A stretch of 64,000 nt of DNA, from assembly GCA_950295325.1 (NCBI GenBank), contig OX485804.1, positions 37,448,001-37,512,000 of the forward strand, in the 5' to 3' direction. Both the position numbers and the translations under genes were made by a program. This DNA comes from Polytrichum commune. Its lineage: Eukaryota > Streptophyta > Polytrichopsida > Polytrichales > Polytrichaceae. The notes beneath the pieces are model-generated. The model did no database searches and had not been told where the DNA came from. It was given only the letters and a program-made list of their open reading frames with translations. Below are positions 1 through 64,000 of the stretch, one piece after another (position 1 is the first letter of the stretch; every line of letters starts with the position of its first letter).

Positions 1-1261
1 TCAAATTAGGGTTCAAACGTTTCAAACCATAACTATTTCTGCTCTCTCTAGATAGAATTGCCCACTAGATTTAATCATTTAGGACATTTATTCACCTCTG
101 TCTCGTTTCTACATACCACAAAAGATGGCTGTTCCTACAAAGTTAAATCATCTTCCTGTGCTCTGCAGCTTGATCAGCTATTGGATTGTAGTAGTAATAG
201 GTACGAGAATTTGTGGACATCCTGATTAATTGCAAGTTTCCCTTCTGAAATTCAGAAGCAGCAAACAACAATAAATGATCCTGAGCCTGTAATCTGGCAA
301 CGGCAGCAAACAATGAATTTTCTGGGTACGGGAGGCTGCATTTGATAATGAGCTCCATGAGTGTTGGTGTCATGTTGCACAGCTACAACTTCCACACCAA
401 CGCTTATTGAGATGCTGCAAAGTGCAATTATCATGATTCCTAAATGATTTGTGCAATTTGTATTCTTCAATGACATGTTAAGTTTCGTGCCTGCAAAGGT
501 GTTGGATCCAAACATCATCAAAATAATGGATTCTGGTGAACAATGTACTCCCCCCTGCCCCCCTTCCTCTAATTGATGGGCCACGTTTTGAGGATCAAAT
601 GGAATGTGATCCTTTGCAACTTCTCTTTTCTAATATTTACTTGGAATATTCTTCTATAACATATCTTAGGAATATCCTTCTATACCCTCAGGCCTTTAAG
701 GGTTAAACTTGAAGGCACAAAAATTCAATGTGACTTACTTCTGCACATTCTATCCTTACAGTTTTGATGATCCTTATCGTAATGATATCACTCTTAACCT
801 TATTTTATAATATAATCTACTAGCTGCCGACTATTTTTCAATGAAGTGAAATTGATTTCAAAGTCCAGGAAGCCCATGCTTATGGGACTAGAAGTACACT
901 AACAAAAATACCTACTCCATGACCTCCATGAGATCTGATGATCAAGTTGGAAGAAAACTTAAACTACCTAGTGTTACATTCTGAAACAGGGAAGGAAACC
1001 TACTGTATCTCTAATAGAGTTACTCCAACAGAAAGTATGCCTCATTTCTAACTACATTGTAAGAGCAACAGTGGCACAGTATGTTATGAATAGAAAAAAG
1101 ATTTAGTGCAACGCTCAGTGATCACAATGCTTCTTGGAAACACAAACTTAAAGAAAACAGTGTAGTAGTGCAAGCTAGCTGCCCAGAAAAGATGTGTCCA
1201 TACACAACAATAGCAGAGGATGGGAGTGGTCCAACAAAAGTTAGGATTCGCCCAAGTTATC
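1..1261. other. No gene seen; downstream flank of the RBR gene
   Basis: Ordinary AT-rich sequence with only short unconvincing reading frames. No recognised repeat, TIR or protein similarity. It lies past the likely polyadenylation site of the minus-strand RBR gene. Confidence 0.5.
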
Positions 1262-1649
1262 TTTTATTAAAAAGACGCAATCCTTAGTCAAGTCTGCTCA
1301 CCGCAGTCTTTGCAGTGTATCTTGGGAATTTGGAGCATTACTTTCCTCAAATGGGGGATACTACATAGGTGTCAACTCAAAGGTTGCTATGACCAATTTG
1401 CTATTCTAAACTGTATGTACAGGTAGCGCTGTTTGCCAGGAGAAAGGTGGTCTATTTGCACCTCAGATTCTTCAGCTTCTTATTATAGAAGGTGAAGGCA
1501 ATTCTCAGCAGTTCTATTAAACAATGTATATATTCTACTTCCACAAAAAAAACCATAACCTGGCTGAGGAGGTGCAAACCCAGACCTTTAAGCAAAATTT
1601 AACCCACTTCCATGCCAAGTCCATTGTTGAAGCCCCTCATTTAAAAGTC
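1262..1649 (-). promoter_or_regulatory. Probable 3' UTR and poly(A) signal of the RBR gene
   Basis: Between the RBR stop codon (1650-1652) and 1262 there is no coding potential. A canonical AATAAA on the minus strand lies at about 1262-1267, giving a 3' UTR of roughly 390 nt. This is inference from the hexamer and distance; transcript ends are not visible. Confidence 0.4.
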
Positions 1650-4600
1650 TCAGACATGGCGTAATTCGTGCTCTCCATGAGCAAAGTTGCAGATACTTCC
1701 TTGTTTACACCCACCATGGCGTGAATAGTACCTGCACAACTTGGTCTTGTAAAAATGATTTGCAAGTGGAGGAGGTTCTGTCAAATCAAGCATCCTCCCA
1801 TTTACACCAACCAGTTCATTAACTAGGCCTCTCAAACTAAGGTGGGTCAGTTCGTCAAAGAAAATGCCTTCTTCATCTTCATCATCTTCATCCGTGTATT
1901 CTTCGTCATAATTTTCCTCGTCCATGTCCTCATCATCTTCATAATCATCCTCATCATCTTCAAATTCATCCTCTGAATTAAGGGGTGTCCGGACTATATT
2001 TCTTTCATCCCACAATTTGCAACTGCAGGTTTGCTTCTTGTTCTTCCATTCAGCACCACACGTGTAACAAAACTCATGTCCACACCTGTGGTCAAGATTA
2101 AACCATAATTAGGAACCATGACATAAGGCTACATTGTGAACCATGAACATATATCAGCATGAAAACAATACAGGTGAACACTGCAAATTATAGAGAAAAT
2201 ATGGCTAAATGTAAATAACTGATCTTAGTAAAGAAGTGAAGATGAAACCTCAGGCATCAAGAACAATGTGGTAAGCGCAATCACCTGCAAGTCATGTGGT
2301 AGCAACCTTCTGCAAGCTCAATCATACGTCTGCACTTCTTACACCGCTGCCAGTTTTCATTCTGAGCAAGTTTATAAAGATTGCTGTCTTCAGCATCCCG
2401 AAGCTCTGGGGGAAGGTTTTGGTAATCCTGGCATGTTCGATTCCAATGCCAAGGTACTCGACAGTCCACACAGAAGCTTCTTCTACATTCAACACACTGT
2501 ACCTTATGATACGCTTTGCTAACTGCAGATGAGCTTGCCTGCAGATCAGCAACACCATGTTTGAGACTTTCAATCACGTGCAGCGCAATTTATTGTATTA
2601 AAAATGTATTATGGGAGGAGAGTAAAAGCCATAATACTCCATAGAGCCAGATAATGCAGGCAAGACCTAGACACACAACCAGCTGCCAGTGGCAGCATGC
2701 CTCCGTAACACTTCTGAACTGCTTGCTAATTTCTATACCTTCCTATTTAAAGAAAGAATCTTGAGGGGGCATGCTAATATTTTATCAATGTTCTTTGTGT
2801 GGCACTGAGGGCTGCCTACAGTCTGTTCAGTTAACAACCAGTTAGTAGCACGATAACAGCGTGAGTACAAGTTCAAATCCAGTATCCTGCACTACTACAG
2901 AAAGCTCAACAATGAGCAAGTTCAACAATTTCCAAATTACCTCGGGTGGAAGCGCCAATCCACTCTTGTCCATCAAAGCTGAGCAATTTGCAAATGGGCA
3001 ATAAACCCTGTCTCCCTCAGGAACACTAGCTTCGATGAGGCGTTTGCTGAGGGTATGGAACAACTCAATACTAAGAAATGGCCGGCACTCCTCACCTCCA
3101 AGAGTCTTGGGGCAACCTGCCTGAAATACATTAAAATGAAAACGCTATCAAACACAAAACATCAGCCCAACTGATGACAGCTGCACTCTACTCAACTAAT
3201 GTAGGATAATTATTTTTTCAAAGGTCCAGAAAGCCCTCAGTTAAGCACAGTTTTACTTGGTGATGATAGTGATTATCAAATAGGGATACCATGAGAACAC
3301 CTGCTAGAAACACCCCCTATGGATATCCTAGTAGATTGACAATCCTGGATTTAGAACAACTGTATGACCCCTTACAAGGAGGTAGGTGTTATATACATTG
3401 TGATATACAAACAATGAGGACAAAGTTTTAATGCTTTTGTCAGTTCGAATGCAGTGAAATCACAAACTCGTATTCTTGTGATGTTCATAGCTTGCTTCAT
3501 TCTCACTCAAACTTAGTAAATGAAGAGTTGATGTTGTAGCTCATCTTAGATTCTTTCCAATGAGCTACCACCTGTTGAACTCCCCCTAGCCATCTACACA
3601 CGATGAACCTCTAAATCTCTTCCTCTTTCTCATGACCTTCACATATGACAAGTGGCGCATGTATTACTAGCTAGATTTTTTGAGGGTTCAAGACCAGATC
3701 CATTAAATAGACAAAATCCATAACCTCAAATCGGAATTTGCAAAACATATTTCCACATGGGGAGGACTGTAACAACATCCATATTTAACTACCATCCTTA
3801 TATTTCCCATAAGGGCCTCCATAGAATTTATATTCACTTGCTTAAGCTCTGGCACACAATACCATTCAGAATTCTACAAGTTGTAAAGACACTGACAACC
3901 CTCAAAATACATACAGAACCCTAGCTTGAAGGAAAAGAGACAACTAAGAAGGTGTCCTTGCATAAACTGTATAAGCAGGAAAGATGATGCACTTTTGTGA
4001 CACAATAATCTGACTGGAGAATATTTCAAGGATCTCTTGAAAGACTCTAACTTGCTAACTAGAAACCATACATACACATAAGGTGTGCATCATTGCACCA
4101 CGAACATAGAATACAAACAGAACTTCAGTAAGTAGATGGAGAGAGACTTTTAAAACTGATGATATTTTATGCTGAAATCAGCACCTGTGGACAACGAACT
4201 GGGACTTGATTTGCTTGAACTTGGGTTGCAGCATGCTGCTTCATACACACCACACAAAATTTGTGCAAGCAACCCTTTACTGTTGCCATTTCCAACGAGG
4301 TTTTGTCTTCAAGACATATGAGGCAATTTTCCAACCTTTCCCTGCAAAGAACAAAGGAGATCACATCACCACCTCAGAATAAGCTGCATGTGTTGATACC
4401 AGGCACAGAGGGACATGACACAAGTCAAGACATGAAGGCAAGCCATAGCAATAACAGATTTTTAAAAACTTAAAAAATAAAATAAAAGCATGAAGGCATG
4501 TACTTCAGTACTTCTGAGAATCCTTTTAACAACATAAGACTGAAAACATAAATTGGCTTGTAATCCTTGCAACTTGGTGCCTCTACTGCTGAGGGCCAAC

Positions 4601-7600
4601 TTAACTGCTCATGTCTGCTTTGTTTATTAATTCGTCGATAAAAGCTAATCCAAATAACACCTGCAATGACACTAGAACTCACTGTTGTCCATGCACATGT
4701 GGTTCCTTGGACTGCAATATAATTACTAATCGTCAAAAACCACTGCTGAGTTCAAGGGAATGTAACATTATCACCGCTCTTTCATCCCTGGATAAAGGCA
4801 ATACACTATTGCACATGGAGTTAAACTCTATCATCAGTTACCACTGTCCCGAGTACTTAATATACTCTTAAGGATAAGTAACATACCGTCTCCTCCTGGA
4901 TGGGCCTGCAGAGGTCAAATCACCCCCTGGCAAGTGCTCTTGCAAGTCATTATGACTTGAACCTGAGGTTGAAGCTTCAATATTTGATGTAGGTGCACTA
5001 GCCAAGTGATTTGCAATAGCAGCCTGTGCAAGCTGGTTTACAGTTACTGAGCCAGCAGCTTTCGACCCGGATACTAGATGGAAGCTTGAAAAGCTCTGCA
5101 TTGCTTTGATGACCTGGTTCATCAGTGTCCACTGATTTGTTGCCTTTGGTTTCCAGAACCCTTTTACCTGTGACAGGACATGATCAACATGGTGTTCAAG
5201 TTGGATGGATACGGCAACTCTTTGCAAAACATGTATTCACAAGGGTGTGTAATTGGCTAATTGTTAACAGGACAATAGCATTAAAAAAGTCCTCTGCAGG
5301 GGCATTGACAAGTCATATGTGCTTTCTATGTACATCTCAGCGGTGTTGTCTCCTTAACACCACTCTAGACCACTCAACGTCCACCAATAGACCTACTACA
5401 GCTCTTCCTAATCAATTCATAAAGTACAAAATCATGCAATTTGACATTCCAGAATCTTATTCCTGTCACAACATACTGTTTGTGATTCAAAGATTTGCAG
5501 AGCCTTGCCACACTAGAGGCTATTATAAGGCTCGGCATTGATAATGAGCAACTGTGATCATCTAGAAGTACCAATAATTTATCACTGCCCTTGTATATAA
5601 GAACAGATGGCCCCACCAAGGGAGTCCAGGTCTTGAATGTAACTAATAATGGAGGGTGGCTCTTCTGGAATCATGTTCCATTGTGCCTAACTCAACCATG
5701 ATGGATACTCAATTTTGTCGAACTACTTACCGTACTTTAAAAGATCATGTAAATGAAAGGTGTTTACCTGGAAAATTTGAGACTACAAGCAGCCCCTTTA
5801 GCATAGGATGTAAACAACAATTCTTCACAGCAGAGACCAATGCAACAACCTCTTACATTGTGTATTAATAGAGTTATGCCCTAACTAAATTGAAATAGAC
5901 CAGAGTACAATGAACCATCATCCAACTAACCAATAATGTGCTGATAAGTATTTGTCTGGCATAAATATCATGTGTACACACAATGAAAGACCACCCTCTC
6001 CGTATTTAATGTGGTCACAATCCATTAACACTTCCTCATTTGTTCCAATTCAAGATGGGCCATCCTCAACAAATAACACAGGAACTTAACCCTAAATGTA
6101 GTGTATATTGCAACCTTTGGCGCAACCTATGTTCTGACTCAAGGTATTACAATGAGCTCTACCTGCATTGGAAAGAGACTCATAAGTGGAGTCTTGGAGA
6201 ACTAAAGACCCTACAGAAAACGATACAGACACTTGTGTGAGTAGTTTAGAATCACTCTTCAGAACTCCTAAACCTGAGAAGCAGGCCCACTTGAAAACAA
6301 GTTTTTAAAAGTGATTAAATGCCTAATAACAATGCCTTCATCAAATGATATTGCTTCTGAAAAAGATTCATATGGGCCTAAATCTCCATAAATGATGGAA
6401 CGCTTCACAATGCCTAGTTCTGACTCAGTATAAAACGATGCACTCTACATGCATTGGTGAGAGATGAGAGACTCATCAGTGGTGTCTAAGAGAATTAAGG
6501 ACCCTCCTGACAACCCAACCGAAATGATTCCTAGGAGCCTAACTCACAAGAGCACTCGATGGATGACAGAATGCTCCGCAATGCCGACAAACTACATCAC
6601 ATTCCCCGAATGCGTTCACGAGGGCCCATGTCTCTCGTGCACAACAACATCCACCATGCTAGGGTTACACACAACGATCGAGCCTCTAAAAGACCAGTTC
6701 TCTATACATGAACAAATTCCGGAACACATACCGAAAACTTGCATGGAGAGGCATTTCAAGTGTTGCTTGCACAATTTGGGAAAAAAAAAAATTAATCTAT
6801 AGGTAACCCATCTTTTAGACGCTCGATCGTCTTGTGTAAATCCTAGCATGGTGGATGTTGATGTGCGCGAGACTGGCGCCTGGGATGGATCACGCATGCA
6901 TTCAGGGAATGCAATATAACATATCGTAGTTTGTCGGCATTGAATTTCGTATGCACATTCGTAATAAAGGAAGAAATGCGGTACGAAATCATGCATGAAC
7001 AAAAACTTGCCAAGTGCTGGTTGCGCATTCTGACCTGATTTCCAACCAAGCTGGAGGAAACACGAACTCGCAGGCGACGTAACCCGAGCCGTTCCGCAAT
7101 AGCCAGCGACTCCAGCAGCCCCGTGTACTCCCCCACATGCCAACTCAACCCTACACCAATGTACTTGCTCTGCTGCCACACCACCTTCCCCAGCAGATCC
7201 GTCAACATGCACCCCACCCCGACATGGCCATCGGGTGTCTTAACCCCTTGAATTTCAATCTCGAAAGATTGGTCGAAATCCAAGCCCGAAGACCCCTCAC
7301 CATCCTCCACATCCCCCTCCGCCACCACAGACTCCAGCGGGTGCTCAATTGTGTCCCCGATCTCCTCCCACTCGTCATCCGGCACCTCAGAGATGGATCG
7401 CGCGAACTCCAAATCGTGCGTGCGTTGCTGCAAGCTCGCTGCCACCGCGCGCGTCGCGGCCTCCACGGCCCGCCGGTCATCGAGCTCCTGCTCGCACCGA
7501 GCCAGCTCCCTGCTCTGCAACTGCGACGCCAGACGCACATCCTCTTGCCCTACGTCCCGCTCCCGCCCCTGTCGCTGTTGGCCCGACCCCATAGCCGCGT

Positions 7601-7748
7601 GCCACGCCTCGTAGTCTTGCCCTGTTGAGGCCGCCATCGCCTCTTCCACTTGCAGCTGGTACGCGTACTCCAAGTCCGACAGCATGGCGATCGCTCGCGT
7701 GTGCTCGCGGGATTGCGCGGCGATGCAGGCTAGCTCCGGCATCGCCAT
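1650..7748 (-). CDS. RBR-type (RING1-IBR-RING2) E3 ubiquitin ligase with RNase H-like region and C-terminal CCCH zinc finger
   Basis: Six exons join in frame with GT-AG junctions: 7035-7748, 4887-5167, 4185-4341, 2941-3120, 2285-2538 and 1650-2085, giving 673 residues. The start is the first ATG of the open exon 1. RBR ligases take ubiquitin from an E2 onto a RING2 cysteine and pass it to a substrate. Residues about 165-300 resemble the RNase H fold found in some plant RBRs, but the usual acidic residues are mostly replaced, so it is probably not a nuclease. RING1 begins at C338-L-I-C341. IBR lies around 430-480 (CVEC, CVDC, PWH). RING2 is about 510-551, with the expected catalytic cysteine C523 in EGCYHMTC. 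An Asp/Glu-rich stretch (about 567-602) leads to a CCCH finger, C646-x8-C655-x5-C661-x3-H665, preceded by YKTKL. That finger suggests RNA binding. The long intron 1 carries repeats (see 6040-6942). The substrate is unknown. Confidence 0.9.
6040..6510. repeat. Two direct repeats inside RBR intron 1
   Basis: A block at about 6040-6215 is repeated at about 6360-6510. Both contain gttctgactc, then a stretch with tgcattgg, gagactcat and a shared end reading (aa)ggaccct or (aa)gaccct. Identity is moderate, with small indels. They abut the inverted repeat at 6580-6942, so the whole block may be one decayed mobile element inserted in the intron. Confidence 0.55.
6580..6942. repeat. Long inverted repeat (foldback) in RBR intron 1
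   Basis: The arm at about 6580-6708 is the approximate reverse complement of about 6813-6942. Shared segments include aatgccgacaaactac, catccaccatgctagg and cgatcgagc-tctaaaaga. The arms are about 125 bp with a spacer of about 100 bp containing an A11 run. Similarity looks like 75-80% by eye. As intronic RNA it could fold into a long imperfect hairpin. A foldback MITE is the simplest explanation; a small-RNA hairpin is possible. Confidence 0.7.
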
Positions 7749-7930
7749 CCCCCAAACCCTACCTTGCGACTCCTAAACCCTCCCCCCTCCCTCGCCCTGG
7801 CTCTCTCTCTCTCTCGCCCTCTCTCCCCCTCTCTCTCCCTCTCTCGCGCGCGCACGAGGCCACCGACACTTTTTGCGGACTCCCCGACGACACAAGGGCT
7901 CGCAGCTCCGAGGATTGTTGTTGCTTGTGA
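7749..7930 (-). promoter_or_regulatory. GA-rich 5' leader/promoter region of the RBR gene
   Basis: Just upstream of the RBR ATG the minus strand is a long GAGAGA-type purine tract (CT-rich on plus, about 7801-7850). Such GA tracts are common in plant leaders and are known binding sites for BBR/BPC GAGA-binding factors. No clear TATA box was seen. The role is inference from composition and position. Confidence 0.4.
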
Positions 7931-8610
7931 GTCACCCAGTTTTCATATTTCCTAGGCTACATGACAGCCCCTCGGGGGCGGATGTGGCGTGCTTCGCACT
8001 AGCTCCCGAGGCCCAAGAGGAAGAAGAAGAAGAAAAAAAAAAAACACTCCGACGTGGAGCGATCCTATTGGTCGAGAGCATTATCTCACTCAAGAAAAGT
8101 ATGTAAGTATGTAGCTCCTCCTTACGGGCCGGTTTACACCACGGACCATGGAAGATGGTCCAACTTCCATGGTCCGGTTTCTTAAAAACATCGATTTACA
8201 AAGTCTTTGGGCTCCTCACGAGTTGTACACCGAATGTGGACCAAGAGGAATGAGCATGCACCCAAAAGTGAATGTGTTAATTTTGCCGTCATTATATCTA
8301 CAACACCCCCAAAAAAAATCATTCAATTTTTATTATACCAGTTATTCTCTGCCATGGGCCTCTGTTTTTTTCTACCAGACCACCTCTTTTGCCTCTCCCA
8401 CCACAAACCCCATTGGACCATGCCAATGGATAATGTAGGCCTTAGAATGTGTCTTTTGGGGACCTTAAACTCCACACTAACTCTAACATTTTTTCCCTTG
8501 GTGTAAACCAAAGTGCTCCGAGGACGAGTTCAACAACCAATCATATATTTTATAGGGCCTTGGGACAACTTCATGCTCCATGGTATAAACAACCCCTACG
8601 TTTCATAAAC
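7931..8610. other. Intergenic, no gene seen
   Basis: No convincing coding sequence. It contains GAA-rich stretches near 8020-8050 and phrases (ggtttacacca, accatgg) shared with the tandem repeat that follows, so part may be a decayed edge of that repeat. Confidence 0.4.
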
Positions 8611-9262
8611 CAATCTTCAAGCTTGGGTCCAAGATTGAGGAACCTCCAAAGTCAAGCGATTTTATTGGTCAATAGGTGATTTTGGGACCCATGGGTGGGG
8701 TTTACAATAGGATGTGGGACCATTGGGTTGAAGGTTCTTAAAGATGAAGTTGCGTTGATGCGTGGCATCACTTTCCCATCAATTCTCAATGGGTTCCCAC
8801 TTAAGAAAACAATCGTCCTAATTTGAGATACCAATCCCCAAGCTGGGGTCCCAAGACCAAAGAAACTCCAAACTGGAGTGGTCCTATTGGTTGAGAGTAA
8901 ATTCTGGGACCCAAGGAGTTTACACTACAATATGGGTCCAAGGTATGAAAAAATGAAGTGGGTTGATGTGGTGTCAATGCTCCATGGTCAAGAAAGTACA
9001 TGTTAGTTTGAGAATAAATTTTCAGGCTTGGGTCCCAATATCAAAGGAACTCCTAGTTTCAGCAATGTTATAGGTCGAGAGATGATTTTCGGATCCAAAG
9101 AGTTTACACCAAAGTCCGGGTCTAGGTGTGAAAAGATGAAGCGGCGCTAATGTAGCCTTGCGTTCCCACCATGTCATGGCGGTCCCCCCTCAAGAGAGTG
9201 CTCCTCCTAGTTTGAGAATCCAATCCTCAAACTTGGATTCAATCTTGAGTCTGAAAGTAAGG
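8611..9262. repeat. Tandem array of about 200-bp degenerate units
   Basis: Four units start near 8611, 8832, 9016 and 9221 (spacing 221, 184, 205). Each begins with a form of caat-ctcaagcttgggtcc and continues with attggt-gagag, gggaccca-g-gtttaca and gatgaag. A related unit occurs at about 21690-21900. No coding potential. It looks like an old tandem duplication inside a dispersed family. Confidence 0.65.
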
Positions 9263-9519
9263 TTCATTGAGGGATGCTTTGGGTATATTGGTATGAAATG
9301 TCATCATGATAAGTAATATTCTTTCTCTATATAATACTACATAGGACCGAATTTGCATGGTACCTAAACTTCGATTTTAGATTTCGTACCAAAATTATAA
9401 TATTGATTGGGATGCTTCACTTGACTAAGACAAACTCAAGAGGCTACAGTAGTTCTCCAGCCCACTTACATGTGCAACAATACCACTCTGCACATGAAAG
9501 AGACATAAACTTTGGCTCA

Positions 9520-10030
9520 CTAAGCTCAACCTTCTTCATTCACTAGGTGAACAAGGCTATGCCCACATAACAAATCTTGACCTCTTCCCAAAAGTCATAA
9601 AATAGGCACAGCTTGCAACACACACCAACCCTAACCCCGCTATAATGATAACCATTCCTCATGACCATTGGTCAAACAACAAAATTAACCCACTCCAAAA
9701 AAACTATTCCTACCCCCATAACCACCATCCCACCCCTCACTCTACAATACCCTACATCCCTGACTTTTCCCGCATATTACAACAATAAAGAAACCCCTAC
9801 TCACCTCTATCTTAATATTCTCCCACAAATCCAATCTACCACAAATATCCACCTCGCTATGAAATGTCCCCATCACACTCCTTCCTTCTTGTATCACCTA
9901 TCCCACTATACCTCCACCACAAGTAGACACACTTCTCACCAAAACCCCCAAAGCATGGCATGCATCCCACCTACCACCAAGTGCACCCCCACCAACTAAT
10001 ACCCCCCTCCCACCATCTGTAACAAACTCG
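9520..10030 (+). mobile_element. Possible degenerate LINE ORF2 fragment
   Basis: The plus strand is strongly C/A-rich and T/H/P/N-rich in translation, like the coding strand of the 10.6-kb LINE. A stretch reading ITIPHDHW, followed by KCPHHTPSFLYHLS, loosely resembles the LINE segment ITIPEQRLQW ... TCPIMLRQFSS between RT and RNase H. Similarity is weak and interrupted by stops, so this is a tentative call. Confidence 0.35.
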
Positions 10031-11335
10031 CAAATTGCCAGACGATATTTAACACACATCACTCTAAACAAAAGATAGTCAGAAAAGAAACAAGCTCTTG
10101 TCCCACTGGATTACTAACTTACTCACACTAAAACTCTTAATTGTATAGATTGTAGGACTAACAGTAACCCACGGCCCACCTATGAAATTAGGCACTAAAC
10201 TGTCTCCGCAAGCCCCATGGCCCATGTCCACACGGCCATGCGTAGGAGGTGGTGAATGGACATTCCATGTCAATGTAATCGAATATTGACGTTCATTTTA
10301 TTATTTTTGCTCAAAGGCAAATGCATCATGTGCTTCTATGTTTGGGGAGAGTCCTCTCCAATGTACATACCCTTTATAGGAAATATCTATCTATCTATCT
10401 ACGTATATTATGGCTGATGTTTTCTGCTTTGTTAGTAATAGTGGTTTGTTGACTTAATGAATATTTAATATTAAGAGGAGGTTCATAATAGTTGGTATTG
10501 GAGCAACTTGAATGCTTTAAATATATCATATAATGGGATATTTGAGTAGTGCACCGGAGGGAAGGTTGTCTAAAGAACTTGCAAACCGTCTCCAAACCCT
10601 CAAGAAGGGTTGGCAAAGGTTTCCTTAGCCCTCTATAAAGTGTTGCATGTTGCTTTAACACAACTGTCTCTTTAACACACAAGATGATGAACTTCATGTT
10701 GACCCATACCCCCTTGCAGTTGACAATGCTCGAGATGATAGTGAACATAATGGCGTAGTTGTTGCACTTTGAATCTACAAGGGATGTTGCACAAAAGGTT
10801 CCTATTTTGGAGTGTGGAATCATAAAACTCTCCACACACTACTCTTGGTTTTCCCACTAGTAAAGACTTTTACACCTATTATCGTGGCCTAATATAAATC
10901 TCAACTCTAATAATAATTTTGGTTAATGTAACATTATTTGACCCATGTCATTTTATGCTCAAAATTTCATATGTTCAAATATTGAATCAATGTTTTTAAC
11001 GCGAACATAAACTACTGTGGGTAGAAAATATGAAAGTATAATATCATTTTCATATATATATATATATATATATATAAGCGCCACCCTATTTTTCAACCCA
11101 CAATATTAGGCATAAACGGTGTAATTCTCTTCCACTAGATGATTATGCAATCTATGTAGATATATGGTAGATTCTAGAACCACATTCATAATCATTTATG
11201 ATCATATAGTGGAAGAGAACACTTGGTACAACAAGCACACATTTGAGTATGTAGTGACATTTGTCATCCTTAAATTTCAAGTGGCAAGTCCTATACTGAA
11301 CACTTTGAAGAGTTATTTGGATTCATACCATGTAC
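10031..11335. other. Intergenic with short microsatellites
   Basis: No gene recognised. A (TATC)n run lies near 10386-10401 and a (TA)n run near 11055-11077. A minus-strand open stretch at about 10395-10857 shows no family I recognise and is probably spurious. Confidence 0.4.
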
Positions 11336-11339
11336 AGTA

Positions 11340-11870
11340 GTAGTCAATTGATACTACACTAAACATGATATTTAGTGCCATCAATTATAATTTGTCTTGC
11401 TCAATGCTAATTGTGAAGCGTGGTGTAGTGTCGTCAACACTAAATGTTAACCCAACATTATTTGTCATTCCTTGTAACTTTTTTTTTGGGGGGGGGGTTA
11501 CAAATTCGCATTGTTGCAATTTACAATCGTTTACGAAGATATTTTTCATCTAAATTTTAGTCATCCATGACAATATTTCATCACAAGTTGTTGACAAGAG
11601 AAGGTAGGGTTTTGTCCAATGGATGGACTCATCCATCATCCATGACAATATCTATTCACTTATTTATAAGAAGTGTCATCGGAAAAGTTACCGTAGTGAC
11701 ATAGAATACCATATTACACCAAACATCATATTTAGTGTACTATCACGTAGTACACCATTTGTGGTGTTTAGTGTCACTTACTATTTAGAATTACATTGTG
11801 AGAAAACTTTCTATTTTAGATCTATTTTTTTACCAACAAAGGTGAAGTTGGTTGTTTGGACACTATAGAA
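11340..11870. repeat. Dispersed repeat; paralogue of the 60.13-61.08 kb repeat, without the LINE
   Basis: Phrases tttagtgccatcaattat, ttgtcttgctcaat, gtcgtcaacacta and ataagaagtgtcat-ggaaaagttacc recur in the same order at 60150-61060, where a LINE interrupts them after ttgtcttgctca. The unit contains several short cactaaa...tttagtg inverted motifs. No protein is encoded. Confidence 0.7.
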
Positions 11871-11999
11871 CATTTACATCTTTTCTCAGTAAAAAATATA
11901 TATTAACAATAAAAATGTTATAGCAATGCGCAACTCCAAATAATAATTGCCACTAAATACCATGCACGGTGTAGTATTGGATATTAACATAAACCATGT

Positions 12000-12930
12000 A
12001 TTTGTTTCAATGTTGAAAAAAATCAAGTCAAGTCACCATGGTCTTTTTGATGCAATGAAGGAGGTTGCCCTCAACAAAATACGTGGGTCTTATGTGGTCG
12101 TTCTTTGTAATTGGTGCATATATTTGAGCGAAGGCTAGCAAGTAGGAATGGACACCAAAAACACATGTGTTATGATGATGTTGGATCCCGTGCTTAGTAT
12201 ACATACACAACAATAACTTCAATATTGGACATGATTTGGAAGACCTATATGATCATTTAAAGAGAAGATAAATATTCATTTTGATTTCTTATGACTTCTT
12301 CATCTTTACTCTCATTTTGTAGTTTGAAATTACAATGTACGTAATTTGCAACTAATACCTTGATCATCCCATTTTGTGCATGTAGTACTAATTCCCAAAA
12401 ACACACACTATTTGGTAAAGTCTCAAAATTTGTGAGGGCTGATTTTTTTAACTAAGTGATACTAAATTCATGAATACATGCTCATTTACCATGCATTCAA
12501 GAAAATTAGTGTGTGCTCTAAGGCGATCATAGAGTGGTAAAAAAATAATTATATGCAAACACATGTTTGTCAACATAACATTACTCAACCATATAGTGGA
12601 GTTAAAATTCTATATTTAGCACATGTTTGGGACCTCCACCGTCTTACCTATATAAGAAAAACTTAGAAATTAGGAAGAAAATGAAGATGATGTAAATAGT
12701 ATGAATATTACAAATAATGCTTCCTAGATCTTCTGATGGCACTAATTTTATAACATTGAACAATTTAATATCACCTTCACTAATTTCCCACACACAGTAT
12801 TAACCTGCCCTTACTAAATGGGGATAGTTAATGTAGTTGGATGAGATCGTTCCCGAGTTGATCCAACAACCATAAAATGTAAGCTTATGTGGAGTTGGAA
12901 GTGCCCACAATAGGATCACATACCTCAAAA
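12000..12930. repeat. Dispersed repeat, paralogous to 25210-25700
   Basis: Shared ordered phrases include atggtcg(t/c)tctt, the acacatgt-ata block, ggaagacctat, the aatattcattttgatttctt block and ggagttggaagtgccc(a/g)caatagg. Both copies are broken by stops. It is a multi-copy element of unknown class. No transposase motif is recognisable. Confidence 0.5.
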
Positions 12931-13378
12931 TAAATTGTCGAAGCCATGGCATGCGAAGCTCAAGAAGCCCGTCATTTTATAGGCGTCACAGGGCTGCTGC
13001 CACCTTCAAGCACGTACATGCACGGGCTTCCTCACAAGATCTTAGAATCAAATGCAATACACTCTGTGATTTGGTAATGAGTTTGAAAGTTTGGGTGTCC
13101 CAGTGATTTGCCTCTTTCGGAGCTTCTGCAGAAGTGAATCTTCTTCCAGAGACTTGCAATTTGTAGAGCAATCGGATTTGTTGGCTCTCAGATAGAAGTT
13201 GGCCACTGGTGTCTGCGTAAGATAAAAAGGTGTGCGGCCCTATTACGGGCGCCTTCAACTCCGCAGACAATCACGACTGTTGGATTAGATCAGGAATTGC
13301 TTCATCTGAACAGAGAATCACGAATCACACAGAATGCCATTTCAAGTTTCAAAATCAGAGTTGAGATCTCGAAATGAA

Positions 13379-13407
13379 GATTTCTTCTTCTTCTTCTTCT
13401 TCTTCTT
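13379..13407. repeat. (TTC)n microsatellite
   Basis: About nine TTC units in a row, starting just after gaagat. It resembles the tail of the LINE family, but the LINE 3' stem-loop is not next to it, so it is treated as a plain microsatellite. Confidence 0.8.
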
Positions 13408-14229
13408 TCAGTGATCACAATACTCGTTCAATTGTCCTAGCAATTGAATCTACGACAGTTAATATATTTCGAGCACATAGTCCATAGTCTCATCATAGCT
13501 CTTGTCTAATTGATGGTGTCCATTCTCATACACCACTCAAAATGAAGAAATCCAATCAAGAACAGTCACCACGTAAGATCCACACGCCTTAGGGTCTCTT
13601 TCTTCTACCTGTTTTGTCTTGCCTTCACAATCGTCTGAAAGGTACCTTGAGAATTTGTTGGCCTGCCCGGGTTGTGGGTATGGGGTGTTTCTTATGAACT
13701 TGTGTGTATTACACGAAATAATAGGTAATCTCCAGGGGATGTTGAGAAACTCCGAGAATCCGTGGGGAGATTTAACCGTGATGAACCTGGGAATTTTATC
13801 TCAGAAAGAGCAGAGGTCTAGAAGCAAACTGGATGCATCATGTGTTGTCTTTGGAGCTGCTCATTGTAAGCATCAATATTACTAGAATATTTGACAAAAT
13901 TAGGTGAGTACTTCTGTAGCACTACCTCCTCAGATCTTGATGATGTGGTGTGTCTTCATTGGACACGAGCACGGTGAATATACATTGCAGCGAGCAGTCC
14001 TCGATCGTGACATGGTCAACAGTATGTTTGATATCATACACGTGTGTTGCTCTGGTACAACATGTAGCAAGGTTGCTCGTGTACAATATTGTAGATTTGC
14101 ATTCTTATACCCTCACATGGTATGGGTTTGTTACATTGTTTTTTTGGGTCCTCATTTGAAAAGTCTAATCAATCTTCTATGCTCGAAGGTCCGGCTTGTT
14201 GAGTGCAAACACACAAAATAAGAAGCAAA

Positions 14230-14440
14230 ATTCAAAAGTCGAAGCATGATGCAGTGGTTAACCCAAGCGGTTTTGGTGACAGGCCGATTCCTTATTAGAT
14301 ACAAAGAAGCACATCCACCTGTAATTGATGATGATGACATGGCATGATCGCTACATGTGGTCATGGACACATGTCACCCTAGCATTTGTTGTGGTAAGGC
14401 AACCAATACCTGCATTGTCACTATTGCAATTTGGTAGGTC
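14230..14440. repeat. Dispersed repeat, paralogous to about 22250-22440
   Basis: Ordered matches include tgtaattgatga, catggcatga, ctacat-tg and gtagta/gtggtaag-ca-cca. Both copies are non-coding and moderately diverged. Confidence 0.45.
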
Positions 14441-14619
14441 AGACACCTACAACATCGATCATGTGGCAGGGCTCCTCGCATCCATTACTTAGTTTATTGT
14501 TATGCAACCCACCAATGAAAGTAAAACGTCTTTGGAGGTCCTTCCACTTTGCATACGTGCCTATTCAATTTGTAACGAGATTGATCTTCCTGAAGCTACC
14601 ACGATTGAAGAGTTACGAC

Positions 14620-14935
14620 CCCCATCAGGGATCCATACAGAAGGCACTACGCTACAGAGGCACAACGAAGGAGCTGCACTTCGAAGGAGCTGTTGTACGG
14701 AGGAGGCGCCGCAAAGGAATTGTGTCATGGTGGAGGCCCCGCGAAGGAGCTGTGGTAGGAAGGAGGCGCCCTGAAAGAACTTTGAGGAGACAACAAGATA
14801 AAGGTGCAACGAAGGAGCTGACAAGCAAAAATGGAGGCGCTAATTCTGCCGCAAAGGAGAGGAGTTGTTGCTGCAGCGAAGGAGTTGTGCTGCTGCTGCA
14901 ACGAGGAGCTATGCGGCTGTTGCTGATCAACAAAG
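14620..14935 (+). repeat. Purine-rich block of imperfect GAAGGAGCTG repeats
   Basis: The motif (c)gaaggagctg or a close variant recurs about seven times with gga-ggcgcc between. The region is open in one frame for about 178 codons (14431-14967), but the product is low-complexity Arg/Gly/Ser-rich and matches no family I know. The openness probably follows from repeat composition. Confidence 0.5.
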
Positions 14936-14939
14936 CTAC

Positions 14940-16380
14940 ATCGACTCGAAAACCAAAAAAATATTAGGTGAAAAGATTTGGAAGAAGTAACCTGATAGAT
15001 CATTCTCAGATCCAACCCTGCTTAGATAAAGTTTGACTTAGATCTCAAAGTTTAAAGCTTAGACCAGAGTTGACAGGAGAGATAGATAGGTACAAAAACC
15101 ATAATCAAGATCTTATCAAGAAAAGATTGCTCCAAATCCGGACAAGAACCTGCCAAGTGTTCTCAGGCCGAAACTTGCTTAGATCTTGACTCAATTCAAA
15201 GTTTACACTTAGCAGTCTTAAGCCTAGATAAATATAAGTAGATAGTATATTAGATCTGGTGACAGAAGAAGACTCAACCCGGCCGAGGTACCACAGCCCA
15301 AGCCCGGAAGAAACCCAAAACTACAAGTCTAGATACATTAGACCTTGTTTGGAACGAAGACTACAAGTATCCACGATACCATAGAAACTAAGAGCCGGAG
15401 AATTGATACACGAAAGGAATACCAAAACCAAGGCTGCAATTTCAATATAGGAGGGTTACCAAATTCAAGACCCTGCTTGAGTTATCAAAACTAAGGTTGC
15501 CCAAGACTGAAACTGCCTACACCCGATCGTGCCAAACTGCCACGTTACTAAGGCTAACATTAGAAGTTGCCTCGGACCAGGTCGATCGCCACTAGAGCTC
15601 CCCACCACTGAGACTGAAGGAGCCGACCTAATGAGAACTGCGGATTGCTCCCTAATTGCAAAACAGTTGCTGATATGTCCACCATAGCTGTCTCGTTATT
15701 GTTGCTTAGACAACAGAATTTGATTGGAGGCTACTGAAGCCGGAATTAAGTTGCCCACCGAAGTTGTTCTCTATTGTTATTACAAATGGGAATTGATCGG
15801 AGACTGCTGGACACTAAGTTGGTGGACACGAGGCTATGGTTGTTGCTGAACATAAGGCTACTACAACTGAGTCCACCAATACTTAGGTAAACTCCAAACT
15901 CCCCATCAATTACAAGCTGCATATAGGCATAAAACACACACAAAACAACAAATAGCCATATAGATTTGATGTTTGTTGTTTAGGATAAGATATAAAAAGA
16001 AGGTGGTATATGCAACCAACTTCCTTTTTGTCTTTTGGCTCTTTGTAGCCACACCATATTGGAGAACCTCTCACCATGTCAAATTTCATACCCCATGAAA
16101 ATGCCATTCAAATTGTTATTCTATCACTGAAAATGCGTAGAAACATAACATAGGTAAACTAAACCAAATATTAGGATGGTTTTTTGAAAATAAACTAATA
16201 TATACACAAAATTCTAAAAAGCTTGTAACCATTAATAATAGATTTCAACAAATGTGAGATAAAGTAAGTACTCCTTTGGTTTCCAAGCCAAAAAGTTGAA
16301 TTATGCTCATTCTTAGTTCAAAAATTATATTTTCTAAGATTCAAAAGTCTTATGAATAAAAAAGATGTAGTTAGTTTTCT
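14940..16380. other. Intergenic, no gene seen
   Basis: Compositionally plain sequence with only short reading frames. No TIR, LTR end or protein similarity noticed. Confidence 0.4.
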
Positions 16381-16385
16381 AAGCA

Positions 16386-17352
16386 TGTCACAACCCTTGC
16401 TAGCCCCCCTTGACAATCTTGCCAATTTTCAATTCTAGCAAAGGTTACGAGCGCTAACCATTCGCATTCCGCCATGCTAATGGTTAGCTCCTCCTACCCC
16501 GGACCTTATAGTTCATAGGAGGGAACCAACCCTCCTACTTTGCTTTCGGGACTCACCCCTTAATCGGTAACTCATTTCTTGGATGTGGACTTCCATCCAT
16601 GGAAGTCCAATCCTATGTTGATCATCGCGTTGCCGAAGCAACACTACAACAACCCGAACCATACTAGGCAACTATGGCCTCACAATGGGCCAATGCCCAT
16701 GGAGGCCGTGCCGTTCGGCCTCGGGTGGGTGAGGCCACACCACCTCACCCATATAAGCCTCTAGGACTCTACACGGGGCCCCTACCCCACCGTCAACCAA
16801 CCTCTTGTCTCTCTACCAAGAGTTGGGGCCAAGTGGACATTTTCCCTTAGCCGCTGGGCCTAGAAGCCCCCACAGCTTCAGACCATCATAACTTCCTTGT
16901 ATGATGTCTGATGCTAACACTTGACCACTCCATCTACGCTTCACGTAGATGCCGATGCACTCCTCACTTGCCCCATTCGGGCAAGTGGTGAGGAAGTTAT
17001 GCCTGTTTGAACCTTTGCAGTCCTGGGAATCACTCCCAGGCACTGCTGTACCAGGGCGCTGTCCCGGGACAGCGCCCCACTCAAATGGCCATAACTCCTA
17101 GCTCACACCTCCGATTAAGGTGTTCTTGAGCATTCTAGAATCACCACGCCATGAGCTACGCATAGCTTATGGCCTTACCCTTGTGCATCCTAGTCTCCGT
17201 GGGTGGGAGGTGTTCCCAACGCCCGGGGACCTCACCCACACTAGGATCACTTGGGCCCTCTCACCAACGGCGCCACAAGTCCCGGGTGTCACTCCGGGGT
17301 CCCCCTTGTGCCCATGGTGTTTCGGGCACTCCTCATGGAGAGGTGCGCGACA
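16386..17352. mobile_element. Solo LTR of an LTR retrotransposon
   Basis: A 967-bp GC-rich island in AT-rich DNA begins TGTCAC and ends GCGACA (TG...CA with TGTC/GACA ends). It is flanked by a perfect 5-bp duplication AAGCA at 16381-16385 and 17353-17357. A 5-bp duplication with TG...CA ends is the hallmark of LTR retrotransposon integration. There is no internal gag/pol and no second LTR beside it, so it is a solo LTR left by recombination. The strand and superfamily are not determinable. Confidence 0.8.
17054..17077. repeat. Perfect 24-bp palindrome in the solo LTR
   Basis: GGGCGCTGTCCC is followed directly by its exact reverse complement. It could be a cruciform or RNA hairpin, or a dimeric protein site within the LTR. 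Its function is unknown. Confidence 0.9.
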
Positions 17353-17357
17353 AAGCA

Positions 17358-19235
17358 TCCAATTAGTCCAATATAAACTTAATTATTTTGATTTCGGCAC
17401 CCTACACCCTTCTAATGTAGTTCAACTACTAAAATCCAACACAAAAGGGACCAAACGCCAATATAACATTTAAGAACTTCTAACTATTTGAGAAGGATTA
17501 TGAAGAAATAAGGTTTATATAAGTTGCCTCACAAAAATGCTTATAAGTTTTTGTCAAAATTTTAAATTTCATTGAGACTACTATGAATAGAAAGAAAACT
17601 TTAAGACCTATCCAGACATATAAAAATGATAGAAAATGAATTTTCTAACTAGCCGAGGTGAAGTTACAAAGTTAGCAATACCACAACAGAAGGTGTTTCA
17701 CGGAAATGCTCATAATTTCTAGATAAATTTTTAGATTTTAATGAAACAATTTTTTCTGGAGAGATGACTTTAACATTTATCCATGCATAGAAGATACGTT
17801 GGAATTGGACTTAAAGATAAGACGTGATGAACTTTTGAAGTACGCTGTCTCTTTTGTTAAAAAACCACTAACTAATATGATATTCTATATGAACTAATTT
17901 TGCCCCGTTAACAAGAAAAGAAAGACGAGGATGTAACTTGAATAAAAAAAGACAAAGACTAAATAAACTATATAAAAATACTTTATTTGAATAATAAGTA
18001 CAACCTACTCCTTCCTAAGGACCACAAACATTCAAACTACTAAATACTAACAACATGTCCTTCGATCAAGGGTTGATCGAAGTCAGAAATATTTGGGTTG
18101 GAGAAAAAACGACTATGCTTAGAAGGGTTTAGGTCTGTAAAGGCCTGAGACCGAATAAAAACTTCAAAAATGAAAGAATGATGGTGTTGAAAATAGCTTC
18201 GATACCCCTTAAATAGGATTACCTCACGCGGTAGAATTGAACATTTCCGTGGTATTTTTTTTTCGCGTCCACCTTCGCATTAGATTTTCTTAGCCACCGT
18301 TGATTTTTCGTATCCAAAAGACTTCATTCCATTTTGACCTAGTAGTGTCAAAAGACATTTTTCAAATTGGATCTTCCCACGTCGAGGCGAATCGGCTAAG
18401 TTAAAGGAGTATCTATACTAGTCAATGTCGTTTTACTCCACTCCTTTAATTGTTTTGTTGCGTAGTTATTTTGAATTTTGAAAATCCTAAACCTTTAGTC
18501 TTGCCAACAATTCGATTATTGCATTTATCTAAGTTAATTATGAAATAATCTTATCATAATCCGTTATTGTTTGTTCTATTAGGATTTATTTGTTAAGCTA
18601 ATTTATAATTCCCAGCTTATCCAATTGATATAATATTTATTTTCTATTTTCTATTTATAAATAATATTAGGTTAATTTAATAATTTAATAATTTAATAAA
18701 AGAATCAAATTAAACCTTCACAATATATAAAAAAAAATAGATGTATTATATTCTAAATAACACATGTCCTCCAATCCCCACATATTTATAAGTAGAATGT
18801 AGTTGTGTCTAGAAACAGAAGAATAATTCCGATATGTATAAAAAATAATACACATTTGTTCTATTTTTACAAAATGACCTACTCACAAAGCTTGGACAAG
18901 TCATTTGATGGTGTTAGACATACAGAAATTATACAAATAAAATAAATAAAAACATCTAGCAATGCATACCTCACCATAGTAGACAAACCACAAAAAAACA
19001 TAATATATAAGAAAAATTATTCTCGTTGTAGGTTGGATTCAAAACTATGAACTCTTTGAATGCAAACAAATGTCTTACTAAATAAATTCACGAGAGTGTT
19101 AGTGAACTTCTGAAAATAGGAATGTATGAGAGTGAAGCGTTAGAACGCTAAAATAATATATCATCATATCCGTATATAGCACAAGAAGTGTGGCAAAAAA
19201 AAAACAAATATGAGAACAAAATTTCCACCACATTC
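17358..19235. other. AT-rich intergenic DNA with a short direct repeat
   Basis: No gene. Two similar stretches start near 17519 and 17691 (phrases aatgct-ataa-tt, aaattttaaatttcat/ttagattttaatga, gaaaactttaag/gatgactttaac), about 172 bp apart. The rest is very AT-rich without recognisable features. Confidence 0.4.
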
Positions 19236-19239
19236 AAAT

Positions 19240-21342
19240 CCCTTTGGATATAGAAATATGTGATGATTTTAAGATGAATTACCATGTTGTTTTTTTATTT
19301 GACCTCGATGAAATTATTATGAAACAAGAAAAAACATTTGACCAGATCACCAAGAAATTGGATAAGATGAAAATATTTATTGGACATAAAATCAATGATC
19401 TTGTAGTCATAATGTGCATACATGAAGGAGAACAATGATCAGGGCATATAAAAATTTATCTAAAAAATATACAAGATGATGAAATATCAATTCTCGAAGA
19501 ACTGAGGCATTTTATCATTCGGCTTCTTTATAATAAAATGCATAGAAGAGAAATTTGAAAATCTTACGACACTATTGCCTTTAATGAAATGTTGCTTATA
19601 AAATTTACTAGTGATAGCAAAAACAAATGAGCCTTGGTATACGGTTTATGAAGAAATTATAAACGAAAGGTTTAAAAGAGACCACAACTTCGAAATCACA
19701 CACGTAAGAAATGAAAAAAATCACAACTACACATGAATAGTTGATATTAGTTAGGAGCAAACTTTAAATATTAGAAAAATATAATAACCTTTAGGAAATG
19801 CATTGATGTCACGATGAAAAAATCTACAGATGATGACTTAGCAAAAATAAATGCATTTATTGTCATTATAAAGAACCTCAATATGTTAAAACCAAAAATA
19901 ATTTTCGAAACAAAAATAAGAATATGCATGGGGAGAAAAATGTCTTGAATATTTACTTCAAAAATGATGATAAAGACAAATTCACCGGAACATGTAATGT
20001 TCAATGCTTAAATGCAACGGTATACAAAAAAATCACAAATTTTTCAATAAATATGTCGAGTTTTCTCTCCATCCAAAGAATTTGGATGGTATATCCAAAC
20101 CTTCGATGGAGAAATTTACAGGATTAGGGTTCAACGACGTCAATACAACCTTAGCCAACACCGTATAAACAATGGAGAATGTCCCATCCAACGGTCTAGG
20201 GGGGGAAATAAACAAAATAGTAGAAGAAGTTGTCGCCAAAGACACCGCAATAGTTCGCAATGAAATGCAAACAGTGGAAACACGTCTCACAAGCCAAGCC
20301 AAGAATTTTGCCACATATACAGCAGACAAAGCGGCTAGGGCTTTGAAGAAGAAAATGACCACCCTAAGCAAAACCATGGCAGCCTTTGAATTTACGAATA
20401 TGCTCGACAAAGAATATTCATCTAGTAATAAAAACATTTCATGGCGATAAATTAATCAAAACCAACACCTTGACACTATTACCAACAAGCAACACGAAAC
20501 CCGAACAAAAAAATTAAAAAATGGGTTATTCAAATACCACTACTATAGTAGACGTCTTTATCACCATACTTACCTTCAATGGCATAAAAAAAATCCAAAA
20601 CTATAATCAATATATCATAAGACCAGTGTATTAAACAACCAACACAATATACATATATTCAAATAAAAATGACACACTTCAACAAATATAAATAATTTCT
20701 CATTGAATGTAATCAGAAGAAAGAAACCACACAAAAAACCACATTAGAAAATCACAACTAAACATTATATTTTATCTCGTTCATAACCATATATTTTTAC
20801 TAAGATGTGGAGACATTGAAACTACCCCAGCCCAATGTCAAATCTATTACAAAAACATCCCTCCCCATACAAAGACGGCAAACGACGTACTTCTTGCCTA
20901 GCACGATAAAATTTCAACCCGAATATCAACACTTAGCCAAAACATTCAAACCACTCTTTCAAAATACACACCACCTACACATACAATCAACACTCTCATT
21001 TCCACACCTACACAACTACATACAACAACATGCTAATCACCCTTCAAGAATCATTTACGCATTGATCATAACAATCAACCCTTCCCTTAAAGAATGCAAT
21101 ATACATTTTCAACAACCAATACATGATTGTATTCTAGAATTATTGGACAAAATGACAAGACTAACCAATCCACCAAAACGCCACATAGAAACCCCGCACG
21201 CATACATACAATTCCGTATACATATCACGATAAAATCTCCCCCTTAAACACAATCCACAAAGAATTATATGACCACATACATCTCAACCCATAACCACCC
21301 AGTATCCAAAACATAAAATAAACATTTCCATACCGAAAACGC
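19240..21342 (+). mobile_element. Degenerate LINE copy (ORF1, 2A motif, start of ORF2)
   Basis: Broken plus-strand frames match the 10.6-kb LINE in order. GHIKIYLKN...LEELRHFII near 19440 matches ORF1 GFIKIHLQH...LRGERAFVM. CNVQCLNATVYKK near 19995 matches CHIQCLNAAVYTE. A 2A-like motif lies at 20806. FLPSTIKFQPEYQHLAKTFKP near 20900 matches the N-terminal part of ORF2, and NPPKRHIETPHAYIQF near 21170 continues it. Homology stops at about 21342, where Copia sequence begins. The region between ORF1 and the 2A is much shorter (about 350 bp) than in the 10.6-kb element, so most of the middle ORF is missing. Confidence 0.75.
20806..20834 (+). other. Decayed 2A-like motif in the degenerate LINE copy
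   Basis: Reads L-R-C-G-D-I-E-T-T-P and then, if one deleted G is allowed for, G-P-M. This agrees with the 2A core D-x-E-x-N-P-G-P and with the position of the second 2A motif in the 10.6-kb LINE. Confidence 0.6.
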
Positions 21343-21682
21343 ATGTAGTGAAGGTTCTTAGGACGGACAACGGTGGGGAATATGTATCAAAGGCATTTCA
21401 TAAAAAAATTAGCAAACATGGCATTGCACAGCAAAACTCATCACCTTACACGCCGTAACAAAAGGGCGTGGCGGAGCGAGCCAACCGAACCATCATGGAG
21501 ATGACACAGTCCATGATTCATGCCCAATGCCATGGCCATGAATTTTGGGCAGAGGCGGTATGCAATGTGGTGTACGTGTGCAGCCGGTGTCCAACCAAGG
21601 TTGTGGATGGTAAGACACCCGAGGAGGCATGGAGCAGGAGGATGCCGCACATCTCCCACATGCGCGTTTTCGGTTGTGTGAT
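21343..21682 (+). pseudogene. Ty1/Copia integrase core fragment
   Basis: Translation gives VLRTDNGGEYVSKAF, SPYTP-stop-QKGVAERANRT, then MTQSMIHAQ, FWAEAV, TPEEAW and HMRVFGC. These are hallmark parts of the Copia integrase catalytic region (DNGGE; TPQQNGVAERxNRT; W-AEA). A stop replaces a Gln in the TPQQNG motif and both sides are missing, so this is a dead fragment of a pol polyprotein. It is more GC-rich than its surroundings. Confidence 0.85.
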
Positions 21683-21689
21683 ATTAAAT

Positions 21690-21950
21690 TCCATAATTTT
21701 GCTATTGATTCTATTGGTCAATAGCAAAAGCATGAACCCAAGGACTTTGCAATAGGGTCCGGATCCAAGGCATGAAAAAAATGGAATGCCGTAAATGAGG
21801 CATCACTTTATTGTCAAATGTCATCGGTCTCAACTCATGAAAATACTCCTACTAGTTTGAAAAACCAATCTTCAAGCTTAAGTCCAATCTTGAGTCCAAA
21901 AGACATGTTCATAAAGGGTTTTCATATGAACCCCGAGATTCTTGGACTTG
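21690..21950. repeat. Single diverged unit of the 8.6-9.3 kb tandem family
   Basis: Shares ctattggtcaatag, acccaaggact/agg-tttaca, tccaaggcatgaaaa, ggcatcact and the caatcttcaagctt-gtcc phrase with 8611-9262, in the same order. Confidence 0.55.
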
Positions 21951-23730
21951 GACCTTTATGTAAACCCACCCTAAGATATTCAAAGCAAACTTTCACAAAG
22001 ATGATCATCAAACTCACCTCTGTATGTGTCATGTGTGGTGAAGGTGGTCAACCCTTTTTGTCTTTTCAAACTTAGTTTTCCTCTTGAAGGATGGTCCTTT
22101 TGGGTATTGAAATGACAAAAGAAGCTTAAGAAGGGATGTTGCCTACAAGACCTGCAAAGCAGTGGCTCTTAATAGGAATGGTGGCCTAGAGTGTTTGAAG
22201 AGATGAGTGGAGCTAAGAAAAATGATCCAAATTGTTGATGAAAACATGGTGGAACGTTGTTGAACAACGGGAGGTTTGCAATCGTAGTGGTAATGGTATA
22301 CAATTCCACTATCTGGATACAAAGAGACACATTATTTTTTGTAATTGATGACCCGACTAGCATGGCATGACAACTACATTTGACAATGAATGCGTTTTGC
22401 CTTGTCATCGTTGTAGTAAGCACCCATTGTATACCTCACATTCATTACTTTGTTCATGATGGTTGAGAATTAAGGTGATTTGCGAAAGCTAATTGGCCTC
22501 AAAATGCAACACCGCTACAACTGAAGACCACCCTTCACAACCTGCAATGCCAAGTCTATGTTCAGTATTGCACATGGCATCCTATACTTTGCACGGATAT
22601 AAGAAGCTTTCAAGAACCATGACAACAAATTGTAACAAATATGTTCACAGAAAACCCATGTGTATATAGTTTTGCATTGACTTGTTACGACAAAAATCTT
22701 GACACTTTGCATGGTCTTCGTTTAGAATACCTTCCAAAGAATGAGTATCATTTTACTCTTGGTGGTGGAAAACTTGATTGAACGATCACATTCTTGAGTA
22801 GATCTTGGCATCCTTCACATAGATCACTTTTGATATGTGTGTAGAGTATTTCTCCTCGTGGAAGGAAGACAATTAGGAGAGCTTATATAACCCATTCCAA
22901 GCTTAGATTAATGTATGTGTATCAATGAATAAACATAAGTTTGCTTGACTAAGGGGTTGATCACACCGCCCACTTCTGGCACCATCCGTCAACAACTCTG
23001 GTTGTAACAGTGTGAAAAGTGGGTGGGCCAACATTTATTTCTCAACATAAACCCCAACAATTTCACGGCTAGAACCGGACAAAAAGTTTGGTGTGATTGG
23101 GACATGGGATGTTAGTAGGAAGGTTCACTCTCACATAATGCAGTATGTTCATTCAAATTTCCCAAAGAGAGGGAATTACCATATATGACTGTACCTCTCA
23201 TCCATCCAACACGAAGAGTTGGAGCCCTATAGGTTTGTGGCCGATTCATCTCAGATGACCTCAAATAGATTGATTCGGAATCTTTAAAACTAATTATGGT
23301 GTCAAATAAACTTTTTAAAAAACCTCCGAATTGCTTACTATTCCAAGGCTTTTATGTTGGACGAATGAGAGGCACATTCGTGTACGATATTTCCCTCTTT
23401 CCAGTCATTTGCTACCCACCGTAAATGGGGAGAGAGATGCATGTTAGGAGAATGTTCTTTAATGAGAACCTTGCTTGTTTTTTCCCCCAGGTGCATGATT
23501 TTCGTAACATTCTACAGCATCATCTCACATGTTCTCTTTCTAATCTTGGTCCCATCAACCCATGTGTATCAAATTCAATATGAAATATGCGCAACCTACG
23601 CATTTGAGGACGATGTTCTATTATTCTCTGGGCCTACATAACAACTTGGGCTTCTTCTCTTTTTAAAGAATTTTATGTCTTGTAGCAATGTGAACTCCAT
23701 AAGAGAAAGAATAAATGGTGACATTAGTGA
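21951..23730. other. Intergenic, no gene seen
   Basis: Contains the 22250-22440 paralogue of the 14.2-kb repeat. Otherwise only short open stretches without recognisable similarity. Confidence 0.4.
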
Positions 23731-24316
23731 GATCAGCGTGATTGAAATGCTATTCGACCCACCCTCGGTATTATGTCCATTAGACGTAATATCAGTGGTG
23801 CAGGACTACTAACCCCTCTCGGGGTGGGCACTATAATAACTACAATAACCAAAGTGACCATGGAACTGAGTGACTGTGTGATATTTGTATTGTCGGGGTT
23901 AGTGTGGTTATGGTATTGTAGTGGGATCAGCGTGATTGAAATGCTATTCGACCCACCCTTGGTATTATATCCATTGGACGTAATATCAGTGGTGCATGAT
24001 TACTAACCCCTCTCGGGGTGGGCACTATAGTAACTAGGGTAACAAAAGTGACCATGAGAACCGAGTGATTGTATGATATTTGTATTGTTGGGGTTAGTGT
24101 GGTTGTGGTATTATAGTGGGATCAACATGATTGAAATGCTATTCGACCCACCCTTGGTATTATGTCCATTGGACGTAATATCAGTGGTGCATGACTACTA
24201 ATCCCTCTCGGGGTGGGCGCTATAGTAACCAGGGTAACAAAAGTGACCATGGGAACCGAGTGACTGTATGATATTTGTATTGTTGGGGTTAGTGTGGTTA
24301 TGATATTGTAGGGGTA
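23731..24316. repeat. Tandem satellite, three units of about 194 bp
   Basis: Units start at 23731, 23925 and 24120 with gatca(g/a)c(g/a)tgattgaaat. All contain gacccaccct(c/t)ggtatta, atatcagtggtgca, cctctcggggtgggc and ggggttagtgtggt. The units are very similar to each other, so amplification was fairly recent. Small frames through it are not conserved genes. Confidence 0.9.
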
Positions 24317-25205
24317 TATGATCACTTTTCTACGTGAGGTGGTTGCCGAGTCATAAGACTTCTCAGTGGTTCATTGTATGTGAGGGTTAGTATCACATGT
24401 TTAGTGGTCCGGTTCGATCCCTGATGGCCTTGCACGAGCACTATATTGTGATGTAAGTGACTTGGCATTTATTGTGTGAGTTACTTGGCAAGAAAGTTGT
24501 ATCCTATAGCCACCAACTCCTACCGCAAGTTATGACAATCCCTTAGCCAATGTTGACATTTATTATGTTGTAATCCTAATTAGTTATTGGTTGGTGGATA
24601 CTTGGGGCTGCTATGGTAATTAAGTGTCCATGAACCCCGTAAACTTACACCTAATGTTGTGGGCTAAAATCTAACGTGGGTCAATAATACCGTCACCCCA
24701 TGTTTGTTTATTATATTAGATCGACACATCTGGTTTGAGTAGGTTAAAGTAAATTTAGAATGAAGCATGACTTCTAGTAGATCATAACCAAATGATTGAA
24801 AATTAATTCATTTTCATACCTTCTTATACAGTAAATTGATTTATCCCCTTTACAATTTATGACTTCATGAATACAACTTGTATGTAGTAGGTACAAACGG
24901 GTGGGTCGAACGGGCATTCCAATCACGCTAATCACATGGTCAGCGTTTCTTCTTCTAGTAGGTACAAATGTAACTTACATGGGAGAATCAAATTAAAGTT
25001 TATGTCCAAATCCTCATTTTGAGTGTTGGATGTAGTACGTGGTCCGAATTCGGTTTGATATTCCATAATGAATGCATCACATCGCAAGGTTTGAGGATCG
25101 AATCCCCAAATTTATTGGCCCCACAAACCATTATTTTCCCCTTGAGCAACGTCATGCGTAATAACTACTTGTGATTCTTCAACATGATTTGAATGTTGAT
25201 GTTTT
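24317..25205. other. Intergenic, no gene seen
   Basis: No coding or mobile-element signature recognised. Confidence 0.4.
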
Positions 25206-25209
25206 GAAC

Positions 25210-25700
25210 AATTTTGAGATAAAATTTCAAAAGTCAACCACAAAGTGGTTGACTTTATCTTGGATATTAAGCAATGGGTGGAGGAAGAGGGTATTAAAAA
25301 TCAAAGAAAAATTCATCAATCTTATTTTTGCAAGGTTTGTGCACCTTACATGGTCGCTCTTCTTAACCAAACATTTGTATTTGATTGGTATACATATGAC
25401 AAGCTCGCAGTTATGCATGGTCATCGATAAGACACATGTCATAATGAGATAGGGTTACATGTTCTACACCCTCAACACTTAACACATTTGGGAGGACCTA
25501 TGCATACGTTTTTAAAAGAAATAGAATCTTCACTTTGACCTCTTGTAACTTTTACACATAAAATATGATTTTGGAACTTTAAGATGGCAATCTTTGTCAC
25601 TCACAATTGTGACCGGATGAAAAAAACCCCGATCCGATCCAACGGTTGACATTGTTTGCGGAGTTGGAAGTGCCCGCAATAGGGCCTGGCCACATAGGTA
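25210..25700. repeat. Dispersed repeat, paralogous to 12000-12930
   Basis: This copy is more compact than the 12-kb one. The open stretch at 25171-25452 is not conserved as protein in the paralogue, so it is not annotated as a gene. The end of the shared block is ggagttggaagtgcccgcaa at about 25660. Confidence 0.5.
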
Positions 25701-26580
25701 AAAAAAGAAAAGAAAAACTTAAAGTTATACATGTTTATAAAGGGTCCACGGTGGTGGGTAAGGTTGACCGTTGACCCGGCAACTACGACTCCAAAAAAGT
25801 TGGAGGCTGTGAAGAATGGAAGTTTGTGGCATTCCATTTGAGTCGGCTTGGCTTCAACATGGGAAGTCAGCCTTTTGTAACTCTGGTCAAATGCAACCAC
25901 AAAGCCCACATGTTCCAACTGCACTAAGGGCCACTTCACACACGAGCCAAGTGCCATGACCATGGAATTGTGAGAGCCCAAAAGAAAGTGTCCGAAGGCC
26001 ATCCCAACACACCCCCAAAGTCATGTAGCGTGGTCACGGACCCTCAAGTGTAGTATGAAGCCATATGTGTGACCGGGCCCTCAACCAAATTCTATTTCAA
26101 TGGATTCTTATTCATGCAGGTTCCCATGCATGATAAAATAGAATAAACCAACGGTTGTGAGCGTTCGGAGTGCCATGGTCTCCCGGTTTTTGTGTTAGGC
26201 CTACCTCCAAGAGGTGGTTTTGAAAATAACCCAAGTGACCATGGAACATGATCCATTCGATGCCATGTAGGAATTCATGTAGACTTTACATTCATCTTGC
26301 ATTCACATACTATGTCGGTCCGTTGAGCGTAGTGTGAAGCGAACTTGGACAGGCTCCGCCTATTCCACCAATAAGAATGTTTGAAGTGTAATGGTCACAG
26401 GCTCTCAGTCTCGTGTGTACAGTGGCCCTAAGTTGGAGAGCTCACCTGCCTATCTCTCATCAAATACTCATGGGCAAAAAGCTCAAGTAGGTTCCTACAC
26501 CGATTATCCCAATTAGCGCATGTTACTATTTGGAGTTACACAATGTTGCAACTATTTGATGAGAATGTAATGCTTCACCA

Positions 26581-26593
26581 AGCAAAGTCATCT
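26581..26593. repeat. Target-site duplication of the 10.6-kb LINE (3' side)
   Basis: AGCAAAGTCATCT next to the (GAA)n end of the LINE is repeated exactly at 37163-37175 next to its 5' end. A 13-bp direct duplication is typical of LINE target-primed insertion. Confidence 0.9.
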
Positions 26594-26635
26594 AGAAGAA
26601 GAAGAAGAACTCCGGTCCCTATTAGGGGCCGGAGT
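26594..26635 (-). promoter_or_regulatory. LINE 3' terminal stem-loop and (TTC)n tail
   Basis: On the minus strand the element ends ACTCCGG, then CCCT, a short loop, AGGG and CCGGAGT, followed by (TTC)n. The copy at 60182-60220 has the same outer stem, but its inner stem is CTCC/GGAG, so pairing is kept with changed bases. In some LINEs of L2/RTE-like type such a 3' stem-loop plus short repeats is the signal read by the reverse transcriptase; that role here is inference. Confidence 0.7.
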
Positions 26636-26795
26636 GAATAAAGTGTCTGTTCGTAGGACAACCGTGGCCATACCCCAGGGTAGTGGCGTTGGGTGTAATA
26701 CTACTTCACCCTTTGCAGGGAGTAGACACTATGTTAGTAACTTAGGTTTTAACCGGTTGAACCGGGGGGTGTATAAGGTGCATGGGTTTTAATTA

Positions 26796-27120
26796 GAATT
26801 TTGCGGGTCTTGCTACTTTGTTTGAGACGAGAAGCGTGCGTGTTTGTTTGGGGTATAAGTGGTGGTTGATTGTATGGTTGGTCGCCAAGTCATGGTTCCA
26901 AGGTTGGTTGGATAAGGACGTGCGTGTTGTATTAATACGGTCCGGGTTCGATTCGCGTTGAATCCGTCTGAGCGTGTTAGTGCAATACACTTTGACTTGG
27001 TGCTGCAAGTGAGTTAATCATAGGCAGGAAAGTTATGCCAACCAGCCGGCTACTCCCCGCCTTTCTGAGCTATGGGTGGTATCTTAATAACTAGTGGTTT
27101 GACCACTACCCCTCTTTTAA
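26796..27120. mobile_element. Candidate SINE (325 bp) inserted in the LINE 3' UTR
   Basis: The 60-kb LINE copy lacks this block. The 9-bp TTTTAATTA occurs on both sides (26787-26795 and 27121-27129), consistent with a target duplication. Inside, the plus strand has tcgccaagtcatgg (26882-26895), similar to a tRNA A box, and gggttcgattcg (26944-26955), close to a B box, about 60 nt apart as in tRNA-derived SINEs. There is no obvious poly(A) or simple tail, and the A box is about 87 nt in, so the class is uncertain. Confidence 0.45.
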
Positions 27121-27476
27121 TTTTAATTATGATTTTGTAAGTCTGTGATGGGTTGTCTATTTTCTATTCGTCTTTTATGGACCAATATTGAGTGTGCGTA
27201 TTGTGTGGCGATAACATTGATTTGTTTGAATGTGCTCCTAATTTGGGATGGAGGGAGTTTAAGTTTTGTTTCTAGTTCGTTCATCAAGGGGATGTGAGTT
27301 GTGGCTCTGGCCCCGGATGCTAGTACTATAAGTGGAGCTACTTGCCATCCTCTCGCTATGATATTGTTGATGAGTGGTTGGTATTTGGTGAGTTTCCGCT
27401 CTCTTGTGTCGGTAGAGAACCTGTCATTGCAGTATGTGAATTCGATGAATTGTATAGTGATTGTTGGGGTAGGTAC

Positions 27477-27917
27477 TTATGGGGGTGGAGAGTTGTATGG
27501 GTGACCTAGCAAACATAGTATGTCGGGTTTGAGCCTAGCGTTGCAGTAGCATCTCTGGGTGTCACATGTACATGGGAGTAACCATGGTGGAACTGTGTTT
27601 TCTTGGGGAAGTTCATTATATGTGCCTGCGTTCATAAGTATGTAGTGTCTTGTTATTTTGTTGGAGATGAGAAGTTTGCGTATTTCCCATACTGCTTTGT
27701 TATGTCTATTTGTGATGAGTGCATGGATGTGCTGTTGTTTGCATTTTAGGAGGACGTGTAGCCATGTGTCTGCTTCTGGTGAGGTGCATATGGGACATGT
27801 GTGGGATGGATATGCGATTCGTCCAAAGAAAAGTTGTTTCCTAGCGTGTCCCATATATTGTCCGGTTCGAAATTTTACTAAACATGTTTTTTGTTTATCT
27901 GTGATGGCTGGATTGTT
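27477..27917 (-). pseudogene. LINE ORF2 C-terminal region with Cys/His knuckle
   Basis: Downstream of RNase H, with CPIC-(x)n-H-(x)n-C in the segment HTCPICTSPEADTWLHVLLKC-like (about 27735-27805). A C-C-H-C knuckle in this place is common in LINE ORF2 C-termini and is thought to bind nucleic acid. It continues in another frame with TITIQFIEFTYCNDRF and IATQYAHSILVHK, which are conserved in the 60-kb copy. Confidence 0.75.
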
Positions 27918-28164
27918 CTAGAAGTCATTTGATAATGCTTTGTCGATATCTTTATTATCGAGCCATTTGTGTAATTGGTGTGTTTGAGTTGCTATGAGGG
28001 CTAGGTTATGTTTTTTGTCATATTTAGTGATGTATTTGCCAAGGTGCCTGATGGGTCCTTTATCTGATGTATCTTGCATTGAGTGCCACCAACCTTTTTG
28101 GAGGTAATATGGCGTGGGGTGTGCGTGTTCATACGTGGCTAGGGCATCTCTATGTTCTAATTCA

Positions 28165-28595
28165 CATCCCATTTTGGCTAATTTGTCCGCTTGCTCGTTG
28201 CCACTAATATTCGTGTGGGCTTTGACTTTATGTAGTGTGGTGGTTTGTGTGCGGGATTGTAACATCCTAATAATTGATTCAAGTATCTTCTTGTCCGGGT
28301 GACTATTGTGTGAGGTTGGGTGTTTTGTTTGTGTGTTTATGAGGTATAGAACGTTGAGGCAGTCTGTGAAAATGTGTGCGGGTTCATTTCGGTATGTGGT
28401 GGTGAGGAGGCATAGGGTGTGGTGGATAGCCATCAATTCCGCTCGTAGTATATTTTGGAGGCCTGGTAGTCGTTCTGAAATTTTAGGTTTTTAAAAGGGT
28501 TATATACTCCATATCCTGCCTTTTCTCGTCTCCAATGTTCTTGGGTTATTACTTTGGGTGGGATAAATGACCCATCGGTATAATAACAATATTGC
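28165..28595 (-). pseudogene. LINE RNase H domain
   Basis: Ordered RNase HI motifs: YYTDGS (first Asp), LRAELMAIHHTL (Glu), IFTDCLNVLYL (second Asp) and GNEQADKLAK (last Asp). All four acidic residues are kept, but a frameshift separates the first motif from the second near 28470. RNase H would remove the RNA template strand during second-strand synthesis. Ordinary plant L1 elements vary in having this domain. Confidence 0.85.
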
Positions 28596-30899
28596 GGTGG
28601 ATATTTGAGGGGTAGGCATATGTCATGGTTTATGATTGGTGGGATATTGGTATTATGGGTTGGAGGTGGGGGGGGCGGGTATGTGAGTTGGGCCCATTTC
28701 TTACTACGGTTTACTGAGGTGTTCATTGGTGTGGGTGGTGCGGGTGTGTTGAATATAGTAGGTATTTGTAAAGATGCACCGATAGTGTTCATGCGACATG
28801 CGTATCTTGTGGTTCCGATGGGCGTGGTTTTGTGGTGGATACATAGTATTCTAATGTCTCGGCTTTCTATTTGAGGTTCGATTTGTAGTTCTGGGGGTAT
28901 CGTGGGTTCTTCATATGTAATGGTGTTTGCTTTAAAGTGCGTGATGACGTGTGAGTCCGGGAAAGGCCCTTCTTGAGGGTGAAGATTCTGATACCAATTT
29001 GGATCAGTTGTTATAAGGATTGTAATTGTGTCGGGGTTGTTGTAGGCTGCAAGTCGTGCCCAATGGAGGGCTTGTTGGGTGTCTGTTTCTGTATGTGGGT
29101 GGGCATACCCGTTACCTGTCCATTTGTGTTGAAATGTCGTTCCTCTTGACCCGAAAACTTTGTCTCGGGAGAAAGTGGAGGAGAATTGTCTTAGCATGAT
29201 AGGGCATGTGACGGGTGATGAGAAATATGAATGTGTGATATGGAAGGAGTCTAGAATATGGTTAATAATGGCATTTGGGAGTGTATATTGTGATAGTTTG
29301 AGGGGGTCATTTTTGGGCATTCGGTATTTGTACCTTTGGTATAGCCATACAACTTCTTGTTCGAAGGATTGTGTGGGGGGTTCGAGATGGTGAGGTCTGT
29401 GTAATGTATTTTGGTATCGTTCCCACAACCATTGTAGTCGTTGTTCAGGGATGGTAATTAGGTGACGGCCGTCATTGTCGTATATGTGTGCTACACCGTG
29501 TTGGCTTTGGATGAGGTTTTGAGTACAGGCGATGTCGTTATCTGGGTTACATTCGTTGATATTAACATGACATAGGGGTATAATTTGTGGGGGGGGGGGG
29601 GGGAATGTATCTAGTGTCTCTTAGTTGTTCTTCATTAAAGTGTAATTTTAAGATGTTGGTAAAGTGTTGATTTTGTTTGTGGGTATAATATTGTGTTAGA
29701 AGTAGGATGTTATGGTTGATGGTGTTTTGGTTGTTCCATGGGAACAAGTCTTTTTGGGGAAGCCACTTGTTGTATATGGTTTCGTGGGGGAGTATCCATT
29801 GGCATAGGTAGGATGTGTAATTTTTGGTAATTTTGTTTTTATCTTTGTAGGTGTGGGGGCGGTCGTTTATTATAGAGTGAATTGGGTATTGTATGTGGTT
29901 GTTTTGTATATATGAGGGTGGCTTCGGGTATTCCGGAGGTGGAGGTGTGGGTAGGTGTGCATTATGTCTTTCTAATCTTGTGTCTATGTGGTGGTTGTGT
30001 ATTTTGTAAGGGTTTTTGAGGATGTTTGATAGGGTATATATTGGGCAATTATTTAGGCATGGATTATGACACGGTGGTTCACAAAAAAGAGCTCGGGCTT
30101 GTTCTAGGGCGGCTTGTGTTGTTTTAGTGAGTGTGCCATAGTAATGTTTGAAGTCATCGTTTGTCATTAGATGTATGCCGTTAGGGTGGGTTATGTGCTT
30201 GAGTTCGGTTATGTTGTGGAGGACGAATTTATGTAGGTATTTAAGGGAGAGTGTGGGAGTTAGTGTTGGTATGGTTTGTGCTTGGTGCATCCATTGTGTT
30301 TCTAAGGGTGTGGGGAGGAGGGGAAATTTCTCGAGTTGGCTCTTGAGGTGAATGCCACTAGTTATTTTGAGTAAGAATAGTGTGCGTGTAATTGGTGATC
30401 GGATACAATCTTGGCGGGATATGCGTGGTAGGTTAAGGGATCCGCCATGTTTGGCAAGTATGTGTTTAGTTAATCCATTATATATTTTTCCTAGTTGCCC
30501 TTTGTCATTGAAGGCATTAATAAGTTGTTCGCCTATGCATGTAAGATATACATTTTTGAGTGAAAAGGCTTCTGTGCCGAACATATCTTGTGGTAGCTGT
30601 GTAACCGCATTGGACATGCATTTCGGTAGGCCGCATATATTTTTGTGTAGGGCGATTATTCGTTTATCGAGTTTCTTAATGGCGGGGAGTGAGTATGAAA
30701 CGGTGTAGAAACTGTAGGCGATGACAGCTCGTATGACCGTGTCAATCATTTGAATTTTTTGTTTCATGGTGGCTGGGCATACGGTTAGTAGCTTGCATTG
30801 TTTGATTAGTTTAGTTGTTGTTATGTGTGTTTGAGTTTTCCATTGTAGTGAGGGGACTAGATTAATCCCAAGATAAACATATGGCTCGTGTTGGCTTAG

Positions 30900-31900
30900 G
30901 ATGGGTATGGGTTGATTTCTGAAGTTTATATTGGTATTTTTTATGTGTATTTTGAAGGCTTGGGGATTTAATTTTGTTTTGTTGGGGCAACCCGTGATTG
31001 CGCATTTTGGGATGCCGAGGTCCATACCTGCCCACTCACAGAATTTGTCCAATTTATTTAGTTGGAGTTGGAGGGATGGCAAGTTATTGGATATTGCGGC
31101 CAGGTCGTCTGCGTAGGCTGCGGAGCTTAATTTTGTATGAGAGGTGTGAAAGGTGTATCCATTGTTTCCTCGTTGCAGCCATCGTAGGAGAGGTTCAAGA
31201 AATATAATAAAAAGGTAGGGGCTTAAGGTGTCACCTTGTATAGTTCCACGTTGTATGGGTATGGGTTTTGTTTGATCAAAATGTTCTCCATTAAAGGTAG
31301 TAGTGGATTGTGAGTAGATATTGCCCACTAGTGCTACAACATCTTGTGGGTAGCCTAGGTCCTTCATAATGGCGAGAAGTCTGGCATGATCAAATAGATC
31401 CGAAGGTGTTTTTGAAATCGATGTATAATATGTAAATGTCTTGAGTGGTAAGCCTTGCATCTTCTAATGCCGCTATGAGGGTTTGTAGCTGTCGTGCGGT
31501 GCTTCGTTCAGCCCTAAAGCCTTCTTGGCTGTCGTGTAAGATTTGATATTTTTCTCCGTATGTGGATAATATGCTTGTAAGTGTACTAGTAAATAGTTTG
31601 TAGATTGTATTGGCGAGTGCGATTGGTCTTTGGTTAGTAAGGTGGTGGGGGTTGCCCTTTTTGTATAGGAGTATTGTGAGGCTTGTTTTCCAGGATGCGG
31701 GGATTTGTTTTTGTTTGTAGCAGTGGGTAAAAAATAGCATTAGAAGTGTGTGGAATCTGGGCGGCATATTTTTTAATATGACATTGGGTATTTTATCGGG
31801 TCCAGGGGTTTTCCCGTTGGCTAAATTTTTGAAGCATATGTCGTATGTTCCTTGATCTAGGTATGTATGCAGGGGAATTGATGCTTCACCTCTTTTTTCA
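30900..31900 (-). pseudogene. LINE reverse transcriptase domain
   Basis: Motifs in order: GKTPGPDKIPN, NQRPIALANTIYKLF, GFRAERSTARQL, motif A YIDFKNTFGSI then DHARLL after a one-base insertion, RGTIQGDTLSPYLFIIFLEP, and catalytic AAYADDLAAIS. The YADD box and motif A Asp are intact. The frameshift within motif A alone would stop translation. Confidence 0.92.
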
Positions 31901-32769
31901 AGGGCATATCCATTCAGATCATGCCACGGGTATTGTCTGACTCCGCATATGCATTGTTGTGGGTGGTCTGGTTGATAATAGCAGGTTGGGACAGTTGGTC
32001 TGTTACTGATTGATTGTTGGACATGTATTTCTTGTGAGATGTCTTTTGGATTGGTAAGAATGTTGTTGTACCTATCGATGAGGCAGTTGAGTGGGGGGGT
32101 GTCGGTATTTTTAAAAAAAATTCTGTTTATAGTCTTGGGGCTTTTATCATAAAGTTGTTGATATTTGGATATGGTTTTTTTAATTTGTTTGGTGGTGTAG
32201 TCGGTTGTGATTTTGCGGGCTTTGTTCTTAGCTTCTTTTGCAATTTTAGCTAGGGTATCCATCCATGTGTTGTGTGGGAGAGAAGGGTTTGGTGGTGGGG
32301 GTATGATAACGTGGGTATGATTGTGTATTTCTTGGATAATAATGGGGTGGGTGCGCCAGTTTAGGTTGTTTTTTATGGTGTAAATGGCCTTCCGTATGAG
32401 GTGGTAGGTGGATAAGTGTAGTTTCCAAATTTTTTGTGACTTCTTTGGGAGATAGCCTCCTTGGTTGGCAATTCGGTTTGGCAATGTGGGGATGGGTGGG
32501 GCACTACATGTTTCTAAGACGATGTTGGTGATGTTGTCGGTGAGGGTGTTTAGTGAGTCACATGCTAGTTGTCATTGTTCATTTGTTAGTTGGTTATGTT
32601 TTAATAGTAGTATGAGCTCATCAATTTGAGTTGAGTTAGTTTCAAAGAATTTGGTGTGGAAGTCTTCGATTTTCTTCTTTGGAATAGGGTTGAGAATTCT
32701 TGGTGGCGGTTCGGATGCTATAATTGGTGTTCTAGCGATGAGTGTGTTAGAGGGAATTTTTAGTTGGAT

Positions 32770-33540
32770 GGGCATGTGATCGGAGTTTAGCTGAGTATGT
32801 TGGTTTGTAGTAGCGGAATATTGGTTGTTATTAGGGGTTTTAATGAAAAAACCGTCAATTAAGCTGTTTTGTGTGTAGTTGTGTCCCCCTTGCCTAGAGA
32901 ATGCTGTATTTGTTGGAATATATGTCAGTCCGAGGTCGAGTATGAAGGATCTCCATAGGTAGTCCTCTGTTTGTGGCGGTGTGATTTGTTGGTCATTTTG
33001 TCGTCATATTAGGGCGATGTCCCTATTAAAGTCTTCGCATAAGATATATGTGTGGTTCGGGTGTGTGTTGATTTGGTCCGTAATGGTATTTTGGATGGTG
33101 GGGATGAGAGGTAGGTCTTCCTCATGTGAGGGCATATATAAGTTAAGTAGGAGCCAAGGTTGTAGGGGTTGGTTGGCTATGCGTGTTATTTGGAGGAAAT
33201 GGGATATGGCTGCGGGAGTGGGTATTTTGGAGATGTTACCGGGGAATGCATGTTTGATGTGTACAAGGAGTAGGAGGCCGCCTCTAAAACCTCTATAGGT
33301 CATTCTTTGGCGTGTGATTCTCGTGATGTTATGTGTATTATTAAAGAAAAGTTTATATTGGGGAAATAGCTTTTGTATGTGTTTTGTGGATTTTGTGGCG
33401 GATAGCTTGGTTTCTTGTATGGTGATGATCGACGGGGGTTCTTTTGTAATTAAGTCTTGTAAACATGGCATAGCGGTGTTAAATGAAAAGGCATTCCATG
33501 TTATGGCATATGTTTCTAGGCTTGTTAGTGGGATTGGTTC
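32770..33540 (-). pseudogene. LINE AP-endonuclease domain
   Basis: Matches the exonuclease-endonuclease-phosphatase fold of LINE endonucleases: ITWNAFSFN, IITIQETKL (metal-binding Glu), LLNLYMPS, ILCEDFNRD (usual GDFN changed to EDFN), and after an in-frame TGA, LNSDHMPIQL (catalytic Asp-His). It would nick the target DNA. The stop at 33004-33006 splits it before the SDH motif. Confidence 0.85.
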
Positions 33541-34149
33541 GGATGGTGGTGATGGGGTGGGCATAGGTGGGTTAGGATGTGTATATTCATTTATGTGTTC
33601 GTTGTATCTTAAAGCTTCCGTTATGAGTTGCTTTGGTAGGTATGGGAATGCTTCTGTAATTTTTGTATGTTAAGTGAGTCAGGATGTGAGTGGATGTAAT
33701 CGTATAATTTTTTGTGTATTGTGTTGGCGGGGTTGATTGTATTATTAAATATGTTACAAAATTGCGTATATGGGTGTGGGGTGTCTATGTGTCGTTCCGG
33801 CGGGTTAGATAGTTTGATCATTTTCTCTAATATTTGTGATGTCATGTTATGTGTTGGTTGTTGTTGTAGGTACAAGTTACATGTTACCGTAGAAGGGCTA
33901 ATTGTTACTATTATTGCGTATATGATTCGTGCGGGTGGGTGGGTGGGTATGGTATTGTTGTAGATGGTTGTATAAGTATGGGAGTGAGAGTGTTATTTGT
34001 TCGTGTAGGGGGTGTGTATTTTGAAAGAATGGTTTAAATGTTTTGGCAAGGTGTTGATATTCGGGTTGGAATTTGATCATACTTGGTAAGAAATATGTAT
34101 GATGTCGTCTTTTATGAGCCGGGGGGTGTTTTTGTAGTATGTTAGGCAT

Positions 34150-34179
34150 GGGTCCTGGGTTAGGATGTATATCTCCGCA
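34150..34179 (-). other. Second 2A-like motif, directly after an in-frame TAA
   Basis: Encodes C-G-D-I-H-P-N-P-G-P, ending with the N-P-G-P where 2A peptides cause ribosomal skipping. The codon just before it is TAA (34180-34182), where the paralogue at 20.8 kb has AGA (L-R-C-G-D-I). The stop is therefore most simply a mutation of this copy. The canonical Glu of D-x-E is His here, which may weaken activity. Confidence 0.75.
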
Positions 34180-35226
34180 TTATAGGAGGAGATGTTTTTT
34201 ATTTTGGTGTTTTGTGCTTATGCTTAATTTTGGTTTCTTGTTATGTGAGTGTATGGCGGTTGGTGGTTGATTTTGGGGTAGGTAAGGTAATGTCCATATG
34301 TAAGCTATGTATATGTGTGTAATTACGATGTTATGTTGTGGGTTTGGGTGTAAGGGTTTTGGGGCGGTTGTTTTGTAGTGTGAATGGCCTAGGCCTAATT
34401 CGATGGGGTTAGGTGGGTGTTGTGGTAAGTGTATGGGCAATAGGCTTACTAGTTGGGCGTATTGTAATATGGATGTATTTTTAATAGAGTATTGCCTTGT
34501 TTCTTGTGTGTCTTTTATAGGAGAATTTTTATAGATGTATGAGAGTGGGCCCGGGTTGAGTTGTATGTCTCCACATCTTAGGATGAGTGTTTGGAGATCA
34601 ACAATTTGTGCAATGGTTTTGTGGAGTGTTGGGCGTTTTAAGTGTGTATGTCTTATTGTGTAGAAGTTGACTAAAGTAATGTTGTGGCGGTTTATGTGGC
34701 TATACCCAATATGGTGATGTGTTAATGGTGGGGATGTGTTTGTTTGAGAAGTATGTTGGGTGGGGTGTTGTGTATTATGTAATTTGTTATGGTGTGGGGA
34801 TGTGATTGAGGATTTGTGGTTGAATTGGTGTGGGTGGTATGATTGTTGTGTGTGGTGTTGTTGTTGGTTTTGGTGTGTACGGGTTAGTGTTATTTTATGT
34901 TTTAATGGACGGTTTCCATAAGTTAAGAATGAGGTTAGTACTATGGTAGAGAGGATGATTATAGTTGTGATGTAGTTGTGGTTAGTATAGGTGTTGGGAG
35001 GTGTGGGGGATGTGTGAGGTGTGTGTTTATGTGTGTGGTGAGAGTGGTTGTTTAATTTCTTAGTTGTTTTTGGAGTGTGTTTATTGTGATTGCTTTGTGT
35101 GGTATATACATTTCGTGTACATGATGAGGTGTATGAAAAAATAAATACTTTATTTATAAGTAGGTAAAGGTTACATAATATGTGTATGGTAGTCGTCCAT
35201 GCATATGCTAAGATCTTACTATTCAT
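34180..35226 (-). pseudogene. LINE middle ORF (about 348 codons) with hydrophobic segments and an internal 2A motif
   Basis: The ATG overlaps the end of ORF1 (ATGAATAG, where TAG is the ORF1 stop), an arrangement suited to termination-reinitiation. The predicted product has an N-terminal hydrophobic stretch (IHILCNLYLLINKVFIFSY), a second one (YITTIIILSTIVLTSFLTY), a His/Thr/Asn-rich low-complexity region, and then a 2A-like motif at codons about 218-227. About 120 more codons lead to a TAA that sits exactly before the second 2A motif. I know no family for this product. Membrane segments are unusual for a LINE protein. Confidence 0.6.
34546..34575 (-). other. First 2A-like motif (CGDIQLNPGP)
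   Basis: Within the middle ORF, encoding L-R-C-G-D-I-Q-L-N-P-G-P. It matches the 2A consensus D-(V/I)-E-x-N-P-G-P except Gln for Glu. 2A-like sequences of this kind are known in several animal and protist non-LTR elements, where they separate proteins made from one frame. Confidence 0.8.
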
Positions 35227-37107
35227 CAAGGTGTTGTTGTTCTTTGTGGAGGCTTGGTGAGGGGGTCCGGTGGTAGGCGCCGGAAAAGCCCGGTGGTGCT
35301 AGGTGTGTGTTGGGTTCTCCCATATGAGCGTTGACCATGGATGAACTTGGTGCATGCGGGAGTCTTGCGATGTTGGCGTGGGGGGGCTCCGGGGAGGTGG
35401 CGGCTAACGTTTGCATAATGTTGTGTATGCGATTGTTGGATTGTTGAAACTCCATTGCCATGGCACTCATGATGTTGTTGGTGAGTGAGGTAAGTTTATC
35501 GTCAACCGTTTCGACTAACTCTTTGATGGTTCTGGTGAAGAATCTTTCCGATACGAGGGGTGAGGAGGCGGCGGTGTTGTTCATGGCTTGTGCTTTTTGG
35601 GCAATGACTTCACGAACGGGGGCGTGGGCTAGTCGTATGGCCGTTTGGTTGGGTTCGGCTCCATCGATGCTTCCTTTGTGGGGGATGAAGTCCACGCGAC
35701 GTCCTAAGATGTAGGTGGACTTTCGTAACCACTCCGTGTAGACCGCCGCGTTAAGACATTGTATGTGGCACCATCCGGCTTGGCGATCGTCCTCTTGGTT
35801 GGATTTGTGGCCGTACGTGATGCCGGTAATATTTTCCTCCCCGAAGAGCCTCTTGAGTGTCTTGGTGATGGTGGATTGTGACTCACGTTGAGGCAAGTTG
35901 TTAGCTACAAGAGTAGTGCTAATTCTAAGCTCCGAAAGGTTGCCTACATCTTTGTCCTTAGTGATGCTTACCTTTAGCTTTTCGGAGCGGTAGATTAGGC
36001 CGTTGCTAAGGATGTCATTCCTTGCCTCTTCGGTGGTGAGGGTGATGAAGGCGAAGTCCTTCTCCTCATCCGATTTAGTGAGCGATAGAATTTCTATTTC
36101 CCGTCCTTCGTAGTAGGATTCGCTCATGAGGGTGCGGAGTATGTCTATGGCCGTACTTCCCCGGAGGGTTGTACCTTTGAGGTGGAGCCTCATGTTCTTG
36201 GCCTTTGTGATGAGCTCAAAACCTTTCTCTACCTTGCCAATGACTCGCTCTCCATCTCCCATTGTCATTACAAAAGCGCGTTCTCCACGGAGAAGAGCTA
36301 GTCTGTCTCTCTTTGGGTGTTGTAAGTGGATTTTAATAAATCCGGCCCAATTCCTTGTGACGGTGTTGATGCCTATGTCAATTGGATTGGAGTAGGTGGA
36401 GCCTAGGGGAATGTTCATGAGTCGTAGCCTTTCCATGCATGCGGTCTTGACTTCTTGTCGGCTAAGCTTCTTGTATTCTCCGTCAAACCGTATAGTGACA
36501 TGAAACCCTTCGGTGAGGCCCGTGTCTTGAGAAATTTTCTCATACATTGGTACTTGGGTGAAGTGTAGGTGTTGACCAGGTACCGCGTCCGGTCGTTCGG
36601 AGGGGTATAGAGTTTGTTTTGTCCTCGGGAAGGCTCTCCGGATGGCGCGGAATTCTTGGACTTCGGTGGGGGGTGTCCCGTTGGCGTGAAATTCCTCATC
36701 CGTTCGCCTCTCTTGCAACTCTTTATTTCCTCTTTGTATGGAAAGTGCTTCTTGCATGTGGAAGCCTAGCCACAATTGCCCTATCATGTCAATGCCTAGG
36801 GTGGTTAGCCTCTTGGGTCGTGTGGGTGGGGGAAGTGGTGTGGACTTACTTGGTAGTGTGGGTGTGGATGTGGCGGAGTAGTCCGCGGCTTTTCTTCTCT
36901 TGGTATTTTGACTACCCGACGTATCTTCCAATCGGGGGTGGCGATAGGCAATGTGGGTGGTGTGTATTCGCCAATTTGCACGGATTTCCATGGTGTGGCT
37001 TGTGCCCCTTGTATCGAGTCTCCTTCTATTGACACTTGTAAGGAGCTACCTCCCCTTTCCGGGGACACATTTTCGAGCTGGGCATCCATGTCCAGGTCCT
37101 CCTCCAT
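35219..37107 (-). pseudogene. LINE ORF1 (nucleic-acid-binding protein), one frameshift
   Basis: The best start is ATG 37105-37107 (MEEDLDMDAQ), just inside the element; an upstream ATG in the same frame lies in flanking DNA. The first about 57 codons are in one frame. An indel in a C run near 36935 then shifts to the long frame ending at 35219-35221, about 630 residues in all. A basic stretch (KRRK) and a Pro/Ser/Thr-rich linker come first. The middle has FIKIHLQHP and AFITLTTEEAR, the latter resembling RRM-like ORF1 folds, and CHIQCLNAAVY follows. No zinc knuckle is seen. ORF1 proteins coat LINE RNA; that role is inferred from position. Confidence 0.75.
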
Positions 37108-37162
37108 TTCGAAATTGTGTGGGCGGTTGGTGTGGTGTGATGGTTGCGAAGTGTGTGATTTC

Positions 37163-37175
37163 AGCAAAGTCATCT
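37163..37175. repeat. Target-site duplication of the 10.6-kb LINE (5' side)
   Basis: Exact copy of the 13 bp at 26581-26593. The host repeat resumes here with atgttttataatgtccgaac, which also occurs at about 41931-41950. Confidence 0.9.
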
Positions 37176-39731
37176 ATGTTTTATAATGTCCGAACGGTCT
37201 ATTGAACTTTTGTTAGTGAAAATTGAAATTATGAGTAAGGCGTCCATGTATTGTGTTACTCCAAATAGCAGCACGCATTAGTTGGGATAATCGATACAGA
37301 TGAGTGCTATGCCATGGTGAGAGGGAATTATTGCATACGAGTATAGGGTGGATGGTGCCAAAACTGTCACTTAAACCCCTAAAGGCTGAGAAGGACTTCA
37401 TGTATGTTCAACCACCTTTGCTCAACCATGTCATTGTGCACGTTTGTTTCATAGTCTCATGATTTGAGACATATAGACAGCTTGAGTGTTATGTGAATTG
37501 TCTATACTTCACAAAGTTGTCATCCATACAAGAAATCCATCATTGGAGGTACGGATTTTCTTTAACGAGTTGTTGAATTGGGGTGAATTTTTTAAGGCAA
37601 TTTTGGAGAGATTTTTCTTGGGTGTCTAGGAGTTCAGCATTGAACGTGAAATTATTTTTGGGTTTGAAAAACATTGGTTAACGTTAGAAATGACAAAGGA
37701 TTGCAATGCACTAAAGTATGTCTTATTTGAATTATGTATGTTATAAATGCTTAAAGTTTTATTGGTAAATGACCTCAAACCAACATGGGAACATAATGTT
37801 AAGGTGATGGACATTCTCATAATCAACATGCATTTGTTGCACATGATTTTGAAGCAATGTTATGAGCACCATCTACCTTACCTCTCATTCATCCAATTGA
37901 ATGCCCCAAATTAGTCTATTGACACACTTTTGAAAATGCAACAATCACAAACTTCTAAAGGGGCATGTTTTTAACATAGGTGAATAAGATGCACCCTCAC
38001 GTGAAATAATTTCCTTTGGCCATAATGGCACACAAGTCAATTAAACCCTTTCATACTCAACAATTCAACTTATTAGTTACACTCCTCCCTCTTTCACTTT
38101 GGCAAAGTTTGCCACACAAAAAAATCAATGCACGTGTCCTTCTTGTGGGCACTTATGACTCCATGTATAACGTTGGCCATTGAATTGGGTGATTGTCTTA
38201 CCCGATTAACAATTACAAACCACATAGCTTATCAATCAAGTTTTAGAGTAGGAATTGAGATGCAAAGAATATAGGAGGTCAAAATGAAGAACTTGTTGTA
38301 GTCATTCCACAAGGTGCCATTTAAGTATTGTAAGCATGATATAAAAAGAAGTTAAAGTTCTCAAGTTGACAACTCACATGTAAAGTACTCTTGGCTTGAG
38401 TACATTCAATAGTCTTATGAGATATATGCATACGTCACACAATGGTCTCCAAGATAACTAAAGTGTACACAAATGACACTTGACATTATTATGCTCAAGA
38501 CTATCTTCCTCTTGCACACTAAATTATAAACACATGACACTTGCCATTAGTTTGCTCGAAAGCATCTTTGTCCCTTGCATACGAATATGCAACATTGTCA
38601 TCTCAAGTATCCCTAATTTGCTACGCTAAATGACATGATGTAGACAATTTTTCACTTTTGAAACTCAGCTATGCTAACAAAAAAATTCATATTAATAATC
38701 ACCAAAACGGGACACGTTGAGATCTCTAGGCATCTAGTTTAGGCCCTTTTTGCAACTAGTGTACGTGACACTAGAGACCATAATTGGTGTCGTGTAAAAG
38801 GGGCCTTGAGCTTTTGCAATAAAGACCCCTCGTTGCTGGCGTACGTAAATAGGTTATGCATGTGTGGTGGAAATTAGGTTCTTCAAAACCTAACACTCGT
38901 GGTGTCTATTTGGCTCATCTCAAGAGCTGACCGGGGCTTAAGTTACAAAGCATTGGTCACATCATCTCCCAGCCTTAAGAATCCTTGTAAGGTAGAAAAG
39001 CAGGGGAGAAAAAAACGAACGGTGAAAATAAGCTGGTTTGGCCAGAAATAGTGTGCTTGGAATTTGTGCCATGTTTTCCAAAGATGGGAGCAGAGGAAAC
39101 GATGAGGAATGCAAGTTGTGTTCATAATTTAATCCCATGTAAATAATCAGTTACATGGTCTTAAAGATGCAAATAAGTCAAACCCCCTACTTGTATAGTA
39201 GAGCCTCCCTGATTTGAGAATCAAAGTATCATACTCTACATACGAATGCACACATAACATTTAACTCAATGGCATCTGAAAGTGATTCCAAGTGATGTGA
39301 AACTTGACCTATCCACCCAATCACTGCATCCTTTTTCATGCCAACACTTTTATAATTAGTCGGTTTGGGTCCACACAAGAATCATTCTACTCCTAGTCTA
39401 GTGCACTAGTAGTGTGCCATTTTTCAGTTCTTGTACCTTACACGTATACGTAGACGAGTCCACGGATTGGAAATGTGTTGTTTTTTTTGGTCACAAAGCC
39501 TTTTGGTAAGTTGGGAGTATTTGCAAAGTCCACTTCCTCCATCTGGCTTTTCGAGCACTTTGCACTTTCAGTATTTTCCGCCAACCCTAGTACCCTCCAG
39601 GTCGGACCGAGGAGCCGACTTTGCAACAATTTGGGGTCGTCTCTCTTTTCATGGTGCATGGGAACACCAAGGCCTGACCGGAGCTGAGGAAAAAAAATTA
39701 AAAAAAAAGTGTGTATAAAAATGATATTAAG
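37176..39731. other. Intergenic host repeat and unassigned DNA
   Basis: The first about 70 bp match 41931-42000, which is the other half of the repeat the LINE entered. Near 37865 the phrase atctaccttacct recurs at about 40525. No gene recognised. Confidence 0.4.
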
Positions 39732-40086
39732 TGCCGTTTACATGGAGGCCAAGTCCCAACTTTTGAGCCTCAAGAAACCGCTAAAAAATAAGGTTAGTTA
39801 TCATTGAAGTTGAACCTTATTTTTTTATGCAAAAATATTCGCGAGACTTGTGTTGAGAGTTGGGTTTAGTTTTTGGCTCGATCCAACTCTAAGCACGAGT
39901 CCCAAGCCTCGCCTCCCAAAAGTGTTGTCATGTAGGTATCCATGTCATACTTGGGATTTAGGACTTGGGTTTCCTTGTGAAGTGGTAAGTCCCAACTTCC
40001 ATGCTCTCAACGGCTAAGATTGCACGGATGGACCTCATTTGACTTGGAACTTAGGACTTGGGACCCCGTGTGAACTGGCCATCGGT
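39732..40086. mobile_element. Possible short TIR element
   Basis: The left end gccgtttacatgg-aggccaagtccca resembles the reverse complement of the right end (ggccagttcacacggggtcccaagtc), about 70% by eye. Internal phrases such as acttgg(g/a)-ttaggacttggg recur. No clean target duplication was found, so this is tentative. Confidence 0.3.
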
Positions 40087-40155
40087 AAGCTTCGTTTGTG
40101 TTATGTGGGCCCTGGGAATCGGATGGACGTGTGTGATTGTTGAGATTCTTGAAGG

Positions 40156-40535
40156 CATGTGGGGGTTATTTGGTTCATTTTTCATGTTCCCCAACTTTCA
40201 CACATTAGACTGACACGACAAAACGTGTGTTGCATGAACAAATATGCGATGAAACCTTTTATGCAAAAAAAATGGATTGAGAATTGGATCTCCCTTGATT
40301 TAGTTATGGTTATCGGAGTGCATGTTTGTTGATTTCTTAACTGGATACATAGGTCCTCCCAATTCTATTCAATTCCCAATGTAGAGCAGTTATTGATATG
40401 TGAAGATGTTGTCCGATCTCTTTGAAACATTTGTGTTTATGGTGTTTTCTCTTTGATCCTCACCGAACCATATACCAATCAAATACAGGGGTCCGAGTAA
40501 GAAGACAAGCCACTAAGATGCATCTACCTTACCTT
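40156..40535. repeat. Direct repeat A (about 375 bp), paired with 45500-45885
   Basis: Long ordered match with the second copy: gttgagaattgga(t)tc, ttagttatggttat, cttaac-ggatacataggtcctc, gcaatctctttgaaaca-tgtgttta, accctcacc-aaccaca. The spacing is about 5.3 kb. The ends lack clear TG...CA or a duplication, so these may be old LTRs or just a dispersed repeat. Confidence 0.65.
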
Positions 40536-41499
40536 TCAATATGACTTTGAATGTCCAACTCATGTGTGACTATGCATAGAAAGAGAACAAGCTCTTGAAA
40601 TTGAATGTTGTTACGTGAGTATCAAGTATGTAAACTATGTAACATATTATGTCAACTAGAAGGGAGAAAAATGAATACAAAGTGAGTGCTTAAAGAATCA
40701 AGTGTAACTAGTGTCGTACACTATCTTCTTGCTCGATGGTGTATACCTAATGTGGGCCACACTATAGTCTAGTTGCACAATATAAGTCACACTATACATC
40801 CGCCCATGCTATACACCATACTCAATGTAATTACCCTCATGCTACCTACTGCGTCAAAGCTAAAATAGAAAAAGCTAAAATAGAAGCACCTATTTGCATC
40901 CGTGAACCAAATGATTATGGCACCTACTTTTCTTCAAAAGTGGGCAACTTGTGTTTCAACATGAACATTGACTAAGTTATTTTAAGGACTAAAACGCAGC
41001 TCCTTGTTTGGAGAGAACAAAATATCAACAATCGATATTGTCCACTTTAAGAGAGGCTTATGTAACTAGGAAGAGGAAAACAAAGAGAGAGATAGAGAGA
41101 AAATATTCATAATTGGTTTTTTTAAATATAAAAATTAGGTAGACTTTGATTCATGTGATCTTAATGACGTTGTGTTCAAAACGTAATTGCTCAACTAAAT
41201 AATATATTGAGTAATGTGTATGAGTTAGGTAAGGGATCGTAGTGCTCAAAGTGTATGCGATAAACACTTGTACTTTGAAGATGAGCCAAGGCTTGTAGCA
41301 ACAATATCTGAAGCAAGTTATGATGTCAAGAAGCTTGACAGAGAGACAATGTTGTGAGACACGAGTGGAAATGTGTTTGGATGTTTAATAATGCCAACAT
41401 AGTATATTATATCCCTCGTGGATGGCCTCCGGTAACTTAACGAATGAAACTTTTTTTCCCGTCATTGTAGTTGCCATGCTAATACATTGATTACCCTAA

Positions 41500-42000
41500 C
41501 AAATTTGTGCGTGTTACTATTCGGAGTTATGCAGTGCTATAACTATTTAATGAGAATGTAATATTCTCGGGGGGTTCACTCCCTCTTATATTTTGCATAC
41601 ACGTGCGTTCGAGACCTATTTATTGGGGGGGTTATTTACCTTGCAGAAAAAGATTATAAGGTGGTGGTATTTTACATGTAAAAAGCTTGAAAATATTATA
41701 TGTGATGGTATTTTACATGTAAAAAACTTGAAAATATTATATGTGATGGTATTTTAAATGTAAACATGTTTCACTATTTTAAAATCCCCTATTTTACATG
41801 TACATTTTTTACAAAATTTATCTATAATGAATATATTGGACCCTATTTTTTACCGCATGTTGTTCTACGATTTTTGCCAGTGAACCCCCTGAGGTAATAT
41901 TTTACCAAGAAAATCCATTTATGTTTTATAATGTCCGAACAACCTAGTAAACTTGTGTTAGAGTTAAAAATGAATTCCCAAGTATGACGTTACTAGTAAG
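41500..42000. repeat. Paralogue of the LINE insertion site, without the LINE
   Basis: tgttactattcggagttatgc...aatgagaatgtaat at 41510-41560 matches 26522-26571. aaccaag-aaatccatttatgttttataatgtccgaac at about 41903-41940 matches the sequence spanning the LINE junction (26577-26593 joined to 37176 on). It is interrupted by the MITE at 41566-41893. Confidence 0.75.
41566..41893. mobile_element. 328-bp hAT-like MITE
   Basis: Terminal inverted repeats: the left end ctcggggggttcact and the reverse complement of the right end ctcagggggttcact, one mismatch in 15. An exact 8-bp duplication GTAATATT flanks it (41558-41565 and 41894-41901); 8 bp is the size made by hAT transposases. No coding capacity. 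Inside are about 2.5 copies of a 41-bp unit starting at 41666, 41707 and 41748 (ggtattttacatgtaaaaa). Confidence 0.85.
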
Positions 42001-45000
42001 AAATATTTAGAATATAAATTTCCGTTGATTAGAATTAAGATGTTAATCATCTAAAACTATAATTCTCATTGATTTTGCACTTTGTGAAATAATATAATTT
42101 CCATCAAAGTTGCATGGGTAGGATGGGTATGTGCAAAGATTTTTGCATGTGTATATTGTGGGCCACACTAAAAGTGCAACGAAGGGTAAGTCACACTACA
42201 AGCATGCCCACAAAATTTACAATAAACAATATAGCAAGTCATACAAGATAAAGAATGAACTCAAAGTCTCAATTAAGTATGTGTGTTGATCTCATCAACC
42301 ACCATGCACCACAAAACAAAGCCAATATCTTAAGGGTCTCAAGTGGTCAAAGTGTCCAATATATCTAGTGCTTGCTCTTTAGTTTTGTTTAAGCACAAAT
42401 TGTACACATTTGGTTGTAGAAGGAAATCATAATTAGACCTACCAAGAAAAAAGTTCCTATCACATGTTTCCCTAGACCTTAGGGGAAATAATAAATGATA
42501 CACACCATAGACATGGTCTTCTAGTGAACCTTTAAATGTCTCCTAGTAGCAATGAGGATTCTATTTGGTCCTTGTTCACCACAATAGCTTACATACTCGT
42601 TGCATGACTTGGAATTCAAGACTCTCATGGGGCCCATGCTCAAGGGTTTGACCAAAAAGTTACATCTCTTTTAGTTTGTGGTTGTTCGATCCCAACTTCA
42701 TCTCACTAGACTAATTTGGGGTCTTTAGTGTTAATTTTGTAGCCAAGTGGTTGAAAGACATTTTCAATGGGTTACATGGATGCTACGAATCCCTGGTATT
42801 CTTACAATAGCTTAAACAATGTTTATGTTGACCTCTTCAACTTTTGTGTTGATTCAAATGCCACGTAGTTGTACAACAATGTTGCATTGTAGAGGGCCTT
42901 TTGTCTATGAACATCTTTTATCTACAAATAAATGAACCATGAATCACGACATTGTTGAGATAGTGGGAACTCGTACGTCATTCGTTTGAGTGCATGCATG
43001 AGGAGGATTTAAAAAACAAGTTTCCAAGATTCAACCTTACTTGGTGAAGAACGGCCGATTATTCTTGGGAATGAGGCTCAATATCCCTCGGGAAGGGGGC
43101 CCTTCCATGTGGGCTAGACAACGGTCCAACATCTTCCATTGCTATTTGTTTTGAAAATATATAACAAATATCACGACTAGAAGTATAGTTAAGAAAAATA
43201 GAATATTGTAGTTCTCAAAGGAAATTGTTTGTGATCATCCTTGCATGCTGATAAATAAGTGTGCTAGTGTGGCACTTTCGCTGGGAAATGGTGTGAATGA
43301 TGACATAGATCAACCTACATTGGCGTTCAACCTTGGCATAACGTTATTAAGCAACTAAATGATGGTCTGTTTTCAAAGAAATAGGTTGTCAAAAGAATGA
43401 TAAATTATTCGAAAATTCTACAATACACAATCTGAGCGCTCCCCATAAATGAAGAAATCTTGAATTAAAGAAGAATCATGTTCACTTGATACCTAGTCCC
43501 ATGGAATGCAACCAAAGAGTCCAATATTGTTATGAAACTCGCATGGAACTCTATATAAAAGTTCTAAAAACACCCTATTTTATAAGATTTGAATGACCGC
43601 CTTTTGGCCGCTATCAATAACTTTGACATGCCCTCTCGATAGAGTTAAGATTTGGTATAATGTCTTCCATGATATATATTTGTTTACATTGTTTATGGGA
43701 AGAGACAGTATGATCAATAGTTGCAGTGAATGGATTTAACTCTACGATTCCAAACACCTCAAAATATTGAATTCCACTTTAAATAGGAAAACTTTGGATG
43801 AAAAGAGATGATTATATAAAAACAAAGTTGAATGGTTTAGATTCGATTTCAATCAGACTTCCAACTCAGTGCCCTCTATATGATGCATTCTTGAATTTTT
43901 ATTTTTTATTTAAAAAAAATCCAACCAAATATTATTTTGAATGCTCATATCAACAAATGTAGGTTGTTTATAAGACGGGCTTTCCCACATAGGATGGGCT
44001 TTCCCAAAAAGCGGCTATGAAAGCGGAGGAAAAACAATGATCTCTTATTGGTCTTCGATTCATATAACCATATAAGCCATGAGGAGGAAGCACCACTTTT
44101 ATGTGAATTTGAAGTGATATGTGAATAGTTGCCCATAATGAGTAAGGGAGATGACTCCCAAGGAGGTTAGTTATTGTAGCACGTGATTGTGTGTACATAT
44201 ACAAGATAACAACCTTCTTTACAAAGACTTCTCCTTTTGCACTAATACATTTGTAAGAATATTTTGCACTTGGACACTTTGGTTAAAAGGAATTCACTTT
44301 TGATTGATGTGGACAAACCCCCAACCCTCTTTTGCAAAATGTTAGTTTGGCATGGGAGGCACATGTTCTTCCTTCCCTTGGTTGGCAATGTCAAGGCGAG
44401 ACATGACCTTTGTAATCTCTTTGAGTTGCACCTCAATTTTCATAATACATATCTAAATCACATGATGTGAAGATTTATGAACTTGTAAACATAATGGCTC
44501 CTTGTAAACATGTCTAGGCTCTCCAGTGCTCAAATTGTCACATTACAAGTGATCTTATCTTACACAAGAAGGGAAGAATACAAGGTGTTCAAGTTCAAGG
44601 ACTTGCACCACTTAAAAGATGGTGGTTTGGGTGCTCGCATTTTGTGCTTCATGACATAATTCCAACATGCATAATTTTTGTACAATAAGTATATATTGAT
44701 CATGGGTATGTACGTCACATGGGATATGATACAAGCAGTGGTTTTAGGTTGCCTACAAACTAAACTATAAACCTGTGTGATTAAAACAATGGCTTGAGTC
44801 TTAATGTTGCAACAAGGTGCCCATGGCATCTATTTTAGTTAGAAATGGCAAAGAACACGAGGCTTAGCAATATTGAAAATAAGGACCCTGAGTGGGGCCC
44901 TTAATGCCATGTCTAAGGGCCTCACCACACTAAAAACATGGTCTTGTTTTTTGGAACTTTCCAGGACAACATGACCTTCCATGTATCCTCGAAGATGATG

Positions 45001-45495
45001 GCAACCTAACCTTTCACGCAATTCAACAATGAGTGTGATTTCTAAGAAACATAATGTCCTTTGGGAAAGCCAAAGAAAAATTATGTGAAGTTAGATGCCC
45101 TATCAAAACAAAAAGAACATAGGACCATGTCTTTGTGAGAATAATTATACTTGCCATTTTTATGCAACAAACTTATTGTAAGGTAGAAGCACTTGAAACC
45201 AAGACAACCCCAAAACCAACACCCTCAAAATCTTGCACAATAAGTACACATTGATTTGAGAATGTTCACCATGTGAACATCAGGACCTCTGGATGGTTTT
45301 GGGTGCCAACACAAATTTTGCTTCACAAATTTGTATTTATTTCAATATTGGGGAAAGAAAACAAAACTAGCATTTTAATGAATTTATTAATTTATTTTCC
45401 ATCCTACATGGGAACATGTATATATTTTTGGGTTCATACAACTGACATATTTATGCCAAATACCTTAACTTCTCGGTTTAAGGTGCTCCTACCTT
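42001..45495. other. Intergenic, no gene seen
   Basis: AT-rich DNA with scattered short reading frames that match nothing I recognise. Probably old repeats. Confidence 0.4.
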
Positions 45496-45499
45496 AAGG

Positions 45500-45885
45500 T
45501 ATGTGGGTATTAATTAGTTCATTTGTCATGTTCTCCAACTTCTATCGATTAGATGGACGCAACAAAACTCGTGTTTCATTAGCAAATCTATGATGAAGCA
45601 TCAACAATAATCGGGTTGAGAATTGGATTTCCCCTTATTTAGTTATGGTTATTGAAAGCGCATAGTTGTTGACTCCTTAACTCAATACATAGGTCCTCTC
45701 AATTGTGTTCACTATTGAGTGCACATTAGTTACTAATATTCAAATACATAGTGCAATCTCTTTCAAAACATGTGTCTTTATGGTGGATGCTCTTTGACCC
45801 TCACCAAACCACATGTATACCAATCAAATAATCAAGGTCCAATTAAGAAGAGGAACTAATACCACCTGCATACCTTAGTCATTTA
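45500..45885. repeat. Direct repeat A, second copy
   Basis: Pairs with 40156-40535 in the same orientation, at roughly 75-80% identity by eye. See that entry. Confidence 0.65.
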
Positions 45886-46540
45886 TGAATTCAAGAAAAG
45901 TAAAACTCATTAACCCCTGACTTCCCACACCCAACTTCCCTCAAATCTGGCCAATTTTAGCCACCGTAGCTAATGATCTAATTGTTTTTTAACAAATCCA
46001 ATTGTATAGATGTTTTTAGATTAGATGCAGCCACTCACAACCCAAATTTAAAAAGTTGAAGTTCATTTGTGTAGGAGATTATAGTAGGAATGCCAATAAC
46101 GGTCTTGGGGGGGGGGGGGGGGCAACAATTAAGAAATGAAAGTAGGGTTGGTTTTTTTTTTAATTTTTAATTTTTATCAAACCTCCACTTAAATCATCTC
46201 CAAATGAGAAAATAGTACCCTCATTCAAAAGAGGGGCAATATACATATTCAAACCAACTCACAAATCTTGAAACTATTATTTTGTGATCTTTTGGGAAGC
46301 TTTGCAAATTGAGACAACAATGTCACAACTATGCACACTCCGCCAACACATGTCCGACTAAAATTCTAACGGTAGATGTTTAAGATATGATGTGTGTTAA
46401 GTGTCATAAAAATTTGCAGATTAAGTGAGAATCATTTGCACATACAGATCAACAAAGAAAGCAGTTTAAGATATGCTAAATAGCATAACCAGTGTAGTGT
46501 CAAAGGGGTCAAAGGGAAAACTGCTGACGACCAGAGTATG
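45886..46540. other. Upstream flank of the pyruvate kinase gene
   Basis: AT-rich with a long G run (about 17 G) at about 46106-46122. No gene. Confidence 0.4.
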
Positions 46541-46895
46541 GTCGCCTAGGACATGAGGGGTTAGAAATGTGTTTGCGAAAGGCCGTCGCCGACGTCGAAG
46601 GTCCGCAGTAAGCTCACCGTAAGTGAGGCTGGGGTCCCGTCCCTAGTGGGCCCCGCCAGGGCAGTTCTGGGCAGGGGCGGGCAGACCGGGCCAAAAGTTG
46701 GCCCCTGCCCGGCCCCAACAGGCAAAGGCTGCTGTGCGAGGCGAAGTGACCTAGACTCTACCCAGCAGGCTGCAGCAAGCTGCGTCCTGCTTCTCCTTGT
46801 GTCGCTCTCGCCGTGTGTTTTGAGGCCTCGCCTCATTCCCTTGCTAGTCTGCGAGGGTTGTTAGGAGCATCTGCTAGTTTAGTTTCAAGGGAGCC
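46541..46895 (+). promoter_or_regulatory. GC-rich promoter/5' leader of pyruvate kinase
   Basis: Composition changes sharply to GC-rich about 350 bp before the ATG and contains CpG-rich stretches (46580-46720). This fits a core promoter and 5' UTR. No unambiguous TATA box or initiator could be assigned. Confidence 0.45.
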
Positions 46896-49800
46896 ATGGC
46901 CACCAAGATCGAAATTTCCACCATCCTGGGTCACGCGCCCGACGATGGACGCACCAAGATCGCCAAGACCAAGATCATCTGCACTCTGGGGCCCAAGTCC
47001 CGCGAGGTTCCCATCCTAGAGAAGCTGTTGCGGGCGGGTATGAACGTTGCGAGGTTCAACTTCTCCCATGGCTCCTTCGAGTACCAGCAATACACTTTGG
47101 ATAATCTGCGCAGGGCTATGCACAATACGCAGTTGATGTGTGCCGTGCTTTTAGATACCAAGGTACTCCTCCTCCTTCTCCTCCTCCTCCTGCCACTACT
47201 CTCTCGCATCTTTCCACCTTGTCTTGGTTTTAGGGATCTGGAGGAGTGTATGAGCCCAGCTCTTTGCTTTGCAGAGCGAAAGTATGCATAGATTGTGGCT
47301 CTTTGGTTCTTCCAATTTCTTAACATTCTCGTGCTTCCTGCTCAGATTTTTTTTGAATTTTTTTAAAGGTCTAGTTGGTCGTATGGACCAGAAATTTGGA
47401 CAGGTTAGTTGAACGTTGGGAAACCCATCAGAGGTGAAGTATGGTTGGATTGTAAATTTTGGTTTTTTGACTGGTTCTAGGTTCATTGCAAGTGCATACC
47501 ATTCTTGTGCTTCCTGCTCAGTAATTGTTTTCTTGGGGTCTAGTTGTCCACATGGACTAGAATTTTGGGCAGGTCAGTTGAAGGGTAGTAAAGCCATCAG
47601 AGGGGGAAGTATGGATAGATTATGTGTTTTGGTTTGTGTGTTAGCTTTTGGTTCCTTGCAAGTGCATATGATTCTTGTTCTACCTGCTTAGGACATCTTT
47701 TTTTGGATTGGGATTGACATAGGGGCCAGAAATTTGGGCAGGTTAGTTGATGTGTGGGAAAGTTATCAGGGGAAAAAAATGGATAGAGTGTGGGGTTTGG
47801 TTCTCTTGGTTCCTTGTGATTGCATGTCAGTCTTGTGCTACCTGCTTAGCAATTGTTTTTTTGGGTTTGGATTGCTACAGGGACCAGAAATTCGTACAGG
47901 TCAGTTGAAGGATGGGAAACCAATCAAGCTCGTGCGTGACAAGGAAATCTGGATCACCACAGACTACAGCCACTTGGGTGACGAGGAAATGATTTGCATG
48001 AGCTATGCAAAGCTGGCAGTGGACTTGCAGCCCGGTAACACGATTTTGTGCTCAGATGGAAGCATTACCATGACAGTCTTGGAGTGTGACACAGTTAAGA
48101 ATAAGGTGAGATGCAGGTGTGAGAACACGGCAATGCTCGGGGAGAAGAAGAATGTCAACTTGCCTGGGATTATTGTCGACTTGCCAACCATCACCCAGAA
48201 GGATATCGATGATATCATGTTGTGGGGTGTTCCCAATAATATTGACTTCATTGCTGCATCTTTTGTCCGCAAAGGTGAGGATGTGAAGAAAATCAAGGCA
48301 CTTCTTGGACCACATGCAAAGAGAATCCAGATTATCTCCAAGGTGGGTTTTCTGGTTGCTACCTGTGAACCTTCATGAACTTACCTCCTAGTAAAGTGGT
48401 AGGCGAGCATCTCCTGGATGATGTTGGGAGATCTGTAAGGGATTGTCTAGAGTTTTTTAAGTTGTGTATTTTGTTATATTGGAAGGGGTTCAGTATCTCA
48501 GGGCGTATAGGAGACTTCTAGTTGAAGTCATGTACAGCAGGTGACTGCATTGACAAAGTACATCAGATGATTTCCCTCCTTTGGATTTATGCTAGAAATG
48601 AGGAAGTTCATTGCAAAAATGCAGGAGTTGGATAATTTGTTGACAAGACAAGACTGGAACTTGTGCAACCTTGCAAAATTTTAAATAGCGAGTTGTTGGC
48701 CATTTTTCATCATTAGATTAAATCACTCTGATTGAAAATCCCTGCAGGTTGAGAACCAGGAAGGTCTTGTGAACTTCGATGAAATTTTGAGGGAGACTGA
48801 TGGAGTCATGGTTGCAAGAGGTGACTTGGGTATGGAGATTCCAACTGAGAAAATCTTTTTGGCACAAAAGATGATGATATACAAGTGCAACTCTGCAGGA
48901 AAGCCAGTGGTGACTGCTACGCAGATGCTCGAGTCCATGATCAAGTCACCCCGTCCTACTCGTGCTGAAGCTACTGATGTGGCCAATGCTGTTCTAGATG
49001 GTACTGATTGTGTGATGCTTAGTGGAGAAACTGCAAACGGCGCTTACCCAGACCTGGCAGTAAGTCACCCGTTACTAAGTCTTTTAGAAGGAAAGAGATC
49101 CTCGCTGCAGTCAGTCAGTAGAAGTTTTGGTATTCCGTAGATGTTGCAGTCATCAAAGCTATTGTTTATGGCAAAGTAGTGGTTAGACTGTCCATACTTT
49201 CCAAATACTTATAGACTGAAGTCCTCTCTAAGGTAGAGGGAAGCATGTGTGTGAAATAACCTGAAATCGTTCAATGCTTCTAAAATCTAAGTTGGTAAGA
49301 ATGGATAGTGACCTTGATTACATGGGTCTTCGATGGTCATCAGCCAAGGAGAGTCAGTAGGTAGGCAGCATTGAGAAGTATGATCGAGAGAGAGCTTGGA
49401 ATCTAACAACACCAATGCCAGAATGCCATTTGAAGCTGATCAAAGAACTGTAAAGGAACATCTATACCCAGATGCTCTGACTAATCTTAACCCTCAGGTG
49501 TAGGTCAAATCAGAATCCTGCATTTGTATTTATGGATTCTGGGAAGTCTGGAGTCCTTACAGGTTCCAATGTGTGTTTTGCAGGTGGCAGTCATGTCCCA
49601 GATTTGCCAGGAGGCAGAGGCTTCACTTGATTACTCATCCATCTTCAAAGAAATCATGAAGTCTGTTCCTTTGCCTATGAGCCCCTTGGAGAGTTTGGCA
49701 TCTTCTGCTGTGCGAACTGCTAACAAGGTGCGGGCCTCTTTGATTGTCGTACTTACACGGGGTGGCACCACAGCAAAGCTTGTTGCGAAGTACCGTCCCT

Positions 49801-50958
49801 CTGTACCAATTCTTTCAGTCGCTGTCCCAGTGATGACAACGGACAGCTTGACGTGGACATGCAGTGAGGAGTCTCCAGCTCTCCACAGTCTTGTTTGCAG
49901 GTATGACCTCTACCATCAGCGTTTTATGTCTATTTTCATGCATAGAAGAACTCTTCATTGAATTGTGTATCTTGTGCTTATTTGAATTTTAGGTTAGGCA
50001 TACATGTGTTTCTGTGATCACTACTGGGTAGAAGTTGAGAGTACTAGTTTCACTGCAATTCAAGAAGTATTCTGTGATTATTGTGAGGATTGCGAGGACT
50101 CGTTGAAGTATCAAGGTCTTAAAGAGTGTGGGCAGCTAAGCACGAGGGTGTCGACAATCTGGGCCGAGTCTTTCACTAGGCCATTAATGGCATGTTTGGC
50201 ATAGATTAACTATATTGTTACTTCTCATGACATCTGAAGTGGTCACAACTAGATTGAGATGAGGAAGTCATCCTTTAGCATTAAGGAGCACTTTCTATCG
50301 GACATCAAGTTTTGATTGCTCTGATTTGGTAGAAATTCAACCAGGGTAGCGAAGGCATGTGGAGGGAAAAAACAAATTGTTCCCAGTTCCTTTCTCATGT
50401 GTCATGTTGAATAGTTCCATGGATGTTGGTCATGACTTAATGCTTTTGCTTCTAAGAGGTAATATTATTCACGCACAGCCACTGTGCGAAGTCCACGATT
50501 GTTTAGGAAGTTTGAAGAATGGTCAAAGTTCTTGGTCCTTAATGGGTTAAGCAATTAATCCAAGTTTTAAGGTTTATGCAGTGGGTTCACATAGTTTTGG
50601 CTGTCTGTAATGTGTACCAACTGGGTTGGAAGCGCGTAGGTTTTTGAAGTGTTTCGAGCTTGTGTCTACACCGACTTACTAATTAGCTCAATTTCTGAAC
50701 TATTCTCTGATCTGGGGTATATTTCTGAGCAGACACTCTCTTGTATGCAGGGGTCTGATCCCTCTTCTCGCAGAAGGCTCTGCTAAGGCTACAGACTCTG
50801 AATCAACAGACGAGATCTTGAATGCGGCAATTGGACATGCTTTGAAACGGAAGCTATGTCTTGTGGGTGACTCCATAGTGGCACTTCACCGGATTGGTGT
50901 AGCTTCAATCATCAAAATTATGGAGGTCAAAGAAGTTACGGTTGTGGCAACGATATAA
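46896..50958 (+). CDS. Pyruvate kinase, cytosolic type
   Basis: Five exons with GT-AG junctions and continuous frame: 46896-47162, 47881-48342, 48748-49059, 49584-49900 and 50751-50958, giving 521 residues, close to plant cytosolic pyruvate kinases (about 510). It transfers phosphate from phosphoenolpyruvate to ADP, the last step of glycolysis. Seen in order: [20 protein letters not shown] (substrate and K+ site residues), DTKGPEIRTG, a B-domain region, [12 protein letters not shown] with the catalytic Lys, ISKVENQEG spanning exons 2/3 with the metal-binding Glu, [46 protein letters not shown], and a C-domain with [17 protein letters not shown]. No transit peptide precedes the conserved start, so it is cytosolic rather than plastid. 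Intron 1 contains repeated copies of the exon 2 start (see 47321-47880). Confidence 0.96.
47321..47880 (+). repeat. Tandem repeat in PK intron 1 carrying copies of the exon 2 start
   Basis: Sequences like the first about 40 bp of exon 2 (ggaccagaaatt-g-acaggt) occur at 47385, 47554 and 47723 before the true exon at 47881, spaced 169, 169 and 158 bp. Each is preceded by a similar block (gtgcttcctgctcag or variant, then a T-rich tract and ggggtctag-tg). The first and third copies have an in-frame TAG soon after the start and all lack a good acceptor AG, so they are probably not used. Confidence 0.8.
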
Positions 50959-52169
50959 GAGCGCTAATCGGGATATATGTTTTGTCAGAAACATTCAAGT
51001 AGGCATTTTGGGTCGCATATTGTAGTGCAGACCTTCCTGTTTGAAAGGAAGCTCTGTCCTGTTTGTAGTAGTGCATACATGTTACAGGGCCCCATTAGAT
51101 AGGTCCAATGTCTTTGACATAAGTTGAGCTGCCAACCTCTTGTCTCAGGTACTGATTATTAGGAAGAGCTCGGCTGGGTTTCTAGTTACTCATGGCCGCC
51201 AATATTGCTGAACCATGATCATACAATAAGAAACTCCTAATTTTTCCCTCTCAGGTGTGATAACAGGCAATTATTGCTATCCTTGGCAGATATAAAAAGG
51301 ATGACTCCAGAATTACTTCTGTCTGTTTGTCTTTGTATTCTGTGCAGGCCAACTCCAAGCCCTCCCAACAGAAGCACAGTTTCTTCCTAGTTCTTTTATT
51401 GGGCAACTGGTACTCAATACTTTGGTCAGTAAAATGCTTTGGATCCTTTTTTGTAGACTTGAAGATTTCCACCTTGAACAGCAAGGTGCAGATTGAAGTA
51501 GGAAATATGTAATGAACCTTGTAGAGTTGGGTTGGGAGTCCTGTAATGCTTGTACTCAGAGATCCATGCCTGCTCAGCGTAGTGGAGTCCCTTGATGCCT
51601 GTTATGCACCTGCCCCACTGGTTGAGGAAATTTCGCCCCCTCTGTCCTGGCAAGCTGTCTGTGAAAGGCTAACTAGAATTACGTGACTTCAGAAGGGTAG
51701 GAATCTTGCATACTAGGCAAGAAATGCTGTTAGCTGGAGTGTCAGAGAATGCAAGACTAGGCTTCCTACATTGTTGGGATGCGATCCCCCATGTCCCATG
51801 TCCTCTAGATATAATCTCTGGGCCAAGGTTCATGAAAAGTAGTTAGGGGTTCAAGCCTGAAACTCAAAAGAGTTGCTCACACTTTTAAGGAGTGGAAATA
51901 GAGATGGTTTAGTACAACATTATCTGTGGCTGATGTGGCCAAGGCTTTAGTGTCAAGTCTCTGTAATGTTATGTGAAAATCTAGCAATGGTATCCTGCAC
52001 CCACACATTTTTCAGTTTTTCAGGTTTTGACTTCATTCGTGGGGATTTTAAGTTCAAAGAGTGTTTTGAGGGAGCCTCTAATGCCTGTGTCGATAACTAT
52101 ACGGCGTGGGACTGTCCAGCCTTGTTGTGTCAATGCATTTTGAAGGGTGGCATATTTTTTCAGTTTCCT
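50959..52169 (+). other. PK 3' UTR and downstream flank
   Basis: No coding similarity. A possible poly(A) signal variant AATAAG lies near 51224. The transcript end cannot be placed exactly. Confidence 0.4.
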
Positions 52170-53430
52170 TCAGGTGGCTGTTTGTGGGAATTGATCACTG
52201 CAAATTAGGCATAGCAAATCCAGGCGGAGTCTGACAAGGCATTTGCATCTTTGGAGATAATATGAGCATTGCAAAAGCCATGCATATATGGTGTTGTCTA
52301 GTGGTTCATCGTTTATATGTCCCAGATTAATAAGTGTGAAGCATCTTGTGTGAGGTGGGCTAGGAGTGTTGAGCGATTGCATGATGACCTTATTGTGTCT
52401 ATTAGTGCGGATGTTGTTTGTGTTCATTTGTGCAATATGAGAGTAGGCGTAGGCATTTGTCGTTTTCTCCAAGTGGACAGAGGTTACATAATGGGGAAGT
52501 GTCTTGTTTGAAGTCATGATTCTTTCAATAGTTGCTCATGTAATTTCCAAAGCAACATTGTAAGGACTTGGGTGATTTGAGCATTTGTAATCCATGGGGC
52601 ATCCCAAAAGATGTTTGACCATTTAAGGTGTATGTTATTGATGAATAGCCATTTTTGTACGTTTGGTACAATGTTGGTGGCGTGTGATGTGAATGTTGAT
52701 TTGTGTTCTTTTTCTCTTTGCCGTTTTAGATTGTGGATTGAACTGTCATATTGAGTCGATGGTGGGATGACATGCCAGAAGGGGGTTGTGTGGCCGATAT
52801 GGTGACAGGGGGGGTTATTACGATTATGGGTAGCTTGTTTGAGTAGTTTATTAGCTTTATTGTTGCCTTTTATGTTTGTGTAAGCGTGCATACTTTAATG
52901 ATGGTAATTTTGTGCAAATGTTTTAATGGCGTGTACTATATGTGATGAGGTGGCGTTCATTTGGGTGGTTATTTTGGGAGGGTGGGTGTCTAATGTGATT
53001 TAATAGAAGGTATGTGATGTTGAGGTTGTTGGTGAAGATGAAAGTGTCTATGGGTAGGTTTTTAGTGTGTTCAATTGCTAATAGAAGTGTAAATAGTTAA
53101 GCTCTTGAGATGTTAGGGTATCCGGGTTATTCGGTAGCTATCGATACTTGAAGTGGATTGTTGAAGACATTTGCACTTGCTATATTTGCATTACCTTCAT
53201 TGTATGGAGGGGTGAATGATCCATTTGTATAATATGTTTGGGAGGAAGGGGGGGGGAGGTGCTGATTTGTGTTTGATGGTGTTGATTTGTGTTTGATGGT
53301 GTTGATTTGAGATAATGATGATGTAGGTAAGGAGGGGTTCTTTGGTAGTATAGAAGGGTGGGAATTTAGGGGAAGGAGGTATTGTATTTAGGGGGGGATC
53401 GTGAGGATAAGTGTTGTCACAATCTAGAGA
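52170..53430 (-). mobile_element. 5'-truncated, diverged LINE fragment (RNase H and C-terminal part)
   Basis: The minus strand reads YYTNGSFTPPYNEGNANIAS near 53225, SRA-stop-LFTLLLAIEHTKN near 53100 (Glu motif position), FIFTNNLNITYLLLNH, VHAYTNIKGNNKANKLLKQ near 52880, and a C-terminal stretch. The motif order equals RNase H of the 10.6-kb LINE (TDGS, RAEL, FTDCLNVLYLIN, KAHTNISGNEQADKL), but catalytic residues have changed and stops occur. It is a more diverged or older lineage. A 20-bp unit (gttgatttgtgtttgatggt) is repeated about 2.4 times near 53262-53308. Confidence 0.75.
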
Positions 53431-53951
53431 GGAAAACTAAAGGAAACTCATGAGAACTCCAAGAACCCCTCTTTTGTAAAAACCTAGAACCCATATGCAA
53501 ACACTAAAAAGAAGACACACGGTAGTCATTAAGGACTATGACCATATGTAAACAACAAATGAAAATGTGAAGTAGATGAAACTAACACATCTATTGTCAA
53601 TTTTTTTCCCTCTAAACCTTAGGGGCCCCTTTTGTACATCTACCTTTACTTCATAAATTTTAATAGCATTTTTAGATGTACAATACCTCTCGTATATATA
53701 TATATATATATATAATGTACACTAATGGCTCAAATAATACCCTTTCTTACACTCATGTTGGTTCGTACATAGTATGAAGAGTCCAACCCCCAAAAATGGA
53801 CACCTCGGTTTCAGGTAGATGATTCCAAGTATATGTTGCCTATTAGGTTGATGGTGTGAAAGGGGTAGCCTAGTGTTAAATGAAAAGTTTCCCTTGGTAA
53901 CTCTTAGCTTAGGTAGAAAGTTAGAAGTGATAAATTGCCATAGCCACTTAT
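53431..53951. other. Intergenic with (TA)n run
   Basis: A (TA)n microsatellite lies at about 53693-53714. No gene. Confidence 0.45.
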
Positions 53952-55478
53952 GCCCCCTCCCCACTTGACTTTAGGTAAGACTGGGTCTTAAAACTAAAAC
54001 CCACCGTTATATCCGGTGGTAGGGTATTAGGGTCCACCACCAGGTTTGGGGTGGATGACAACATGGGGCCTAATACCCGGGCCGGTCTTAAGGCTTTTTT
54101 TAATCAACCTTCTTCACTCTGTTGCAAGTTTTAGGGGAGGGTAACAACCTTTGGGCTTATGGAAGCAACCTGTAAAGGTCTGTCAACTGCCATTCATGTG
54201 TGAGAGGCCAACGGAACTCTAAACCCATTTCGGGAACACAAATTCATGAATTTTCACCCTCTTTGGGTGTTGGGTTTTGTGAGTTAGCTGTGAAATTTCC
54301 ACTCAAAGCGTTGTTCTTGCCCAGAGTAAACTCCGCATTTCAGAGTGCAAGTCGGGTCTTGAGAGATTGAGATTCAAAACTGCACCGAACTAATTGCTGC
54401 ACAGTAAGTATGCAGAGCTGCAAGTTAATTTCGTGGCAGGCATCAAATCCTAGTTCAGGTACATAGTGGTGAAGTGGTATTGTCATTGGCGAAGCGTTTA
54501 GATGATTATGTTGTGCATCGGAATAACATTGCATGCTCTAAAAATTGCAACCACATCGACGAAGGGTTCTGCAATGCTTAAAGTACAGGTGTGGGATGAC
54601 ACTAGAGCTCCAAGAGATTTGAGCAAGAAAGCTTCAAGAAAGTGCTCCAAAGGATTGGGCAAGAACTTGGAAACCGGATGCAGAGGTAGGTAGTCGTCAA
54701 AGAAATTGTCGCCGAAATTACTGGCAGCTGTCTCTAGTGCAAGAAGAGCCACTACTAGTACTTGTTTGAGGAATTAAGGAGTTGCATCTGTTCGCAGTGC
54801 TTTGCAGACAGTTCGAACGACTCAAGCAGAAACTCAGAAATGATCCCGGCAGAATTTGGAGCTGAACTCACCAAGGTAGCCGCCGAAGGGAGCATTGGGG
54901 CTGGACGGGACTCCGCCAAAACCCCAACCAGAAACGGGAGCTGCAATGCAGTGAGATTGCAAGCAGCAGGCTGGAACTTCGGTGAGATTACAGGCTGAAA
55001 CTTCGGTGAGGTTGCAAGTCGCAACTCCGAAAGCTCACCACTACATGCAGCATTCCGAACTCCGAACTCCGAACTCACCACTACCTACACCACTCCGAAA
55101 TCCCTTAAGAAGGATTGTCGCCGCCGGCGATTTCGGTGATGTGCATCTGAATTTTCCGTTGGTTCAAGAGACCGTTACTCGCCTACAAGAAGTCCGTTTT
55201 ACCTGTAAAGTTAGGATTTGAGGCGAGATAGCTAAGACTACATTATGTCCAATCCAATGACGATGTCTGTGGGTCTTAGAGATGCTAAAATCCCTCCTCA
55301 TTCTTAGCAAGCCTCAGCACTGTGAGTGCAGGGTCGGGAGTATTAGGATGACATACGAAGCTTGCCAACTCGGCACGGAACTTAATATTGGCTCAGGTGG
55401 GGAAGGCCAGTATTAAGGACTGAGTATTATCCTAAAACCCACCTCCCTAAAGTCCCTAAAGTCAGGTGGGGAGGGGGC
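53952..55478. mobile_element. 1.5-kb terminal-inverted-repeat element, non-autonomous
   Basis: The left end 53952-53975 and the right end 55455-55478 are inverted copies, 23 of 24 matching (gccccctccccac(t/c)tga... on the left). Flanks read cttat and tttat, so a short duplication (about TTAT) is possible but not proven. No transposase is visible. The interior has purine/CGAA-rich repeats such as the triple tccgaactccgaactccgaa near 55054-55075. Superfamily unknown. Confidence 0.65.
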
Positions 55479-56525
55479 TTTATAGACGTTTCTTCTGTGT
55501 TGTTTCACTCTCGATAAGCGAGATGTTGTGATAGGTGGATCTAAATTTCTTCGTTTCGGTAGTAAGAGCAGATAGACTTCTTATACTAGGGCACTTTAGA
55601 TATCCAATATCAGCATTCGAGACAAGGAAAGGGCCTCGCTAATTCTACTACCTCCCAACACTAGGAGATGTCTGGCATAGGAAACACTGTAGTGGAAGAT
55701 GCACTATAGTACATACATCCTTTGTGGGAGGATTTTTGTGTGTAACCATTGTTGTGTATTTGTCGTGTGGTATCAGTATGTGTCACAACTCACCCACCTA
55801 GTTAATCGAAGCATTAACGATTTGGCAACCATGCTGGAGGATGAGATTGTGACATTTTTTATCGATTAAATGATACACCAACGAAGAGTCAGACATGGAA
55901 ACCTTAGGAGGAAAACCAGACAAAGAAGATCCACCAATGTCATCGTTGGGAGACTCATGAAGTATCCACATAAAAATCATATGAAGCCATGGGAGGCATT
56001 ACATAACAGTTTCAGAAATTGGATTGACTATTCAAACAATTTGACTTCCAAGATTGGTGCAAGTGTAAATGGTAAATGTGGTATTGTCTTCCAAGGATTG
56101 GTGAAATCCCATACATGACAGCTTCGCCAATGCCCTCTCTCTCTCTATATATATATATCCCATATTGAAAGCGGCAATCTCAAATGGTAGACTGCATGGC
56201 AAAATCTTTGGAAAAGGCAAAGCAATATTAAAAAGGTGCCATGGAATGAAAGCTCTTCCCAGTAAAGGGTGACTATAACAAGGCACAGCTGCCAGAATTC
56301 ATTTGGATAAACCCAAGTCTACAGACACAGGCTCAGTAAGTACCACAAGTGACTTGCCTGAACATTGTGCATTTGTAGTTGGACAAGTGCAATGAAATAA
56401 TCTTGACAATCTCTCAAGCAGTTGAAACTGAAGCTATTCTCTTGCTCATCTGCATTCTGTACACTCTTATTGATCCTGTGCTCCTTGAAATCGCAAAATG
56501 GTTCCTAAAAACCACAGCTTCCAGC
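55479..56525. other. Intergenic and 3' UTR of the RRF gene
   Basis: No gene. A (CT)n(TA)n microsatellite lies at about 56135-56158. The part next to 56525 should be the RRF 3' UTR on the minus strand. Confidence 0.45.
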
Positions 56526-59500
56526 TTAACTGGTGCCTAGTATCTCCTTCTCCTTCAGCTTGCAAGCTTCCTCAACAGTTTTGACATATTTCTTGGTAAC
56601 ATCTTCTACCTGATACAATAAAGGCTCACGTATCAGGAACGATTTTGTAAAAAACTTAATTCTCTTCTACAAAATAAAAGAACTATTGTAAAACAGCCTG
56701 AAGTCTAAATTTGGATTTCAGCAAGACTTCAATAGAATGTAAATGCACTGATTCCATCTATCTAGGCCTAGATGATGAAAGAATTCTGTGTAAATTTCAA
56801 TGAAGTCGCATAACCTCAACGTTTGGCACACGTGACTTTAAAATGCCGTATTTCATCTAACTCGAAAATCCAACAAGCTCCTAAAAATATTCTCTATGAC
56901 CTAAAGTGACAATTTAGTGCCTCAAAAGATTACCTCTTTCTCAAACCGCTTCACTTCATCCTTGGAAAACCCGCCTTTTGCAATCATATCCATAGCCTGC
57001 AAGTAGGCCACAACTCAGAGAACTATTGAATGTTTATTCAAATAAGCTGTAAATCAAGGAAGAAACAATTTCGAGACCACAAGGTTTACCTTACCTTCTA
57101 CATAACAGAAGATGTGACCAACTTCTGGTTAATTGTACACTATACTACTTAGTGTGCTTCACATATATGACATTGGCCACTTACATCCTTCCGAGCTCTC
57201 CGCAGACTCAGTTTTGCAGTTTCCCCAGCCTTTCCCACAAGTTTGCTCATGCTCTGTAAGGGACCAGAAGGAGTGATTAGAACAAGTAAAACCAAGTAGA
57301 GGAACCTCAACATAGGCCCTCAAGTATGACCATCCACAAATTATCAAAAGAAAGATTTACTGTCAGATGACAGGTTGATACCTGAATGTGGTCTTTGGTA
57401 AGCCTGGAGAGGAACCACGTCCAAAGTAATCCATCCCACGTGCCGCCATCGACACCCATCACAACTTAGTCAGCATCATGTCCCTGCTTTCACATAAACA
57501 ATCAACTCCACTATGACCCAAGCACTACTGACAGAAGTTTAACCACTATCAATTCTTACGGTAAGCAGAAGAAGAACAAGATCAAGCGCAAGGTTACCCA
57601 GTTACCACAAATCATACAGACAACACTTAAAAAAGAATATACAGGCTGCACAGAACATCTATCACAAAACAGCCCACTGCAAAATATAACTCCAAGTGTA
57701 GGAATCATATAGAGGGTAAGGTGTCGCACTTGGGTATGGGGACTCTCAAAGTTTGTCCCTCTGTAATTGGGTTTAATCGTAGAGGGGAACCAAGAATAGC
57801 CTTCTCAACATCCTTTACAATCTGCAAGATATTGATAATGTCCTTAAGAAGCTCACATCTAGAAAATCAACATAACAACAAGAAGTCCAAAAGCAAACTG
57901 GCTACTATTCATATAGTCATGAAATAAAATAGGACCTAAACATCTGGTATAAGCAGCATCACACGCCAAGGTGTTAAAGGACATATCCACAGTCAACTCC
58001 TCAAGACAGTACTTATATCGTCCTACTAAGGTTCATAAATGCATCAATTGCGGGAATAGTGTGAAACACTCACAGAAGGGTCATAAGGCATCACTGTCAA
58101 CGTTTCCAAGTTTGAAACAGAGACTGCTGCAACAAGTGCTAGTGGGGTTTGAACGCCATTGGACATCACATTCACATGATCCAACATTCCTGCGTGTGAC
58201 CATAAGGTAACAATGTCAAGAAAATTACAGGAAATTCTATCAATTATTCATGTCCATTGTAGACAAACAAAGAAACCAAAAGGAAGACTACAACAATGTA
58301 AATCACAATAAGATTTGGAAAGCCTAGAAGTCAGGATTCGCAATACATGTCAATAATTGGACAAAAGCAGACACAAATGTTCCCAGACCAGTAAGGATAA
58401 TTTAATGCATCTGTCTATTGAGTACACTATGGATCTGGCTTTCAAACAGAGCTACGTTAGGAGTCGCCGAGTTCACCAGTGCCGGACAAAAAGAATCCAA
58501 TAGATTCATGGACAAAGATGATACTTCCAACAAATATGCACTTACGCCCTGCGATGCAGACATAGCTTTCAACTTTGTGATGAAATTAACCTGGAGAGGC
58601 TCTGCCTGTCCGTAGTTTCGAAAGTTCAACAGACAGCGAATTAACGGCGGCCTCCATCTGCTTTGTTGCATAATCCTTCGCAGATGGTCCAGTGTTCACC
58701 AATGCTTGACCTCCACTATCATCACTTCCTGCAACAACATCGCCAAGTACCGCAAAGAATTCGAAGAGTTAAGCGCCCAATGGCAGTCATATAATTCGAA
58801 GGCTTATTTACTTTTCATCGAACCGTCTGACTGCAAATAGATCTCGTGTTTACATCGGCAATGTTACTTATGAGGCTAGGTACCAAAAGAGACTTTGTTA
58901 TGGTCACCGTTAACATAACTGTACACGTTGCTTCATATCTCAAATGGTAGATGGTAGCTCATTCGGAGCTCTTCAGCTACCCAATAGTGAAAAGTATAGT
59001 ATTTCACTGGGAGCTCTGGATAGTCTCCATATATGTAGGGCTGTTTAAATGAAAATAGCTTTCCGTTTTAGGTTATAATGAGCATGTAGTTGTGCTGGGA
59101 GACATCAGATTATGGGTGGTGATCTTTTTAGAATGGTCAGCATGGCCTGTGGGCCGATATGCCGAACGAGACCTTTCATCTTGTCGTCATCGTCTCCAAT
59201 TTTAAGCACAACTTACCAATTTCAAATTACCATGGACTAATTTTCAAGAGGGGACATCAGATTATGGGTGGTGATCTTTTTAGAATGGTCAGCATGGCCT
59301 TTGGGCCAATATGCCGAACGAGACCTTTCATCTTATCGTCATTGTCCGTACCTAGCGGGATACTCATTGTACCAATGGCTACGGCCAAAATTGAAGCATA
59401 GTATGCTGGAGAGGACATCAGATTTAAGAAATCTCAACATAATTGTTCAGGCGAACGAGACCTTAAATTTAACTCATCCTCATCCTCCCCGCACAAACTA

Positions 59501-59928
59501 GGGTGGGATAGAAAGCTACAATCTGCAAGGGGTCAAAACGTACGAGCTTTTCCAGACTTCTTCGCTTTAGAAGCATACCCTCGATCACAAAAACCTAGTC
59601 GCTCTTGGATAACACCATTTCTTGACATCATTCCACCGGTTCTCGATACAGCCGATGCAGAACCAACAGACTGAAACCGACCTCCCAAATCGGCCAACAA
59701 ACCGCCACATTCCGAAGCACGAAAACTTAATGCACCAGATTCTTCTAAAACCCTAAACCCCGATGTACTCCCACTAACAATGTCATCTGAAAACTCCACA
59801 TCGCCAACGCAGCAAGAAACTGATCTGATGACAGTTCCACGGCAATCACTGGAAACAATTGGACTAATCCGCGATGCAATAGAGTATCGGATGCCGAGCA
59901 GACGGCGCAGTGGGGCCGCCATAGCCAA
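56526..59928 (-). CDS. Ribosome recycling factor, organellar (probably mitochondrial)
   Basis: Eight exons with GT-AG junctions and continuous frame: 59544-59928, 58591-58728, 58074-58189, 57730-57821, 57382-57403, 57185-57253, 56934-56996 and 56526-56609, giving 322 residues. With EF-G, RRF splits the post-termination ribosome into subunits. The RRF body (about 185 residues, the bacterial length) starts at KQMEAAVNSLSVELSKLRTGRASPGMLDHV and continues through VSVSNLETLTVMPYDPS, VEKAILGSPLRLNP, LRVPIPKLTKDHIQ, VGKAGETAKLSLRRARKD and VKRFEKEVEDVTKKYVKTVEEACKLKEKEI. The first about 130 residues are Arg/Ser-rich without early acidic residues (LRRLLGIRYS, later RGYASKAKKSGKAR), like a mitochondrial presequence; plastid targeting is the alternative. 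Exon 5 is only 22 nt and encodes LTKDHIQ. The donor of exon 4 (AA|GTGCGA) is weak but needed for frame. Confidence 0.94.
59101..59470. repeat. Tandem duplication in RRF intron 1
   Basis: A unit of about 152 bp beginning gacatcagattatgggtgg at 59101 is repeated at 59253 with very high identity (including gaatggtcagcatggcct and gccgaacgagacctttcatc). A partial diverged copy follows at about 59414. It lies wholly between exons 1 and 2. Confidence 0.9.
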
Positions 59929-60129
59929 AGGCTGAAACCATGATGTTAGAGAAGACGAGGGAGAAGCCTTATATTGAGAAATGTCAGTTCACGCAGCCGT
60001 CAGATGAAGGATCGGACGATCGAGATGCACTCTGACGTTAGGTCTTCTTTGTCCGTTTGTCGTGAGGTTCGGCGGGAAGCCTTGGGAATCGATGCATACA
60101 AGAATCTCGTCCATCTCATTCATCCGATT

Positions 60130-61080
60130 AATGTACACTAAATAAGGTATTTAGTGTCACCAATTTTATTTGTCTTGCTCAGAAGAAGAAGAAGAAATCC
60201 GGTCTCCGGAGGAGGCCGGAGTGAATAAAGTGTCTGTTTGTAGAACATCCTAGGCCATGCCTTACGGCACTGGCGTTAGATGTAAAACTACTTCGCCCTT
60301 TGCAGGACGTAGACATTATATTTGGTAACCAAAAGTAAGTTACGATAACCGGTTATTATGTTTGGGGTAATTAGTGTGTGTGTGTGGGGGGGGGGGGGGG
60401 AGATATGTATCGGGTTGGGAGTTTTATTTATTTATGAGAGGTCTTGGACATCATTAATAGTTTGTCGATTTTCAAGCCTTCCTTTGTGGACTAAGATGGA
60501 ATGTGCATATTGTGTGGCAATTATGTTGATTTGTTTAAACGTGTTTTTAATTTTCGTGATAGGGAGTGCAAGCGTTGTTTCCAGTGTTTTCATTGATGGG
60601 ATATGTGTTGTGCCTCTTGCTCCTGCAGCTAGTACCATGAGTGGGGCTACATTCCAACCCTTTGTTGTGATGTTGTTTATGAGTGGTTGGTATTTTATGA
60701 TTTTTCTTTCTAGGGTTTTAGTGGCGAATCTATCATTGCAGTATGTGAATTCGATGAATTGTATGGTGATATCAAGTGTAGGGGTTTCTGGGGGGGTGGT
60801 TATATGGATGGCCTATGATGCATAGTATGTCGGGTTTGTCTTGCTCAATATATACTAAACTATAAAGCGCCCATGTATTGTCACCAACACTACATGTAAA
60901 CCTAAAATTATTTGTTAGTAAAAAATTTGGGCATTATAGATTTACAATGTTGCAATTATTTTCACTTACTAAGCAAATTTTCATCCAAATTTCAATCATT
61001 TGTGATAGTATTTGTATAGTTGTTCATATATAAGAAGTGTCATTAGAAAAGTTACCACAATGACATACAATACCATTAAA
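60130..61080. repeat. Dispersed repeat interrupted by a LINE; paralogue of 11340-11870
   Basis: The left part (60130-60181) and the right part (60835-61080) together match the 11.3-11.9 kb repeat. The LINE fragment lies exactly between them. Confidence 0.7.
60182..60834 (-). mobile_element. 5'-truncated copy of the 10.6-kb LINE family
   Basis: 653 bp with the family 3' end: (TTC)n tail, stem-loop, gtgaataaagtgtctgtt, and the ORF2 C-terminus (TLDITIQFIEFTYCND, PLINNITTKGWNVAPLMVL, FKQINIIATQYAHSILVHK). The exact 13-bp duplication TTTGTCTTGCTCA lies at 60169-60181 and 60835-60847. The C-terminal frame is largely open, and the copy lacks the candidate SINE, so it comes from a parent without it. 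A run of about 16 G is in the 3' UTR. Confidence 0.92.
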
Positions 61081-62535
61081 AATAAAAAATAAAAAATCTA
61101 GTGTAGCAATCTTGAAGGTTATTTTGCTTAAGCTTACGCTTAGATGGGCCTCGAATGGTTACTTTTTTTGAACTAGCCCACTTCTCCTATGTGGGATACG
61201 TTTGTTTGTTTTTTTGGCACAAATTGAGAAAATCGATTAGAACTCATGTGTGGGATATGAATCACGAGATTAGTACAAAATGGTTTGCAAATTCAAATCG
61301 AGGTCATAGCCACTTTCCTCATAATTTTAGGAGATCGTATGAATATCTTGTTCATTATCAAAGTGAATAGTTTGGTGTTAATTAAATGGTCAATAGGTCC
61401 CTGCCACCATTATGTTGACATTGAGTTTAGAATGGTAATCATTTTTTGAACAAAAGTTTGATTTTTTTTTAATCACATGTCTTTTTGGCATCTATCAATA
61501 AGAATAGGACCCAAACAAGGGTTTTTTTGTACCTTAGTTGATATGGAATTTGACAATGTAGGATCTATCTATTATTTTCTTCAAATTTTCAAGGGAGCAT
61601 CATTGGAGCAATGAAGCTACATATGGATGATTATACATATATTCATCAATTCGTCCCAAAATTTGCAGTTTTATCCACTTTCTATAATTTTAAAGATTTC
61701 TTGATAGTTTCATCCATTGAATAAAAACGATGAAACCTACAATGTTCCAAATTCTATTTTAAAACCATAATTTGACAACATATCACCAAATTATATATCA
61801 TTCGTAAGATACCGAACAAGGTAGTATAGTGTTGCACATTGGTCTAGTGAGGCACCACTTTCAGAGAAATTTCTATTAAGAGTTTGCAAGCTCATCTTGC
61901 ATTGGAGCCTACCCTTGAAAGGTGGGTGAATTTACTTGGCCTTCCTCCTTCAATCCCAAGTTTGTTTGTTTGGAGTACGCTAGGATTTAAAGTATGGTAT
62001 TCCCATTGGACCCACCCTCTTAAATCCAAGATCAACCTATGCAAAGGTTAGCTTCATCCACTCCTCACTATATGACAAGCTAGACAATCATTTTTTGGTA
62101 GTCCAACACCACTCTTTTAGCATGTGTTAAACATGAGGACATGATCACACATAGTACATCAAACGTATACACAAAGGGGTGCTAACATAAGTAACATTAT
62201 TTTAAGAGGGGAGTAGTCTCATCATACACCCACATGATCACTATATATGAGCTTTATAAAATTTGGGTCCTATGATCAATACTAATTTCTTACAATTCAC
62301 AAGACTTCACATAGAAATAGTTGAAGCTAAACTTCTATTTGGTGAAAGATAGTGAGATATTGATAGTTGATTCTCTTGCACGGCACGGGAGAGCTATTAT
62401 GGCCTAGGTGAGCTACCCAAACCCCGCCAACATTACAATAGCAATTGGGCCTAACTCCCGGTCTTAACCTATGAATGGCCTGTTAGGGGGCTATGTTTTG
62501 ATAACAAATGAACATGCTCTTACAACAATTTGGTT
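61081..62535. other. Intergenic, no gene seen
   Basis: AT-rich DNA with short frames only; nothing recognised. Confidence 0.4.
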
Positions 62536-63437
62536 ATCTTTAGAGCAAGGCCAGTCATGCCTGCATCTGCATCCGCATCCGGAAACAGAAAGTGGCCTCT
62601 GTCCGGGATGCAAGATGCAGATGCAGGGAGGCCTCCCACTCGCTATTTCTCAAACTCAACCGGCTCATGCATGATGTGTAATTTTCCTGAAGTCTTCATC
62701 TTCAACCGGCTATTTCTCAAACTCAACCGGCTCATCCGTGATGTGTAATTTTCCTGAAGTCTTCTTCTTCAACCGGCTATTTCTCAAACTCAACTGGCTC
62801 ATGCATGATGTGTAATTTTCCTGAAGTCTTCATCTTCAACCGGCTATTTCTCAAACTCAACCGGCTCATCCATGATGTGTAATTTTCCGGAAGTCTTCAT
62901 CTTCAACGGGTTATTTCTCAACCTCAACCGGTTCATCTATAACAGGTTATTTCTCAACCCCAAGCCTCTACTGGTCATTTCTCTGAACCCCAAGTCTCAA
63001 CCAGGTCATTTCTCAGAACCCCAAGCCTCAACCAGGTAAATTCTCTAAACCCCAAGCCTCAACCGGTAATTTCTCAAACCCAAGCAACAACTGGTAATTT
63101 CTCTGAACGCCAAGCATGTAACTTCTCTGAACCCCAAGCCTCAACCGGTAATTTCTCAAACCCAAGCAGTTCATGTGTACGTGAAGGGTAAGTTTCCTGA
63201 ACCCCAAGCCTCGGTTTGGTAATTTCTCTGACTAAATTCTTTGTCTTCTAGTTGATAGCAGGCTCCCTGCATAACTCGAGGAAATGCAGGGAGTTCTGCA
63301 CCTCCCCCAAATTTCTTCATCCAAATTTTAGTGATGCCAGTTTGAGTGGGGCTCTTCCCTGCATCCGCATCTGCATCGCCGATGTAAAAGTGCAGATGCA
63401 GATGCGGATGCAGGTTGAGTGGCCTTGCCCTTACAAA
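62536..63437. mobile_element. Non-autonomous TIR element with a minisatellite core
   Basis: The left end gcaaggccagtcatgcctgc... and the reverse complement of the right end gcaaggccactcaacctgc... form imperfect inverted repeats. Next to them are further inverted (A/T)GCATC(T/C)GCATCCGCATC runs (62553-62578 and about 63358-63412, with a local hairpin at each end). The core is a 67-bp minisatellite followed by about 36-bp repeats. No transposase. A clean duplication was not found. Confidence 0.6.
62643..62977. repeat. 67-bp minisatellite
   Basis: Unit starts at 62643, 62710, 62777, 62844 and 62911, exactly 67 bp apart (ctatttctcaaactcaaccgg...). The units are nearly identical except the last. 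From about 62950 to 63235 a shorter family (about 36 bp, accggtaatttctc and ccccaagcctcaacc) continues. Confidence 0.92.
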
Positions 63438-63671
63438 TACATTCTCAAACTCACTCAAAGTTGGATCAAGTGACTTGCAGATGACTGGTTTCATGTGATT
63501 TAACTTTGGACGAGTTATAAAATGAAAGATCTTCGGATGTGTGGTTGGAGTTCATAGGGTTGTCACAAAGGTTGGGTCACGCTTGCTTGCCCGAGCTTAA
63601 TGCATGTTGAAAGACTTTGTTCTGTTTAGCAATTTGGAACACACTCCAACTAATGAATGGGGAGAACTGGC

Positions 63672-63748
63672 TGCTAGTTACAAATGAACCAGTTGAGTTT
63701 GAGAATAACCGATCGAAGTTCAAGACTTCAGGAAACTTACCAATCCTT
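63672..63748. repeat. Inverted single copy of the 67-bp minisatellite unit
   Basis: The reverse complement reads tttcctgaagtcttgaactt, cggttattctcaaactcaac and tggttcat, matching the unit at 62643-62977. It lies outside the TIR element, in opposite orientation. Confidence 0.7.
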
Positions 63749-64000
63749 TTAGAGGAATATATAGAATACACCACATATTAGCACATGTAGTTATCATTTG
63801 ACGAATTACACAGCCCTTTTCTTCCAAAAGACACACAGGCGTGTTTCAGTGTTATGCAAAACTACATATAGCATTTGAATTCAAGATATATTCTCCATCA
63901 TAACCTCATTCCACACACCAATTTGATTCATGATCCAGGTTCTTTATATATTGAATTACAAATTACAAGTTTCTATACACAAAGTGAGTCGTTACTTGAG
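63749..64000. other. Intergenic, no gene seen
   Basis: No recognised feature up to the window edge. Confidence 0.4.

What the first reader, a model, noticed from the sequence alone, without database searches (positions are those of the whole stretch)
26594..37162. Complete 10.6-kb plant LINE of unusual design
One element combines ORF1, a membrane-like middle ORF, two 2A-like motifs, endonuclease, reverse transcriptase, RNase H, a Cys/His knuckle, a stem-loop 3' end and a (TTC)n tail. The 13-bp duplication fixes both ends. Plant LINEs are mostly L1 or RTE; 2A motifs are known mainly from animal and trypanosome non-LTR elements. This may be an undescribed plant LINE lineage.
Basis: partly seen in the sequence, partly recalled or inferred. 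Interest (0 to 1): 0.85.

Follow-up and report, generated by a model that had tools for sequence, protein, structure and literature searches.

The report
Plant LINE with cap-enzyme-like domain
A very large jumping gene, present in many copies in what looks like a land-plant genome, appears to carry two different DNA-cutting enzymes and a relative of a cellular enzyme that marks the front end of messenger RNA, a combination I did not find described in the papers I could search.

Summary
The window copy (26595-37162, minus strand) is a LINE with a 14-bp target duplication, inserted in a small inverted-repeat element whose uninterrupted copies lie elsewhere in the genome. It is not complete: four siblings with perfect 11-14 bp duplications are 12.7-14.6 kb long, and two have long open ORF1 (1,310, 1,833 codons) and ORF2 (2,919, 2,924).

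Two things were missed. (1) The 'Cys/His knuckle' opens a C-terminal domain with the ordered motifs of the R2-type restriction-like endonuclease (RLE). The element thus probably encodes APE and RLE plus RT and RNase H, the plan of the Dualen/RandI clade. (2) Between RT and RNase H lies a domain of Pfam PF12237, the PCIF1/CAPAM cap-adenosine methyltransferase; 150 of 150 scored genomic matches pass its cut-off. It is under purifying selection, but the catalytic NPPF is absent in 32 of 32 copies read (HP at its first two positions in 30).

The RT groups away from L1. No Dualen or RTE references were available, so exact placement is open. 2A-like motifs precede the catalytic part in 7 of 8 copies, with the exact known core in two. 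A cap-related role is inferred, not shown.

The parts
26595..37162 (-). whole LINE copy, 10,568 bp, 5'-truncated and decayed
   Evidence: lies between perfect 14-bp duplications; empty-site matches
26581..26594 (-). target-site duplication at the 3' end of the element (14 bp)
   Evidence: coordinates by arithmetic from it
37163..37176 (-). target-site duplication at the 5' end of the element (14 bp)
   Evidence: coordinates by arithmetic from it
26595..26607 (-). (TTC)n tail; sibling subfamilies have (CTT)n or (TCTA)n
   Evidence: sequence
26608..26745 (-). conserved folded 3' end, long outer helix and terminal hairpin
   Evidence: alignment of 7 copies, 34 pairs, 12 with two-sided changes
27123..27917 (-). 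C-terminal RLE-like domain (CCHC, RHN, KPD, acidic strand, K..KY), one in-frame stop in this copy
28164..28585 (-). RNase H (starts at YYTDGSF in the neighbouring frame)
   Evidence: PF00075 2.7e-12; motif position
29105..29392 (-). PCIF1/CAPAM-like domain, Pfam core match; the family-wide conserved block is 28586-29560
   Evidence: PF12237 2.4e-10 in this copy
30861..31659 (-). reverse transcriptase core, broken by a frameshift in this copy
   Evidence: PF00078 1.4e-6 and 1.2e-13 in two frames
32572..33669 (-). APE-type endonuclease, broken by a stop in this copy
   Evidence: PF03372 1.3e-4 and PF14529 0.013 and 0.0074, all below the curated cut-offs in this copy; over cut-off in E1
34150..34176 (-). 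2A-like motif GDIHPNPGP at the junction to the catalytic part; a stop codon precedes it in this copy
34546..34572 (-). 2A-like motif GDIQLNPGP
34180..35298 (-). fast-evolving Thr/His-rich N-terminal part of ORF2
   Evidence: open frame; composition
35219..37045 (-). ORF1 main frame (RRM-like hint only); start of the frame at 36805-37173
   Evidence: PDB profile best nucleolin E 0.15
26495..26580 (.). left part of the inverted-repeat element that the LINE entered
37177..37300 (.). right part of the same inverted-repeat element

Best explanation
The window holds a decayed, 5'-truncated copy of a large, in part recently active LINE family that works like Dualen/RandI: a dual-endonuclease (APE plus RLE) non-LTR retrotransposon copied by target-primed reverse transcription. 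ORF1 is inferred to bind the element RNA. ORF2 is one long frame; 2A (StopGo) motifs probably release the catalytic protein (APE, RT, PCIF1-like, RNase H, RLE-like) from a fast-evolving N-terminal part. The RT would recognise the folded 3' end and repeat tail, and the two nucleases would cut the two target strands, leaving 11-14 bp duplications. The PCIF1/CAPAM-like domain could handle the capped 5' end of the element's own RNA; since NPPF is lost while the domain is conserved, I think it most likely is a non-catalytic cap, 5'-end or RNA-binding module that helps full-length copying or cis-preference. Shown: anatomy, domain homologies, selection, duplications, tails, near-identical copies. Inferred: each functional step.
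For: Pfam on E1: RT 2.1e-27, endonuclease 1.1e-5, PF12237 1.6e-12, RNase H 1e-15 in one 2,919-codon frame. PF12237: 150 of 150 scored places of 697 candidates over cut-off; PDB profile at E<=10 returns two sequences, both PCIF1; reversed and shuffled controls empty. RLE-like: motif order as in R2Bm, invariant in 7 of 7 copies; profile alignment score 25.5 against a maximum of 19.45 in 200 shuffles. dN/dS of PCIF1-like 0.108, 0.097, 0.066 in three pairs, RLE-like 0.078, 0.094, 0.045. RT tree excludes L1. Perfect duplications in 5 of 5 copies with both flanks read. E2 and E3 99.67% identical over 13.3 kb.
Against: RLE: the profile alone did not find R2 in the PDB, hhalign probability is 9.7%, the R2Bm match scores -3.3 bits, and the fold failed. 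Bombyx R2 RT scores slightly below L1 RT (71.1 and 74.0 bits). The exact 2A core at the junction occurs in 2 of 7 copies. PCIF1 PDB matches are weak (E 0.0019, 0.0035). No peptidase, which I recall for Dualen, was found. No functional test of any kind; cap binding is a guess from homology.
Confidence: 0.72

Rival explanations
1. It is an ordinary plant L1 or RTE LINE with unusual decoration.
For: APE, RT and RNase H also occur in plant L1 (PMC4640811, passages); the same genome holds L1 with zf-RVT (141 matches over 150 scored).
Against: RT split from five L1 rows at 99/97; tails are (CTT)n or (TCTA)n, not poly(A); RLE-like domain and PCIF1-like domain. RTE could not be tested by tree.
Confidence: 0.05
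2. The C-terminal domain is only a zinc knuckle that binds nucleic acid, not an RLE, so the element has one endonuclease and is a new APE lineage.
For: PDB profile null, low hhalign probability, failed fold.
Against: Five motifs in the R2 order, invariant in 7 of 7 copies, and a profile score above 200 of 200 shuffles; low dN/dS over the whole domain.
Confidence: 0.15
3. The PCIF1-like domain is an active methyltransferase with a changed motif, acting on the element's or host RNA caps.
For: Domain conserved; the changed site is itself conserved, HP in 30 of 32 copies.
Against: NPPF is described as needed for PCIF1 activity (PMC6318281, PMC11345611, passages) and is absent in 32 of 32 copies.
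Confidence: 0.2
4. The PF12237 match is a chance or composition effect in an RT-RNase H linker.
For: PDB profile E-values are only 0.002-0.004.
Against: E-values down to 1.2e-13 and empty reversed and shuffled controls; 150 of 150 scored places over cut-off; the neighbouring linker evolves two to three times faster.
Confidence: 0.03

Closest known systems
Dualen/RandI clade (green algae; LINE/Dualen also annotated in cryptophytes)
   Same: APE plus RLE and RNase H in one element; short repeat tails, (ATT)n or (CTATTT)n in green-algal RandI (PMC4640811, PMC3747384, PMC12747079, passages).
   Different: PCIF1-like domain, which I have not seen mentioned for Dualen; 2A-like motifs; length up to 14.6 kb; (CTT)n or (TCTA)n tails; no peptidase found (recalled for Dualen). 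No Dualen sequence was available for comparison.
R2 (RLE LINEs)
   Same: Best PDB matches of the RT and the motif order of the C-terminal domain.
   Different: R2 has no APE or RNase H (recalled), and inserts in rDNA; here five insertions are at five different sequences.
Plant L1
   Same: APE, RT, RNase H.
   Different: RT outside L1, no poly(A) tail, extra domains.
PCIF1/CAPAM cap-adenosine methyltransferase (Pfam PF12237, which PMC7641849, passage, says is a methyltransferase and not a WW domain)
   Same: Sequence homology over the Pfam core.
   Different: No NPPF; sits inside a retrotransposon polyprotein; no WW domain found.
2A-bearing non-LTR elements (trypanosome L1Tc, sea urchin and others; PMC4981915, passages)
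   Same: NPGP motif inside a LINE polyprotein.
   Different: Probable plant host, one to three motifs, often H, Q or K for the core E.

Membership tests
Dualen/RandI | APE endonuclease upstream of RT | tested here: met
   PF03372 over cut-off in E1, RT downstream
Dualen/RandI | C-terminal restriction-like endonuclease | tested here: inconclusive
   motif order and shuffle test for it; PDB profile null and failed fold against it
Dualen/RandI | RNase H | tested here: met
   PF00075 1e-15 in E1
Dualen/RandI | RT branching with Dualen/RandI | not testable with these tools
   no Dualen sequence available; only R2 and L1 rows
Dualen/RandI | cysteine protease (recalled from Kojima and Fujiwara 2005, which could not be opened) | tested here: not met
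   no peptidase family in E1 and E2 ORF1 and E1 ORF2 pieces (about 130 codons of E1 ORF1 not scanned); I recall that not every Dualen has it
L1 | RT within the L1 clade | tested here: not met
   split 99/97
L1 | poly(A) tail | tested here: not met
   8 of 8 copies have CTT, TCTA or mixed T/C-rich tails
RTE | RT within the RTE clade | not testable with these tools
   no RTE row available
PCIF1/CAPAM | PF12237 match over the curated cut-off | tested here: met
   150 of 150 scored places
PCIF1/CAPAM | catalytic NPPF motif | tested here: not met
   0 of 32 copies
PCIF1/CAPAM | cap-adenosine N6-methyltransferase activity | not testable with these tools
   needs an assay
2A/StopGo | core (D/G/C/N)(V/I)ExNPGP (PMC12846837, passages) | tested here: inconclusive
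   met at the junction in E1 and E4, 2 of 7 copies; elsewhere in E5 and E6; other motifs have H, Q or K for E
2A/StopGo | ribosome skipping activity | not testable with these tools
   needs a translation assay

The most novel reading that the evidence does not exclude
A LINE lineage captured the fold of a cap-adenosine methyltransferase and turned it into a retrotransposon module that reads the capped 5' end of its own RNA, so that one polyprotein handles the RNA 3' end (RT and folded 3' structure), both target strands (APE and RLE) and the RNA 5' end. This could explain how elements of up to 14.6 kb are copied in full length.
Probability: 0.3. Interest if true: 0.88.

Novelty: new variant of a known kind. 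Interest (0 to 1): 0.72.

Why it matters
Dualen's position has been taken to show that RLE was replaced by APE in LINE evolution (PMC4640811, passages). A high-copy family with near-identical long copies, probably in a land plant, would make the division of labour between two nucleases testable. A PCIF1/CAPAM-like domain inside a retrotransposon was not found in the searches made and would tie cap biology to how a LINE recognises or completes its 5' end. 2A motifs in a plant element would show natural use of StopGo in plants, where a recent survey found no evidence of it in plant viruses (PMC12846837, passages).

Tried and rejected
Folds of the window's PCIF1-like block and RLE-like block without an alignment gave mean pLDDT 35.2 and 36.3 and were not used. 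Relatives in viral contigs (RT, PCIF1-like) and genome contigs (PCIF1-like): none confirmed. The RLE profile alone against the PDB gave one chance-like hit, not R2. A suspected antisense tRNA-like stretch in the 3' UTR gave no tRNA in 6 sources and no Rfam match. Searches for 18S rRNA to name the host failed twice; a 5.8S pattern found one decayed copy, only a hint. Rows dropped before counts: L052 of 5 fetched L1 copies left out of the tree because its longest frame was not the RT; L006 left out of the PCIF1 motif count because the site was not readable there; L013 not counted because it is the same copy as L010. Duplications of E5-E7 were not resolved (their 5' ends were not extended). Papers not held: Iyer 2016, Kojima and Fujiwara 2005, Odon 2013, Luke 2014, Smyshlyaev 2013.
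Full report
What is in the window. On the minus strand, 26595-37162 is a LINE copy of 10,568 bp between perfect 14-bp duplications (26581-26594, 37163-37176). It sits inside a short element with imperfect inverted ends (pair I1). The two flanks joined as one 278-base query match 38 other places straight across the junction at 78-81% identity, 38 of 40 scored places (2,134 candidates), the other two being the window's own halves. The insertion and both ends are real. The copy is broken: ORF1, endonuclease and RT lie in more than one frame and there are stops.

The copy is not complete. The window lies in G000, 407.8 Mb in 64 contigs. Seven further copies, chosen mostly for long open frames, were read (E1-E7). 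More 5' sequence was fetched for E1-E4, and perfect duplications appeared in all four: E1 14 bp, 13,473 bp long; E2 14 bp, 14,583 bp; E3 11 bp, 13,320 bp; E4 12 bp, 12,702 bp. E2 and E3 are 99.67% identical over 13.3 kb, E3 being a 5'-shortened sibling, so activity was recent. E2 carries about 3.5 kb 5' of the point that matches the window copy's start. ORF1 frames are open for 1,310 codons in E1 and 1,833 in E2, stop to stop; E2's frame opens a few codons before the element, and its first ATG lies 17 bases inside it. Many other ORF1 matches lie in frames of 1,000-1,800 codons (72 scored of 1,121 candidates). ORF2 is open for 2,919 codons in E1 and 2,924 in E2. E4's ORF2 is close to E2's (86.6% in DNA, against 68.3% to E1), but its ORF1 is nearer E1's (37% against 26% for E2), so 5' modules were probably exchanged.

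Domain order of ORF2 in E1: variable N-terminal part, 2A-like motif, spacer, APE endonuclease (PF03372 1.1e-5), RT (PF00078 2.1e-27), linker, PCIF1-like (PF12237 1.6e-12), RNase H (PF00075 1e-15), C-terminal RLE-like domain. One 2A-like motif occurs in each of E1-E4, two in E5 and W, three in E6; in these 7 of 8 copies one stands just before the conserved PMP start of the catalytic part; E7 had no match to the pattern used, though an NPGP lies in its coding strand. At that junction only E1 and E4 have the exact known core; E2 and E3 have K, and W, E5, E6 have H, in place of E. The part before it is Thr-rich and fast evolving (dN/dS 0.30-0.50 in three pairs). Hydrophobic segments occur in W, E2, E5, E6 but not in E1 or E4, and E6's is no more than chance.

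The PCIF1-like domain. A search of the own genome with PF12237 scored 150 of 697 candidates; 150 of 150 pass the curated cut-off, and 14 control genomes gave none. I did not check that every one of the 150 lies in an element copy. A profile of ten copies against 177,635 PDB sequences at E<=10 returned two, both PCIF1, E 0.0019 and 0.0035. A reversed and a shuffled version had no Pfam match, four real copies did. The Pfam name misleads: PMC7641849 (one passage) states that PCIF1_WW is not a WW domain but a CAPAM-like methyltransferase. The NPPF motif, described as key for activity (PMC6318281, PMC11345611, passages), is absent in 32 of 32 copies read; its first two positions are HP in 30 of 32, the exceptions being L040 and L042. 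dN/dS of the domain is 0.108 (E2-E4), 0.097 (E5-E6), 0.066 (E4-E7), against RT 0.050, 0.051, 0.068 and the following linker 0.283, 0.315, 0.143; in two far pairs with synonymous sites near saturation it is 0.098 and 0.185. The domain is maintained, probably not as an ordinary NPPF enzyme.

The second endonuclease. The C-terminal domain has, in order and invariant in 7 of 7 copies, CxxC-H-C, RHN, PDI, an acidic residue in QFIEFTY, and K..KY. R2Bm in the PDB has the same order: zinc motif, RHNK, KPD, VDV, K..KY. A profile from RT to the end already placed the zinc motif and RHNK on R2Bm, though at -3.3 bits. Profile-profile alignment gives score 25.5 (E 0.0033, probability 9.7%) against at most 19.45 in 200 column shuffles. 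Against it stand the null result of the profile alone and the failed fold. I regard RLE as likely, not proven.

RT placement. Among solved structures the RT is nearest to R2 chains (4.1e-34, 1.1e-30, 1.6e-30), then human L1 (7.6e-20 and others), then 8gh6, the Bombyx R2 (5.9e-19), which scores slightly below L1. A tree of 13 rows (6 of this family, 4 L1 of the same genome, human L1, 2 R2) splits L1 from the rest at 99/97; human L1 is a flagged long branch. RTE and Dualen rows were not available, so the tree excludes L1 only.

The 3' end. Seven copies share a folded 3' end of about 138 nt: 34 pairs, 12 with two-sided changes, 96.6% of cells paired. In 0 of 500 shuffles was the observed value reached on four of five measures; the count of pair types is ordinary (191 of 500). 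The structure was predicted from the same alignment, which leans the count towards it. Tails are (CTT)n in W, E5, E6, (TCTA)n in E1-E4, mixed in E7. RandI tails are (ATT)n and (CTATTT)n (PMC3747384, tables). A search with 501 bases of the 3' UTR scored 40 of 1,266 candidates, 40 of 40 at 87-100%.

How it most likely works. Target-primed reverse transcription with two nucleases, by analogy with R2 and APE LINEs (established mechanism, not tested here); StopGo release of the catalytic protein (inferred); RT recognition of the 3' structure (inferred from covariation); a PCIF1-like module at the capped 5' end (inferred from homology and selection; loss of NPPF argues for binding rather than catalysis). 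In human cells PCIF1 knock-down did not change L1 RNA levels (PMC8324889, passage), which concerns host PCIF1, not a LINE-encoded domain.

Is it known? Dualen/RandI is the known kind with APE plus RLE and RNase H (PMC4640811; Chlamydomonas relatives PMC8226300; cryptophytes PMC12747079; passages only). Searches for PCIF1 or PF12237 with retrotransposons (top 20, 15, 15 rows seen; all 4 rows) listed no such element; searches for Dualen/RandI (25 of 27 rows; all 8; 15 of 4,997) listed no land-plant case. Most subscription journals and Repbase are outside that library, so this does not show absence. PMC12846837 (passages) reports no evidence of natural StopGo use by plant viruses.

The host. Unnamed. 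Seven large contigs of 78 to 42 Mb, zf-RVT L1 elements (zf-RVT as typical of plant L1 is recalled), and a decayed 5.8S insert of a type I recall from non-seed plants suggest a non-seed land plant, perhaps a moss. This is a guess.

Noticed in passing
window 26495-26580 and 37177-37300: The LINE sits inside a roughly 215-bp inverted-repeat (MITE-like) element; 38 other places match its uninterrupted form at 78-81%.
   Followed up: yes
E4, G000:C1:17945700-17959100: ORF2 close to E2 but ORF1 nearer to E1, a sign of 5' module exchange between subfamilies.
   Followed up: partly
window 59100-59347, minus strand: Two snoZ43 C/D-box snoRNA genes in a row.
   Followed up: no
window 47692-48378, plus strand: Exon of a pyruvate kinase gene (PF00224 1.6e-46).
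   Followed up: partly
window 6843-7772, minus strand: Open frame with a borderline RVT_3 (RNase H-like) match, 21.1 bits against a cut-off of 21.6.
   Followed up: no
L026 1021-1790: A decayed rDNA piece (ITS and 5.8S) lies between what look like gene parts; it was the only match to the 5.8S pattern.
   Followed up: no
G000:C24 and G000:C3:863668-877157: Contig C24 duplicates an element on C3 with identical scores, probably assembly redundancy, so copy lists include it twice.
   Followed up: no
window 26650-27080: The 3' UTR keeps conserved blocks among subfamilies, one resembling an antisense tRNA T-arm; ARAGORN and Rfam found nothing.
   Followed up: partly
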